A DNA stretch of 64,000 nucleotides from Eucommia ulmoides (Eukaryota > Streptophyta > Magnoliopsida > Garryales > Eucommiaceae), in assembly GCA_016647705.1 (NCBI GenBank), contig CM028326.1, forward strand, positions 26,412,901 to 26,476,900, given 5' to 3'. The position numbers were made by a program, and so were the translations under genes. The notes beneath the pieces are model-generated. The model saw only the letters and a list, made by a program, of their open reading frames with translations. It made no database searches and was not told the origin of the DNA. Of the stretch, positions 1-64,000 are shown one piece after another (the first letter of the stretch is position 1; every line of letters starts with the position of its first letter).

Positions 1-1270
1 GCATAATTTTGAGGTGTAAAAGTGCACAATTTTTAATTTAAAATTTATAAATTAAACAACTACGTTCCTAAATTTAACTTAAAATTTAACTAACTAAATA
101 AAAAAAAAATAAACAACTAACAATTTATTTTAAAATAATAAAATAAATTTTATATTTTTCTAATTGTCATACTTTGAAGGGTCAAAGTGGATTTTTTTAA
201 TTAAACTCAAATTAACTTACAATTTATTTTAAACCAATATATATATTTTTCTAATTTGTATAATTTTGAGGGGTAAAAGTGCACAATTTTTAATTTAAAA
301 TTTATAAATTAAACAATTACATTCCTAAATTTAACTTAAAATTTAACTAAATAAAAAAAAATAAACAACTAACAATTTATTTTAAAATAATAAAATAAAT
401 TTTATATTTTTCTAATTGTCATACTTTGAAGGGTCAAAGTGGATTTTTTTAATTAAACTCAAATTAACTTACAATTTATTTTAAACCAATATATATATAT
501 TTCTAATTTGCATAATTTTGAGGGGTCAAAGTGCACAATTTTTAATTTAAAATTTATAAATTAAACAACTACATTCCTAAATTTAACTTAAAATTTAACT
601 AACTAAATAAAAATAAATAAACAACTAACAACTTATTTTAAAAAAATAAAATAAATTTTATATTTTTCTAATTATCATACTTTGAAGGGTCAACTACATT
701 CATAAATTAAACTAACTAATTAACAATTTTAACTAAATTTAAAAAATAAAAAAAATAAAAAAAATAAAAAAAAAAACCAACTAACAATTTATTTTAAAAT
801 AATACATTAAATTTTATATTTTCCTAAAACAATACATTAAATTATATATTTTTTGTAATTGTCATACTTTGAGGGGTCAAAATATATTTTTTTTAATTAA
901 ACAACTAAATTCAAAAAATAAAGTCAAATTGAGTTAGAATTTATTTTAATTTTAATATTTATAATTTGTCAAATTTTGAGGGGTCAAAGTGCACAATTTT
1001 TAATTAAAATTTTATAATTAAACAACTAAATTCATAAATTAAACTAAATAATTCAATATTTTAACTAAATTAAAAAAAACAAAAACAAATAACAATTTAT
1101 TTTAAAACTTTTCTAAAACAATATATTAAATCATATATTTTTCTAATTGTTATACTTTAAGGGGTCAAAGTGTATTTTTCTAACTAACTAACAATATTTT
1201 TAAATAATATATTAATCTATATTTTTCTACACATGTGAAAGGGGCCATAGTGTAATTTTTAATTTAACAA
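1..1270. repeat. AT-rich tandem repeat, unit about 255 bp
   Basis: The motif TAATTTTGAGG(T/G)GTAAAAGTGC recurs at 4 and 261 and, as GGGGTCAAAGTGC, at 513, giving units of 257 and 252 bp. Each unit holds a second half-repeat with the related phrase CATACTTTGAAGGGTCAAAG. Copies become shorter and more diverged to about 1260. No coding potential. The array runs off the left edge, so its true size is unknown. Confidence 0.8.
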
Positions 1271-1918
1271 CTAAATTAACAAATTAAACTAACTAATTAA
1301 TTTACAAATTAATTTAACTAACGAACCAACAAATTAAACAAGTAAACTAACTAACAAAATAAACAAAATTAACTAACAAATTAGACAAGTAACAAATTAA
1401 AATTAAACTATCCTCTAATGTTTTTTTCATGTTTAAAAAAAATTAAATTTACAACTAAATTAAATTTACAACTAAACTAATTAATTTATTAAATAGTGTA
1501 TTATATAATGTGTAAAAAACAAGTAATCAATGAAACTAACAAATAAGAAAATTAAACAAAAAAATTAAACTAACAATTAAAAAGTAAGTAAATTTAATAA
1601 GTAAAAAACATACCTTTTGTAGTAGGAGGAAGAAGTTGTGAAGTTGTGAAATTTGTCAAAGATTGATGAACAATCTTCATTAAATTTTTACACCAAAAAT
1701 AGAATGATCAAAATTTGTGAAATTGAGGAAGGAACAAGGAGATGGAGAAGGGAAAGGAGAAGGAGAAGCTTGAGGGTTGCATGAAATGGAGAAGGCCGTT
1801 GGGGTTTATATGGTCTCAGCCGGTAGGGGTTTTGGGGGGGGGGGGGGGGGGCGGGTTTCAAAACTGTGCTGCATAAAGCAGCCGATCTGTGCTGCAGAAA
1901 GCAGCTGAACAGGGCATA
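1271..1918. other. AT-rich spacer with poly-G run
   Basis: AT-rich up to about 1620, then a purine-rich GA stretch (1620-1800) and an uninterrupted run of 18 G at 1834-1851. The phrases GCATAAAGCAGCC and GCAGAAAGCAGC (1870-1905) form a short imperfect direct repeat. No gene was recognised. Confidence 0.5.
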
Positions 1919-2067
1919 GAGCAGCCGGTCACGGTCCGTGACCGGCTGCTCTTAGGTTCCCGGGGTCAACCCCGGGACATTATGTCCAAAAAAAAAAAAA
2001 AAAATATTAAAAGGAAAATCCCGGGGTTGGCAATCCCGGGATCTCAGTTCCCGGGGTTGACAACCCC
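1919..2067. repeat. Cluster of GC-rich perfect palindromes
   Basis: Positions 1919-1951 are a perfect inverted repeat: two 16-bp arms (GAGCAGCCGGTCACGG and its complement) around a single T. Just downstream the phrase TCCCGGGGT-N2-ACCCCGGGA forms another hairpin, and related CCCGGG-containing palindromes recur near 2020-2040 and 2050-2067. This GC-rich block stands out in AT-rich sequence. It probably belongs to a transposon, but the family was not recognised. Confidence 0.7.
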
Positions 2068-3197
2068 GAAATACGTGGGTTTCGTAAATAAGTTAAAATA
2101 GATCCGTTGTCATAAATTTTTATTTTTTTTATATTTATTACATAAAGAACTCAAAAATTAAAATATTTTATTATATTTTTAGTATGAAAAAATAATAAAA
2201 TATATTATGAAATTTTTATAATAGTATAATCTTACATAAATCGTTCTAGAAATGAATTCAATTTAATTTTAATTTTATAAATAACTGTTTAACCTATTTA
2301 ATTACTGATTATTCGTAAATTTACAATGATTCTTTATAATTCTTATATTTTGATTCATTAGTAAATTTCAGTTTTGAATTTTGTATATAAATTTTCAAGA
2401 AATGATTATAAATAACTAATTTTATTAAAAATATATATATTATTTACATAACTCTAAGCATTAAATTTTAATTAATAAATGACTTTAAAAAAAAATAAAA
2501 AATTGATTAAACTCGCGAACAGTTCGATTATTAAACGAACCAAGCTTAAATATAAGATTTCAAACTCGAACTCGAATAGTAAGAAAAATAAATTAACTAA
2601 ATTTGAACACTTAATACTGGACTAAACTGGACTTACATCGCTAATCCACCATTGTTCGGTCATTGTTGAATCAGGTGGCGGCAATTTCAAATTCACCGAA
2701 TTCAACATTGAATTTCGAGCCAACTCGATTACACTGGTCTATTTCTTATCCCCCAACTACCATCGGGGCACAAAGCCTTGACCGTTGCTCTAGTTTCGAT
2801 TTAAGGAGAGAGAAGGAAGAAGACGATTTTGTTGAAGAACCATATGAGTTGAAGATAAAAAAAAAAAAAAAAAAATTAAAATAAAATGATTTTTTTACTC
2901 AAAAAAAAAAAAAAAACAATTAAAAGTGACACTATCGAAACAAAGAATTTATAACTGATGGCATTTAAAATTAATTCATCAAATCTCTTCACCCAAAGGC
3001 GCCCAACGGTCATTTTGAAACATAAAAAATAAACGTGTAAAATATTTACATTTATTTCCAAAATATGTTTATCACATGTTCAGATGCAATAAAAACTAAT
3101 CCATGCGCCAAAAAAAGAAAAAGGTAGCATCCATTCTGTCATAAATTGGAAACTCCAAAACGCAGTTATAAAAAAAACTGATCCACCAAACAGGTCC
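2068..3197. other. Intergenic region 3' of the F-box/FIST gene
   Basis: AT-rich sequence with a CTCGAAC-rich patch (2510-2580) that resembles a transposon end, and long A runs at 2860 and 2900. No conserved ORF. The part next to 3198 should hold the 3' UTR and poly(A) site of the minus-strand F-box gene, but no single poly(A) signal could be chosen. Confidence 0.4.
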
Positions 3198-3794
3198 TTA
3201 ATCCTCCGATAACCCCGGAGCATACGCCATAACTAGGTAAACAGTGCTAAAAACATGCATAGAACAACTCACAGAGCTCTGTTCTTGACAAGATTCTCGA
3301 AGGTAAACACTCGAATTGCAGCGTCCGATTTCCCCAGCGCAAAAGGTTCCGGCCAACGGGATCCCCGGAAAGTTCTCTGAGAAGTTTGAGCTATCGATGT
3401 TCCGGGATCCAAGGAACGACTCACCACGACCACAGCAGGAAAACATCAAACAGCCAAACACACCCTTATTGATATTATTAGCAGCATGATTTTGGTTTTT
3501 GGCATTATTATCTTGCTTGAGACATCGGAAGTAATCGTTTATGGTTTTAGAAGAAGCAGCAGCGGCTTCAGAATCTGAACAGTAGAACCGGAATGAATCG
3601 CCGGTTCTGATGCCCACATCGCTGACAAATAAATATTCTTCATCTCCCCTGCAAAAACTACAATATTATATCTACTATATATTTGATATGTGTACACACA
3701 GGTGCTAGAGTATATTCATGCCTAAAGACACTCATATTTCTCTTAATTGCAGCATAAATGACTAAAGTGCTCATACTTTATATGTATGTATGTA

Positions 3795-3825
<31 letters not shown>

Positions 3826-6800
3826 GAAGAAGACGAAGAAAAGGATATGAAAAAAAAAAGTGGAGAAAAGAAAACCAAAAGGCGGGGGAAACTTGCTAAC
3901 TCTCGCTTGGAAATTTGATATAGAGAGAGCGAGAGAGAAAGTGCGAAAGCGTATACACACACACAAAAAGAAAAATAAAAACTTTTTTAAGAGAAAAAAA
4001 AAGTACAGGAATGAACATAGAACCTACTTGTACCAATTGCACTATACCGTAAATATTCAGCCCAATTTTTGTTTTCATCCCAACCATCCATTCCCCGAAT
4101 TTGATCTCCATCCTTAAAAATGTTTCCCAACTCAAAAAAATTGATCTAATTTGTAATAATATGGTTCATTATCATAATAATATAACCTAGTCGTAACAAG
4201 CCAAACTAGTCATAAACGCCTTCACAATGCAGATTGACAGTAGATAAAGTTCAGTTGAGCTACATAGTACCACCAAGTATAACAACACCGGTTTAAATGG
4301 TAAAAGGTAACAGAACTTAATGCAGTCTAGAGGATGTTTAATCATGTAAGATAGCACACTCAAAAGTCGAGGGAAAAAAAAAAGGCAACAGCCAATAATT
4401 TAAAATAAATAAGGCATCGTTGGTAACGCTTTTTTTAAGTACTTTTTATCATTAAAAAAAATAATTGAAAAAAGAAAGTATTTTTACTTAAAAGTAAAAG
4501 CAAAAAACTAATAATATAGAGATGATATCATCTTAGTATTATACATATAAAATATCCCTTAATCCAAAAAAAAAATCATAAATGGTTGTGAGTGGAGAGG
4601 TCGTGGTCCACCGATCTCTTCAAATTTTAAAAAATTGAAAAAACAAAAAGTAACTATTTTTTGTTTTTAAAAGAAAAAAACTTTAAAATCATGTTTCACT
4701 TTAATTATTTTTAGAAGTATTTTTTTTTAAATGCAAAACAAATGCTTCTTTTAAAATTAAGCACCTTTCACTTAGAAACAAAAAAGTAAAAACCGGTACC
4801 AAACTAAGTTAATCAAATAAACAAAACAAACTATATGCCAAGAAACTAAAAAAGCAAGGCCTCAATTTGATAAATCCGTCAATATCTTGAGAAGGCAAGA
4901 AGGCACGGTAAATAGTTTCACAACTTACCCCTGAACTTCATGGAAATCCCAGGATGTTAACCATCTCACCTTGTCCAACCCAATAGAGTATTTCCTCCTC
5001 TTTGTAACCCCAAGGTAGAAAACAGGATCCTGAATACGAGCTCCTATCTGACAACATATATAGATGGAAGCCGATGTCAAAAATTAAGGCACCAACTCAT
5101 AACCTTTTTTTTTTAAAACTACGTTTTGTAGTAAAAAAAAAATAATTTACCAAATGAGTATTTTCCCATTAAAGCAAAAGCAAAAAACATAGTGTGCATA
5201 GAGAGGATATCTTAGGGAACATTTGATTGTCCTCCAATTGGCAAATTGTAATATTTTTCAATAAGTCAAATTATGAATTTTGTTATAATTTAGTGTTTGG
5301 TTGCAAGAACTAAAAACACTTATATTAACTAACTAACCATTTTAGTTCTACTCTAGATGTTATTCTCTCGTGTAATTGGAGTAAGATATAGCTCAAAAAT
5401 TTAACAAAACTAAAACAATTATGTTTCTTTATTCAAACAAACAATATGTAAATTTAATTAAATCATAGCTAAATGAAGAAATATATAAATCAATTCATCA
5501 AAAATAAGATAATTCAAGACAGGATCATTTAGACAACCAAACGAATCCTTAGTGTTATCCCCATCGAAAATCTATCAATCCAAAAAAATTCATAGATGAT
5601 TTAGAAAATGTTGGGGGAGAAGTCTTCATCCGTCGATCTCATAATATATAAAAGGAAGACAAACAAAAAGCAACTATTTTTTTTTCAAGAGAAGTACTTA
5701 CAATCATATTTTTACTATTTAATTTTTTTTAACGTACTTTTTAAAGTGCAAAACAAATGTTACTTTTAAAAATTTAGTACCTTTTTGCTTAAAAGGAAAA
5801 AAGGATACTCATCACCAAATGTTGCCCAAGCTAAAGTGTGAAATACATCTAGCAAGAAGAAGGAACCAGATACAAGTTCACTTGAGAAAATACTACCATA
5901 CTTCCTCATAGATCTGATCTAGAATAGTTTGACCATCAAGATTTTCACGGAGCCCTTCTCTTCGTGCAGTGAGCCACGTAGAACACTCATCATGTTTCTC
6001 TTTGACACAAGCTGCCTTGAATGTGGGACCAACTGGCGATAAACCAGTTGATAATGTAATGTGGAACTGAGTTTCCCCTATACCTGCTCATCGAGACCAA
6101 GCATTATATTCGATAAAGATCTAAAATTTCAGAATGTTTGAATCACCAGTAACACATGATGAACAAAGGTTACTGAACCATTCCAGTAGCGCTTATAATT
6201 CAGAGTGATCAAAAGTTTCGCTTTGGGTAGAAATAATGATTAAAAATTCAATTTCAAATGCCATTTAAAGAATACACGATAAAGAACTTTGAAAGAATAA
6301 TGTAGCATGGCATGTTGAGAGGGCTTTATCATGGTACATTTAAAGCAACTAGAAAGAGAGAAAAGAGAAGGCAAAATGAAATATTCAAAATTAGCAGTCA
6401 GCAAACAACACAAATCAATTATTTTGGACAATTAAACATCTATGAAGTTATAAGAAAATGGAAAACTGACGGTTGCTGGTAAACATCAAATTAAATGGAC
6501 ACCAGATAATTATAAGAAGCAAGAAGCAGAAGAGACAAAGTTTTTTTCTGAAGGAAGCATCAAACAAAATGGAAACACGTTTACTGACTTTGGGGAATAA
6601 ACCTATTAGCTTGCAGTTCAATCTCCAGTTCACAATTCTAACGAAATTAAATATGAATTTAATGAGTAAAATTAATCCTTTACATTGATTGACCAATGAC
6701 AATGTCAAAAAAGAGCGACATGATGAGGAGGAATGTTTAAGTAGATGTGAACTGATATTTCCAATATAAAATTTATTTTTCTATGCATGTAATCCAAATT

Positions 6801-9800
6801 CTCATGAAGAAACATATATGAGCAAATAATAACAACATAATCTTAAGTATCAAGAGATCACCACAAGTATCAGGCAAGAAAGGAGGTTCAAGACCACCAG
6901 ATACTTTCCACTGCATCCTAGTCTTCACCCATCTTGACACTTCGACAATTCTTGTCCATTTTGATATTGAATGTTTTGACGAGGGCACACAGTCATGCCC
7001 CAAGAATTTAAATATGCATGTAATAGATGAATTAATTGCTCGATAAGTTTCACCTAGAAATATCTACTTTCATAAGGTTAAAACGGTTCCTAGAGGGTGG
7101 ATCCAAACTATCACGATCTTACAATGAACCAAATAAGATTTTACTCCAACAAAACAAGACCCATCATGACATTCATCACCTCAAGATTGCCAGACCAATC
7201 ATCATCCTCTTTCTCTAAATTTTGTTTTCCCACTAAAAGTCCAATAATGCTACCATGGGATGTGTGATGTGTTGTAAGGAATAACTGAAGTGATAAGTTA
7301 GGAATAACTGAAGTGATAAGTTGCAGATTGCTGAGTAAATGCATATATGAAAAAGAAATACCATGCAGATTGCCTCTATCCCTTGCAAACAAAAGGGCAA
7401 CAGCGACACAAGTGCAATGTTGATCTGTATTGGCATTTCTACAAATGCCTCCATTATATAGGAAGCGACTTCCACCATCACCAACAATGACAGTCTCCAT
7501 GGACAACGCATAATCTGTAAAATCAAGAGAATTTCAACGGCTATTGGAAATAAAGGGTGTAACCCAAATCCATACAGTATGAAGCAGAATAGTCTAAGGC
7601 ACACAAGGCAAACTGAGGCATCAAATCTAAGGCGTGCATTGTACAAAATACATAGAAAACGAAAAATAAAGTAATAGGGGATCTAATTTTAATTAAATGA
7701 GTGGACATAACTAGCACAAAGAAAGTGAGTGGATGCTATCAAATAAAATTGGATTACTTACATAAATCAACACAAGGTTAGGAAAAGTCAAAAAAAAAAG
7801 ATGCATCAAGTAAACTTCTGCAGAAGTGTGAAGAAGTTCAAATATCAGAGTTGCCAAGCAGTCTCAATTACCCAAAAAGAAAAAGAAAAAAAAAAAAGGA
7901 TCTAAACAATCTAAACATTTAAACAAACATGGTTTAACAAATGCCAAAAGAAAGAAAGAACAAATAAATAAATAAATAGGATTAATCACTTGTCATGCAA
8001 GTTAAATGAGTCTCAAATGATCGAAACACCATCCTTCCATTCCAACAAACATGTTTTCATCATTTTTCCATCCAAAAAAAAAAAAAACCATGATTTCATC
8101 ATTATTAAGCCCATTCTTCCCCTCAATCACTGTGCGGTCTAGCATCTTTCATTTTTTTCCCCAAGTATGTAGTGCCCACTTTATTTTAGTACATTTCAAG
8201 TTAACTTAATGATGGTCTAGCTACAATGGTTTTTCAATCGTGGGCAAATAAACCAAAAAATAATTTCATTACTACGTGGAGAAAAATTGTCCAGTTTAGC
8301 CCAACCACTAGTAACATCATAAGTACCCACAAAACTGGACCACAACCAAATCACTGACTTTCTACAAGAGAACCTGGTTTTATCTCAAGGCCGCTCATTA
8401 TTGCTATCATCCAGTGGGCCTTCATGAGCCCCAGATATACACTTTCTTGGCCAACCTCACTACATTTTTAACCACTACACACTACGCTATATGTCAACTG
8501 CTGACCATTGCCCATGTATGGAAGGGTGAGGCAACAATAACACCATTTCCGTCACTACTAACAAATGGGGGGTGGTGCCTCACTCAGTCACTCTTGATGA
8601 TTAAAAAAGAATTGAGTTTTCCCCTTCACTTCTCATTCAAAACATGACAGTCTCCAATAATAAAAGCCTTTCAGCCATGTACATCATGAAGAGGGGACCC
8701 CATGTTATCTCAATTTTCTCCAGAACTTGCTTAAATACCGAATTTCTCTTTCCATCAAATTATTCACATACATCCTTCTCCAACCCATACATCAGTTTAA
8801 CCAATTTAGGCACAGAAATTCCAATGTTAGCCGCATCAAAGATAGTCCAACAGAATAGCAACATTGAGACTACCAGATGGACTCAAAACATAATTTTTCA
8901 AAAATATTAATACTGAACGAAGTATGGAAAGTTGAAACTGTGTAGAACAAAAGAGAGATTAAATGAGATACTAACCCATCTTATTGAGAACAGGTTTCAT
9001 GTCAGTCTCCAGATCCTGACACATCAAGTTGCACATTAAAAATCAAAGGAGAAAAATTGAACCTTATGTACAAAGTACAAAAAAGAGAAGGCATTCTTTT
9101 CAATGGAAAAAAACTGAACAACGTCGAAGAATGTCATCTCACTCCAAACATTATAATCCCAGCAGGCGATTTGGATCCAGAGAGTAAGGCTATCTGCTCT
9201 CTAATTTGCATTACAAAATCGTCAACCATGGCTACTCGTGGTTCCTGATATCATTCAACACAATTGCATAAAATTATTGAAGAGGGGGTAAAAACAAAAT
9301 CCAGCGAAAGTACAACCACCACTCCAATCAAAATAATATTTGAATAGGGATGGCAATTCAACCCGAACCGACGGGTAACCGGACTACTCGTGGTTCCTGA
9401 TATCATTCAACACAATTGCATAAAATTATTAAAGAGGGGAAAATAGTAAAAACGAAATTCAGCGAAAGTACAACCACCACTCCAATCCAACTATTATTTT
9501 CAAAATAATATTTGAATAGGGATGGCAATTCAACCCGAACCAACAGGTAACCGAACTATTCGGTTTTGAAACATATTAAATGGTTTTTATTACGGTTTTG
9601 GTTTCGGGATTGAAAATCGAAGCAGTTTGGCTTGATTTGGAGATAGTAACCGTGAAACCGATCCACGTAACCGAACCGCATAACTGTTATTTTAGATATA
9701 TTTTTATTATATATATTACCCTCAACTTTTTTATTTATTTACATTTTGACCCCTAGTGTGTATATATATATAGGGTTAATTGGGTTAATTTGTTCATATA

Positions 9801-11098
9801 TAAAAGCCAACAGTTCGCGGTTTCGATTTTGATTTTGGTTTATATCAAATTAAAAAATCTTAACGGTTTCGCGGTTTTGGTTTTGCATAAAATTAAACGG
9901 TTTGGTTTTAAACCCGTTTTCTAAAAAACCAACAGTTTTGATTTTGGTTTTGGGTTTGGTATATGTTTAACGGTTTTCGTTTTGGTTTCTAGTGAAACAG
10001 GCCCAAAAACGAACCTTTGCCATCCCTATATTTGAATGCTTTACATATCCATTTATCAGAAGAAAATGAATAATGCCTCAAAGATACACAAGCAAATATG
10101 ACATTTAATTCATTTTAGTTACCTCATCTGGTTGTAACAGAGGAACAGCAACAACTTTTAATCCTGGTAGGTAACCAACAGTTAATAAGATACCATTACA
10201 CTCACTTATGGATAAATTTTCTTCCTCATCCTCAGTCTCCCACTTCACCTGAATATTTTGTGTAAAAACAAAAACATGCAAGAAAGTTTCAACCTCAAAC
10301 ACCCAAAAAAAAAAAAAAAAAATCATTACTATCAATACAATAAGCTCTTAACCTCCTTGAACTCATCAGTAAGCGCATCACTACCCATAACTCCATAGGA
10401 CACAGAAGTAACAACTGGAGTTTGTGAACCCAATTTTTTGGTTATCTGTACGATTAACTCAAACAATGAAAAGCAATCCAAAAAAAAATTAAAAAAAAAA
10501 CAATTAGATGTGTATATTGTATATGACTGCTGATCATCGGTGGTATGCAGATATATATATATGAAGAGAGAGAGAAATTTATACGAGCTTGTGTGTCTGA
10601 CTAAGGCTAAAGAAGGGGCAAACTGAGACGATAGCAAAATGCGGTCGAATAGGCTCCGATAGGACCTTATCAAGCACCTCATTCACGGCATCCTATGATA
10701 ATTAAGGGAAAATTAAAGCATCAAGTGTTATCTATACTGTCCAAACCATATACAAGGAGAATATGCGGCGAAATGTAGAAAAGAAATCCAGGGGTTAGGT
10801 TTTGCATAACGTTAAGTACCTGTTGAGAAGAATTGAGAGATAAGGCGGAGGAGAGCTTGGGGAGAGAGAGGACGCGGTTGCAGATGGCGTTCCATGAGCG
10901 GCTAACGCATGCCGCGGACGCGAAGGACGAGGCCGGGAGTCGAGAGAGTATGTTCTGCAGAAGGTCATCGCCGATGAGATCCACAATGCCTCCTCCTCCT
11001 CCTCCTCCAACTCCCCCTTCCCCTCCCTCTCCCCTTGACAAAGAAGCTGAAGCCTCTCGTCTTGGTGATTGTCGCCGTCGGTTTCTGTTCCTCGCCAT
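3198..11098 (-). CDS. F-box protein with FIST_N/FIST_C domains (At5g63520-like)
   Basis: Ten coding exons read on the minus strand: 11098-10820, 10692-10585, 10445-10353, 10248-10123, 9244-9143, 9015-8976, 7514-7362, 6083-5902, 5047-4929 and 3648-3198. Every junction is GT-AG and phases agree, giving 1653 nt, 550 residues. An in-frame TAA directly precedes the ATG, so the start is firm. Residues about 39-80 form an F-box (DLIGDDLLQNILSRLP, then VSRSWNAIC) after an Arg-rich and poly-Gly leader. Residues about 115-300 match FIST_N (TSVSYGVMGSDAL, SPAGIIMFG, VIVGDGGSRFLYNGG). The rest matches FIST_C (GDEEYLFVSDVGIRTGDSFR, GIPLAGTFCAGEIG). F-box proteins are usually SCF ubiquitin-ligase substrate adaptors; FIST is a proposed ligand-sensing domain. 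Substrate and ligand are unknown. Arabidopsis At5g63520 (called F-box/LRR) is the best remembered match, of similar length. All exons are intact, despite transposons in introns 4, 8 and 9. Confidence 0.93.
3781..3825. repeat. Compound microsatellite (TATG)n(TG)n(TA)n
   Basis: Simple repeat in the last intron (3649-4928) of the F-box/FIST gene: TATG units, then TG, then TA dinucleotides, followed by a GAA-rich tract. Confidence 0.9.
4409..4802. mobile_element. MITE-like element in intron 9 of the F-box/FIST gene
   Basis: About 390 bp, rich in A and T runs. The ends are imperfect inverted repeats (CATCGTTGGTAACGC at left; the right end reads as TAGTTTGGTACCGG when complemented). A diverged second copy lies in the next intron at 5101-5830, which supports a repeat family. 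No target duplication could be set with confidence; the terminal phrase looks hAT-like. Confidence 0.55.
5101..5830. mobile_element. Second copy of the MITE family, with another MITE inside
   Basis: Shares blocks with 4409-4802 (AAGCAAAAGCAAAAAAC, GCAAAACAAATG). It is interrupted by about 340 bp at 5212-5551, whose ends are inverted repeats (TAGGGAACATTTGATTGTCC against TAAGGATTCGTTTGGTTGTC). Both lie in intron 8 (5048-5901) of the F-box/FIST gene and do not reach an exon. Confidence 0.55.
7278..7323. repeat. 23-bp direct tandem duplication
   Basis: GGAATAACTGAAGTGATAAG occurs at 7278 and again at 7301, inside intron 7 of the F-box/FIST gene, about 40 bp beyond the exon 7 donor. Confidence 0.85.
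9232..9553. repeat. 152-bp tandem duplication spanning an exon edge and a hAT end
   Basis: Copy A (9232-9383) and copy B (from 9384) share CTACTCGTGGTTCCTGATAT, the following block and the first about 39 bp of a hAT element. On the minus strand the unit contains the intron 4 acceptor and the first 13 bases of exon 5. The junction is a near-repeat: AACCGGACTACTCG in copy A against AACCGAACTATTCG in the intact element. Copy B carries two small insertions. The event post-dates the hAT insertion, because hAT sequence is inside the duplicated unit. Confidence 0.88.
9517..10028. mobile_element. Non-autonomous hAT element in intron 4 of the F-box/FIST gene
   Basis: 512 bp with perfect 12-bp terminal inverted repeats (TAGGGATGGCAA / TTGCCATCCCTA), flanked by perfect 8-bp direct repeats TATTTGAA at 9509-9516 and 10029-10036. 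An 8-bp target duplication is the hallmark of hAT. The interior is made of reiterated CGGTTTTGGTTT-like phrases and has no transposase. A diverged relative lies near 51560. Confidence 0.93.
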
Positions 11099-11288
11099 TT
11101 ACAAATCGGCCGGCAACGACGTTTGCTGGTTCGGTCGGTCTCAGTTATGTAATTTTCTTCGAATAAAAGAAAATTGACATTTAGAATCTTGTCTCTGTTT
11201 ATTGAATTAATTAAAATTTTAATATTTCATGTCTAAGAATTTTAAAAAATATATAAATTTATATTTTAAAAAGTGATACCTATACCAT
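11099..11288 (-). promoter_or_regulatory. 5' UTR and proximal promoter of the F-box/FIST gene
   Basis: Sequence upstream of the ATG at 11098. Only about 190 bp separate the start codon from the target duplication of the foldback element at 11289, so the transposon forms the distal promoter. The first 80 bp are GC-richer and probably transcribed. No clear TATA box was seen. Confidence 0.45.
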
Positions 11289-12169
11289 GTAATTAAGGAA
11301 AATGACGTTTGGTCACAAATAGTTTTGGTGTTCAATTGATCCTTGGTATTTAAAAATCGACGTATTGAGTATTTAACATTTCATTTTCATTCCAATTGGT
11401 CCATTAGCGAAATTTTATTAAGGAGTGATTTTATTTGGGCCCAAAAAGTCTACTGTTTCTTATTTTTAGCCTCACTTTTCTTTTTCTTTTTTCTTTTTTA
11501 TGAAAACTCCGTTTTAAAAAGATATTATTTTTTATGATAAAAATACCCTTAATTAATTTTTAAATAATAAATACTAGCCATCCACAGTAAATATTTAAAG
11601 GAAAAATACCAAATAGTCTTGTTAAATTAACAAATCTACAAGATAGTCTATAATGTTTTTTTTTTTTTTTTTTTTTTTGGCACCAAATAGTCTCATTAAA
11701 AGTGCTTGATTGCACCAAATACTCCTAAATATTTTAAAGTGATGAATTTATCCTTCTTCACTGTTTCGCCTTCTTCATTGATTCCTCATTTCCCTCTCGC
11801 AATCTTCCTCTCCAATTTTCCTCTACCTCTCGCAATCTTTCTCTTTCTCCATAGTCCTTGCTCTCCGTCATCACCAACGTCGTCAATGTTTTCAGAACCC
11901 TCGCAATTAGTTAATTTAACTAGATGAAGCAATTGGTGAAGAACAGCCAAACAGGGGAGAGAGAAAGAGATCGACCTCGAAAGAAATTTTAGGGGTTTTC
12001 TAACTTTTCTTCATGGATGATTTTCATTATGAGGAGAAATTAGTTCTGCCTATTGGACTTTCAATGGGATCTTCAATCTATCTACTATCTAAAATAGAAT
12101 CGAATCGCCTCCCTCGAACCAGCAAATCGAATCAAGAAGCAACGAAGGGCAGATCTGAAACTCCGGCCA

Positions 12170-12320
12170 TCGTGATCTAAAACTTCCACAACATATCGCC
12201 ATACCTGAACACCTTTGCATACGTCGATGAAGATGACCTTGTCGTAGTAAGTGAGCTGCCATAGCCTTGGCGTAGTCGATGAACTTGTTGTATTTGTACT
12301 CGTTGTAACTGTTGTTACTT
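12170..12320 (-). pseudogene. Fragment of a GUX-type (PGSIP) glycosyltransferase gene
   Basis: On the minus strand one frame reads YNEYKYNKF and a second, slightly downstream, reads RLWQLTYYDKVIFID. Together they recall the conserved block YNEYNYSKFRLWQLTDYDK-IIFID of plant glucuronic acid substitution of xylan (GUX, GT8) enzymes, which add glucuronic acid to xylan in the Golgi. About a dozen extra bases and a frameshift separate the two pieces, and the DxD that should follow IFID is missing. It lies inside the Pack-MULE-like element, so it is read as a captured, dead fragment. Another GT8 member, such as galactinol synthase, fits less well. Confidence 0.62.
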
Positions 12321-12457
12321 TGCTTTTCGCAAAGTAAGAAACAGGCAAATTTCACAGCAATTGATCGTGTTTGAGACGAACCCTTGCAAATCACGATTTC
12401 GCAGAAATTTCGCAATGCAACGCAGAAGAGAGAGAAGCACTAGAGAGAGAGAAAAGC

Positions 12458-12676
12458 ATGGTTGCAACAGTGAGCACTTGGGCTAAACCAGGGGCATGGG
12501 CCCTTGATTCGAGAAGCACGAATCGGAGCTCAAGCAGGCGTTTGGCAGAAACGATGCCCCAGGTTCGGCGGCGCTTTCTGACTTCCTTTCCCTATTCGCC
12601 GCCACTACAACCAAGTCAAAGAAGAAGGGCCAGACAATTTCTCTTCAGGAGTTCACCACTTACGATGCCAAAAAGG
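12458..12676 (+). pseudogene. Captured first exon of an eIF4B-like gene
   Basis: Starts MVATVSTWAKPGAWALDS. After a small frameshifting deletion near 12512, another frame reads HESELKQAFGRNDAPGSA, then LSDFPSLFAATT, a KKK run and GQTISLQEF. The pattern AWA-x-DFPSL-x-KKKKGQT-x-SL-x-EF is that of the N-terminus of plant eIF4B-like RNA-binding proteins. The exon ends at a good donor (AAAAAG then GTAAAG at 12677), followed by intron-like T-rich sequence, so genomic DNA rather than cDNA was captured. About 70 bp of AGAG-rich leader precede it. The frameshift makes it non-functional. Confidence 0.62.
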
Positions 12677-12841
12677 TAAAGCAAATTGATTTTTTTAGGT
12701 CTTGTATTGATTTGGTTCATTTGTTTTAATTGATTTAATTGGAATTTAGGATTCATCAGATTGGATTGATTTGGTTTGTATGGATAAAAATTAATTATAT
12801 GATGCAAGAGAGAGAATTATCAATTTGAATGAATTTAACAC

Positions 12842-13346
12842 AATTTCGTGTTATATTCAACACGAGATCGTGTTCAAGACGAACAAAATGATCATGTTCT
12901 CCTTTAATTGATTCAATATATTGCTTTGGTTGATTTGTATTGATCTAGGTTTTGTATTGATTTGGTTGATTTGAATGGTATTTAGAATTTATTTGGTTAG
13001 ATGGATTTGGTTTGTATTGGTAAAAATCAAGTAAATGTAGGAGAGATGAATTGATTTGAATGGAATTTAAGGTTTATTTGGTTGGATTCATTTAGTTTGT
13101 ATTGATAAAAAGAAATTATCATTTTGAATAAAAAAATTAGAATGTAACACGACCTCGTGTCATATTCAACACGACACGATTTGATATTGTGTTGAATAAT
13201 GAAAAAAGTATAATGTAATACGACCTCGTATTATATTTAATACGAGATCGTGTTAAATATAACACGATTTGAAATTATATTGAATGTAACACGATATGAT
13301 ATTGTGTTAAATATAACACGACTCTCGTGTTGAATATAACACGAGG
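12842..13346. repeat. Array of short palindromes built on ACACGA/TCGTGT
   Basis: About a dozen copies of AACACGA, TCGTGTT or variants (TAATACGA, TCGTATT) occur in both orientations, mostly as imperfect palindromes such as AACACGAGATCGTGTT and ATACGACCTCGTAT, densest at 13140-13346. Between them are ATTCAA/AATATA spacers. Inside the Pack-MULE-like element, 3' of the eIF4B-like fragment. Confidence 0.8.
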
Positions 13347-13925
13347 GATAAAATTGTCACAAAAAATAAAAGAACTATTTTGTAACATATTTTTAAAAAA
13401 TATGTATTTAGTCGTTTTATCCCCATATGAGGATTTTTTGGTAATTGCCCAAATATTTAATTATTACCATCATCACCATAACAAAAAAAATCTATTAGAA
13501 CCGCCACTACCACAACGAACACTCCTATCAACACCACCACCACAATAAATATTTTTCATAACCACCACCACCACCACCATAAAAATTTACTATTATAATT
13601 ACAATAAACATTCTTATTATCACCACCCTACAATAAATATTTGTTATCAACGCCGCCACCTCCATAAGAATAAATATATTAACTATTATCACAATAAATA
13701 TTAACTAACACCATCACAATCACCACAAAAAAAAAATTATATTTCACCGCCACAACCACCTCAACAACAAAAATCAAAATTATATATAAAAAATAAAAAT
13801 ATAATTTTGACTGGGAAAAAAAAAAAAAAAACCGCAGCGACGGCCGCCACGACGGCGAGATATGGCAGTCGCGAAGGCCATACCAAGCCGCGACGGCCTG
13901 GGTATGGCTGTCGTGAAGGCCAGAC

Positions 13926-14160
13926 CAGGCCGCAACGGCCAAATTTGGTCGGATCTGGCCGTAGAGAGAGAGGGAGAGAGAGAAAGATAGACGGGTTGCT
14001 GGCAGTGGCGGTGGCGGTGGCCGGTATTGCTCGCGGCCAGAACTAGGCCCGACGGCCAAATCTAGCCGCAGAAAGAGAGGGAGAGGGAGAAGGAGAGAGA
14101 GATGGGTTGCTGGCGATGGCGACGGTGGTGGCCTGTATTGTTCGTCGACTGGAGGCGGAG
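13926..14160. repeat. GC-rich tandem duplication, period about 117 bp
   Basis: ACGGCCAAAT recurs at an offset of 117 bp, followed in both copies by a GAGAGAGGGAGAG tract, GGGTTGCTGGC and GGTGGCC(G/T)GTATTG. Lies in the GC-rich block of the 11423-14437 insertion. Preceded by a CACCAC-rich low-complexity stretch. Confidence 0.75.
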
Positions 14161-14681
14161 GTGGTGTCGAGAAGTGGCCAGACGCTGCCAGATTGTGGTC
14201 GTCGCATTCCAATACGGCCGGAGACGGTGGCGAGAAAAATAGGGGCTTTTGGGGTTGACTGCAAGAGAAGATGGTTTGTAGGGTTTGATTATCAATTGAA
14301 GGATAGTTTTGGAAATTCCTTCTTAATTTATGGGGTTTTTTTATTTTTGTTTTATAGATGGTGTTTTAGTAAAAGATAATTATGGGTCATGACCCATTTT
14401 AATTATTTACTTAAATATGGGTTATCTTCAATTATACATTTTGTTAAGTCAAACTAACAATCAACGTTTCATTAAGGACATTTCAGTCATTTACGACCCC
14501 AACTCATTTTCCTCCCATTTCCTGTTGATGTTTTCAGTGATTTCTTTGCTTGGCAACCTATAAATACTCTTCTCTACCCATCTTTATTATTTATTCTCTA
14601 TTTTCACCCTAAAAATATTCTTTCTCATTCTTATTTCTTCTTTGTCCAACAAAAATTATGGAGAAATAACAAATTTGTAAT

Positions 14682-16314
14682 GGAATTTTCATTGTTTGAC
14701 ACAAATTTCACACTCTTTTTCCTTAATGAGCTTTTTTAACAAAAATGTTATTATTAATTCCCCTCTTAGTATTTAGTCTTAGTATTTAGTCTTTTGATAG
14801 TTAATAATGAACTTACAATTATACTCCTATATTTATATCAACCTTAATCTAACACACACCCATATCCCCTATTCCTCCTCTTTTCCATCCACCGTCCCTC
14901 TCTCCCACCAATCCATGTCCACTTTCTTTAAGCAAGCAAGCAATTATTTATTTCCACTTTCTTTAAGCAAGAAATTGTGAGAAAGCAAAACCAAACCCAC
15001 CTAGTTTCCAGTCGACAGCCGTTTCTTTACTCTGTCCCTCTCCATTTGTATCAGCAGTTCGTCCGTTCATCATGGTCATCATCGTACTGCCATTTATCGT
15101 TATTGCCATTCATCGTCACCGCCAATCGTCCGTTCGCATTAGGGTTCGCAATCGCCGTCTGATGTTCGTTGTTCGTCCATTCGCATTAGGTTTCATAATT
15201 GATGTCTGATCTTTGTCGTTCGATTTTCTTCGCCATCTGATGTTCGTCATTCGATTTTCTTCACCGTTCATCATGCGATTTTCTTTTTCGTTTGTCGTTT
15301 GATGTTTGCCGTCAGATCTCCGTTCTTGCTTTCAGATTTATGATCTCGGATATCTTTCGCCTAACCGGAGTGTTCGTCTAATGCCGAATCTCAGATCTGC
15401 ATCTTCGGATCTCGGATCTCATATCTCAAATCAAGGAAATCTCGCTGCTCTTTCTCTCTCTAGCTCCTTGTTCTAGAAAAGTGCAGATCTCGTGAATATT
15501 CATGTTTGGTGAATGTTCGTTTTGATTTGTTGGTCGTTTGTTGATTTTTGGTAGAGGTTTTTTTGTTGTTGTTGATTTTTTATGGAGTTTTTTGTTCAAT
15601 CATTATGAATGTTTGTGTTGATTCTGTTTTATTTCTTTGCGATGTTTATATTGATATTTTTTGTAAATGTTCGTTGTTGTTTTGGTAAATGTTCGTATTG
15701 TTTCATATTTGTATTGATTTGTTTGGCTTTTGTTGATTTTTGTAGAGTTCGTTGTTTATTAATTTTGCAAATGTTCTCTTCTTGATTTTTTTTAGCACAA
15801 ATTGTGATCTATTTTAATTTGTTTAAAATGATTTGTTTTGTTTTTCGTGAATGTTCTTGCGGTTTTTTTTTTTTTTGTTAATGTTTGCACCAGGTTGGAT
15901 TTGTTTTGATTTTGTTCATTTTGTGTTATTCATGTGATTGTTCTTTTCTATGATCTTAATTTTTTTTTTTTAATGTTCTTGATTTGTTTTTTGTGAATGT
16001 TCGTGTAGATTTCAGTTTTTTTTTTTTTATTTAGTATTCGAATAAACATTCACAATAGTACAATCAGTGTTAAAATATATTAAAATATTTAAAAATAATA
16101 AAATAAAAATTTGAATATTAACGTCGTGTTATATTTCATAGAATGATATTATATGTAAATAATAATAATAATAAAAAAAAATAAAATAAAAAAAAAGGTC
16201 AAAAAACATAGGATTATTTTCTAAAAATCTTGAGGGACTAAAAAATTTCTTATGGTAGTTGAGGATTTATTTTCTCATTTATATGTTTCTTAAGGACTAT
16301 AAAAAAAAATTCTC
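14682..16314. mobile_element. Non-autonomous MULE inserted in the foldback left arm
   Basis: 1633 bp flanked by a perfect 9-bp direct repeat ATTTGTAAT (14673-14681, 16315-16323). The insertion is confirmed because the foldback right arm reads straight through this site. The left end is GGAATTTTCATTG; the right end complemented is GAGAATTTTTTTTTATAG, a weak inverted repeat. The interior has GTTCGTC/ATCGCCG-rich leader-like sequence (15000-15480), then many copies of GTGAATGTTCG or AAATGTTCG in T-rich sequence (15490-16060). No transposase. A relative is at 17990-21049. Confidence 0.82.
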
Positions 16315-16323
16315 ATTTGTAAT

Positions 16324-17883
16324 TGTGGAAGGAAAGGAAAAATTGTAATTTCTTGGATTGCACATAATCTTGGAAGGAAATTCTACTCTTGTGGAAATTA
16401 CAATCAGTTATTTTTTTATACCATGTTCATCAAATATTTGAAAAAATTCTAATTTAATTTTCTAAGTTAGAGGTTGTGGTTATTTATTATGGGTTGATCA
16501 TCCTATGTGTCCAAAGTCAGCGACAATAATACTGGGATTATTAAGAAAAATAAATGTTCTAGAAGAGGAGAATAACCGAATGAAGAATAGAGAGAAAAAG
16601 TTGGGGATAACATTAGTCGTTTCATGTGTAGTGTTTATACTCATTTGGAAATAAACCGTATTTTAAATATTTTATTGAATTTTGTTTAATTAATGGTGTA
16701 TTTCGTACTTTATTTCCTAATGAAACTACATAAATAAATGGTGATTTTGTATTTTGAATGCTATTTATTGTTTAACTCAAAAAATAAAAAATAAAAAAAA
16801 TAAAAACAAACAAACAAAACTTAAATTTCATTCGTCACCAAATAATGTATTTATTCATCACCAAACAAACCAAACAGTGTATTGATCAGATATATGCATT
16901 GAAATAATGTATTGATCAAAACCAATACACTGTTTTGATGGTTGTTTGTTGGTTGTTTGGTTGTTATTGGTTTTGATCAATACACTGTTTCAATGCATAT
17001 ATTTGATTAATACACTATTTGATTTGTTTGGTGATGAATGGAATTTAAGTTCTGCCTAGTGTTTTTATTTTTTATTTTTAGTTAAAAAATGAATAACGTT
17101 CAAAATACAAAATCACCATTGATTAAAGTAGCTTTATTAGGAAAAAAAGTACAAAATACACCATTAATTAACACAAAATACAATAAAACAATGAGTGCAA
17201 ACACCACCCGTGAAACGACTAATGCTATCCCTAATTTTCTCTCCTTATTCTTCCTTCAATTATTCTCATCTTTTAAAACATTAATTTTTCTTAGTAATCC
17301 CAGTATTATTGTCACTGACCTTGAACACACAGGAGGATCAACTCATAAGAAATAGTCACAACATCTAGCCTAGAAAATAAAATTAGACATTTTTTAAATA
17401 TTTGATGAAAATGGTATAAAAAAAAAATACCTTATTGTAATTTCCACAAGAGTAAAATTTGCTTTCGGGATTATGTGCAGTCCAAGAAGTTACCATGTTT
17501 GTTTTTTTCTCACAATTACAAATTTGTTGAGTCTCCATGATTTTTGTTGGACAAAAAAGAAAGAAGAATGAGAAAATGTGTTTTTAGGGTAAAAATAAAG
17601 AATAAATAATAAAGATAGGTAGGGAAGAATATTTATAGGTTGCCAAGGAAGGAAATCACTGGAAAAATCTACAGAAATGAGAGGAAAATGAGTTGGGATC
17701 GTTAAATGACCGAAATGTCCTTAATAAACCATTGATTGTTAGTTTGACTTAAAAGAATCTTGCTTAGAGGACAATTTGGAACGAAAATAATATGTTAAGG
17801 ACTCAATGTGTCGACTTTCAAATACCAAGGACCAATTGAACACCCGAGCCATTTGTCAGGGACCAAAAATGTCATTTTCCCAC
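16324..17883. repeat. Inverted repeat forming the core of the foldback element
   Basis: Arms about 16324-16927 and 16966-about 17510 pair over their length around a loop of about 40 bp (TTGTTTGTTGGTTGTTTGG). Matching phrases include TTGATCAAAACCAATA against its complement, AATAATACTGGGATTA (16527) against TAATCCCAGTATTATT (17294), and GTGGAAATTACAAT against its complement near 17440. A transcript would fold into a long hairpin. No conserved ORF. Confidence 0.85.
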
Positions 17884-18629
17884 GTAATTATTATATTTTA
17901 TGGTATTTATTGTTTAAATCTTATTTAATAATTAATATAGAAATTAAAACAAGTAAACATTTAGTTTATTTTTTAGTCTAATCCTTATAAGTAATTTATT
18001 TTTTAAACATTGACAGTTGAAAAAGGACAATGAATGGATAAATATGTCCTTGGGTGTATAATGAAGAACCTTAATATTCCCTTTTTTTTTTTCAACTGAC
18101 CTCTCTCTCTATCTCCATTTTCAGCCGCAATCTCACAAGCTGTCTTGCTCTTTCTCTCATTTCTTTATCTCTATTACTCACAGCCGCAAGCCCGACACCC
18201 ATCGCCACCGTGAACCATCTCAGTGCTCGTCTCCATGCTTTCCGTTCCAGATCTGCTCATTGCTCGCTGTGCCGTTCATCGTGTTCTTTTTCTCTCTCTC
18301 TTTTGCAAGCTCCACATCATTTTCGCCATCGCGAACCATCGGAGTCATGGAATCGCCGACCATCGCTTTCTCTCTCTGATTTGGAAAATTTCATATTTGA
18401 AATTTTCAAATCTGTGAATGTTCATATAAATTTTTATTGATTCTTGTGGATTTTTTTGTAAATGTTGGTTTGGTAAATATTCACACCGATTTGTTTTTGT
18501 TGATTCTAGGATTTTTTATTATTTTCAATTTGTTCTAAAATATCGAGTGAATATTCACAAAAGTGTACGTTCGTACCAATCTTTTGATTAAATGAGTAAA
18601 ACATTCGAGTGAACATTGAGTGAAATATT

Positions 18630-20759
18630 TGTTGGCATAGTGATCTACCTAAGAAGGGGTGAATTAGGTAAATATAAAAATTTAAAGAAAATTCTTATCT
18701 TTCAACAATTAAATATTCAAATAATTAATTTAATCCTAAATTAACTATTATCTTTATATAGCAGCGAATAAGTGTATAAATCTAGGTGTACATTCAAACA
18801 ACAAGAAATAAAGAAAATTAACAATACAGTACACCACAATATATCCTGGTTTACCAAACTAATCTTGGCTAATCCAGTTTTCCAAGCCTTACGAAAATTC
18901 ACACCCACTAAACCACTAGATTTCTTTAACAGGTAGGAACCAAACCTTTACACAACGATTATTTTACAGGCTCAGAATCAACATTTACAATTTTCTTTTC
19001 ACAGGTTAAAGAATAACCTCTATCTTTTTAATAAGATAAAGACTAATCTAATTATTTTATACTTTAGGAAAATAATCAAATTTTACCAAAAACACTCCAA
19101 GTATCATTTTCACTGGTAAGGATAGAACCGTTACAATTTACACAATTTTAATTCTAATGAAAAACAATCACGCCTAACTCTTTTCAAGAGAAAAGAGTAA
19201 CCTAACATTTTTGTACATTAGGTAAAGATTAAACCTCAATTTCTTTATTGGAAGAGATTGAAACCCTTGCTACCCCTGACTAGATACTCCCAACAGTATC
19301 TAATTCGCACAGACTCCCCAATTACAAAAATCGATAAGTTTCTTTCCACTTGGAGTTTCTACTACTTCAAATCAATATAAACTCAATTAATGTCTCGATA
19401 ATTACTACTGATAGAATTTACGTGAGGAATACAATATCTAATTATATTAAGTATGGATAGCACAAAATTGAGCACGTAATCAGATTATAATAAAAATCGT
19501 TTAAAAAGTTTTTTTTTTTTTTTTTTGCCTTTAAGGTTCAAAAACAATTTCACAAAAGATCTTTCAACAAAGCAATCAATAATAATTTAACTTCACAATT
19601 AAGAATAAAAACTTAGAAAGATCTCACCAGGATACCATCGAAAGAATGAAAATTGAATCGTTAGACAGTTTTGATCGGTGACACCAAAACACTTAGTGCT
19701 TTAACTTAAGAACTTCTCAAATATGGTTTTTAAATCATTCAATTTAGTCCTCAAATGATTTCTCATTCTCAAATCAAAAGGATAGGAAGTATTAAATAGA
19801 CTAAATTGAGAAACACTTAAAATAAATGTACCATATCTATAGGGATATTAAAATAAGTGTATCACATCATTAATATATTTAAATCCCTACAATATCTTGC
19901 TCAGATATCCCAAAAAGGGCTAGTTAACGGCTAATTTTTGAATAGTTCCTCGAAATTCTTAAAATCTAAGACAACACAGTCAGTTGACCGATCATAGGCC
20001 ATCAGTTAACCGATGATTTCAAGTTGTAGCCCAAGCCATTTCTCAAACAATGGTCGGTTAACCAATCCCCATGGGTCAATTAACCAATCGATACAAGATG
20101 CAAAATCAGGCCAAATTTCGGCCTTGGTCGGTTGACTAATCATCGATGGTCAGTCAACCGATCGATATAGAAAGTTTAGGTATCGGTCATCGGTTGACCG
20201 ATCTCCCTTGATTAGTTGACCGATCGATTCAGAGACTTTCCAATTCTCCAACCCTTGCTCGATCGACAGATCCTTCAGGTCGGTTGACCGATCACTGCTA
20301 GAACTCATTCTCTCAAATTATTTTAACTCCAAAACTTCAACGTTTTCGACCCTTTAACCGATTTTTTTTCTCAGTTAACTAAATTTACACTATTAATCAC
20401 TTTTAAACACTAATCTTACTTAGGTCAATTTTTCTTTTTCAATTTCACATTGGAGCAAATAATTTAACTAAATTAGGATCCTATTATAAATACACATAAA
20501 TAACCACATAAATATCAATCATTTAATTCGTGTTATGTGTGATCCTAATCGAGATATATTAAGAGTAAAAATGAATTTGAGTTGTTTTCACCTAAATTCT
20601 TCAGAATCTTCAATCTTTTAATGTCTGTTTCTACATCATTCACAATTTTTTCATGATATTATCTTGATTGGAACTCATTAAACTGAAACACTCAATAAAC
20701 TCATTAGTTCCACAAAAAACATCAATATTTAATTATCCATCAAAATTTCAGGATCAACA
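18630..20759 (+). mobile_element. Solo LTR, 2130 bp (W-box-rich family, copy 1)
   Basis: Begins TGTTGGCATAGTG and ends GGATCAACA, with a perfect 5-bp target duplication ATATT at 18625-18629 and 20760-20764. TG...CA ends plus a 5-bp duplication identify an LTR. No internal region, PBS or second LTR is adjacent, so it is solo. The opening phrase (AAGAAGGGGTGAATTAGGT) is shared with the inverted copy at 23115-26387. The superfamily cannot be set from an LTR alone. Confidence 0.87.
19975..20300. promoter_or_regulatory. Cluster of GGTTGACCGATC-type motifs in the solo LTR
   Basis: Around ten exact or near copies of GGT(T/C)(G/A)ACCGAT or complement in about 320 bp, mostly paired about 20-30 bp apart. 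Many contain TTGACC, the core of the W-box bound by WRKY factors. The same clustered design appears in the copies at 23570-24790 and 63340-63620. A regulatory role is inferred, not shown. Confidence 0.55.
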
Positions 20760-21049
20760 ATATTATTTTGGAATATTGAGTGAACATTCACACAGAAATG
20801 AACATTCACAGTAACACAATCAACCCCATTAACATGTATTAAATGTTAAAAATAACAAAATATGTTAAATATTTTATATTCAGTGAATGTTCACATATTG
20901 TTATATCTCATAAAATGATATTTTATGTAAATTAGGGGAAAATAATGGTTAAAGAATATGGACTATTTTTTTAAGAAAAAAACTTTGAAGACTGAAAATA
21001 TAATTAAAGTAGTTAGAGGTCTATTTTATAACTAAATAATAAAATTTCC

Positions 21050-21905
21050 TTATATTTCTATCAAAATGATATTGAGACAACTTATTTTAAAATTTAAGCT
21101 ATATTTTAATATGAAATCTCTTTAAATTTTAATTTATTTAAAAAGTACAATTAAAATTAAAATATTAATTTAAAAAAAAATACTTGTAATTAAAAATATG
21201 GCTTTTTCCCTTCCTTTAAAAGATAAAAAAAAAAATAGTAATTAATAATAACTACTTTGCCCTGATGACACATGTTGTTACTTAGGCAACTAGGCCCGAA
21301 TTGTTTTGTTGCTTATTGGCTGGTTCCAATGAATGAATTCTCTATTATTAACTCTTAACTCATTTATGCTAGTAATCTGTATTGAATCTCATATCACTTG
21401 TGTTACTTGATCCTGAACTACATATAAAGCCTAAGACAATCCTTATGTTAGAAGGCGTCTTTTACGAGTGAGTTAGGCCCATTGGGTTCTACAATCTAGA
21501 ATTTGATTTCATATGGACTGAAAAAAGAGGAATAAATATTGAAATTTGTTAATGAAGAAAAATTAGAGTTGAAAATAAAGAAACTGATGTTGAATTCAAT
21601 CGGAAAGACATTTGCTCATGCAGACAAAATACGGAGAAAACATTATTCCGAAGTTCTCCAAGGCAAATTCCTTTTAGTGTCGATGAAATGTAACAACAAA
21701 CCATTTTAGTTGCTATCAAAATTTATCATGCCAAACTCTGTCCCGTGCAAGCAAAATGCAACAAACTTTGTTGTTGTCTTCTTTCGCTAAGACGAAATTT
21801 GTTCGTGTGGTTAGAATTTCCAAAAAGACTAAGGTCCCGTTTGATAACGCAATTAAGTACTTAAAACTGAATATATAAAGTACTTATCAAATTAAGTGTG
21901 TGTTT
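21050..21905. other. AT-rich sequence, no gene recognised
   Basis: No conserved ORF. The patch at 21285-21500 (ATAAAGCCTAAGACAATCC, GAGTTAGGCCCATTGGG) resembles retrotransposon flanking sequence but was not identified. Around 21830 the phrase GGTCCCGTTTGATAACGC looks like a MITE terminus. Confidence 0.35.
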
Positions 21906-22930
21906 TGTTAGACAAAAATGATTTTTAGACTATTTTAATTCTAATTATTTATGTGATTTAATTATTGATTGATATATGTTTATATACCAATACGTTAGTC
22001 TTAGTGAGAAGACAAATGTGAAATTTTGATTTGTAAAAAATCATTAAGATATGAATGAAAAATTGTCTTTCAATATAGTCCTATGAAGTTAATTGAGGTG
22101 TGTAAACCAAGTAATTCCATATTGGTTAATAAAAAATACTTAAACTACTTTTATAATCCATTTTGGATTGTGGATCCGGGTCGGGTCATGGTTTTGGGCT
22201 TGGACTTGGGTTGATCCAAGTAAAGAGAATTCTTTCTAGAATTTTCTTTAAATTGATTCTAACAATTTTTCTAGCCAAATAAGACTTATCTTTTAATATT
22301 TGTAAATCATTTTTAATATGGAATTACATGTGATAATTCTTAGTGGCTTTAAATTGTTTTTAGTGGTTTTAAAATGAGATTTTTGGTATGTTGAAGTTAC
22401 TCATTTGTTTACTCTATAAATAGATATATTTACATTATCATTTAGGTATAAAATGAAACTTAAGACATCTTACACTACACATACACTTTGAGTCTATATT
22501 TGTTTATTCTTGAGAGAGAGTTCAACATTTGTTTTGTTCGCCGGACCCTTTGACTTTGAGTGCTAGTATTAGAGGATTGTGATCGTTGTATCCTGAGAAG
22601 TAAACGTCTGAGTACCCGTAAGCACCTTAACGGGGGTGAAATTTGCTTTAAGAAAATATCGTTAAATGATAGCCTTGATCGATATAAGTACTATTTTCAT
22701 GTATTTTATAATCTGGAATACTTACTGTCGCATATATTGGGTTTCTAAATACTTGTTGTGTAATGTTTTACATTTTGTAATATTTTACATTCAACCACAA
22801 ATTTCATTAAGAGTTTATTTTTTTATTATTTATGAGTATTAATTTATTGTAATATATTTGTGACATATTTATTGAAAATAATACTAATATTAATTAAAAT
22901 TAGTATTTTTATCATTATTTCCAACAATCT
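21906..22930 (+). mobile_element. LTR-like retrotransposon remnant (probably copia)
   Basis: Contains a promoter-like CTATAAATAGA near 22415 and, downstream, the CGTTGTATCCTGAGAAG and CACCTTAACGGGGGTGAAAT phrases that I associate with plant copia LTRs. Possible ends are TGTTAGAC at 21906 and CCAACA near 22926, but no matching 5-bp duplication was found. Its last about 135 bp recur at 30735-30890. Confidence 0.5.
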
Positions 22931-23114
22931 TAAAGTAATTTTTTTTTTCTGTTATTATTAATTAACACATGTGTAGGTGTTCTATGTGGTGGTTGAGATT
23001 TCTTAATATGTGTCTCGTTAGTACATGTCATGGTAAGTATTTCATGTTGATATTTGACAATGAATAATTTATGGTTATGTGATGTATTAAATTATTATTG
23101 TCCATAAAGTTATT

Positions 23115-24169
23115 TGTTGATCTCGAGATTTTGATGGACAATTAAGTGTTGATGTTTTGGTGTAACTAATGAGTTTATTGAGTGTTTCAGTTTAAAAAGT
23201 TCCAATCAAGATAACATCGTGAAGTAATTGTAAAGGATGCAAAGACAGACATTAAGAGAATGAAGATTCTAAAGAATCTAGGTAAAAATAACTCAAATCA
23301 TTTTTACTCTTAATGCATCCCGATTAGTATCACACATGACACAAATTAAATGATTTATATTTATGTGTGTTTAAATTAAGATCCTAATTATAAATCAAAT
23401 ATTTGCTCCAATGTAAAATTGAAAAAGAAAAATTGGCGTAAGTAAGATTAGTATTTAAAATTTATTATTAGCGTCAATTTAGTTAACCGAGAAAAAAAAA
23501 TCGGTTAAACGGTCGAAAATGCCGAATATTAGATTTGAAATAAATTAAGGAGAACGTGTTCCAGCAACAATCGGTTAACCAACCAAGGAGGTTTGGTCAA
23601 CCGATGGGCAATAGCTGGAAAAAAAGATGTCTCTAAATCGATCAGTCAACCGAACCAAGATAGATTGGTCAACCGATTGCCAAAAGCTAAAGTTTCTCTA
23701 TCGATCGATCAACCGACAATTGATGATCGGTTAACCGACTAGGGCCGAAATTAGGCCTGATAATGCATCCTGTATCGATCGGTCAACCGACCCATGGGGA
23801 ATCGGTCAACCGACCTGTGTTTGAGCAAAGGATAGGATACATCTTGTATGTAATACCCCAAAAATTTATATTTTTGAAGAAAAAAATATTATTTATATAA
23901 GTTTAACATTTTAGGACTGTTTTGTAAATTTACGATATAAATAAATTTGATAATTTTTTGGAGTTAAATATTAATTTTATATTAACTTTTAATTATTTTT
24001 GGACTACTGTGTATTTAAAAATATATTTTTAAGAGTTTTGGGATATAATTAATATTTTTTTATTTTAAATGGGGTATTATGTAAATAAATAAATTAATGA
24101 ATAAATGTGGCTGGATCATGTCCTTCTTAAATAATGAAATGAAACTAACCACAAATATGTTATATATAG

Positions 24170-24209
<40 letters not shown>

Positions 24210-26387
24210 CATATTATGAATGGTTTTTCTTAAGCGAGAAAATTACTTCGGTTCAGATTTCGGCTTCGGATTTCAGATAGAATTTCTAACTCTTTTAATA
24301 TATGTATTTAATTTTCCTAACATGTGATTTATGTTATTATTGTTGTTGAATTTTAATTGTTAAGTTTTATGAAATAATTATGATTATGTGGAAATTATAT
24401 CGAATACATGTTTATGTGTTTATTTGTTGCATTAAATTAGATACACGTATTAGATGGGTTGAAATTCTACCAAACGTAGGCTCATAACCTCACAGTTTTG
24501 ATTACAGGACCGGTGAGAATGAAACGGCGACATAAATTTCATTCGAATTTCTATTTGTAATAATTGTATTTATTATTTATTGTTTGAAAAATTGAATCAA
24601 TGTATTCGATAAATATAATTGGTCGTCATAGAGTTATAAAATTTATTGGATTTTATAGAATAAAATATTGGTCATTCGGTGTTAGTATTAATTCCCCAAG
24701 GACAAAAACTACGTGGCGTCCCTGGAAAACCAGGCTGTTGCAATGTATCCATCGGTCGACCGATGGGCAAGTCGGTCAACTGACTGGGCTGTTTCAGATT
24801 TCAAGGATTTTTGGGATTTAATCAAAACTAGCCGTTATTTTCTTACTTGAATAAAATATCTTAGGGATTTGGATATATTGATGATATGTTATTCATATAT
24901 CCCTATAGATATGGTACATAAAATATTAGTGTTTCTCAATTAAGTACATTTAATATTTTCTATCTATTTGATTTGAGATTGAGAATTAATTTGGGGACTT
25001 AATTGAATATTTTAAAAGCCATATTTAAGTGAATTGGACCAAGATTAAATAGTATTGACATATGGGGTTTATATGTGCATTTAATTGTTATATCTTGAGG
25101 GAACTAGCCGTTAGAGGGCCTATTTCAAATTAGCTTAAATAAACGTGCATTTTTTTTTAGATCAACACTTCACTTCCATCAACAACTAATTGTTCCTAAG
25201 CTTTCAAAGAGTCATTATTCTGATATTTTCTTGAGAGGTCATTGTGAGATCATTTTGTGAGAAAGGTTCTTGAGTTAAAGCGTTAAGTGTTTTGGCGTCA
25301 CCGATCTAAGTTGTCTTGCGATTTATATTCAATCTTTCGGTGTTATCCTGGTGAAATCATTCCAATCTTTTGTTCTTAATTGTGATTTTATATTGTTATT
25401 ACTTGCTTGGATATAAGATCTTTGTGAAATCGTTTTTAGAACTTTAAAGAGCATAAAATTCTTTTAAAACGATTTTTGTGATAATCTGATTACGTACTTA
25501 TTTTTGTACTACCCACACTTTATATAATATTTGCACTTTATATAATCAGATATTGAATTCTTCACGTAAATTCTATCACTAGTAAATTCAAGACATTAAT
25601 TGAGTTATATTGATTTAAGATAGTAGAAGCTTCAAGTAGGAATAAATTCATTAATTCTTATAATTGGTGAGTTTGTGCAGATTCGATACTATTGGGAGTA
25701 TTTAGTCAGGGGTAACTTGGGTTTCGATCTCTTCTAGTAAAGAGATTGAGGTTTAATCTTTATCTATTGCATAAAAATGTTAGGTTACTCTTTTCCCTTG
25801 AAAAAAATTAGGTTTGATTCTTCCTAATTAGAATTAATTGTGTGTAAATTGTAACGGTTCCATCCTTACCAGTGAAAATGATACTTGGAGTATTTTTTTG
25901 TGAGGTTTGATTTTTAGCCAAAGGTATAAAAGGATTAGGTTGTGATTATTCTTATAATAGAATTAAGTTAGTCTTTAGTTTGGTAAAAAAAAATAGAGGT
26001 TCTTCCGTATCCTGTGAAAAAAGAATTGTAAAGGTTGATTTTGAGCCTATGAAAAGAATCATTGTGTAAAGGTTTGATTCTTACCTATTAAAGGAATCAA
26101 GTGGTTTAGTGGGTGCGAATATCCGTGGGACTCGGAAGACTAGATTAGTCAAGAGTAGCTTGGTGAACCAAGATATATCCTTGTGTACTGCTTTATTTAC
26201 TTTATTAATATTTTGTTGTTTGGGTGTGCACCTAAATTAAATACACTTATCCGCTACATTATAAAGATAATAATTGATTTAGTATAAATTGATTATTTGA
26301 TTATTTAAGTGTTAAAAAGATTAAAATTTGATTAAATTTTTATAACTACCCAATTCACCCCCTTTTGGGTGGCTCACTGGGCCAACA
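23115..26387 (-). mobile_element. LTR of the W-box-rich family, inverted copy with a nested solo LTR
   Basis: Reads TGTTGATCTCG at left and ends TGGGCCAACA; complemented, the right end (TGTTGGCCCAGTGAGCC) matches the start of the LTR at 18630. Shared inner phrases include GTGTTTTGGCGTCACCGATC and ACGGTTCCATCCTTACCAG, complementary to 19680 and 19120. Without the 894-bp insertion it is about 2.38 kb. The flanks TTATT and TCTTT agree only partly. The GGTTGACCGA motif cluster lies at 23570-23815 and 24750-24785. Confidence 0.75.
23849..24742 (+). mobile_element. Solo LTR, 894 bp, nested in the inverted LTR
   Basis: Begins TGTAATACCCCAAAAATT and ends GGCTGTTGCA, preceded by ACGTGGCGTCCCTGG. This resembles Ty3/gypsy-type LTRs that start TGTAA(T/C). 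The flanks TTGTA and ATGTA match in 4 of 5 bases. Contains a (TA)n run at 24174-24202. Its removal rejoins the surrounding LTR. Confidence 0.65.
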
Positions 26388-27426
26388 TCTTTGAAGAACA
26401 TATTTTTATATGTTGTATGTTTTGCGTATCTATTGTGTAATTATATTTTGACGATACAAAATATTAAACTTCTTTATTTTATTTATAAATTGAGATGATT
26501 GTGAATCAAACTTGGACACCAAACGGTTAGTGGTTGGAGTATCAAATGAAGTATTTATTGATATTCTCATGAGATAAAATGAAAAAGGTTCAGTGGAACT
26601 AATTTTGAGAAATTACCAGAAAAGAAGAAACTTGAAAATGCGGAGGTTTTAACTGCAATTCATATATTTTGATAAGAGTAAATAATAAATTTTGATGCAT
26701 TTTATAGTTTTAGCATCGAAAAAGAGTTGTGATATTTGTTGTAAAATAAATATAAAACAAAAATAAGGATAAACACTATTGTTGGAATTAGTCCAAAACC
26801 AATAAAGTGAAATGTTGAAAAATGACCAAAAAATAGAATTTATGTAATTTAAGTCCTAGTCTTGGACAAAAGGAAATTTTGAATAAAATATTATGTGATT
26901 TAATAATAATATCAAACAATAAAATTAGTGTTTTATTTTATTTTATTATTGAGCCTTTGAATGTTTGGCATATGCTAAATTAGGATATTTTGTAAGGCTC
27001 GATCTTGCATGAGCATATATTTAATTGCATTTTAGAATATTTAAAAAAGATTTGGGTCTAATATGTTATTTTAAATTTCACTTTAAAATCGTTAGGGATT
27101 ATTATGGTATTTAAGAATTTGATTTTAAAAATGTTTTGGGTGTTATTATGTTATTTAAAATTTTGTTTCTAAATTTTTGGGTACAAGTACCATTTATCAA
27201 TTCTTAGTGGGAATGTTGTGTAATTTGTCCATATTAAAAACACTTTATTGAGGCGGTCATCAGAAACTTGGGAATTGGGATGAGCATAAATGATAAAGGA
27301 TATGTAACTAAAAATAAAAAAACTAGGGGAAAGAAAAATGGATAGTTTCAGGCGGTGGTGTGTAAGAGAGTCAAGTAAGCCCAGTTTTTTGTTCTCTCTG
27401 CTTCGTCTTTCCCTTCCTCACGGTGC

Positions 27427-27455
27427 GTCTCTCTCTCTCTCTCTCTCTCTCTCTT

Positions 27456-27501
<46 letters not shown>
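27427..27501. repeat. Compound microsatellite (CT)n(TA)n(TG)n
   Basis: Three adjoining perfect dinucleotide runs of about 25, 18 and 30 bp inside the solo LTR at 26991-28943. Confidence 0.95.
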
Positions 27502-27503
<2 letters not shown>

Positions 27504-28003
27504 GCCTTGAAAATCAAATTAGTGATTTTTAATAATTTTATGTAAATTCAACAAAATTATTTTGGGTTGGGAAATGATGCATTTAGTTAATTGTTCATTT
27601 CATTTCATATTAGTTTATTTAGGTAAATTATTAGTTTAGGCCCTATCATTGTTAAGTTCACAGGCGAGACCGATCCCGTCAGGGTTACAACAATAGTGTG
27701 AAAAATAACGTAATTATCGAGTTGAGTGTATTGTCTTCCATATAAATTGCCCAATTATATTTTTCGTACAAAAATGTGAAAACAAAAGGTTTATTAAAAT
27801 TAATTATTTTGATTATTTTATAACGTTAAATGGATCAAGTAAATGATTAAATGTGGAAAATAGTTTTTATTATTATACATATATGCCATAGTGTGATCTC
27901 GACAGGAGGACATGTCTTGCAGGATATTGTTGGTCCTAACAGGAAAACATGTTCTGTAGAACGTAGTGTTGTAACATGATAGAAAGACAAGTCCTGCAGG
28001 TGA

Positions 28004-28064
28004 TTGTTGTTGTTGTTGTTGTTGTTGTCGTTATTGTCGTTATTGTTGTTGGTGGTGATGATGA
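28004..28064. repeat. TTG trinucleotide repeat
   Basis: A run of TTG units passing into TTATTGTCG and then GGTGATGATGAT variants, inside the same solo LTR. Confidence 0.9.
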
Positions 28065-28943
28065 TTATCATCCTTATATGGTGGTTTATACCACGTATTG
28101 ACTCATACCATTGGAGACATTAAATGGCCCTAACACTAATGGCAACCCTATATTGCATAGTTGTACAAGTTACGGTACCGTTATAACTCCCGATCGTGAG
28201 GTGAAACGATCATATGACTAGTAGGGAAGTATGTTTCTAGTATTTTATTATATAAAAATAATTTGACTGGTTGATTTATATTCAGTTGTTATATTTTGAT
28301 AATATCTGTGAATTTCATTATTATTCAATGAGGTTATATTTTGTTTTGATAAATATCACTGTGATTATATTATGTTTTAGAAAGTATTATCATATTTTAT
28401 TATATATTAAAATAATTTGACCAATTGAGTTAAAATTGATTGTTTTATCATAATGATAATTGTGAGATTTTGTTACTGCTCGTTATGTGGTTATATTTAT
28501 ATTTTGAAAAGTAGTGTTCGATAAACATACTTGATCCAAAAATTATTTTTATACTATCAAGACAGTACACCGATAAAATATTTAGTCTTAGGTACTCCGA
28601 GTAGAGACGGATCTACTACTGGCGTTAGATAGAGTCAGAGGGTGGTGTAGTTTTTGAGACTGTCAAGACAGCTGTGGGTAATCGATGGTTTGAAATTTGC
28701 AGTGTTACAGAAAAATTAGATAGGTATAGTTAAATTTTGAGTTAGTAAATTTTAATATTTGTCAGTTAACAGTTAGTGAATATATATTATTGGTTGAATA
28801 ATACCAAGTTGAGATAACGTCTATTATTATGTTTATCATAGTGGAGCAGCTAAAGCATGGGGTGGAGTGGTTTGTCCTTTATTTATTTGTCAGAATAAAA
28901 AGGGAGAAATCGAGTGGCGGCCCTAGGAAACCCGATTGTTACA

Positions 28944-29690
28944 TATCTATTAATCAATTAACTTGTACTAATAAAAAAAATATAAAAAAGCATATACATA
29001 TGTAATTGAAATAAAATTTTCAAGTCATATTTGTGATATTTGTGTGGAGTCAAATATGACTCAAAAGTAATTTATTAATCTAAAGAAAGACAACAAAATA
29101 ATTTCAAATCATAAATGTGAGACTTGAGTGTGATGTTAAATTTACGCAAGCTTCTTTTTATTTAATTGAAAGAAGTGTAAAATCTCTAAATTAATTTGTG
29201 CAAATTAGAGGAGAAAAAAGTATTTTGATACTTTCATTGATAATTCAAGAAGTTGTGGGGGAATATGTATCCATAAGAGGTTGAATAAGACATCTTAAAT
29301 GTATATTTTAGAAAGGTAAGGGGCCAATATACAAATACTTAAAATATGGGGGTGTTTTGATAAATATGTGATTCTTAATCCTTAAATAATCAAATTAGAA
29401 TTGAGAATGTGTATATGAACACTATTATTAAATCATGGAATACATATTATTGTACATGTATATTTTACGTAAAACTAAGAGAGCTTATTTCTTGAAATTA
29501 ATAAATAATATTACGTCCAGTAGTATCCAAAACTAAGTGTCTTAGGAGTAAATTGAGTCAAGAGTTTGTCGACTTGTTTAATTTTGTGTAAATTATAACA
29601 AGTATAATGTAACATGTGTAATTTGGCAATGTGATATTGTCAAATAAATTTATATCTGATTTGGCAATGTGATGTCAAATAAATTCAAGA
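28944..29690. other. AT-rich repeat-derived spacer
   Basis: No ORF of note. Phrases such as TTAATCTAAAGAAAGACAAC and the adjoining repeats TTTGGCAATGTGATATTGTC / TTTGGCAATGTGATGTC (29620-29680, about 45 bp apart) suggest decayed transposon sequence. Nothing was identified. Confidence 0.35.
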
Positions 29691-30734
29691 TAAGGTTGTG
29701 TTTGGGTAAGGGATTTGGGAGAGTGATTTGATTTGGGAGAGAGATTTCAAAATCTCTTTTCGACAAATACATTGTTTGAGTATTTATGAAGAAGAATTTG
29801 TAAAATTCTTCCAATTAAAAAATAGTGATGAGAGTGGGATTTGAAAATCCATTCAAAATAGGTGTCATTTTAGAAATTCATCCAAAAAGGGATTTAAAAA
29901 TTCTCACATGAGCTCTCTTCTTTCTCACCCTTTCCTCACGATTTCAAGCTCTCATCATTGTCAATCGTCTTTAAGCTGCAGCCGCCTTCATCGTCGTCTA
30001 GTTGTTGCGCTCCACCCCATCGTCGTCGCTGCTGAACTCCTTCTAGTCATTCTCTTCTTCAATCGCAGCCGTATTTTCTGACTGAGAATACCATAGTTGG
30101 AGGTGTCAAGCTCCATGCCTAATCGAAGAGCGAAATCAATTGTGAATCAACGATGAAGAAGCCCTATTTTTTCACGATTTTTCTTGAAATAGGGTATAGC
30201 ACATAAAAATCAATGGTGAAGAAGCTCTGGGTGTTTTTTTTTTTTTTCTCTGTTAAAAACCTCTGAAAGCTTCTGGGTATCAATTGTTTTGGGCACAATT
30301 AATAAGCTGCAAATTTATGAATTTTGTTTTTTTTTAGGTTTTACTTTGAATCATGTTTGTGTTTGGAAATTTGGGGAAAATGATGCTGACGAAGGCGAGA
30401 GAGAAATAGAAGATGATGGTGACGACATTAGGTTGGATATGGCGGTGATGGTGGTGAAATTGTAGGAAGAAAATGACGGTGGGTTGAAGGTGGTGGCTGT
30501 GGTAGTGGGTTAGAAGTGGCAGTGATGCTGGTGAAATTGTAGGAAGAAAATGGTTGTGGGTTGAAGGTGGCGGCGGTGGTAGTAGGTTGGAGGTGGCGGT
30601 GATGGTGATGGAGTTGGGTTGATTGTAGAGAAAGAAAAGAAGAAGATGATGAAATCGCAGAGAGAGAGAAATGTTAGGAAGAAGATGGAAAAAATACACA
30701 ATAGCCCTTTAAAATTTAATGATTTCTAAATTAC
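29691..30734. other. Transposon-like segment with low-complexity leader
   Basis: Opens with GGTTGTGTTTGGGTAAGGG, a typical MITE/hAT-like phrase, then CT-rich ATCGTC sequence (29920-30060) and GGTGG-rich sequence to 30620. Its layout resembles the short MULE-like elements elsewhere here, but no ends or target duplication were found. Confidence 0.4.
30452..30610. repeat. 77-bp minisatellite, about two copies
   Basis: GTGAAATTGTAGGAAGAAAATG begins at 30454 and again at 30531, each followed by GTGGGTTGAAGGTGG and GTGGTAGT(G/A)GGTT. The long minus-strand frame here is a His/Pro-rich by-product of the repeat, not a gene. Confidence 0.85.
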
Positions 30735-30890
30735 ATTTATAAATATTTCATTAAGAGTTTATTTTTTGTTGTTTATGAGTATTATTTCATTATGAATATA
30801 TTTGTGACATATTTAGAAATATTTATTGAAAATAATATTAATATTAATTAAAATTAACATTTTCACCATTATTTTCACCATTATTTTTTT
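30735..30890 (+). repeat. Copy of the 3' part of the 21906-22930 LTR-like element
   Basis: Matches 22795-22925 closely (TTTCATTAAGAGTTTATTTTTT, ATATTTGTGACATATTTA, ATATTAATTAAAATTA). An isolated fragment without internal coding. Confidence 0.75.
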
Positions 30891-31827
30891 TGTGCAAATG
30901 GGTGGAGGAGAGAATTTTGAACACTAGACCTCACACTAGAGAGGCACACTAAATAACCGCCAGGTTACAGACTTCGGGTTAAATTAAATGTATTTGATAA
31001 CAGAATCAAGCAACCACTTAAAATATAAGCATCACTAAATTTTTTTGTTTTTAATATTTTAAGTGATGTGTGATTCACTTATATTTTTAGCACTTCTCAC
31101 TTGTTACCATGAAATATCTAATCACTACAACTGTCATTTAGTATCAATACTGTAAAATCTGGCAAAAATAAATTATACAAAAAAATTATAGATAGAGAAA
31201 GTACAAAATAATAATTAAAAAAAAAAAAAAAAAGACGGAGAGAGAAGATTATAGAGATAGAATATTCTAGAAAAAAAAAGTTGTGAAAATTACTTTAGAA
31301 ACAAAAAATTATACAGAGATAAATTTTTTGAAGTTAAGATTACCTGATGTTTTTTAAAACTCCACCGACACCCTCATTAAGTTCTCAAATTCCGCAGAAA
31401 CCTCTAGCCGGAGTAATTTTTAAAGAAACGACCATATTACCCTTACTCATTCAATACATAAAAACAATAAAATAATCTAAATTAGTGAATGACCAAGTTA
31501 CCCTCACCTCACCCATTTTTTATAATTTATTTTTTCTTTTTATTTTTTTACCTTTTTCTTTTTCGAAACCTTTAATTTTTTAGCAAAAAAAAAAAATCAT
31601 CCCTGGACCCAAACGTTCCTTGATTCCCGTTCTCTCTCTCTCTCTCATATCTTCTTCACCGGAGCAAAACCCATAAACAACACCACTGAACCAAACAACT
31701 CCACCATTGCCGAACCAAAGATAAAGACAAAGACAAAAAGATTGGTTGAGATGAACATGGCATGGATCTGAGAGAGAGAGAAGTGGGTATCAGTGACATG
31801 GCATGGATCTAAGAGAGAGGTGGGTAT

Positions 31828-32081
31828 TAATAAAATGTGATCACACACGCCCAAGTTATGTTTACCCACGTTTTCATATGTCCACGTTCAAGTAATGTCT
31901 GCAAGTCCTTTTCCACGTCTGCATGTGTCCACGATCAAGTGATGTTTGCATAACCACCTCCTTAGCTTCTACTATTAGTAATTATAATGCATAAAGTACT
32001 AGGGCAGTGTGTGTGTGTATTATTGTAAACTATGATAATAAAATGATGTCATTTTTCTATTATCTCAACTAATATTCTTTA
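31828..32081 (+). repeat. 5' LTR of the copia element
   Basis: 254 bp, TAATAAAATGTGATC...TATTCTTTA. Followed at once by the primer site. Holds a short (TG)n run at 32008-32018 where the 3' LTR has (TA)n. Confidence 0.88.
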
Positions 32082-32093
32082 TGGTATCAGAGC
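32082..32093 (+). other. Primer binding site of the copia element
   Basis: TGGTATCAGAGC, complementary to the 3' end of initiator Met tRNA, the usual copia primer in plants. It directly abuts the 5' LTR and so fixes its end at 32081. Confidence 0.9.
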
Positions 32094-32243
32094 TTCGACT
32101 GTCCTGAACAGATTTCTTCTTCACTTCTTTTCTCTATCTTCAAAATGTGTACTCTCTCTTCTCCTTGGTCAAATTCTACTCACCATCAATTTTTTTTCTC
32201 AAAGAACAAGTCAACTCAGGGATCTCCCAGTCAACAACTTAAA

Positions 32244-33663
32244 GTTATTTGTCAATTGTGTGACAAAATAGACCATATCGCCAAGATTTGTCGCTCAAAA
32301 TAGAAACTGACCCACCAACAATCTTTGTCGTAGGCTAACATGATCGCTAGCACTGATGGCACCTCGAATGGTAAATGAGTACTTGATTATGGTACAACAC
32401 ATCACGTTACCTATGATCTGCAAAATCTCTCCATGCACTCCGATTATGCAGGGGATGATGACATTATTGTTGGCAACGACACTAGTATTTCTATTTCTCA
32501 TATTGGATCTTATATGATTCATACACCTACTACCACATTTACTTTAAACAATATTCTGTGTGCTCTTTCCATTAAAAAAATTCCATATCTGTTTCTCAAT
32601 TCTGCAACCAAAGCAACACTTTCATTGAATTTTTTCCTTACCATTTTCTTGTGAAAAACTTGAGCACAGGGGAATCCTTGGCAAGAGGCCGAAATAGAAA
32701 CAATCTATTTGAATGGCCTACATCAGCTACCCCATCTACCTCTGCTCATCTCACCACGACATCTACCTTGTGGCATCAAAGACTCGGTCACCCCTCTTTT
32801 CCCATCCAGCAAAAGTTTCTTGCAAGTCAACAAATCTCTTGTCAGAACTCTTCATCCTGTGGGTTTCATTACGCTTATTGTGCTTGTAATAAAAGCCACA
32901 AATTGCCTTTTAGAGTTTCTTTCATTCAATGTCATAAGCCTTTTCAAGTTCTTTATTAAATGTTTGGGGACTATCTCCAATTATTTCAGTCGATAAAAAT
33001 CGCTATTACGTAATTTTTGTCGACTATTTCATGAAATATACTTGGTTTTATCCCATTAAAGTTAAATCTGAAGTTCCCGCTATTTTTGAGCACTTCAAAA
33101 CATTAATTGAAATTGTTTTCTCCACAAATTTAAGACGGTCACCGTTGGAGGTGGTGAATATCAATCATTAGCACAAATCCTTGCCAAATATGGTATTCAA
33201 CATCTCAAATCGTCTCCTTACATTCCCATACATGTTGGTTCCACCGAACGAAAATACTCTTCTTCACCAAGCTTCTGTCCCCCTTCAGTTTTCTTCCTTT
33301 ACTTTCCAAACCGCTACTTATCTCATAAATCACATGCCATCACCCACAATCGATTTTGACACTCCTTTTCACAAATTATTTCATCACCATCCTAATTACA
33401 CTTCTCTGTGTATTTTTGGATGTCTCTGTTATCCATGGCTTCGTCCCTACACTTCCCACAAATTGGAACCCAGATCTCGACCTTATGTATTTCTCGGCTA
33501 TTGCATTGCCAATCACTCTTTTTATTGTTTCGACCCACAAAACAATAAAACGTTTGTGTCTCGCCACGTTACATTTGAAGAAAATATATTTCCTTTTCAA
33601 AAACAATCTCCTCTCTCCTCTTGGGAAGACCCTAAATCCACCAAAGACTTGATCTCCACTCTC
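32244..33663 (+). pseudogene. Copia gag knuckle, protease and integrase relic
   Basis: Order: a gag zinc knuckle, CQLCDKIDHIAKIC (CX2CX4HX4C, 32250-32292), then a stop. A protease-like region follows, with DYGTTHHVT where DSGATHHV is usual, so the catalytic Asp is kept but the following Ser is Tyr, then GNDTSISISHIGS (32380-32560). The pre-integrase block has WHQRLGHPS and CAYCACNKSHKLPF (32770-32920). The integrase core is broken by frameshifts (32960-33350). A good integrase C-terminal stretch follows, with LINHMPSP, FGCLCYPWLRP and RPYVFLGY (33310-33560). At least four disruptions. It ends before the nested insertion. Confidence 0.85.
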
Positions 33664-34073
33664 TAAAATCCGCACAAACATGGTCCATTTTTTTCTCCCT
33701 ACATAAGCCCATCAACCATCCAACCCACAGCCCTATTCCTCTAACCTTCCCAATTACTCTCAAACAAAAGGCCCAACTTCCATTACACATCAAGCCCGAA
33801 ATTTAGGAGGCCCACATACAATCAACCATCCACTTCCCCCACTCTTCATAAACAACCCCACTACTCCCCACACCCACAAAAAATTCGACCCATTTGTCCA
33901 AATCTCCATCATAATCAACCCATTTCCTCACTCCATGGTAATAGGCCCACTTCCCAACTCCATGGTAAGTGGCCCACTCCCTCTTCACCTATCCATGATA
34001 ACCAAACCACTTTCCCACTCCATGGTAATAGGCCTACTTCCTCATTCGCTATCATAGCAATCCAATCCACTAC
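33664..34073. repeat. Repeated CCATGGTAA phrases in the copia spacer
   Basis: CACTCCATGGTAATAGGCC(C/T)ACTTCC occurs near 33930 and 34015, with a variant (CTCCATGGTAAGTGGCCCAC) near 33958. Lies in the variable region between integrase and RT, just before the nested insertion at 34074. Confidence 0.6.
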
Positions 34074-35999
34074 TGTAGACACGGCATTTTGATAGTCCTG
34101 TAAAAATTTTATGCTTTATTTTAAAATTTATTTTATTTTTATTTTCAAAAAAATAAATAGAGAAAAAAAAAAAGAAAAAAAAGAAGGATAAAAGAAAAAA
34201 ATAAAAATAAAATAAAACTGAAAAAAAATGGAAAAGAAAATGTTTCCTTGTTAAAATGGGATTAGGTTTTATTTTCCCTTTCCTTTTAGGTTTTGTATCA
34301 TTTTCCTCATCAAATTAGGGCTAGGGTTTTCTAAGATTTCTAGAATTTTTCACTCCACATCCTTTCTATAAATAAGACCATTTTCCTCATTGTTTAGAAA
34401 GACAAAAATTTAGAGAGAAACCCTTCGAGGGACATTCAAAAATTGAGAGAAAAAACCCCTTAGAGAGTGATTCTCATCGTAAACCTTTTTGGAAAGCTGT
34501 TTGCGAAAGAGAAAAAGCCCGAGTATCGGGATTCTTGACCTAAAACAGGTATGTTTTCTGATTTTTAATTCTTTTTTTCAGTTTTATTTTATCCTTTTCG
34601 CAATTTAAATTCCTGAAGTTTTATTTTTTTAATTGTCCGATGATCCGATAAAAACACCGGGGTAGATTTCTCATGTTGAACTTAATCCCGGGCGTTAGGT
34701 GAAGGAGGTTTCATCGTTTATTTTCTTTATTTTTTTATTTTTTTATTCTTGTTATCAAAACCCTAAAAATAAAAAATAAAAAATCTAAAAATAATAAAAT
34801 CTTTATTTGTAGGAATTAATCCTCACGAACCTTAAGGTGAATCCGACAATTCAATAAATAGTGGGAGAGTTTTTCGTGGCTTCGTTTTCATTCCCTGACT
34901 CGAGTAGAATTCATAAACGAATGATGTTAGGAAATCTCTTTCCTCGGTAAATATTTCGTGGGATTTCGTTTATGTTTCGAAAAGATTAATTTCAACAAAA
35001 TTATTTCTACGAACCTTCCTCAATTCTCTTATCCATATAATTTAAGGGAATTTCAAAATGGGATTTTTTTAAATTAATCGGACAAACTTAAAGTAGATTT
35101 TTTTTTTTTGATCCACTTAATATATTTATTTCTTATATCATTTAGACGGCATGTTTATGACACTTTTACCACTTACACTTTTCATACATATTGTTTTTTT
35201 ATTTTTCACGAATCCATAGTACTTTTTCACATCTAGTCACGACACATGCACTCCTTATATTTTTTTAATTAAATCATTGTCACGCATAATCATGTTAATT
35301 CACGTAGTGTTCCCTATTTGATTCTCGTATTCATATCAGTTTGCATTGACATATTTAAATTAAATCCTTTAATTTTTTATTAGTCACTTTTGCATAAAAA
35401 ATAAAATTCATTTAGATATTAGTTTTGCATTCATATTTTCAATCTTATTCATCTATTTTAATTTGCCTATTTAAATTAGAGAAGTCTTTTGGAAACATAC
35501 ATAAAATTCCCCGGGGACCATCCTTGTCGAATCCTTAATATTCAATAAGAAGTTATACCGGGGAAACATTCCAAAAAATTCAAAAACTTGTTCCACTTTA
35601 TTTATGAAAATACCAAAAAGATTTTATAAGAAGGAAATGATTTTAAAATAAAATAAAATATTTGGACTTAAATTAATTGAATTTAATTGGACATAATGTG
35701 CCATTTTCGGACGGGCGTCTTGGGGTGGTTAACACCTTCCCCAAGCGTAAACGACCCCCGGGCCTTTAAATGAATCTTTGGTTTGACCATGTTTTTTGGA
35801 GTTAATTTTACTTAGGCCTTTTGAATTTATTTTTTAAAAATTCGGTGACCTAGTATACTATTTAAACCCAATGCTAGGTGGCGACTCATCAAATTTTAAA
35901 ACGGTCTAAGTATTTTTTTGAGAAAGTCGGTGCTTTTAAAAAAATCCTCTCCTTAATTATTTATTATTATTTTTCTTTTCGAAAAAACGGGGCATGTCA
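34074..35999 (+). repeat. 5' LTR of the Tat/Ogre-like element
   Basis: 1926 bp, TGTAGACACGGC...GGCATGTCA. A TATA-like CTATAAATAAGAC at about 34366 with downstream GAGAGAAACCC looks like the LTR promoter. Shorter than the 3' LTR because it lacks a 120-bp segment. Confidence 0.85.
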
Positions 36000-36001
36000 G
36001 C

Positions 36002-36018
36002 TGGCGACTCTGTTAAGG
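36002..36018 (+). other. Primer binding site of the Tat/Ogre-like element
   Basis: TGGCGACTCTGTTAAGG, two bases after the 5' LTR. TGGCGACTCTG is the form I recall for tRNA-Arg-primed Ogre elements. Confidence 0.6.
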
Positions 36019-36562
36019 ACAATTAGAGGGTCAAACCTAATATGTCTAAATAAGTCCAACTATTCCATGTCTGAATGTTATATTTTATTTTGTTGTCTTT
36101 TTCTTCTATTTTTATAAATAAGTTGTGATGTTTGTTCCTTTTTTTTTTTTTTTTTTATCAGGCTCTTATATTGCTGTAAACCCTCCGACATAAGTACAGT
36201 AGTCTTGTATCCATATTATCCCCACAGGATTTTATGAATACAAGACGTGGAAGAGGGTTTTATACTTGACGGATTGATGATGTCTTAGAAAGTCTTGAAA
36301 ACCAAGCGAGTTCCAAGTTTCCAATACCGATTAAGTAACGAAAGAATTTTCACAAATCATTATCTATTTTGATCGTCATTATTGAAATTGAGAACTTTGA
36401 ACTCGAATTGATTTTAAGACTACCTAAGACTCACGTGGACTAATAAATGGGCTTATTGTAAGAACAAGACGAGACAGAAAAATTGCTCCCAAAAAAGCAA
36501 TTTCGGTTTTCCCTATCCGAAGTCCGATCTTTACTCGCGGCCAGGCCCAGATTCATTCCCCT

Positions 36563-38436
36563 ATGACCTCAGAATCCAATCCTGAATGTCCTCGTACGGC
36601 CCAGATGGCTCGGATGCAGGAAACCATTGACATGCTGAGAGAAATGATCAACGAACTCAGCCGACCCCAAAAGGTGCCTGTTCTCCCATTCAGTAAAACT
36701 CCTGCGACTGAATCACCAAATGGAAATACTCTAAGTGTTGGGATGTAGAACTCAGTGTCGAATTCGAACCACACTGGCCTAAACTTCGCGGTACCGATCT
36801 ACTATGAACCCCAGATGGGCCCTCATCCTTTCGCCTATAGAGCGCCGACATGTCCCATCAAGGGGCATGTCTATCAGGCCTCACCAGAAGGCTCGACCCT
36901 CACCGCACCGTAGATCCTCATTCACCCGGAGAGGGTCGTTGCTCCACTGAACGATCCAAATGGTAACTAATCAGCCCCAGCCGCTAAAACTAAAAACAAA
37001 AAAGAAGATAATAAACCCCCTCCGGCTTGGGTTCTAAAAATGGAAAAGTTAGAGAAAATCATCGAAGAATTGAAAAAGGAGAAGCTATCCAGGAAAACAA
37101 CGTAGAAGGAGTTTCCAGCACCACCCCGGGTAGTGTATCCGGAAAACTTTGTAGTTCTGGAGTTCACTAAGTATGAAAACACTAGCCCCCCAGAATGGCA
37201 TGCCACCATCTACAAGGAGTAGTTGGGAGTTCATTCTCGGAATGAAGACCTTTGCCTGAAGATGTTTCGGCGATCGTTGAAAAGACCGGCTCTCAGCTGG
37301 TATATGACCCTAGACCTAGCGCAGATTAAAATGTTTGAGGATCTGGTAGAGGCCTTCCGTGAGAAGTATGTGTACAATAAGGATGTTGCACCGGACCGCA
37401 ATACCTTTTACCAAATACTGAAAAATAAATATGAAAGCTTCTAGACGTACACTGCCCACTAGAGGAAGGAGGCTGCCAAAGTTGTCCCTAGGCTGAGCGA
37501 GGAGGCTCAGTTAGAGATATTCAAGTCAATTCAGACACCACTTTTCTATCAAGATCTCTCGAGCATAGCAGTGGTTTTCTTAGGCGATGCGATCAAACAA
37601 GCCGAAGTGGTGGAAGAGAGAATAAGGAGCCAAAAGATTAAAGGGGCTACGCCCGACCCGACAAAGAGGTCAGCTCCACCAAAAAAAAAAAAAAGATGAA
37701 GTAGATGTCGTTGTTTTTTCCCAGCAAACCCATCACCAGAACTACCCCCAAGCTTCCTATCGCCAAAACTACCCGAACCAAAACAACCAATACCGTAATC
37801 ACCTTCCTCAAAATTACCAAAACCAATATTACCCCCGGAATCAGCCATATTCCCCAAGTCGTCCCCGCTACTACCAAAATGTACCTCTCCCTTATCAAAA
37901 TCGCACTCTTCAATACTACCCTCAAGCCTACCAAACACCCACTTACCATACGCCTTCATATCAACCTAACCAAAACCCTCCACCTCAAATTCCTAACCAT
38001 ACCCTGATGCCAAAAACCAAATACCACCAAGGTTATCTACCTCGTGCTACTGGAGGAAACTTCTGGATCGATGATAAGAAACCACTAAACCTTTCGGTCT
38101 CAATCACCGAGTTGTATCGAAGTTATTTAAAGTAGGGGATGCTGACACCCTTTCCATCATACGAACTTAAGCCTGGGAGTAAAGCAGCTTCTTCGAATGC
38201 TTTCTGTGGATACCACTCAGGGGACCAGAGGACATGCGACCGAGCAGTGCTTTCAGCTAAAGGACAAGATCCGGGAGTTCACACGGATAGTAGCCATCAC
38301 GTTTCCTAAAAAGCCTGAGACTAGTGTGCCAAACTGTCAGCAAAATCCACTGCCTAAGTATGCACCTTCAGGGAGTGGTGAAGTCAATCTTTACCAAAAT
38401 ATTGGTAAAGATGGGAGAAAGTCATGTGTCTGAGAC
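36563..38436 (+). pseudogene. Tat/Ogre-like gag relic
   Basis: Begins MTSESNPECPRT, followed by a possible coiled coil (MQETIDMLREMINEL). The conserved gag core FRRSLKRPALSWYMTLD and VAPDRNTFYQILKNK (37265-37435) is clear, then LSEEAQLEIFKSIQ, a KKKKR run and a Gln/Tyr/Pro-rich stretch in shifting frames. A zinc-knuckle-like block follows (CGYHSG in one frame, GTRGHATEQCFQLKDKIRE in another, near 38205-38280). At least six internal stops and several frameshifts. No protease motif was seen after it. Confidence 0.75.
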
Positions 38437-40231
38437 TCGATTTGAAAAATCTAAAGGCTGCAAAACTGGGGTTCTTGTTTACTTTCAATCTTATAGGTGT
38501 TTTGATAAAATTGGGACATCTTCACATACTCACTTTTCCATTCCGTTGGTCTTTTTGGATGAAAAAATATTTACTCTGTAACAGTTTTTTAAATTTCAAT
38601 AATGCAATACTGTTTATCCAAAACTGTGGTCTAATGTTTGAATTTTATTCTTTCAGGTACCCAAAATTGCCTGCATATGTTGTATGTGATGTGACTGAGC
38701 GAGGGTGCAAGTATATGATTTCAATACAAAGTTGGACCACGATCCAATGGGAATAACAACAAAGAAAGATTTTGCTCAGCCAAACGATGGTGAGATCCAA
38801 AAGCCCCTGACCAAATTCAAAAGCCATTCCAGAGTACCAGAGGATTAGAAAGTCAAGATTGGCATCCATTTGCCCTAACGATTCCTTGATATATCGTTGC
38901 AAGCTGATCAAGCCGTCTCCGGTTGTTCTTTAGCGATTTGATAAAACCAAGTGTAAACATCCTAGTTCACCTGTTGTTGGACCCTAATGGCGAGAAGGGA
39001 ACACAATCATTCCACTTCAATGATCCCAATGAGTAAGCTCAACTGTTGCAAGAAGATCTCAATTTGCAAAGAAGATCCAATTCATTTTTAAGCTCGGCTG
39101 CTCCCAAACCATTGTAAGTTCGATCATCTATTTCAAAAAAAAACAAAAAAAAAATGAAAATGGCTGGGGGGGAGGGGTAATCGAGAAAGAAGCGCTAGTA
39201 TGGAAGAGATTAGAAGAGAAAAAAAAAATAGTTTGGTCCACTCAAGGTTTTCGCCTCAAGTCAATTTGGCAAGCAAACGACGTTTCTCCGAATCAGAACT
39301 TGATGGATTTGAATGGAATCTGAATTTGTGAAAAGAAACATTAGCTGTGGTCTAGAAATGTATCGGAACCATATTCGTCTGCAATACGACTCAAAATCTC
39401 ACAGAAAAGCATATCAGGTATTAAAGGTACATATTTCAGTAATTTTTTGACATTTTGCCATTTTTTTAGACTAAATCAGTTTTGAAAGATTTGAGAAAAT
39501 ATAGAGCATGCAGGAGTATTAGAATCCCAAGTATCGAATCACCTAGAAATTTGAAAAGACAAAAATCCAGTCGAGTAAGCTAAGAAGACCTTGATGAAGC
39601 ATGTTGGACCCTTCCATGAGTTGAAAAGCGAAATCTCGAAAAAAAAAAAAAAAAAAAGTCTCATTAAATCACCCCGAGGTATGTCAGGCCCTGAGTTGGA
39701 AAGCGAAACTTCTAAATTCAAACAGAAAAATCTCTCGATATTGCTCCGATCTAAGCGTCATCAGCCGAAGCGATTACGGCCGAAAGGGCGGAACGGAATT
39801 GTGAGTCATCAAAGGTAACAAGCTTTCAGACTAAGATTTTGTTTTGCATGTGTTTTCCTGTCCACTTACAGGGATCTCGAAAATGACCAAAAATATGGAC
39901 ACTAGGACCTCTCACTTTCTGGCAGACTCAAATTGGAAACCATTATTGCTGAAATTCAAAAAGCTCTAAATGAGCATCTAGGTATGCCTTTTGCTCTGAA
40001 AGGGGCATTCAGTGAACTACGCTAAACCTAATTCTCGGCATAATACTAAGGTACGTAGGCAACCTATAAAGGTTCGGTCATCTGAGAGTCAACTCCAGCC
40101 GAAGGCTGGGGCACATTTTATATCCTTGATCTCTTGTTTTTGCCCAGCCACAAGTTTGGGTATATTTTATACCTCTGGACTTTCTTTTGTCCCCCCAGCC
40201 AAGAGGGCTGGGATTTGAGTCATTTTCTATC
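38437..40231. other. Non-coding internal region of the Tat/Ogre-like element
   Basis: Pol should lie here but no YxDD, D-D-E or RNase H motif was seen in any frame. Contains the paired phrases CAGCC(G/A)A(A/G)GGCTGGG (40096, 40196). A phrase about the cut-off gag repeats (GTTGGACC, 39603). Deleted or replaced by unrelated sequence. Confidence 0.5.
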
Positions 40232-40562
40232 ACTCAAAACGATCCTCTAAACGGATACTTGTTCGTCATGAGTATCATCATGAGTCTTTTTTTCATCACT
40301 CTAAACGATCCTCTAAATATACCCTTGTTCGTCATGAGTATCGTCATGAGTCTGTTTTTCATTACTCTAAACGATCCTCTAAACGAACACTGATTCGTCA
40401 TGAATATCGTTATGAGTATTTTTTTTTCATTACTCTAAACGATCTTCTAAACAGACATTTGTTCGTTATGAGTATCGTCATGAGTCATTTTATTATTACT
40501 CTAAACGATATTTTAAACGGACACTTGTTCGTCATGACTATCGTTATGAGTCATTTTATTTT
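40232..40562. repeat. Five tandem 66-bp repeats near the 3' LTR
   Basis: ACTCTAAACGATCCTCTAAA or variants start at 40232, 40298, 40364, 40432 and 40498, each followed by TTGTTCGTCATGAGTATCGT and CATGAGTC. Just before the polypurine tract (GACAAAGAGGGGCAGC, 40663-40678) of the Tat/Ogre-like element. Confidence 0.93.
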
Positions 40563-40678
40563 ATTTGTTTTGTCATTGAAAAATGCACTTTGAAAAAATC
40601 AGAAAATGGGACGTTCAAAATGATGTGATCTCCTATCTTCACCAAGTAAGTGGAACTAGCATGACAAAGAGGGGCAGC

Positions 40679-42733
40679 TATAGACACGGCATTTTGACCG
40701 TCCCGCAAAAACTTTATGTTTTATTTTAAAATTTATTTTATTTTTATTTTCAAAAAAATTAAAAAAAAATAGAGAAAAAGAAAAAAAAAAAAAAAGGAAA
40801 TTTTTTTAAATAAAACTTCAAAATGGGATTAGGTTTCCTTTTCCCTTTCCTTTTAGGTTTTGTTTCATTTTCCTCGTCGAATTGGAACTAGAGTTTTCTA
40901 GGGTTTCTAGGATTTTTCACTCTACATCCTTCCTATAAATAAGACTCTCCTTCTCATAATTTAGACAGATAAATATTTAGAGAGAAACCCTTCGAGGGAC
41001 ATTCAGAAATTGAGAGAAAAAACCCCTTAGAGAGTGATTCTCATCGTAAATCCTTTCGGGAAGCTATCTACGAGAGAGAAAAAGCTTGAACATCGGAATT
41101 CTTGGCCTAGAACAGGTATATTTTTTTATTTTTAATTCTTTTTTTAGTTTTATTTTATCCTCTTCGCAATTTAAATTCCTGCAAACTTTATTTTTTTAAT
41201 TATCCGATGACTCGATGAAAAACGCTGGGATGAGGTTTTACATTCTCAATTTGAACCTTTTCGCATTTAAATGAGGCCACCCCTTATTTATTTTTATTTT
41301 TTTTATTTCTGCAATTTTTTATTTTGTTTGTAATTCATATAAAAAAAAATCGTCCGATGATCTGATGAAAACGCCGAGGTAGGTTTCTCATGTTGAACTT
41401 AATCCCGAGCGTTAGGTGAAGGATGTTTCATTGTTTATTTTCTGTATTTTTTTTATTTTTTATTCTTGTTATCAAAAACCTAAAAATAAAAAAAAAATAA
41501 AAAAAATCCAAAAATAATAAAATAATAAAATTTCTATTTGTAGAAATTAATCCTCACAAACCATAAGGTGAATCCAACGATTCAATAAATCGTGAGAGAG
41601 TTTTTCATGGCTTCGTTTCCATTCCCTAACTCGAGTGGAATTTAGAAACAAATGATTTTAGGAAATCTCTTCCTTCAGTAAATATTTCGTGGGATTTCGT
41701 TTAAATTTCGGAAAGATTAATTTCAACAAAATTGTTTCAGTGAACCTTCCTCGATTCTCTTATCCATAGAATTTGAGAGAATTTAAAAATAGGATTTCTT
41801 TAAATTAATTAGGCAAACTCAAAGTTGACTTTTTTTTGTATCCACTTAGCATTTTATTTCTTATATCATTTAGACGGCATGTTTAGGACACTTTCACCAC
41901 TTACATTTTTCATACATATAGTTTTTTTATTTTCCATGAATCCATGCTACTTTTTCACATCTAGTCACGACACATGCACCCCTTATATTTTTTTAATTAA
42001 ATCATTATCACGCATAATCACGTTAATTCACGTAGTGTTCCCTATTCGATTCTCGTATTCATATCAATTTACATTGACATATTTAAATTAAATCATTTAG
42101 TTTTTTATTAGTCACTTTTGCATAAAAAATAAAATTTATTTAGATGTTAGTTTTGCATTCATATTTTTAATCTTATTCATCTATTTTAGTTTGCCTATTT
42201 AAATTAAAGAAATCTCTTGAAAACATACATAAAATTCCTCGGGGACCATCATTGTCGAATCTTTAATATTCAATAAGATGTTATACCGGGAGACATTCCA
42301 AAAAATCCAAAAACTTGTCCCACCTTATTTATGAAAATACCAAAAAGATTTTATAAGAAAGAAATTATTTTAAAATAAAATAAAATATTCAAACTTAAAT
42401 TAATTAAATTTAATTGGATGTAATGTGTCGTTTTCGGACGGGCGTCTTGGGGTGCCTAACACCTTCCTCAAGTGTAATCGACCCCTGAGCCTTTAAATGA
42501 ATTTTTGGTTTGACCATGTTTTTTGGATTCAATTTTATTTAGGCCTTTTAAATTTATTTTCTAAAAATTCGGTGACCTAGCACACCATTTAAACTCAATG
42601 CTAGATGGCGACTCCTCAAATTTTAAAACGGCCTAAGTATTTTTTTTAGAAAACTGACGCTTTTAAAAAACCTCTTTCCTTAATTATTTATTATTTATTA
42701 TTCTTTTCCTTTTTGGAAAAACAAGGCATGTCA
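40679..42733 (+). repeat. 3' LTR of the Tat/Ogre-like element
   Basis: 2055 bp. Starts TATAGACACGGC, so the terminal TG is now TA; ends GGCATGTCA. Relative to the 5' LTR it carries an extra segment near 41220-41350 bounded by two forms of TCCGATGA-N-TCGATGAAAA, consistent with a tandem duplication. Several point differences from the 5' LTR indicate an old insertion. Confidence 0.85.
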
Positions 42734-42938
42734 ACTACTTCAAAAGTTCCTACTCCACCCTCTTCATCTCCAATACAACAAGCCGTCTCCTCTCACATCA
42801 TCACTCGGTCTCAACACAATATATTCAAACCAAGAAAAAAAATCTTTGATCTCAACACCTCTCTCTCTTTCTCTACCACAACTATTTCTGAGCCTATCTC
42901 CTTCACCCATGGCCAGAAAATACGACCATGCTAGGAGG

Positions 42939-44290
42939 CTATGTGCGAAGAGTATTCTACTCTGCACAACAATTCCACATGGTCTCTTGTCCTCCCTCTC
43001 CCACACCGAATCTTATTGGAAGTAAGTGGGTGTATCACATCAAACGAAACCAGGTGGCTCAATTGCTCGTTACAAGGCTCGTCTTGTTGCTAAAGGCTTT
43101 CATCAGCGGTCTGGAGTTGATTTCACAAACACATTTAGTCTGGTTGTTAAACCAGTCACGTTTCGTCTTGTTCTTAGCATCGCCGTCTTTCGGGGATGGT
43201 CCTTACGTTAATTGGATGTGAACAAAACCTTCTTGCAAGGCCGACTGGGTAAAGATGTTTTATGCAGCAACCTCAAGGGTTTGTGCATCCTCAATTCCAA
43301 ACTATATGTGTAAGCTAAACAGAGTTATTTATGGCCTTAGACAAGCTCCTCGTGCAAGATACAATGAGATGCGAACTTTTTCTCACTCTTAATAGCTTAT
43401 ACAATTCTCACTATGATACTTCTCTATTTATCAGTTGCACATCTACTGTCAGTCTCTATCTTCTGGTATACGTGGATAACATCATTATTTCAGGCAATAG
43501 TGATGTTGCTATTCAGAAGTTTATCGATACTCTCTCCCGTCGATTCTCCCTCAAAGATTTGGGCTCTTTAAGTTTTTTCTTAGGTGTTGAAGTTGCTCGT
43601 ACATCTTCTGGTCTCCATCTCCACAGCACAAATACGTTACCAATCTTCTAGCCAAAACAAAGATGAGTGAGGCTAAACTCGTTAGTACACCAATGACGTC
43701 TATTGAGTCTCTCATGTTTCATTATTGTTTCCCGGATCACAAGCTTACAGAGTATAGTCAAGTCCTTAGTTCCCTACAGTACTTGTCTCTTACTCGTCCT
43801 GATGTCTCTTTTGCTGTCAACAAGCTTTCTCAATTCATGCATCGGTTGTCTACCAATCATTAGAATGCAGTCAAACGCATTCTTCATTATCCTAAGGGTA
43901 CACAACACTATGGCCTGTATGTCCAATTTCATTCTTCGTTGGCCCTATATGCCTTTGCCGACGCTGATTATGCTCGCAACAAAGACAATTATTCTTCTAC
44001 GTCTGCCTATGCCATCTTTTTAGGTCCTAGTCTTATCAATTGGAGCTCCAAGAAACAACCGAATGTTGTTCAGTCCACTACAGAAGCTGAATATCGAGTC
44101 ATAGCTTCAACTACTGTTGAAGTTAACTGGTTATCTCACCTACTCCAAGAACTTGGTTTTTCTCATCCCACTACTCCAACAATCTACTGTGATAATTTCG
44201 AAGCAACTTCTTCTGTGCTATTGATTTTCACTTTGTTCGGGATCAAATATTCAAAAAGCAACTTTGGGCTCATAACCATACATCGGAACA
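42939..44290 (+). pseudogene. Copia reverse transcriptase and RNase H relic
   Basis: RT blocks: [31 protein letters not shown] (43066-43125, shifted frame), LDVNKTFLQGRL (43214), QPQGFVHPQF, YGLRQAPRA and LLVYVDNIIISGN (43460-43500), where the catalytic YVDD has become YVDN. Then FSLKDLGSLSFFLGVEVA and the connection LTRPDVSFAVN. RNase H: ALYAFADADYARN, SKKQPNVVQSTTEAEYR and TIYCDN. At least five frameshifts or stops. It continues the copia element after the nested insertion. Confidence 0.9.
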
Positions 44291-44376
44291 GCTAGCAAAC
44301 TCTCTCACTAAGCCACTAGCCTAGGTCCAATTTCAATCTCACCGTTTCAAGCTTAGCATTCTACCGAATGGTTTGC

Positions 44377-44389
44377 GCTTGCGAGGGCA
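44377..44389 (+). other. Polypurine tract of the copia element
   Basis: GCTTGCGAGGGCA directly before the 3' LTR at 44390; it supports the TAATAAAA start of the LTR. Confidence 0.6.
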
Positions 44390-44653
44390 TAATAAAACGT
44401 GATCACACACGTTCAAGTTATGTTCACCCACGTCTGCATGTGTCCATGTTCAAGTAATGTCTGCATGTCCTTCTCCAAGACTGCATGTGTCCACAATCAA
44501 GTGATGTCTGCATGACCTTCTCCTTAGCTTCCATAATTAGTAATTGTAGTGCATAGGGTATTAGGGCAGTATATATATATATATATATATATTATTATAA
44601 ACTGTGATAATAAAATGATGCCATATTTCTATTATCTCAACTGATATTCTTTA
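44390..44653 (+). repeat. 3' LTR of the copia element
   Basis: 264 bp, TAATAAAACGTGATC...TATTCTTTA, highly similar to the 5' LTR. The (TG)n run of the 5' LTR is replaced here by a longer (TA)n run (44570-44592). Confidence 0.88.
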
Positions 44654-44814
44654 GGTATCAGTGCTTCCTCCATTTTCTCATCACCCAAAAAACACGAAAT
44701 CACAAACAAAATCACCCTAACATTATATATCCAAAAAAAAAAAAAAACAAAAAAACCGTGATAGATGCAGACATATATACCAATTACAAAAAGAGAGTAA
44801 ATAGATCCATAGAT

Positions 44815-45240
44815 CTATAGACCTGAACAGAGTACTTGACGGCGAGGCTGGCCACTATGTCTCTGCGAACCAACCAGTGCGAAATGGAGAATTTGTTGAG
44901 CTCCGATCTCATTTGGAATACTCCCGTCAAGAAAATTGTAACCCAGATCCAACGTTTCAAAGGCGATATTGGAAGCTTGATCGGTGGGTATGTTGTTGGT
45001 GGTGGAAATGATGAAATAATACGAACGACTTCTCCGGCACAAGGTTGAGTGCAAGAAACCTAAACACGATGGCGAGGAGGAAAGTGAAAGTTGGAACAAG
45101 GTTGCTGATGGTAGAAGCAAGCTCAATTTCGTCATGAATCAGCCAATTAAAAAGACAAGATTCTAGGGAAATTCAAAATTCAATTACCCGATAATACCGA
45201 GGAGCCCAATTTTGCAAAGAATGAAAAAATTCAGGGGGGA
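44815..45240 (-). pseudogene. WAT1/UMAMIT-like fragment plus an unidentified fragment
   Basis: At 45240-45190 (minus) a frame reads FFILCKIGLLGIIG and stops at a GTAATTG donor. After an intron-like gap, at about 45133-45050, another reads LASTISNLVPTFTFLLAIVFR. Both match consecutive parts of EamA-domain WAT1-related transporters (usually LCKFFLLGLLG, then SAISNLTPAFTFILA). From 45000 down to 44822, one frame looks LRR-like (ETLDLGYNFLDGSIPNEIG), while another stays open and ends at a CAG|GT donor (WLVRRDIVASLAVKYSVQ); I cannot say which is meaningful. Only short pieces of each gene are present and they lie between MULE-like ends, so capture is the likely origin. Confidence 0.5.
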
Positions 45241-45806
45241 AGCACCCTTGATCTACTCCCACCATAAAACAAGAAGATTAATTACAAGTAAAATATTGAT
45301 TTAGATAGAGAGAGAGAAGGAACCTGTGGGAGAAAAAGGGGGAAGGAAGGAGAAGGACATCAAGGATTTATTAAATTAAATAGCTCGTCATGGGAAGTGA
45401 AATCGAAATAAGGGTTTTGATCTAAAGAGTCGTCGCCGCCTCGTCCTCTCCGTCAAGGAGTTAGGGTTTTGATCTAAGGTTCTCCTTCGTTTGATAGTCC
45501 TTCGTCGCAGCACTCGTGTGGTTTCTTCGTCCATGGTTTTGCTTCGTCGGCGCTTAGCTAGAAGAGCAAAGAAAGGAAGATTGAGGAGATACAAATGGAG
45601 ATTTTGTCTTTTCAGGGTAATAAAGAGGGTAATTTTGTCTTTCCAGGGTAATATGTAGGGAAGGTTGACTTTTCAAAGAATATTTTCGGAACGAGTCTTA
45701 GTGTCCTTTTACCAAATAGTTTAACGGATTTTTCAAGGATTATTTAAAGTTGAAGAAATTCTCGTAATTCCATTTAATACTTGAGAGGGTGTAAATGATA
45801 TTAACC

Positions 45807-46893
45807 TATTGAAAATTTGAATACTCAATATATTCAGCACTTTAAATTAAGCTATTAAAATTTTCAATACTTTAAGAGTAGTTCGTGCGAACAATATTCT
45901 AAATTTGAATTTTGCTCGAGTCACTCCGAGGAGGAGACAACCAAGGCCTTTAAGATCTCTCGTGGCTACAAAACTACAAACTCAGGTTTTTTTTCCCCTA
46001 TGAGTATTTAGTTCTTCTTTCTTTAGGGGTGTGATGTAACAATAGATAAGTATTAGGTTTTTAATTATTTGAGCATTGTGTTTACATTCATAGATTAATA
46101 ATTAGATTTTGAGATTCTATTTTATAGAACGTTTCTTCTTATTTAATTATTATGTGCTCTTTGATTCTTGTAGAAATACATAATTATATTCTTGTTACCA
46201 CGTCTCAATTTTTGTGATTGGGGGCAAGAAAATCTAGGCATTAATCGTAAAATATTTTTTTAAAACAAAATTGATGATTTATACTTATATCTGAACAATC
46301 TATAATTACACCTAATCGGAGTCGGTAGATTGGGCCTAAGAATGGATAAATCATGCTATTTTAATTTCCACGGATTATAAAATATATGGCTTGATAAAAC
46401 GATGTAGAGTCAATCACAACCTATGTATTCAATAATCGTGAACCCAAAAAACAATTAATTAAAATTGCTTTAAGAAAATTATTTAACATATTTTAAAGTT
46501 ATTTCAAAAAAAAAATTCAAAACAAAATAAAATGAAATTTCATAATAAACAATCTGATATATGTGAATTCGATACTCTAGTACTGACATTATACTCTTTG
46601 ACACACGTACTCATTTTAAATAAAAAAAAAAAAAAAAAACAATACAGGAAGATATTTCAAACAACTTGTCTGCATACATCTCACCATCCCCAAACTAGCA
46701 ATAACGAGAACCTATTTGCACTGACTGGATAATGATTTAATATAGGTTTGATGATAAATTAAAGGTGTCTAATTAGGAGTTGAAAAAACGAACAAATGTT
46801 CCCAATTTAGTTCCTGCAAATATGAACATAGTGTACAAAACATTCATTAAAAAAATGATTGAAAACAAACCCTAGAAAGAAGTGTTTTTTTTT
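45807..46893. other. Intergenic region 3' of the SPL gene
   Basis: AT-rich. The terminal part near 46894 should hold the SPL 3' UTR. A long A run at 46621. No conserved ORF. Confidence 0.4.
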
Positions 46894-48953
46894 TCACTCC
46901 CAATAAAATGGAAGGGTTTGAGGGGTTTCATTATCCGATGATGCTTCGGGCCTGGCGTCGAACATTCCCTGTCCATGGACATTAGGCACCAGGATCGAAT
47001 CCACAGCCTCCAGGCCACCAAAACTCAGGCCCGGCCCCGGCCCAGGCAGTGGCACCGAGATGGGCTGCTGCATCATCATAGGAGGAGGAGGGGGAGGAGA
47101 TGACAGAAGAGAGAGAGCACATTCCGAGCGACCCAGCATTCCGGAATCTTCCATAGGCATTGTTTGGTTGCCTAGGGCGAGGCCCGGCCCGTGCAAGAAG
47201 CTGAATTGCCTCCCTCCTCCACCGCCGCCACCATTGCCGCCAGAAGAGGAGGAGGAGGTGGTGGTGGTGGTTGTGGATCCAAAAAATGGGTTTTGCGGCA
47301 GCTGTGGCTTGTAATCTTCTTCGACTTTGATTGATCCGCCCCAGATCGGGCTTGAAACGGTGGTGGTTGGATACACTTGTGAGCTTGAAAATGACAATAG
47401 CCTAGCACCTAACAAGAACAATAGTACATGAAATTAAGACACTGTTTATTTAGGGTTTATTTAGTGTTTCTGTTCCTAAAAACTTGGTAAAGAAAACAAG
47501 ATACATGAACCAAAAAGATATGCCTCTGTTCTGTTCCCAAATTTTCATAACATATTTATCAGAACATAGAGGAAAAAACATATCTTCTATCTTCCCATAT
47601 TTCAGTTTCTATTCCAAGTTTTCTTGAAGCAGAAACACTAAGGCTCCGTTTGGTTACTGTTTTCCGTTCCTTGATTTCTGTTCCCGCTCTTAAAATTTTG
47701 GGAATAATGTACAGAAACGCGTTTGGTCAACACATTTATGTTCTCAAAATATTGGAAGTATTTCTTGATTTCCTTAAGAATTTAAGAAATAAAAAAATGT
47801 TCATTCCTATTCACCCCCACAAAACTATCCACGCCGGTCACCATACATTTAAAGAAAAAAAAAAGAACAAATGTTGCAGCAGAACATGTTTCTTGTTTCT
47901 GTTTTCATAAATTAAAAGAAACATCATTACCAAACATTTTTCTATTCCCAGAATATTCCAGAACGGAAACAGAATTCCTATCCTAGTTTATTGGAAGTAG
48001 AAACAAAAACAAATGCCACCTTAGCCTCTCTATTCCGTTTCTGCTCCCAAATTTTTAGAAGAAATTAACCAGAACAAAACAGAATTATTCCCATATTTAT
48101 GTTTCTGTTCCCAAGTTGAATTTAGGAACAGAAACACTCGAACAAACCCACCTAAATATTCAACCCTAAAGAGAAAAGTTTTGAGTTCAATCTAATAGAG
48201 TTTGTATAAATTTGGGAACATAAATTAGTTAGGTCGTGTTTGGCTGAACGTAATGTTGAGAAAAAAACGAATTATTTTCAGTTCCAGTTCCGAAGGTAGT
48301 GACTGGTGTTCTGTTTTGGTTGTTGAAATGCACAAACCTTGATACGGAGACATTAAATTTCCGACACGTGATCCTGGTTCCGGCTGTGGCTTCCTTCTCC
48401 GGCGATTGTGCCCGTCGAGCCTTTTCCGGCAGCTTCTCTTTCCCTCGTCGAACTCCTCCAGCGAATGAAACCTTACCCAGGAGAGTAATAAAAACTAGTT
48501 AGCCATAAGAAGATCAAAACAGCGGTTTGGGGTTCGATCGGAGGAGCAGCTTCAGTACCTGCTGCACTGCTGGCAGAACCGTTTTTTGTGGCCGGCGATT
48601 GAGACCTCCGGCGTCTTGGAGTGAGCTTCGCAGACCTTATGTCGCCGGTGATACTCCCGGCAGTTGTTGAGGTCGGCATTACAGCCGTCGACGAGACAGG
48701 AGGCTGCTTGAATTCCACTAACGGCAGAACGCCCTCTCTTCGACGAACCAGACGGCGGCGACAGCGCCGTCTTGGGAACAGCCGGAACCTTAAAATTGTC
48801 GCCCAAATCGCTGGTGCTCGAATTAGCGACCTGACCCAACTTCAAATCAACGGAAAAATCACCCCTCGAAAGTCCCCGAGGATCGAGATTAGGTATGTGT
48901 TCTTGTCCGAATTCAGCAAAATCCCACGAAGATGTCTTCAGATTCCAATCCAT
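46894..48953 (-). CDS. SPL13: SPL13-like SBP-box transcription factor
   Basis: Three coding exons on the minus strand: 48953-48559, 48471-48338 and 47408-46894, GT-AG introns, phases agreeing, 347 residues (Arabidopsis SPL13 is about 359). The SBP domain is residues about 85-160, split by the first intron after CQQCSR as in the family. Zinc ligands visible: C86, C91, C108, H111, then C127, C130, H134 and C146, with a bipartite nuclear signal (KR...[12 protein letters not shown]). SPL13 hallmarks are the start [16 protein letters not shown] after the second intron, ECALSLLSS and the C-terminus [11 protein letters not shown] factors bind GTAC motifs; SPL13 acts in the juvenile-to-adult switch and is repressed by miR156, whose site lies in exon 3. 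His/Gly/Pro-rich filler (poly-Thr, Gly, Pro) marks exon 3. The orthologue name is by similarity; a close paralogue is possible. Confidence 0.94.
47101..47120 (-). promoter_or_regulatory. miR156 target site in SPL exon 3
   Basis: On the transcript strand the sequence is GTGCTCTCTCTCTTCTGTCA, the classic miR156 site of SPL genes, pairing with the miRNA except at one internal position. It encodes CALSLLS. Predicts cleavage or translational repression by miR156. Confidence 0.95.
47638..48024. mobile_element. MITE in intron 2 of the SPL gene
   Basis: About 390 bp with inverted ends: CTAAGGCTCCGTTTGGTTA at left and CTAAGGTGGCATTTGTTTT from the right end complemented. The interior repeats CTGTTCC/GGAACAG phrases. 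Similar phrases continue to about 48250, perhaps a second decayed copy. No clear target duplication. Confidence 0.6.
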
Positions 48954-49436
48954 TTGATTTTGAACTCACTTTTTTTTCCTTTTCCTGTTCTTACAACCTT
49001 AAACCCCTCCCCGTGAAGTAATTTCTCTTTAAACAGTCACATCAACCCTCCGGAACTAAATAAAAAATCAGTGATGAAAATATGATGAAATTGACAGTTT
49101 CTTCGCAATAATTTCGAATTCAAGGTTCGAATTCGCAAAATAGACCCAATAATCAGTGAACAAACATGATCAAATTACGCATGGCCGAAAAGAAAAATAG
49201 AGCACCCAGTTTGAACTGAAGAACATACATTTCAGAGAAAAAATAATAATTAAAAAAAAAACAATCATGGGCGTCAAAAATCTGGAAAACCCAACACATT
49301 TGAACAAAAAACATCTAATCTACGAGCTTCAGATAGAACTCCTGATGAATAGGAAAGCAAAAAAATCACATGGGCAATAATAATATTACCTAGTGAGAGA
49401 AAGTAGAGAGAGAGAGAGGGAGGGGGGTGTACTTAC

Positions 49437-49503
49437 AGGCAGGAAGACCCGAAGAAGACTGGTTTGAGCTTTCCAGCCACTCATTCCCTGACATGGATTC
49501 CAT
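49437..49503 (-). other. Upstream ORF in the SPL 5' leader exon
   Basis: On the minus strand ATG at 49503 opens MESMSGNEWLESSNQSSSGL and continues PA to a GTAAGT donor at 49436. Joining to an acceptor 5' of the main start (AACAG at about 48988) closes it with TGA directly, giving a 22-residue uORF; the alternative acceptor nearer the ATG also gives a stop. So it is not an N-terminal extension of SPL. The intron of about 450 bp would be a 5' UTR intron. Transcription here is inferred. Confidence 0.5.
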
Positions 49504-49550
49504 TTAAAAATGTGAATTAAGGCCTCCTGAAGATAGTAGTTTCAGAAGGG

Positions 49551-49586
<36 letters not shown>

Positions 49587-49717
49587 GCTTATATAGAGAA
49601 CTCACTGTTGCCTTTAGCGAACTCCATTTCTGTATATTTTATCTTGCAGAAGATGTATAAAAGGATAATGCTAAAGAACTCGAAGCAGGTCCACAGAGAG
49701 CTATCTGTATATTTTTG

Positions 49718-49724
49718 TTTTATA
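49718..49724 (-). promoter_or_regulatory. Putative TATA box of the SPL gene
   Basis: TATAAAA on the minus strand, preceded by a CT-rich tract (CTCTCTC). Predicts a start near 49690, about 190 bp before the uORF ATG. Confidence 0.5.
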
Positions 49725-50009
49725 GAGAGAGAACGAAAATGGGAAAGAATGGAGTTGTTAACTTAAACTAGGGTTGGGTTTGGAAAACTGTAAAATGAAA
49801 ATGACAAGAGGGGTAATAGGGACAGGCTGTTTGTTACTTTCAACTTTAGACGGGTCATGAAGGGTTTTTGACACTTTGTACCCTTGAAGGTTGGCATTAT
49901 CTCACTTCGGTCTCTATAGTTTCAATTCAAACACATAACACACTAAAATTTTCTAATCATCCCACTTCGGTCTAAATTATTAAACCCGTTACAGCTTTTG
50001 ACCACAAAC
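49725..50009. other. SPL upstream region
   Basis: A GA-rich tract just upstream of the TATA-like box, then ordinary AT-rich sequence with decayed transposon phrases (ATCTCACTTCGGTCTCTATAG, ATCCCACTTCGGTCTAAATT). No gene. Confidence 0.4.
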
Positions 50010-50533
50010 TAGGGTTGTAAACCAAAAAAAAAAAAAAAAACTGAAAATTGAACCAAACCGAACTGCCCAGGTTTAAGCAAGAAACAATTCAATCGGTTCG
50101 GTTTGGTTCGGTTAGGTTTAAAAAAACAAACGGTTTACTTCATTTTTCAAATTTTTTTGTTCGGTTTGAACGAAACCAAACTAATCATGTTTTTTTTTCC
50201 CTTTTTTTGGGCAACAGACCGAAACACTAAACATGTCAATCCTAATCTCCTTAATTCACATATACACAATCATCATCCCCTCATCTCTTTCTTTTTCTTC
50301 CTCTCGGCTTATTGTCGGTCTAGGATTTCTCCTATCTCCATTGTATTTCAACGCCGCGAACTCGCATAACCCATAAATCAAAATCGAACTAAAATTGAAC
50401 CGAATGATTTATTTTGGTTTGGTTCAGTTTTCTTAAAATTTTACATCAAACTGAACCGAACTAGTTTTTTGGATTTATATTTGGTTCAATTTTCAGTGCC
50501 AAAAATGAATGAAATGAACGGTTTACACCCCTA
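50010..50533. mobile_element. Non-autonomous hAT-like element
   Basis: 524 bp with 14-bp terminal inverted repeats, TAGGGTTGTAAACC against TAGGGGTGTAAACC. The interior is rich in CGGTTCGGTTTGGTT phrases like other plant hAT MITEs. Flanking octamers match in only 5 of 8 bases, so the target duplication is worn. Confidence 0.65.
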
Positions 50534-51530
50534 CTTCAAATGGTCATGTGCCATTCATCTAACAATTTTTAAAGAGTTTAATGGCCATTTTCATCCTCCT
50601 CCCTTGTCCCACATCCATCCGCAATCTACCACCCCATATATATATTTTTGTGTGTGCATGTTTAATCGTATGTGTTGGTTGGGGAGGAGAATAGTGGAAT
50701 GGAAAGAGTTAGAGATACCCATAAAAAAAATAGTTGTGTAATAAACGCGACTGTTTATTTTTTAAAATTACAACGTGGATAATGATTTGAACTAGAGTGG
50801 AATGATTATAAAACTTATGTTTTCAAATTAAAATTGAAAGGACCAAAGTGAGAGAGCAGTCAAACTTGAAGCGCATAAAGTGTAAAAAACCCGGCCATGA
50901 GAAAAGGATAAAAAAAATAAAGAGGCCAAGTACAACACAAGGGAGGGATGGGAGAGGGGATGCTGAAGAAGACAGACCATGTGGCATTGTGTTTCACATT
51001 TCATGACATGTTTTTGTTTTCGGCATCTTTTTTACTCAATATTTATTTGCTTTCTAAATTTAAATTATTTTTTTTATAATAATTATATTTTTTAATTTTG
51101 ATTTTTCATAATATTAAATTTATTTAGCTCAGATTTTATAATTGAAAACCAAGTTAACAACAACAAAAAATTATATAAATTTTAATAATAATTAAATTAA
51201 ATCTATTGAGTTGATATTAATTAGTGTTACATTTGTATTCGACAATGTAATTTGTGAATAAAAAAAGATAGATAAATATAAGTGAAATATAAATAACTAT
51301 AAAATAAAAAAAAATACAAATTTTATTACTTTCTTAAAATTTATTTATTTATTTAAAAATTATTACTATAATTAAAACTTAAAAAGAAAATTAGGTGGAA
51401 CTAGAAATAAAATAAATAAAGAAAGAAAGAAGAGTATTCGCGTGGTTGCAATTGGGGGCTTGGTAATAGATATGCCTAACTAAAGATATAGGGTTATAGG
51501 GGGATTAAGCGTACAAATGCCACACAACAA
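50534..51530. other. AT-rich intergenic sequence
   Basis: No conserved ORF in either strand. Contains a purine-rich patch (50930-50985) and long AT-rich homopolymer tracts. Nothing identified. Confidence 0.4.
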
Positions 51531-51795
51531 TAGGGATAGGGATAGGGATAGGCATAGGAATAGGGATGGTAATTGAATTCGAACTAAATGGAATCAAATG
51601 ATTTGATCAAATGATTTCTATTTTAGTTTTGATTTTAAATTATTTGATCAAATGATTTCTATTTTAGTTTTGATTTAAAATTTAAAATTAATGATTTTGA
51701 TTTTGATTCTAATTTTGGAATAGTTACAGTAAAATCAAGTTATATATCCAAACCGCATGACCGAATTACGTAACTATTATTTTAGATCTATTATA
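51531..51795. repeat. GGGATA repeat and hAT remnant
   Basis: Four to five hexamers of TAGGGA (51531-51566) run into GGGATGGTAATTGAATTCGAAC, a diverged form of the hAT end at 9517. A duplicated block of about 43 bp (ATTTGATCAAATGATTTCTA, 51597 and 51640) follows. The right end of the hAT copy is not preserved. Confidence 0.6.
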
Positions 51796-51799
51796 TATA

Positions 51800-53130
51800 T
51801 TGTTGGTAAATTATGGTACATAAATTAATTATTAATTAAAAATATGGAAAAATAAAAAAATAGTTATAAATCCTTTGTTACAAAAACATTCCAGATAACA
51901 TATGGCAATACAAAAAGTTATAAGAAAATAATATTACAATACAGAATGGAAAAAATAGAAACAAAAAAGTGTTGGTGATAATTACTGAAATTTCAAAATA
52001 AAAACTTAAATAATCATGGAATAAAATAATAGTTGTTAAACAAAATTAATATCAACATTAACTAATCATGTATGGGCAATAAAATCAAAATATGAAAATT
52101 CTATGAAGTAATTTAAAGTGTATAGTAAACTAGAATCGTGACATTAACATTTACGTAGCAGAAACATAAACAACAATAGAGACAAGAAGTTTACGTAACA
52201 GAAACATAAGAAGTAGCAATGATAGAATGTATTAACATTAACTTAACAGAAACATAAGAAATAGCAGTGACATAATATGTTAACATTAATGTAACAAAAA
52301 CAGTATTCTAAACTTTAAATAATAACTTACCCGAATATTCAAATAACGAATAGAATTGGAGTAGATCGAGACTAGAGTTTGACTCTATGCCTTAAAGCAG
52401 ATTTGTACCCCCACATTGATGTTAATGGTTGAATGAACATCTGTCTCTCAAGGTACAACGATCTTCAAGTTTTTGGTACAAACACTTGAAACCAAGAAAC
52501 TTCGGCGAACTATACTTGTGCTTGAACTCTCACAAAATTCTAGATGTTTTTGTGCTTTGGTGGTGATATAAAGTGATAATGTTGTTTATGAGACGAAATG
52601 AAATGAATGAAAAGTCTCTTATTTATAGAAGACCAAAAGGCATCATTGAATGAATATAACTTTGGAAAGGCATATGTTCACGTTAACGTTAACGCAAACC
52701 GTCACCTGATGAACCTTTATGTTTGTTCATTGGTGTTAATTCAAAATTAACTGTTAAGTAGATAATTAATTACTTAACTACCACTAATTAAACTTTAAAC
52801 AGTTCTGGAATGGTTAAAATCTGATTCAACCTGGATCTGGCCCAAACCCGACTTGAATCCGGCCTAAACCCGATCCAAATATGGACCGAATTGACCCGAC
52901 CCGACCCGAACCCTGACCCGGCCTGATTCGAGTTTAAAGGTTTGATGGTTAGTAAGTTGCCTTTGTTCCCAACTTGTAAGTTGATACAAGCTCGAGTTTT
53001 TTCTCCACAACTAATGTGAAGTAACTACACCTTACAACTCAAGTTATCTCTTCCCAACTAATGTGGAATAATTCATCCATTATATCTTCAATCAATTTCA
53101 AATGGGTTCATTTGAGAAATTAAAATCACA
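51800..53130. mobile_element. Decayed LTR-like sequence
   Basis: Opens TGTTGGTAAATTATGG. Holds irregular repeats of CAGAAACATAA (52159, 52199, 52248). The part 52385-52470 (AAAGCAGATTTGTACC, CATCTGTCTCTCAAGGTACA) is paralleled at 53415-53480, so both belong to one retroelement family. Repeated CCCGACCCGA near 52850. Ends not set. Confidence 0.4.
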
Positions 53131-53239
53131 TTCAAAACTTTTTTTTTACATATAAATACTACGTCAATCCTCAAACGACGAGAAACATAACAGAATAATA
53201 ACTCAATTAAATTAATTAATGAATCTTACTTTAATTAAT

Positions 53240-53700
53240 CAATTAAAGTAGTCAAAAAATTTAACGGAAAGTTACTATATTATAGAGCAAAACAGAAACA
53301 AAAATATTTATTGTGTAATAAAATAAACAAAAACAAAAATACTTATTGTATGATAAAATAAACAAACATAATACTAGAGGAAAGAATTGAAGCAATTGGT
53401 TGATAATTTGTCCTTGAAGCAGATTTCGCCTCCTGCTAAATGCTTACAGTTTAAATGAGCGTCTATCTCGCAAGATACAAATATCAAGTTGCTACTTGTA
53501 TTTGTACTAGTACTAGAAATCAAAAGTCAAACGAACTGAAAATGTGTAAAACTCTCTCAAGAACTCTCAAGAACAAAAACAACGAAAAAAAGATAATTCT
53601 TTGCCAAAAATGCTATATAAGCTTACGGGATACTTATTATGCTGAAAACATCTGCTCTTTTATAGGGAGAAAAATTCAGTAACCTGAAGAAGTTTGATTT
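53240..53700. mobile_element. Second fragment of the same LTR-like family
   Basis: GAAGCAGATTTCGCCTCCTG and GCGTCTATCTCGCAAGATAC align with 52393-52465 of the neighbouring fragment. No coding. Confidence 0.45.
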
Positions 53701-54859
53701 AAGAAGGCATTAAAAGGATGATCCCAGCCAGCCTGGCAAGGCAGACGGTCGATTGGGGGCAACGACGCGCACGTGTTGATTTATTTATTTATTTCATAGT
53801 CTTTAGCCTACTTTTTGTCCATATCAATCCAAAACCTTAAAGGGCTTACCTTCAAGAGGTAACCCAAGCCTTAATAAATGACTCTTTATATTTTTCTGTT
53901 ACTAATGTGCGATAACGTTTTGGTTGTTTGTTTTTTATTACATTTGAACTTTATGTTTATAGCTTAATTATGTTTGCTTTGTTTATGGTAACAATTGATG
54001 ATTTGGTGGTTTGTTTTTTATTTTGTTTGGAATTTATTTTTTTATATTTTTGTTTTTTTATTACAAATTTAGGAACTTACATTGCTATTAAATAGTAATT
54101 ACAATAGAGAAAATTAATAAATAAATTAAAAATTATGAGTTTATTGTTTTGGGGGGTTGGTTTTTGTATTTCCCCAAATTATATTTTTTCTCCCTAAAGT
54201 ATAGGGTGGGTGTCTATGCGGACCGTGAGGTTTTGTTAAATTGCACATTTGATTCCTCAAGTTGAATATTTATTTCAAACCCGCAAAAATGAAAACGTTA
54301 TTAATGATTTTAGATGAAAAATAAGTTATTTTTAACACATGACTTTCTTATGGGGATATTTTCGTCATTTCATCACTCCACTAAATCTAATACATTTTTT
54401 TCTGAAAAATAGTTGAAGTTTTTCTCTCTCACTGTTTAGAAGAATCATGTTTAAAAAAAAGTTGGCAAAAAATGTTAGGTTTAACAAAGTGATGAAATGA
54501 CAAAAATATCTCTTTTAGAAGGCCACTGCGTTGGGCACGTTCCATTTTCATCCAAAATCATAAAATTTGAGAGACCAAATATGTAATTTATCAAATCTCA
54601 AAGTCTACATAGACATCCACCCCTAGGACTTGTTTAATATAAAGTTAAAAATCAACTTTTGAAAATCAATGATTTATAATTCAATTTTTCACTTGGTATA
54701 AATCCATTTGGATTTATAGTAAAATTGGTCTAAAACTGAACCGTCATGTAACAATTATGGCATCCATATAGCCCGCAATTACAATTTTTTTATAGCGTGC
54801 ATCGATTGTTTGTACAATAGGTCCCACAATTCTTACTCGACGAGATCAAATAATATACG
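53701..54859. other. Intergenic, no gene recognised
   Basis: A small GC-rich island (53725-53785) in otherwise AT-rich sequence. The stretch 54180-54620 has opposed phrases (GTCTATGCGGACC near 54215, GTCTACATAGACATCC near 54604) that may be worn ends of a small inverted-repeat element. No ORF. Confidence 0.35.
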
Positions 54860-54868
54860 ATGAAAAAG

Positions 54869-56246
54869 GGTTAATACCACTTACACCCCTTCAACTATAG
54901 TGATATTCCACATGCACCCCCTAGCTTTCACAACTACCACGGCGACCCCCTGCCGGAGGTTTTTTTAATGAACTGACCATTTTTCCCTTAATAATTCAAA
55001 ATAGAAAAATAATAAAATAACCTAAGATAGTAAATGACCAAATTGCCCTTAGTCCCTTTCCTTTTCCTTTTTTTTTTTTTTTTTTTTCCTTTTTCTTTTA
55101 CCCTTATTCTTCTCCTTCTTTGGCTATGGAATTTCGATCTCTACTTTATGCTCCAGCCCCTGCCCCAGCTCCATGCTCCATCACCAATCGTCGTTCAATC
55201 TTCGATCGCCGTCTCTTTCCCACAATCTTTGCTCAGCTCCATTACCATCCCCATAACCTGTACACGGGTAGATTTCTTTGGCTCTGGTGGCGATTTATTC
55301 TTTGAATCTGTTCAGCGATTTAATCTACCAAACACAGGGGTAAAAATTGAAAGAGGAACAACGACCCAGATTAGTTCGTGTTACCAAAAAAGATTTTTGA
55401 TCTTTTATTCTTATCTCGAATTGTGTAATTTTAGGGTTTTAGATTGATTTTTGGAGATTCGGAAAGACGTTTGACTTTTTTTTATGATTTGGAGGTGATT
55501 TACCTAACGATTTCATCATATTTTTCGATTAATCGTGTCGGTTCTTGTTCGAATTTTCTATTACAAATTTCTTCTTCTTTTTCCTAATTTTTTTTTGCAT
55601 TAATTTCAGCAAGTTAATACAAGAGGAGCCTTTTGTTCTATTTCGGGTTGACACAATTTGTGTTTCCACTTATAAGTCCTATGTAATTGTTCGATTTTCA
55701 GTTGTATTTATTTTTCTTAGAATTTTAACTTTCTGTTCTTCCAATGGAGGATTTGGGCGCCGGCGGGGGGTTGAGGAATTGTAGATGACTTGAATTCTAA
55801 TTGTTGGGTGTTCGACTGAGGTGGAGGTGCAAGAGGGAGGAGAACGATGGCTTCTGCTGGATGGTGATGTTCGGTTCGGAGGTGTTGTTGTTTGGAGATG
55901 GTGGGGATTTGGGGCTCGAAACATGGATTAAGATGGTGGTGGGGATTATGGGCTAGAAGGTTGGAAACATGGTGGTGGGATTTGAGGGGTCTAATTACAA
56001 TATGTACCTTGAAAATTTTATGAAATGTTATTTTGAACTATTATATTTACAGTTATTTTATTTGGTCAATTTAGTCAACAAATTAGAATTTTGATTTTTT
56101 AAGGGTATTTTTAGAATAAAAAATAAACAAGGGATTTCAATGTCTTTTAACTAAATAGTTTAAAAGGTATTCCATGTAATTTTTAAAATTGAGAGAATTT
56201 TGGTGACTTCGGTCAATAATTAAGGAGTCTAAGTAGTATTAACCTA
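54869..56246. mobile_element. Short MULE-like element
   Basis: 1378 bp. The left end is GGTTAATACCACTTACACCC; the right end complemented is TAGGTTAATACTACTTAG. Flanks ATGAAAAAG and ATGAAAAAA agree in 8 of 9 bases, fitting a 9-bp MULE duplication. A CT-rich leader and an ATCGCCGTC-rich segment (55100-55310) lie inside. No transposase or identified host gene. Related in ends and layout to 31343-45806 and 59156-60656. Confidence 0.75.
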
Positions 56247-56255
56247 ATGAAAAAA

Positions 56256-57189
56256 AGTAAGAAACTATTGCATGAAATGCAGGAGTCTCTTGTGTAGGGG
56301 ATGGAGGTGGGGATGGCATTTATTTTGCCAACTCAGTCACCGTGGTACATTGGTTTGGTAGTGGGAAACATTGACATGTACTTGCTTCAGAGTCATTGTG
56401 ACGTAAAATTGCAAAGGGTAAATTGCCCCTAAAAAAAATAAAACGAAAAACACAACTTTAATTTATTTAATTATCACTTTATTTTCGTGCTTCAAAAATC
56501 ACTCTTTTAAACTTTGAGTGAGAGTAATTTTTTTCTCATTTAAATTAAAATTAAAATAAATAAGCAATTATGTATATTTCATCCAAAAATTAAATGTAAA
56601 TTTTAATTTTATCTATTTTAAGCATATTAATTTTATTTTTAAAAATATTTATAATAAAAAATTTAATTAAAATAAAAATAAAGGACTATTTTTCATCCAA
56701 AATTGGATGAAAAATTTATTATTATCCATTTTTAAGTATATTCATTTAAATAAAAAATAATTTCTCACTTTGTTCAAAAATTAAAGTAGGTTAAGTATAA
56801 ATTTTTAAAGTAAATGAAGTGTATTGATAATTACACAAAATAGATGAGATAAAATCAATTTACCCAATTACAAATTTTAAATTATTATTATTATTTTTTC
56901 TGTAGAAAAAGATACAACACAAAAATTAGCAACCAAGTGGGATGCTATCAGCTTTCATATCCTCAACCATCAACCTATTGATGCCCTCCGGAAGTTCCTC
57001 TAAATAGTGAAGCTCGGACTTACAGTTCGCTTTAAATTAATGGTTTTGAGAAGGCATAAAGGAAGTAGTTTAATTTAAGAGTTTTTTATTATTTAGTAAA
57101 CATAATGATTTTATAATATATATACTGTGGTTTGATCACTATGTGAAGACTCAGTATAAAAAAAATTGAACCTATATTAATATTATTTT
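56256..57189. other. AT-rich intergenic sequence
   Basis: No conserved ORF. Long AT-rich blocks around 56440-56900, with TTGGATGAAAAA and TTCATCCAAAA phrases in opposite orientation that could pair. Nothing identified. Confidence 0.35.
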
Positions 57190-57560
57190 TTCAATTTAAT
57201 TTTTAAAAAATTAATATTTTAGTATTATTACTAAGTTTAATATTCATCTATTATTTATATAATTTTCGTAAATTTAATGTTGATAATTTTTGTATATTGT
57301 ATTATCATTTTTATATTATTTTTTAGTTTAATTTTTATAAATTTAATATTTCAGTATTATTACTAAATTTAATGTTCATATAGTGTTTTTATAATTTTTG
57401 TAAATTTAATATCCATAATTTTCATATATTATATATTATTTTTATTTTTTATTTTTATAAATTTAATGTTTTAATATTATCATTTATTACTAAATTTAAT
57501 ATTTATATATTATTTCTATAATTTCTGTAAATTTAATGTCCATATATTATGTACATTATA
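57190..57560. repeat. AT-rich tandem repeat, about 130 bp, three copies
   Basis: The phrase AGTATTATTACTAA(G/A)TTTAAT starts at 57221 and 57353 and recurs in changed form near 57474, each followed by TTTCGTAAATTTAAT or similar. No coding. Confidence 0.75.
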
Positions 57561-57701
57561 TTTTCTCTTTTATATACACTAATGCGACAAATAATTGTCC
57601 TTTTAATTTATTGAGACAAATTTTTATGGGGCGCCTTTTAATTATTTCAATCTTAATGTGTCATAAAATTATATATGTTAAGACAAATTTAATACTCTTA
57701 A

Positions 57702-57864
57702 CAATATTTTAAAAATCGGATCGGACATCGAATCAGAAGAATTATTAGGTCACGAGTCACCGGTTCAACTGGTAGGTGAACCTCGATTGAACCGGTGACA
57801 TCGTAATTAAGTCATTAATATTTTTACATATATTTATTTGAATAAAAAATATTAAATCTATAAC

Positions 57865-57902
<38 letters not shown>

Positions 57903-58627
57903 AGTCAAGGGTGATTTTGTAATAATAAAACTGATTTTGACTTTTTTATTTCTTGTTTTTGTTATCCTTTTTGCATATGTCAAGATTTTTGGTATTTTGA
58001 TACATTTGATGGCAAAATTGTAATTTTATTAAATCTCTTTCTTTCATGCGTCATTTAATATAATAATCATGTCCTTATTTGTAATTTCCTGCCAACCTCA
58101 GTATACCCTATTCATTTCACCCTAACTCCTATATTCCAATTTTCATCTAACGTCAGTCTCTCTCCCAAATCCCAATTTCCAAATCTTATAGAGGTCGAAA
58201 GAGAGAATGAAGAAACCATGGCCGTTGTCGTCATCGCTGGCGCTAACCTCTGAGCTGTCACTAGGAGGCAACGGAGAGATGACTATTTTGTAGTCAATCC
58301 CATGACGCTGTCGGTGGTACCTCGTGCCCGCCTTATCATTTATCGGTGATACAAGATAGAGAGAGCGAGAGACATTGAAGATACAAACAAAGGATGACCA
58401 CAAGCAAAGATGCCTTCGTTCGTTCGTCGTTGATCGTCATCGTGGCTGAGATCAGAAATGGCCGGTTCACCTAAGATCGTTCCGGTTCACCGATTCGCGG
58501 TCGAACTATTACGAACTGGCTGGTTGAACAGTTTTTAGGGGTATACGGGTTTTAGGGGTTCTCTAGACCGAAATCACGGTCGGTAGATGGTTCAGCCGGT
58601 CGGTCTGGTCTGATTTTTAAAACACTG
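57702..58627. mobile_element. hAT-like element with CCGGTTCA-rich subterminal repeats
   Basis: Ends are imperfect inverted repeats: CAATATTTTAAAAATCGGA at left and CAGTGTTTTAAAAATCAGAC from the right end complemented. Near both ends are repeated ACCGGTTCA and GGTTGAAC phrases. Contains a (TA)n run (57867-57900). Flanking octamers do not match well. The open frame at 58143-58403 (minus) was not recognised. Confidence 0.55.
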
Positions 58628-59155
58628 GCTTTTGTTCGAGTGAATTATCCCCATTTTTTAATAATTTTAATGATTAATTGTTCTTTTTTTTTTTTTTTGA
58701 CTTTGGTCTAATTTTATTTTAACCCTTCTACTTTAAAAATCTATACATTACCCCTATTGACTTTTAACCAAAGGGATAAATTCACATTATATTTAAAAAA
58801 TATAAAATAACTTAATTGTCTTTTAATTTTTTAATTTAAAATTAATATTTATAATAAACCAAAAGATTTCTCCATATACCCCAGATTAGTAGAGAAAAAC
58901 TAACATTTTCTCTACTTAACTTTCTTTCTCTCTCTTTTTTTATTTATTTATTTTTAATAAAAACAACAAAATAAAAAAAAATTAAAATAAAACATAGTTT
59001 TCTATATTTTATATAAATTTATCATGTATCTGCTATACTTATTTTTTAACATAATATTTTTTTTGCAATAATGACATATTTACCCTTATAAGACTAAAAT
59101 TTATCTTCTTTTAAAACCCAATGCACAATTCATACATATGTGTATATCTACATAA
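58628..59155. other. AT-rich intergenic sequence
   Basis: No conserved ORF. T-rich and A-rich homopolymer tracts. Ends at the target duplication of the MULE at 59156. Confidence 0.4.
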
Positions 59156-60656
59156 GGGATAATTCTCCTTACACCCCTTCAACTATTGACCGTGATCACG
59201 GGGATCCCCTCAACTTTTAAAACTACTTGAGACACTCTTGACCTCTTTGGTCAAAGGTCACTGAGATCTCCTATTCATTTTTTATTCCAAAATACCCTTG
59301 GAAAGTCAAATTTTGAATTGTTAACCATTTTGACCATTTTTCATGACAAAATTACCCATCTTTACTATTTTTTCATGACTAAATTGCCCTTACATGTGTA
59401 TTAACAATAACAATAAAAAATCTTTTTATTTTTCTTTTCATTTCATTTTCTATTTCCTCCTTTTTTTTTCCCAACCTTTTACCGATCTCTCCTCTTCGTT
59501 TATCACCAAAACCTTAGCATCACCTTCACCATTACGAACACCGTCCAACCGATCACTACCATCGTTGAAACAAACACCACCACCGTTGAACAACGCCGCC
59601 AAGCAAACAACATTACCGCCAAACATCAACAAAACGAATATCAACACCGACGAAAAACACCACAAAAACGAACAACACCGCCGAATTGAACACCACTATC
59701 GCCGAATACCACCAAAATGAATATCAACACTGCCGAATCGAAAACGAACATCACCACCTCCAAACAACACCGCTGAATCGAAAACAAAGATTACCACCGC
59801 CGAATCGAAAACAAAGATCACCACCGCCGAACAATACCACCGAATCGAACATCAACATCGCCGTAAAACACCACCAAAACGAACATCACCATCGAATCGA
59901 ATACCACCATCGCTGAACACCACCAAAACGAATATCAACGCCACCGAAAAACACCACCAAAACGAACAACAACGCTACCGAAAAACACCACCAAACCGAA
60001 CACCACCACCGAATCGAGAATTCCGCCGAACAACACCGCCGAATTGAACCCTAAACCCTAAATTGGGAACTTTGATTTGGCCAGATCTGGCCAAATCGAG
60101 GTGGATTTCAAGGAGAAATCGCGATATTGGCGTTGATTTGGGTTTAAACACCAAACCCCCACAATCGAGAACTCCGATTTGTTGATGATGTTGACAGGAT
60201 TTTTGTATCCAATAACAACCAAAAATGCGAAATCATGGTGGCAACGGAGAGAGAGAGAGAGAGGTGAAATGGTGTCGGCGACAGTGCTCTCGTCGGTGGT
60301 GGAAGATTGGTGGTCGTCGGCGGTGGTGATATTTGGTTCGGTGGTGTTGTTCGGCGAGGGAGATTTAGAGAGATGAAGAGGAAGAGTTGAACATCAACGA
60401 TGATCTAGGAAAAAAAAGGAGAAAAGAGATGGGAAGAAAAAGAGAGAAAAAAAAAAAAAATAAGGGCAAAATGGTCAATTCATTTTCTGGTCTACTTGAG
60501 AGTTTTTTATTATTTTTCTGGTCTAAATTAGTAAGGGCAAAATGGACAATTCATTAAAAATAGCTCCGGTTAAGGGTCGTCATGGTAATTTTGAAAGTTA
60601 GGGGGATGTATGTAAAATTTCACTATAATTGAGGGGGATTTAAGTGAAATTATCCC
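59156..60656. mobile_element. Short MULE-like element with ACCACCGAA-type repeats
   Basis: 1501 bp. Inverted ends: GGGATAATTCTCCTTACACC at left and GGGATAATTTCACTTAAATC from the right complemented. A 10-bp direct repeat with one mismatch flanks it (ATCTACATAA 59146-59155, ATCTACATGA 60657-60666). The interior has a repetitive region (59560-60040) and a GGTGG-rich segment (60230-60370). No transposase. Confidence 0.82.
59560..60040. repeat. Irregular minisatellite of CACCGCCGAATCGAA words
   Basis: Dozens of copies of the words CACCAAAACGAA, CACCGCCGAA and GAATCGAA in changing order. Long open frames on both strands come from the repeat's lack of stops and are not taken as genes. Confidence 0.85.
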
Positions 60657-60666
60657 ATCTACATGA

Positions 60667-61964
60667 TAAGTTAAGATATTCATAAAGAGGACAGTCAAAT
60701 TATAAAATAAATAAATTTATATTTTACATTGGTAGATCAAATTAATCGTGTCATTTCATATAATGAGAGAGAGATAAGCACGAACATATATATATATGGA
60801 ATGGACTACAATATAGAATTTTTGGATGTATAAATATATCCAAAGAAGTTCATTGCAAAGAAAGTTGAGTTTCATTCGAAAAGAGTTATATGTCCATATA
60901 TAGAAGTTACATTTTGTCTTATTACCACATGTTACAAATTCATTTTAAAAAAATTGCATGTTTATATAGGAATATGTAAATTCTTCGACGCGGATTTATA
61001 ATGAAAAATGAATGTAAGGAATAAGTAAATTCTTCGACACGAATTTATAATTAAAAAAATGAATGTATCAAATACTTTAGTAAAATTCTATACATATATA
61101 TGTGGGGGAGGGGGGGCAATGATTAGTTATGTAATAATGTAAAGGAGAGGAAATGTGAAGGAAGCGAAGAAGCCATTAAAATCTGGAACCAACCAGGGTC
61201 AGAGCGGTAGCAGTGATTACAAATATATTTGGATGTGATATCTCTCTGATTTTCTTCCCCCACCCGCACATTTTTCTAAAGCGTCTGCAAATTAAAGTAT
61301 GGGACCCTTTTTAAATTGATTCTCTCTCATTTTCTGATCTCAAAAATATATACAGTTTATTTTTCATTTTAAAGCTGACAGTATCTTTTTTTTTTTTTTT
61401 TTAAAAAAATAAAAATGTAGAGAATCAGATTTTGTTTGAAAAGTGTATTTGATTTTTTTTTTTTAAAAAGTAAATTTAATAATAGAATTCATCACGTGGA
61501 TAAATTATTACTGATATTTCCTATTTGACGTGATAATCACAAAAATTTCTTTTAGAATACGTTTGAGGAATGATTGAAAATAAAGACGAAAGGATAATAT
61601 TTTTATTTATTATAAAAATATATATATATATTTTTTTTAGTGTTATTTGGTTGAAAAAAAATAAAAATAATTTACTATTTTATCCTATAAAAGTAAATTA
61701 AAAATTATATTATTAAGGGTATAGTTGTAATTTTACTCAGTTTCCTCCACTTTTCTTCATTTTCTTTTCTAATTTGTGTGGAAAAAAAATTATTTCGAAA
61801 ATTGTGCATTTTTCTTACTATTTTTTTCTTTCCATTTTTTATCCATACCAAACAAGTTTTTTCTTTTTTTTTTTTTTTTTTTTCCATCCATTTTTCATCC
61901 AACCAAACACACTCTTATTGGAGAAAAATAGGGATCAATTAAGTTCTTTAAACACAAATAATTA
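60667..61964. other. AT-rich intergenic sequence
   Basis: No conserved ORF. Two related blocks, TAAATTCTTCGAC(G/A)CG(G/A)ATTTATAAT, lie at 60977 and 61026, a 49-bp tandem duplication. A G-run near 61103 and long T runs at 61389, 61454 and 61866. Nothing identified. Confidence 0.4.
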
Positions 61965-64000
61965 ATTTTTTAAAATCAATTATTATCATGATACGCAGAG
62001 GACATGTGTTTAATATCAAGTGTACACCCAAACACAATATAAATAATAATCAATGCAGCATACAATAATTTATCTTGATTTGGTCAAGTTAATCTTGTCT
62101 ACATCTAGTACCCCGAGCTCAACGGAGATTTTCAATCCACTAACCTCTTGATCCTTTTATCAGGTAGGAACCAAACCCTTACGACTCACGATTCTTTTAC
62201 AAGCATAGAATCAACCTTTACAATTTACCCTTTTCACAGGCCAAGAATGAACCCTATTTTTTTACCAAGTTAAAGACTAATATGACACTCTCTTACTTAT
62301 CCTTTTCACAGGGAAATATGAACCTTTACAATTCCTCAAAATAATTCAATTGCAGGATAAATTAAAATCTAATTCTTTTCAAGAAACAAGAATAACCTAA
62401 TCTTTTGTACCAAGGCAAATATCAAACTCTAATACTTTTCATAGGAAAAAGATCGAAACCTAACTACTTTGAATAGATACCATCTCAAACATGTCTAATC
62501 CTCTCAAACTTACAAATACAAAAAATATGAGTTTCTTCTTATACGGAACTTCTACCACCTCAGTACAAATATACTCGATTAATGTCCAAAATAATTACTA
62601 CGTGATAGATATAATGTGAGACAATTAAAATAAATAAAGTGGGTAGCACAAATTTAACACGTAATCAAATAATCAGGTAAAAATCGTTTAAAAAAGATTT
62701 TCAGGCTTTTAAGTTTAAAGCGATTTTCTAGCAATCTTAAACTAAGAAATCAAGATTAATATAACTTTAAAAAACAAGTAATAAAACTTGGATGGATCTC
62801 ACCAGGAAAACACCGAAGAGAATAACAATATAACAAGTCGAACTCAATTCGGTGATGCCAAACAGCAAGCGCTTTAGATCAAGAACTTATATAAAACCAC
62901 TCTTCCAAATCTAAGCAAAAATCTCACTCTCATAATATCTCAAATTGATGTTTTTGATGTGTCTAATTCAATTCCCACATATCTCTATTAATAGACCAAT
63001 AATCAGCCATCCAACGAATAGTTTTTCAAAGATATGTCATTAAATGACATTCTAAGGCCCCATATAACATATCCTATCAATAGAGATATGTTTCACTTAA
63101 AAATATATTTCAAATCTCGTTTCTAAGTCCATAAAACTATTCCCAATTTAAAACCACAAGAATAGGAAGTATTAAATCATTTAAATTAAGAGAATATCAA
63201 AATATATGGACTATATCAATAGGGATTACTAAAAAGATTGTTCATATTTGAAATACATTTAAATATGCCAAATATCTCTCTTGGAATCATAAAAAAAGAT
63301 AGGTTTTGACCAAGAGATCAAATCAGCTGAATTGCTGACTGAAGCAATCGGTTGGCCGAGCCACACTATTCGGTTGACCGACCTGTGCCAAGGCTGAAAT
63401 AGCCGTTGGTACTGCACTAGTTGGTTGACCAACCTACCCAGTCGATTGACCGACTGGATCAGTGGGTTTCCCCCTTTTCACCCACTGCATCCACCGAATC
63501 AAATGGTTGATCGATCCTAACTATTCGGTTGATCGATTTGATCAAAGTGATTACTTTCACATCCATTTTTGCCACTGTTTCAAATGGTTAATTGATTACT
63601 TTTCTCAGTTGACTGATTGGATCAGTAGAATTCTACTTTAACTCTAAAAACTCATTGTTTCATTAAGACGACGACCCTTTTTGTCGATTGACCTCGAAAA
63701 CACAATATTTTACACTTTAAAAAGCATTTTTCAATTAAGTCAATTATCAAAATAATTTCACATAAGAAGTACATAAAATATTTCATTTTAGAATTTTAAA
63801 CTTATCACTTTTTATCACGACAGACATATAATTAACTCAATTCAAATGTCGTGTGTGATTCTAATTCGGGTTGTATTAAGAGTACATAAGTAAAAGAGTT
63901 ATTTTCACATATTTTTCTTTAGCGCCTTCAAAACTCTTCATATTTTCGTCATGTCCATCTTACACCCTTTATGTTTTCCTTATCAAATTTTCTTCTTAAT
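61965..64000 (+). mobile_element. W-box-rich LTR family, copy 3, cut by the window edge
   Basis: Follows the LTR at 18630 in the same orientation: AAGTGTACACCCAAACA (cf. 18785), CAGGTAGGAACCAAACC (62161; cf. 18931), TCTCACCAGGAAAACACCG (62797; cf. 19622), GGTGATGCCAAACAG (62851). The GGTTGACCGA motif cluster is at 63340-63620. Its first about 150 bp are absent or too worn to align, and the 3' end lies beyond the window. Confidence 0.7.

Follow-up and report, generated by a model that had tools for sequence, protein, structure and literature searches.

A foldback MULE of Eucommia ulmoides very likely formed by inverted duplication of the GRF half of a two-gene element

Mu killer (Muk) is known from maize. 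It is described as one half of a MULE with two genes, present as an inverted duplication, and has been proposed as a source of hairpin RNA (PMC3440606). A second open reading frame is reported for MuDR and for other MULEs, namely Abermu (ORFR), Hiun (vanB/vanC) and the ULP-carrying MULEs (PMC9168764, PMC6446971, PMC2528002); PMC6446971 makes no mention of the term GRF. Foldback elements with a MULE-type transposase and long inverted ends have been described as Tm1 in Meloidogyne and FARE in Arabidopsis (PMC3169594), and Ferguson and Jiang (2012) described MULEs with tandem or multiple long TIRs (PMC3310237). In the literature searched, outside which most subscription papers lie, we found no description of a GRF gene in MULEs or of a foldback or hairpin MULE of the arrangement reported here, which may be in print elsewhere. 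In the present study, we analyzed a stretch of 64,000 nt of the E. ulmoides genome (GCA_016647705.1, contig CM028326.1, positions 26,412,901-26,476,900; hereafter the window). We consider it very likely that the window contains a non-autonomous foldback MULE that arose from a two-gene MULE when one of its halves was duplicated in inverted orientation.

The element extends from 11296 to 17881 and is flanked by a 9-bp repeat, ATGTAATTA (11287-11295) on the left and ACGTAATTA (17882-17890) on the right, with 8/9 identical positions. Duplications of 9 bp recur in the family, and both the window element and its relatives thus have target-site duplications within the 9-11 bp of MULEs. An earlier reading of the window, made from the letters alone (the sequence-only reading), had placed the left end at 11296, as we do, but the right end at 17883, and the flanking GTAATTA that it noted is the shared core of the 9-bp repeat. 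The left arm (plus strand) is split into three blocks. Block 1 (11296-11421) is the outer TIR, beginning with AGGAAAATGAC, and matches the right arm at 81.7% of 126 positions; block 2 (14448-14681; 88.8%) holds the remaining 5' flank, the TATA box, the ATG of a GRF gene and the start of exon 1; block 3 (16324-16927; 87.8%) holds the end of exon 1, the intron, exon 2 and the 3' region. The right arm (16966-17881, minus strand) has, from 17881 inward in the 5' to 3' direction, the TIR, the TATA box, GRF exon 1, the intron, exon 2 and the 3' region. A loop lies between the arms at the centre of the inversion, as had been claimed, although it is 38 nt long (16928-16965) and not 40 bp.

When 16966-17883 was reverse-complemented and aligned with the joined segments 11296-11422, 14449-14681 and 16324-16927, 784 of 900 aligned positions were identical (87.1%), with 82 gap columns. 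Blocks 1, 2 and 3 scored 118, 324 and 626 against the right arm, far above the shuffle maxima of 32, 45 and 41 (200 shuffles each), so that the arms are reverse complements, as the sequence-only reading had stated. The segment 16324-17518, which is the part of the hairpin uninterrupted today, has a predicted RNA folding energy of -581 kcal/mol, compared with -223 +/- 9 kcal/mol for 12 dinucleotide shuffles. As in the foldback elements FB, FARE and Tm1, long inverted arms around a short centre make up most of the element, and its ends are long TIRs as in MULEs, GGGAAAATGAC-like in sequence. The neighbouring gene, reported to lie about 190 bp away, is found as an F-box open reading frame on the minus strand (start at 11098; Pfam F-box E=8.6e-9), 188 bp from the left duplication.

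The left arm is indeed split by nested insertions; however, these number three and not two, because the first carries a further insertion inside. Insertion 1 (11422-14438) has the target-site duplication TTTTATTAA (11413-11421) and TTTTGTTAA (14439-14447), identical at 8/9 positions, and insertion 2 (14682-16314), which lies within the left-arm GRF exon 1, has ATTTGTAAT on both sides (14673-14681 and 16315-16323; 9/9); both duplications were identified by eye at the junction sequences. The nested insertion (about 11599-13450) has MULE-like ends, GGAAAAATACCAAA and GGGCAATTACCAAA, and is flanked by the 10-bp repeat AAATATTTAA (11589-11598 and 13451-13460; 10/10). A relative at C15:5398673-5399356 joins query positions 64-177 directly to 2030-2594, as expected of a site without the nested insertion. 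An eIF4B-like fragment in the nested insertion was under the Pfam cut-off (E=0.006).

The element had been described as almost nothing but a hairpin when inserted. This description fails, since each arm bears a TATA-type promoter and, behind it, a two-exon gene, now decayed, that encodes a small GRF zinc-finger protein. The consensus of 67 arms, drawn from 39 loci plus the right arm of the window element, contains an open two-exon gene of 98 codons with a GT...AG intron, and the consensus protein matches the Pfam GRF zinc finger (E=1.7e-11). The distance from TATAAA to ATG is 99 bp in the window family and 84 bp in the younger palindromes described below. In the left arm, the TATA box is at 14557-14566 and the GRF start codon at 14658; a stop codon and insertion 2 disrupt exon 1, and exon 2 (16466-16654) is open for 62 codons (exon-2 match C2:26429366-26429551, without stops). 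In the right arm (minus strand), the TATA box is at 17639-17630, exon 1 (17538-17431) is open, and exon 2, from 17369, has two stops. The window copy is an old, decayed member of its family in which both GRF genes are broken.

Of the 39 relatives retrieved in the host genome, 35 are inverted pairs joined tail to tail and four, by the criterion used, are not; therefore, the window structure is one element, not two insertions. The relatives also have MULE-type ends and 9-bp duplications, which agrees with the earlier claim of a single foldback MULE hidden by nested insertions. In the 28 elements of the window family having both ends, the element's own ends (offset 0) gave a 9/9 duplication in nine and 8/9 or better in 17, whereas mixed ends gave 9/9 in 2/756 and 8/9 or better in 15/756. 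The ends assigned by script to L016 and L033 are doubtful. Arm identity in the window family is 84.3% within elements and 83.1% between them. Homogenization of the arms by gene conversion after insertion was rejected, because within- and between-element identity are equal in both subfamilies. Among the host-genome relatives, no intact and uninterrupted copy had exactly the centre seen in the window. A window-like centre occurs at C17:14384780 (L009), where the second arm is deleted, and at C17:14394822; L068 is a fragment of only about 250 bp. The motif CACCAAACAAATGCAT or a variant of it stands at the centre of ten loci with arm ends near 863/865. We accordingly dropped a separate inversion for every centre type; one palindrome followed by later one-sided deletions explains the types with this motif equally well, which suggests that several centre types of the window family may be deletion products rather than separate inversions.

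The putative parent type is represented by L071, a 4.6-kb two-gene MULE with TIRs of 117 bp and a target-site duplication, AAAACAAAA, identical at 9/9 positions. It has an open frame of 890 aa with matches to MULE (E=3.7e-17) and SWIM (E=3.1e-8), and its GRF side is 93% identical to the arm of the younger palindromes, so that for these a MURA-type transposase is found between the same ends. Among the matches listed, six loci have GRF exon 2 and a MULE transposase match 1.5-1.9 kb apart, and in all six the two are convergent; in L071 and L072-L076, the GRF side matches the palindrome arm along its length (6/6). The window family is linked to the transposase through homology to L071 alone (79% in the TIR, 90-92% in the exons), and the host-genome matches included no element that combines a transposase with the TIR of the window family itself. 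With the GRF gene convergent with the transposase at six loci, and with L071 complete, we therefore read the foldbacks as inverted duplications of the GRF half from which the transposase half is lost. In L071, the one element of the parent type with both ends, a small GRF gene is read inward at one end and a MURA-type transposase inward from the other; the foldbacks lack the transposase half and contain the GRF half (TIR, promoter and two-exon gene) twice, tail to tail. As both outer ends remain good transposase substrates, the foldback was presumably mobilized in trans and copied; the duplications are seen directly.

The younger palindrome is 1.38 kb long and has a centre with a 15-nt loop, which was found at 24 places in the genome and at none with a reversed-pattern control. 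The palindromes' own ends gave a 9/9 duplication in 14/20 elements, compared with 0/380 for mixed ends (1-base offsets allowed); the ends of at least L052, L058 and L067 were set wrongly by script, and thus these duplication counts are lower bounds. Arm identity is 94.8% within palindromes (20 pairs) and 94.5% between them (760 pairs); thus, the arms of the founder were close to identical. The second arm stops inside GRF exon 2 at a sharp breakpoint common to the palindromes. This centre may have been produced by snap-back priming, with the 3' end closing in CAT on the upstream ATG, or by deletion between two CAT copies of a longer palindrome, and both routes fit equally. A C-to-A difference adjoins the centre and is left unexplained. 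The palindrome arms are 92-95% identical to four single-copy GRF sides and about 70% identical to the window-family consensus in the 5' flank. Because the palindrome arms are near the single-copy parents and far from the window family, we infer that the inversion occurred at least twice, in the window family and in the lineage of the younger palindromes.

All three codon positions diverge equally among the window-family copies (9.6/9.9/9.1%), so that the GRF gene is not maintained once a copy has inserted; these values and those of the palindromes (2.5/3.2/2.7%) led us to reject purifying selection at the level of single copies. As judged at the aligned positions, only 13/40 palindrome arms retain the ATG, frame and splice sites. 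For the two arm consensuses, dN/dS is 0.34, a weak value based on only 20 changes (binomial p=0.04), and the intron is as conserved as the exons (57/60 aligned positions, 12 gap columns), which counts against a pure coding-constraint reading of this ratio. Between L071 and the palindromes, differences were found at 6/269 aligned positions of the exons and 35/406 of the non-coding sequence (Fisher p=4.5e-4). The elements point to a GRF zinc-finger gene as a second gene of a plant MULE, and judging from this last comparison the gene was probably under constraint.

Capture of host genes is common in MULEs, and a Pack-MULE is recognized by a captured host-gene fragment without a transposase. The foldbacks carry GRF gene copies and no transposase, but their gene belongs to transposase-bearing relatives. 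A non-autonomous MULE could have taken up a host GRF gene and doubled it later, the two-gene elements being secondary. GRF genes outside the family do exist, for example at C17:17584775-17585023 (L070; 57% identical, without stops), around which no arm sequence was found beyond poly-A. However, the same GRF gene occupies the same convergent position at six transposase loci, whose GRF sides match the palindrome arm; the gene therefore travels with the transposase, and uptake from the host by a non-autonomous element is improbable as the origin of the foldbacks.

It is also unlikely that the element is an ordinary MULE whose exceptionally long TIRs extended inward as far as each other, with GRF as a part of the TIR and no inversion of a gene half. 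MULE TIRs are described as typically 100-500 bp (PMC3310237), and one subtype (nine loci), with 486-bp inverted arms around a unique middle of roughly 300 bp, is readable as a long-TIR element; in the five of nine copies whose middles were compared with L071, there was no clear match, apart from one 50-bp hit of 74% in L018. However, the TIRs of L071 measure only 117 bp and its single GRF gene lies outside them, and the second arm of the palindromes ends within exon 2 at the common breakpoint. We give even less weight to a locus kept by the host for RNA silencing, rather than a by-product of transposition: a long uninterrupted hairpin near a gene and the precedent of Mu killer (PMC3440606) speak for it, but the window-family arms decay evenly, with no greater likeness inside an element than between elements, and three insertions interrupt the window copy. 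A pair of independent insertions, of one family but opposite in orientation, would also leave two TIR-ended sequences facing each other, but this origin is ruled out for practical purposes, since the centre lacks outer TIR sequence, the whole structure lies within one flanking duplication, and relatives of the same architecture have common centres at unrelated sites with differing duplications.

If the foldbacks are inverted duplications of a GRF half, they resemble Mu killer, as it is described, in that one half of a two-gene MULE, TIR plus gene, is in inverted duplication. However, Muk doubles the mudrA (transposase) half and is described as a locus (PMC3440606), whereas the doubled gene in Eucommia is the accessory GRF, and the Eucommia structures are mobile, multi-copy and have apparently arisen at least twice. 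Mu killer provides a precedent for silencing, whereas the foldbacks are known here from DNA sequence and predicted folding. By analogy, the GRF-half foldbacks are the mirror image of maize Mu killer. Like the MULEs described with a second open reading frame (PMC9168764, PMC6446971, PMC2528002), the L071 type has TIRs of about 120 bp, duplications of 9 bp, and a transposase accompanied by a second gene that runs the opposite way, but the second genes named in those accounts are mudrB, vanB/vanC, ULP and ORFR, and that of the L071 type encodes a GRF zinc-finger protein. According to PMC3169594, Tm1 shares long inverted ends and 9-bp duplications with the Eucommia foldbacks, and FARE shares the long inverted ends. 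However, that account gives Tm1 and FB elements composite TIRs that contain internal repeats, whereas the Eucommia arms are gene copies without such arrays. Tandem Repeats Finder at a low threshold revealed no composite, internally repetitive TIRs in 16324-17881; all eight rows were short (18-41 bases), A/T-rich or loop runs, with no arm-long array. Direct repeats of at least 30 nt in 10800-18600 formed nine families, and D9 alone among them falls within the arms, where it borders the loop. The tandem-TIR MULEs are likewise rearranged MULEs amplified after duplication of terminal sequence, but in the cases described the TIRs are mostly in tandem (PMC3310237), whereas the Eucommia foldbacks have TIR and gene in inversion.

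Two inward promoters over mirror-image genes would yield convergent transcripts and hairpin RNA. From these the plant could derive siRNA directed at the GRF transcript of intact elements, much as has been suggested for Mu killer acting on mudrA. Long double-stranded RNA and 21-24-nt siRNA from the window element are thus plausible, and mirror-image forms, having arisen at least twice and then spread, are natural candidates for the production of gene-silencing RNA. A further possibility, speculative and on balance doubtful, is that the GRF-half palindromes behave as a mobile version of Mu killer that spreads by itself. They would be cheaters that use the parent's transposase and, by way of convergent promoters and hairpin RNA, silence the parent's second gene, each palindrome burst ending the parent's burst. 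Were the GRF protein to assist integration or to counteract silencing, in the manner of MURB or VANC, it is this very function that the palindromes would disable. How often transposons make their own silencers is a standing question on which the Eucommia genome bears: within this one genome, the same half of one MULE lineage has apparently been inverted independently at least twice, and one of the inverted forms has spread as a 1.38-kb palindrome. This would offer replicated material on which to test if inverted derivatives produce siRNA, shut down their parents and hold bursts in check. Altered versions of the GRF protein are also encoded by reading frames of the younger palindrome, namely a truncated one (36+53 aa) and one whose tail is read from the opposite strand (36+99 aa); both could serve as interfering forms.

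The sequence-only reading had proposed that the two arms of the foldback MULE pair with each other, and this was confirmed: the right arm (16966-17883), reverse complemented, was 87.1% identical to the three blocks of the left arm (784 of the 900 positions aligned; 82 columns were gaps). Taken singly, every left block scored far above 200 shuffled controls, and a repeat search of the window recovered the same arm pairs. The ends were refined to 11296 and 17881, where a target-site duplication (ATGTAATTA / ACGTAATTA) matches at 8 of 9 positions. As had also been proposed, an F-box gene starts nearby, its minus-strand ORF beginning at 11098, 188 bp from the duplication. However, three later insertions, not two, split the left arm. 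Insertion 1 (11422-14438) has an 8/9 duplication and insertion 2 (14682-16314), in exon 1 of the left-arm gene, a 9/9 duplication, both read by eye from the junction sequences; the third is an element with MULE-like ends and a 10-bp repeat (AAATATTTAA) nested within insertion 1 (approximately 11599-13450). In a relative on C15, query positions 64-177 continue directly into 2030-2594, which is the state expected before the nested insertion. A stretch of this insertion (12458-12680) resembles the beginning of eIF4B from plants (Pfam eIF-4B match at E=0.006, short of the cut-off) and, being apparently frame-broken, is possibly a captured gene fragment. At 12832-13346, clustered short inverted ACACGA/TCGTGT motifs make imperfect palindromes, and part of the cluster (13224-13346) recurs, on both strands, in many of the matches to the nested insertion.

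We searched the host assembly (391 contigs, 947 Mb in total) with the right arm, scoring the best 40 of 1,715 first-look candidates. This gave at least 91 matches, which manual grouping assigned to the window and to 39 further loci, all of which were fetched. In 35 of the 39 relatives, a plus-strand arm comes first and a minus-strand arm follows it within 1 kb; by this criterion, L033, L036, L042, and L045 have no inverted arm pair. A 9/9 duplication at offset 0 was found in 9 of 28 two-ended elements (window counted) versus 2 of 756 mixed ends, and one of at least 8/9 in 17 of 28 versus 15 of 756 ends mixed between elements; one of the nine perfect duplications (L023) is a poly-A run. The recurrence of inverted arm pairs and 9-bp duplications upholds the earlier view of a single foldback element. 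Several centre types are common to several loci: in nine loci, arms that stop near positions 921 and 486 with about 300 bp between them; in four loci (two lengths), arm positions of about 865 and 596; in four, of about 863 and 373; and in three, of about 611 and 611. Further types are also present. Among the copies of these types with listed flanks, the duplications differed, except in L029/L031 and L038/L039, pairs about 0.1-0.2 Mb apart with flanking sequence in common, which look like local duplications rather than separate insertions. Shared centre types at sites with different duplications indicate that it was the foldback forms that moved. Ten loci of the 863/865 types have the centre motif CACCAAACAAATGCAT or a variant in common, as would be expected of one palindrome with one-sided deletions.

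A consensus was built from 67 arms, the window's right arm and 66 arms of the 39 loci. It contains an open gene of 98 codons in two exons, separated by a GT...AG intron, and the gene product matches the Pfam GRF zinc finger (E=1.7e-11). Beyond the zinc finger, the protein has a charged stretch and a C-terminus of hydrophobic character, which may be read as a coiled coil and a membrane helix. A TATAAA box lies 99 bp 5' of the ATG in the window's family. In the window, the right-arm gene has an open exon 1 and two stops in exon 2, and the left-arm gene a stop in exon 1 and an open exon 2; the 36-aa exon 1, searched alone against Pfam, gave no match. The 98-aa protein had 213 genome matches, and those listed were compared with the best 150 of 2,936 first-look MULE transposase candidates. 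Six of the listed matches lie 1.5-1.9 kb from a transposase match, in convergent orientation in all six cases. One of these loci, L071, is 4,590 bp long with both ends present, 9/9 duplications, and 117-bp TIRs; its single GRF gene has one stop in exon 2. Its open frame of 890 aa matches the Pfam MULE and SWIM entries over their cut-offs and the MuDR DNA-binding entry just under. From the other five (L072-L076), the GRF side alone was fetched; it matches the arm of a younger, 1.38-kb palindrome subfamily from position 1 or 3 to 679, at 92-95% identity in four and 79% in one. The GRF gene thus belongs, as second gene, to a two-gene MULE with the layout of MuDR. Our main conclusion is that the foldbacks are the GRF half of such an element, inverted, with the transposase half lost; this is independent of the GRF-transposase distance, the parental centre count, and the number of inversions.

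No codon-position bias was found in the decay of the copies. Between L071 and the palindrome consensus, exons differ less (6/269) than non-coding parts (35/406; Fisher p=4.5e-4), which suggests constraint on the gene in the moving lineage. The dN/dS between the two subfamily consensuses was 0.34 on 20 changes, a weak test since the intron is equally conserved. At 293-491 of L071, an additional TIR copy in inverted orientation (293-469, with 80-86% identity to the TIRs of the family) abuts the two-gene element head to head. On one short contig (C43), four GRF exon-2 matches (4409, 21252, 38137, and 55005) have a near-constant spacing of about 16.85 kb, which suggests a tandem array carrying the gene.

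The younger subfamily was found through the GRF protein search, and 20 loci were fetched. Its arms are about 680 bp long and 88-96% identical within each locus, with 15 nt between them in L048. The centre (at most 3 mismatches) occurs at 24 genome places, among them 18 of the 20 fetched loci; two of the places lie in the same locus at a distance of 67 bp. A reversed control pattern gave none. Arms of the same element are as alike (94.8%, 20 pairs) as arms of different elements (94.5%, 760 pairs), and the arm tree is near star-shaped; thus, the founder arms were practically identical and the palindrome moved as a whole. With 1-base offsets allowed, duplications are perfect in 14 of 20 palindromes versus 0 of 380 mixed ends. 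Among the 29 frames read for exon 2, 13 cross the centre and reach 99 aa, and 11 end at 53 aa.

The parental sequences have TTTCATGGGTGGTGTTTGTTCTCAT at the centre site in four of six cases (L074 is one base off, L072 several), and the palindromes have TTTCATGGGTGGTGTTTGTTATCATGAAAC. A 3' end closing in CAT might snap back onto an upstream ATG and be extended (15-nt loop), or a longer palindrome might drop the stretch between two CAT copies. Both routes would yield the centre equally, apart from one differing base beside the joint. Because the palindrome arms are close to the single-copy parents (92-95%) and far from the window's family (70% in the 5' flank), their inversion was probably a separate one. 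This would make at least two inversions in the lineage; we keep to this minimum because central deletion accounts for part of the centre types.

The arms have inward TATA-type promoters, as judged by sequence, and mirror-image genes, and strong folding is predicted for the foldback RNA. Transcription through the arms could give double-stranded RNA and then siRNAs that would silence the parent element. For Mu killer, a maize inverted duplication of the transposase half of a MuDR-type MULE, one paper reports a hairpin RNA as the proposed silencer, and shorter antisense transcripts, found in one study, as another model (PMC3440606). Both models could apply to the Eucommia foldbacks, which are alike in kind to Mu killer but duplicate the other half and differ in their mobility and recurrence. 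The window element has the MULE features tested, the link of its own family to the transposase being by homology alone. Its inverted arms match the build of foldback elements, although it lacks their repetitive TIRs according to repeat searches. In the literature text returned by our searches, neither a MULE with a GRF gene nor a half-element palindrome that spread was described.

Next to the foldback MULE lies another inverted structure (18630-26387), larger than the first. Within it, 18630-19719 pairs with 25258-26387 (77.6% over 1,145), 19716-20015 with 24750-25029, and 20020-20760 with 23114-23846. The ORFs listed include none of 100 aa or more in this structure, part of which recurs, inverted, at 61955-62886.
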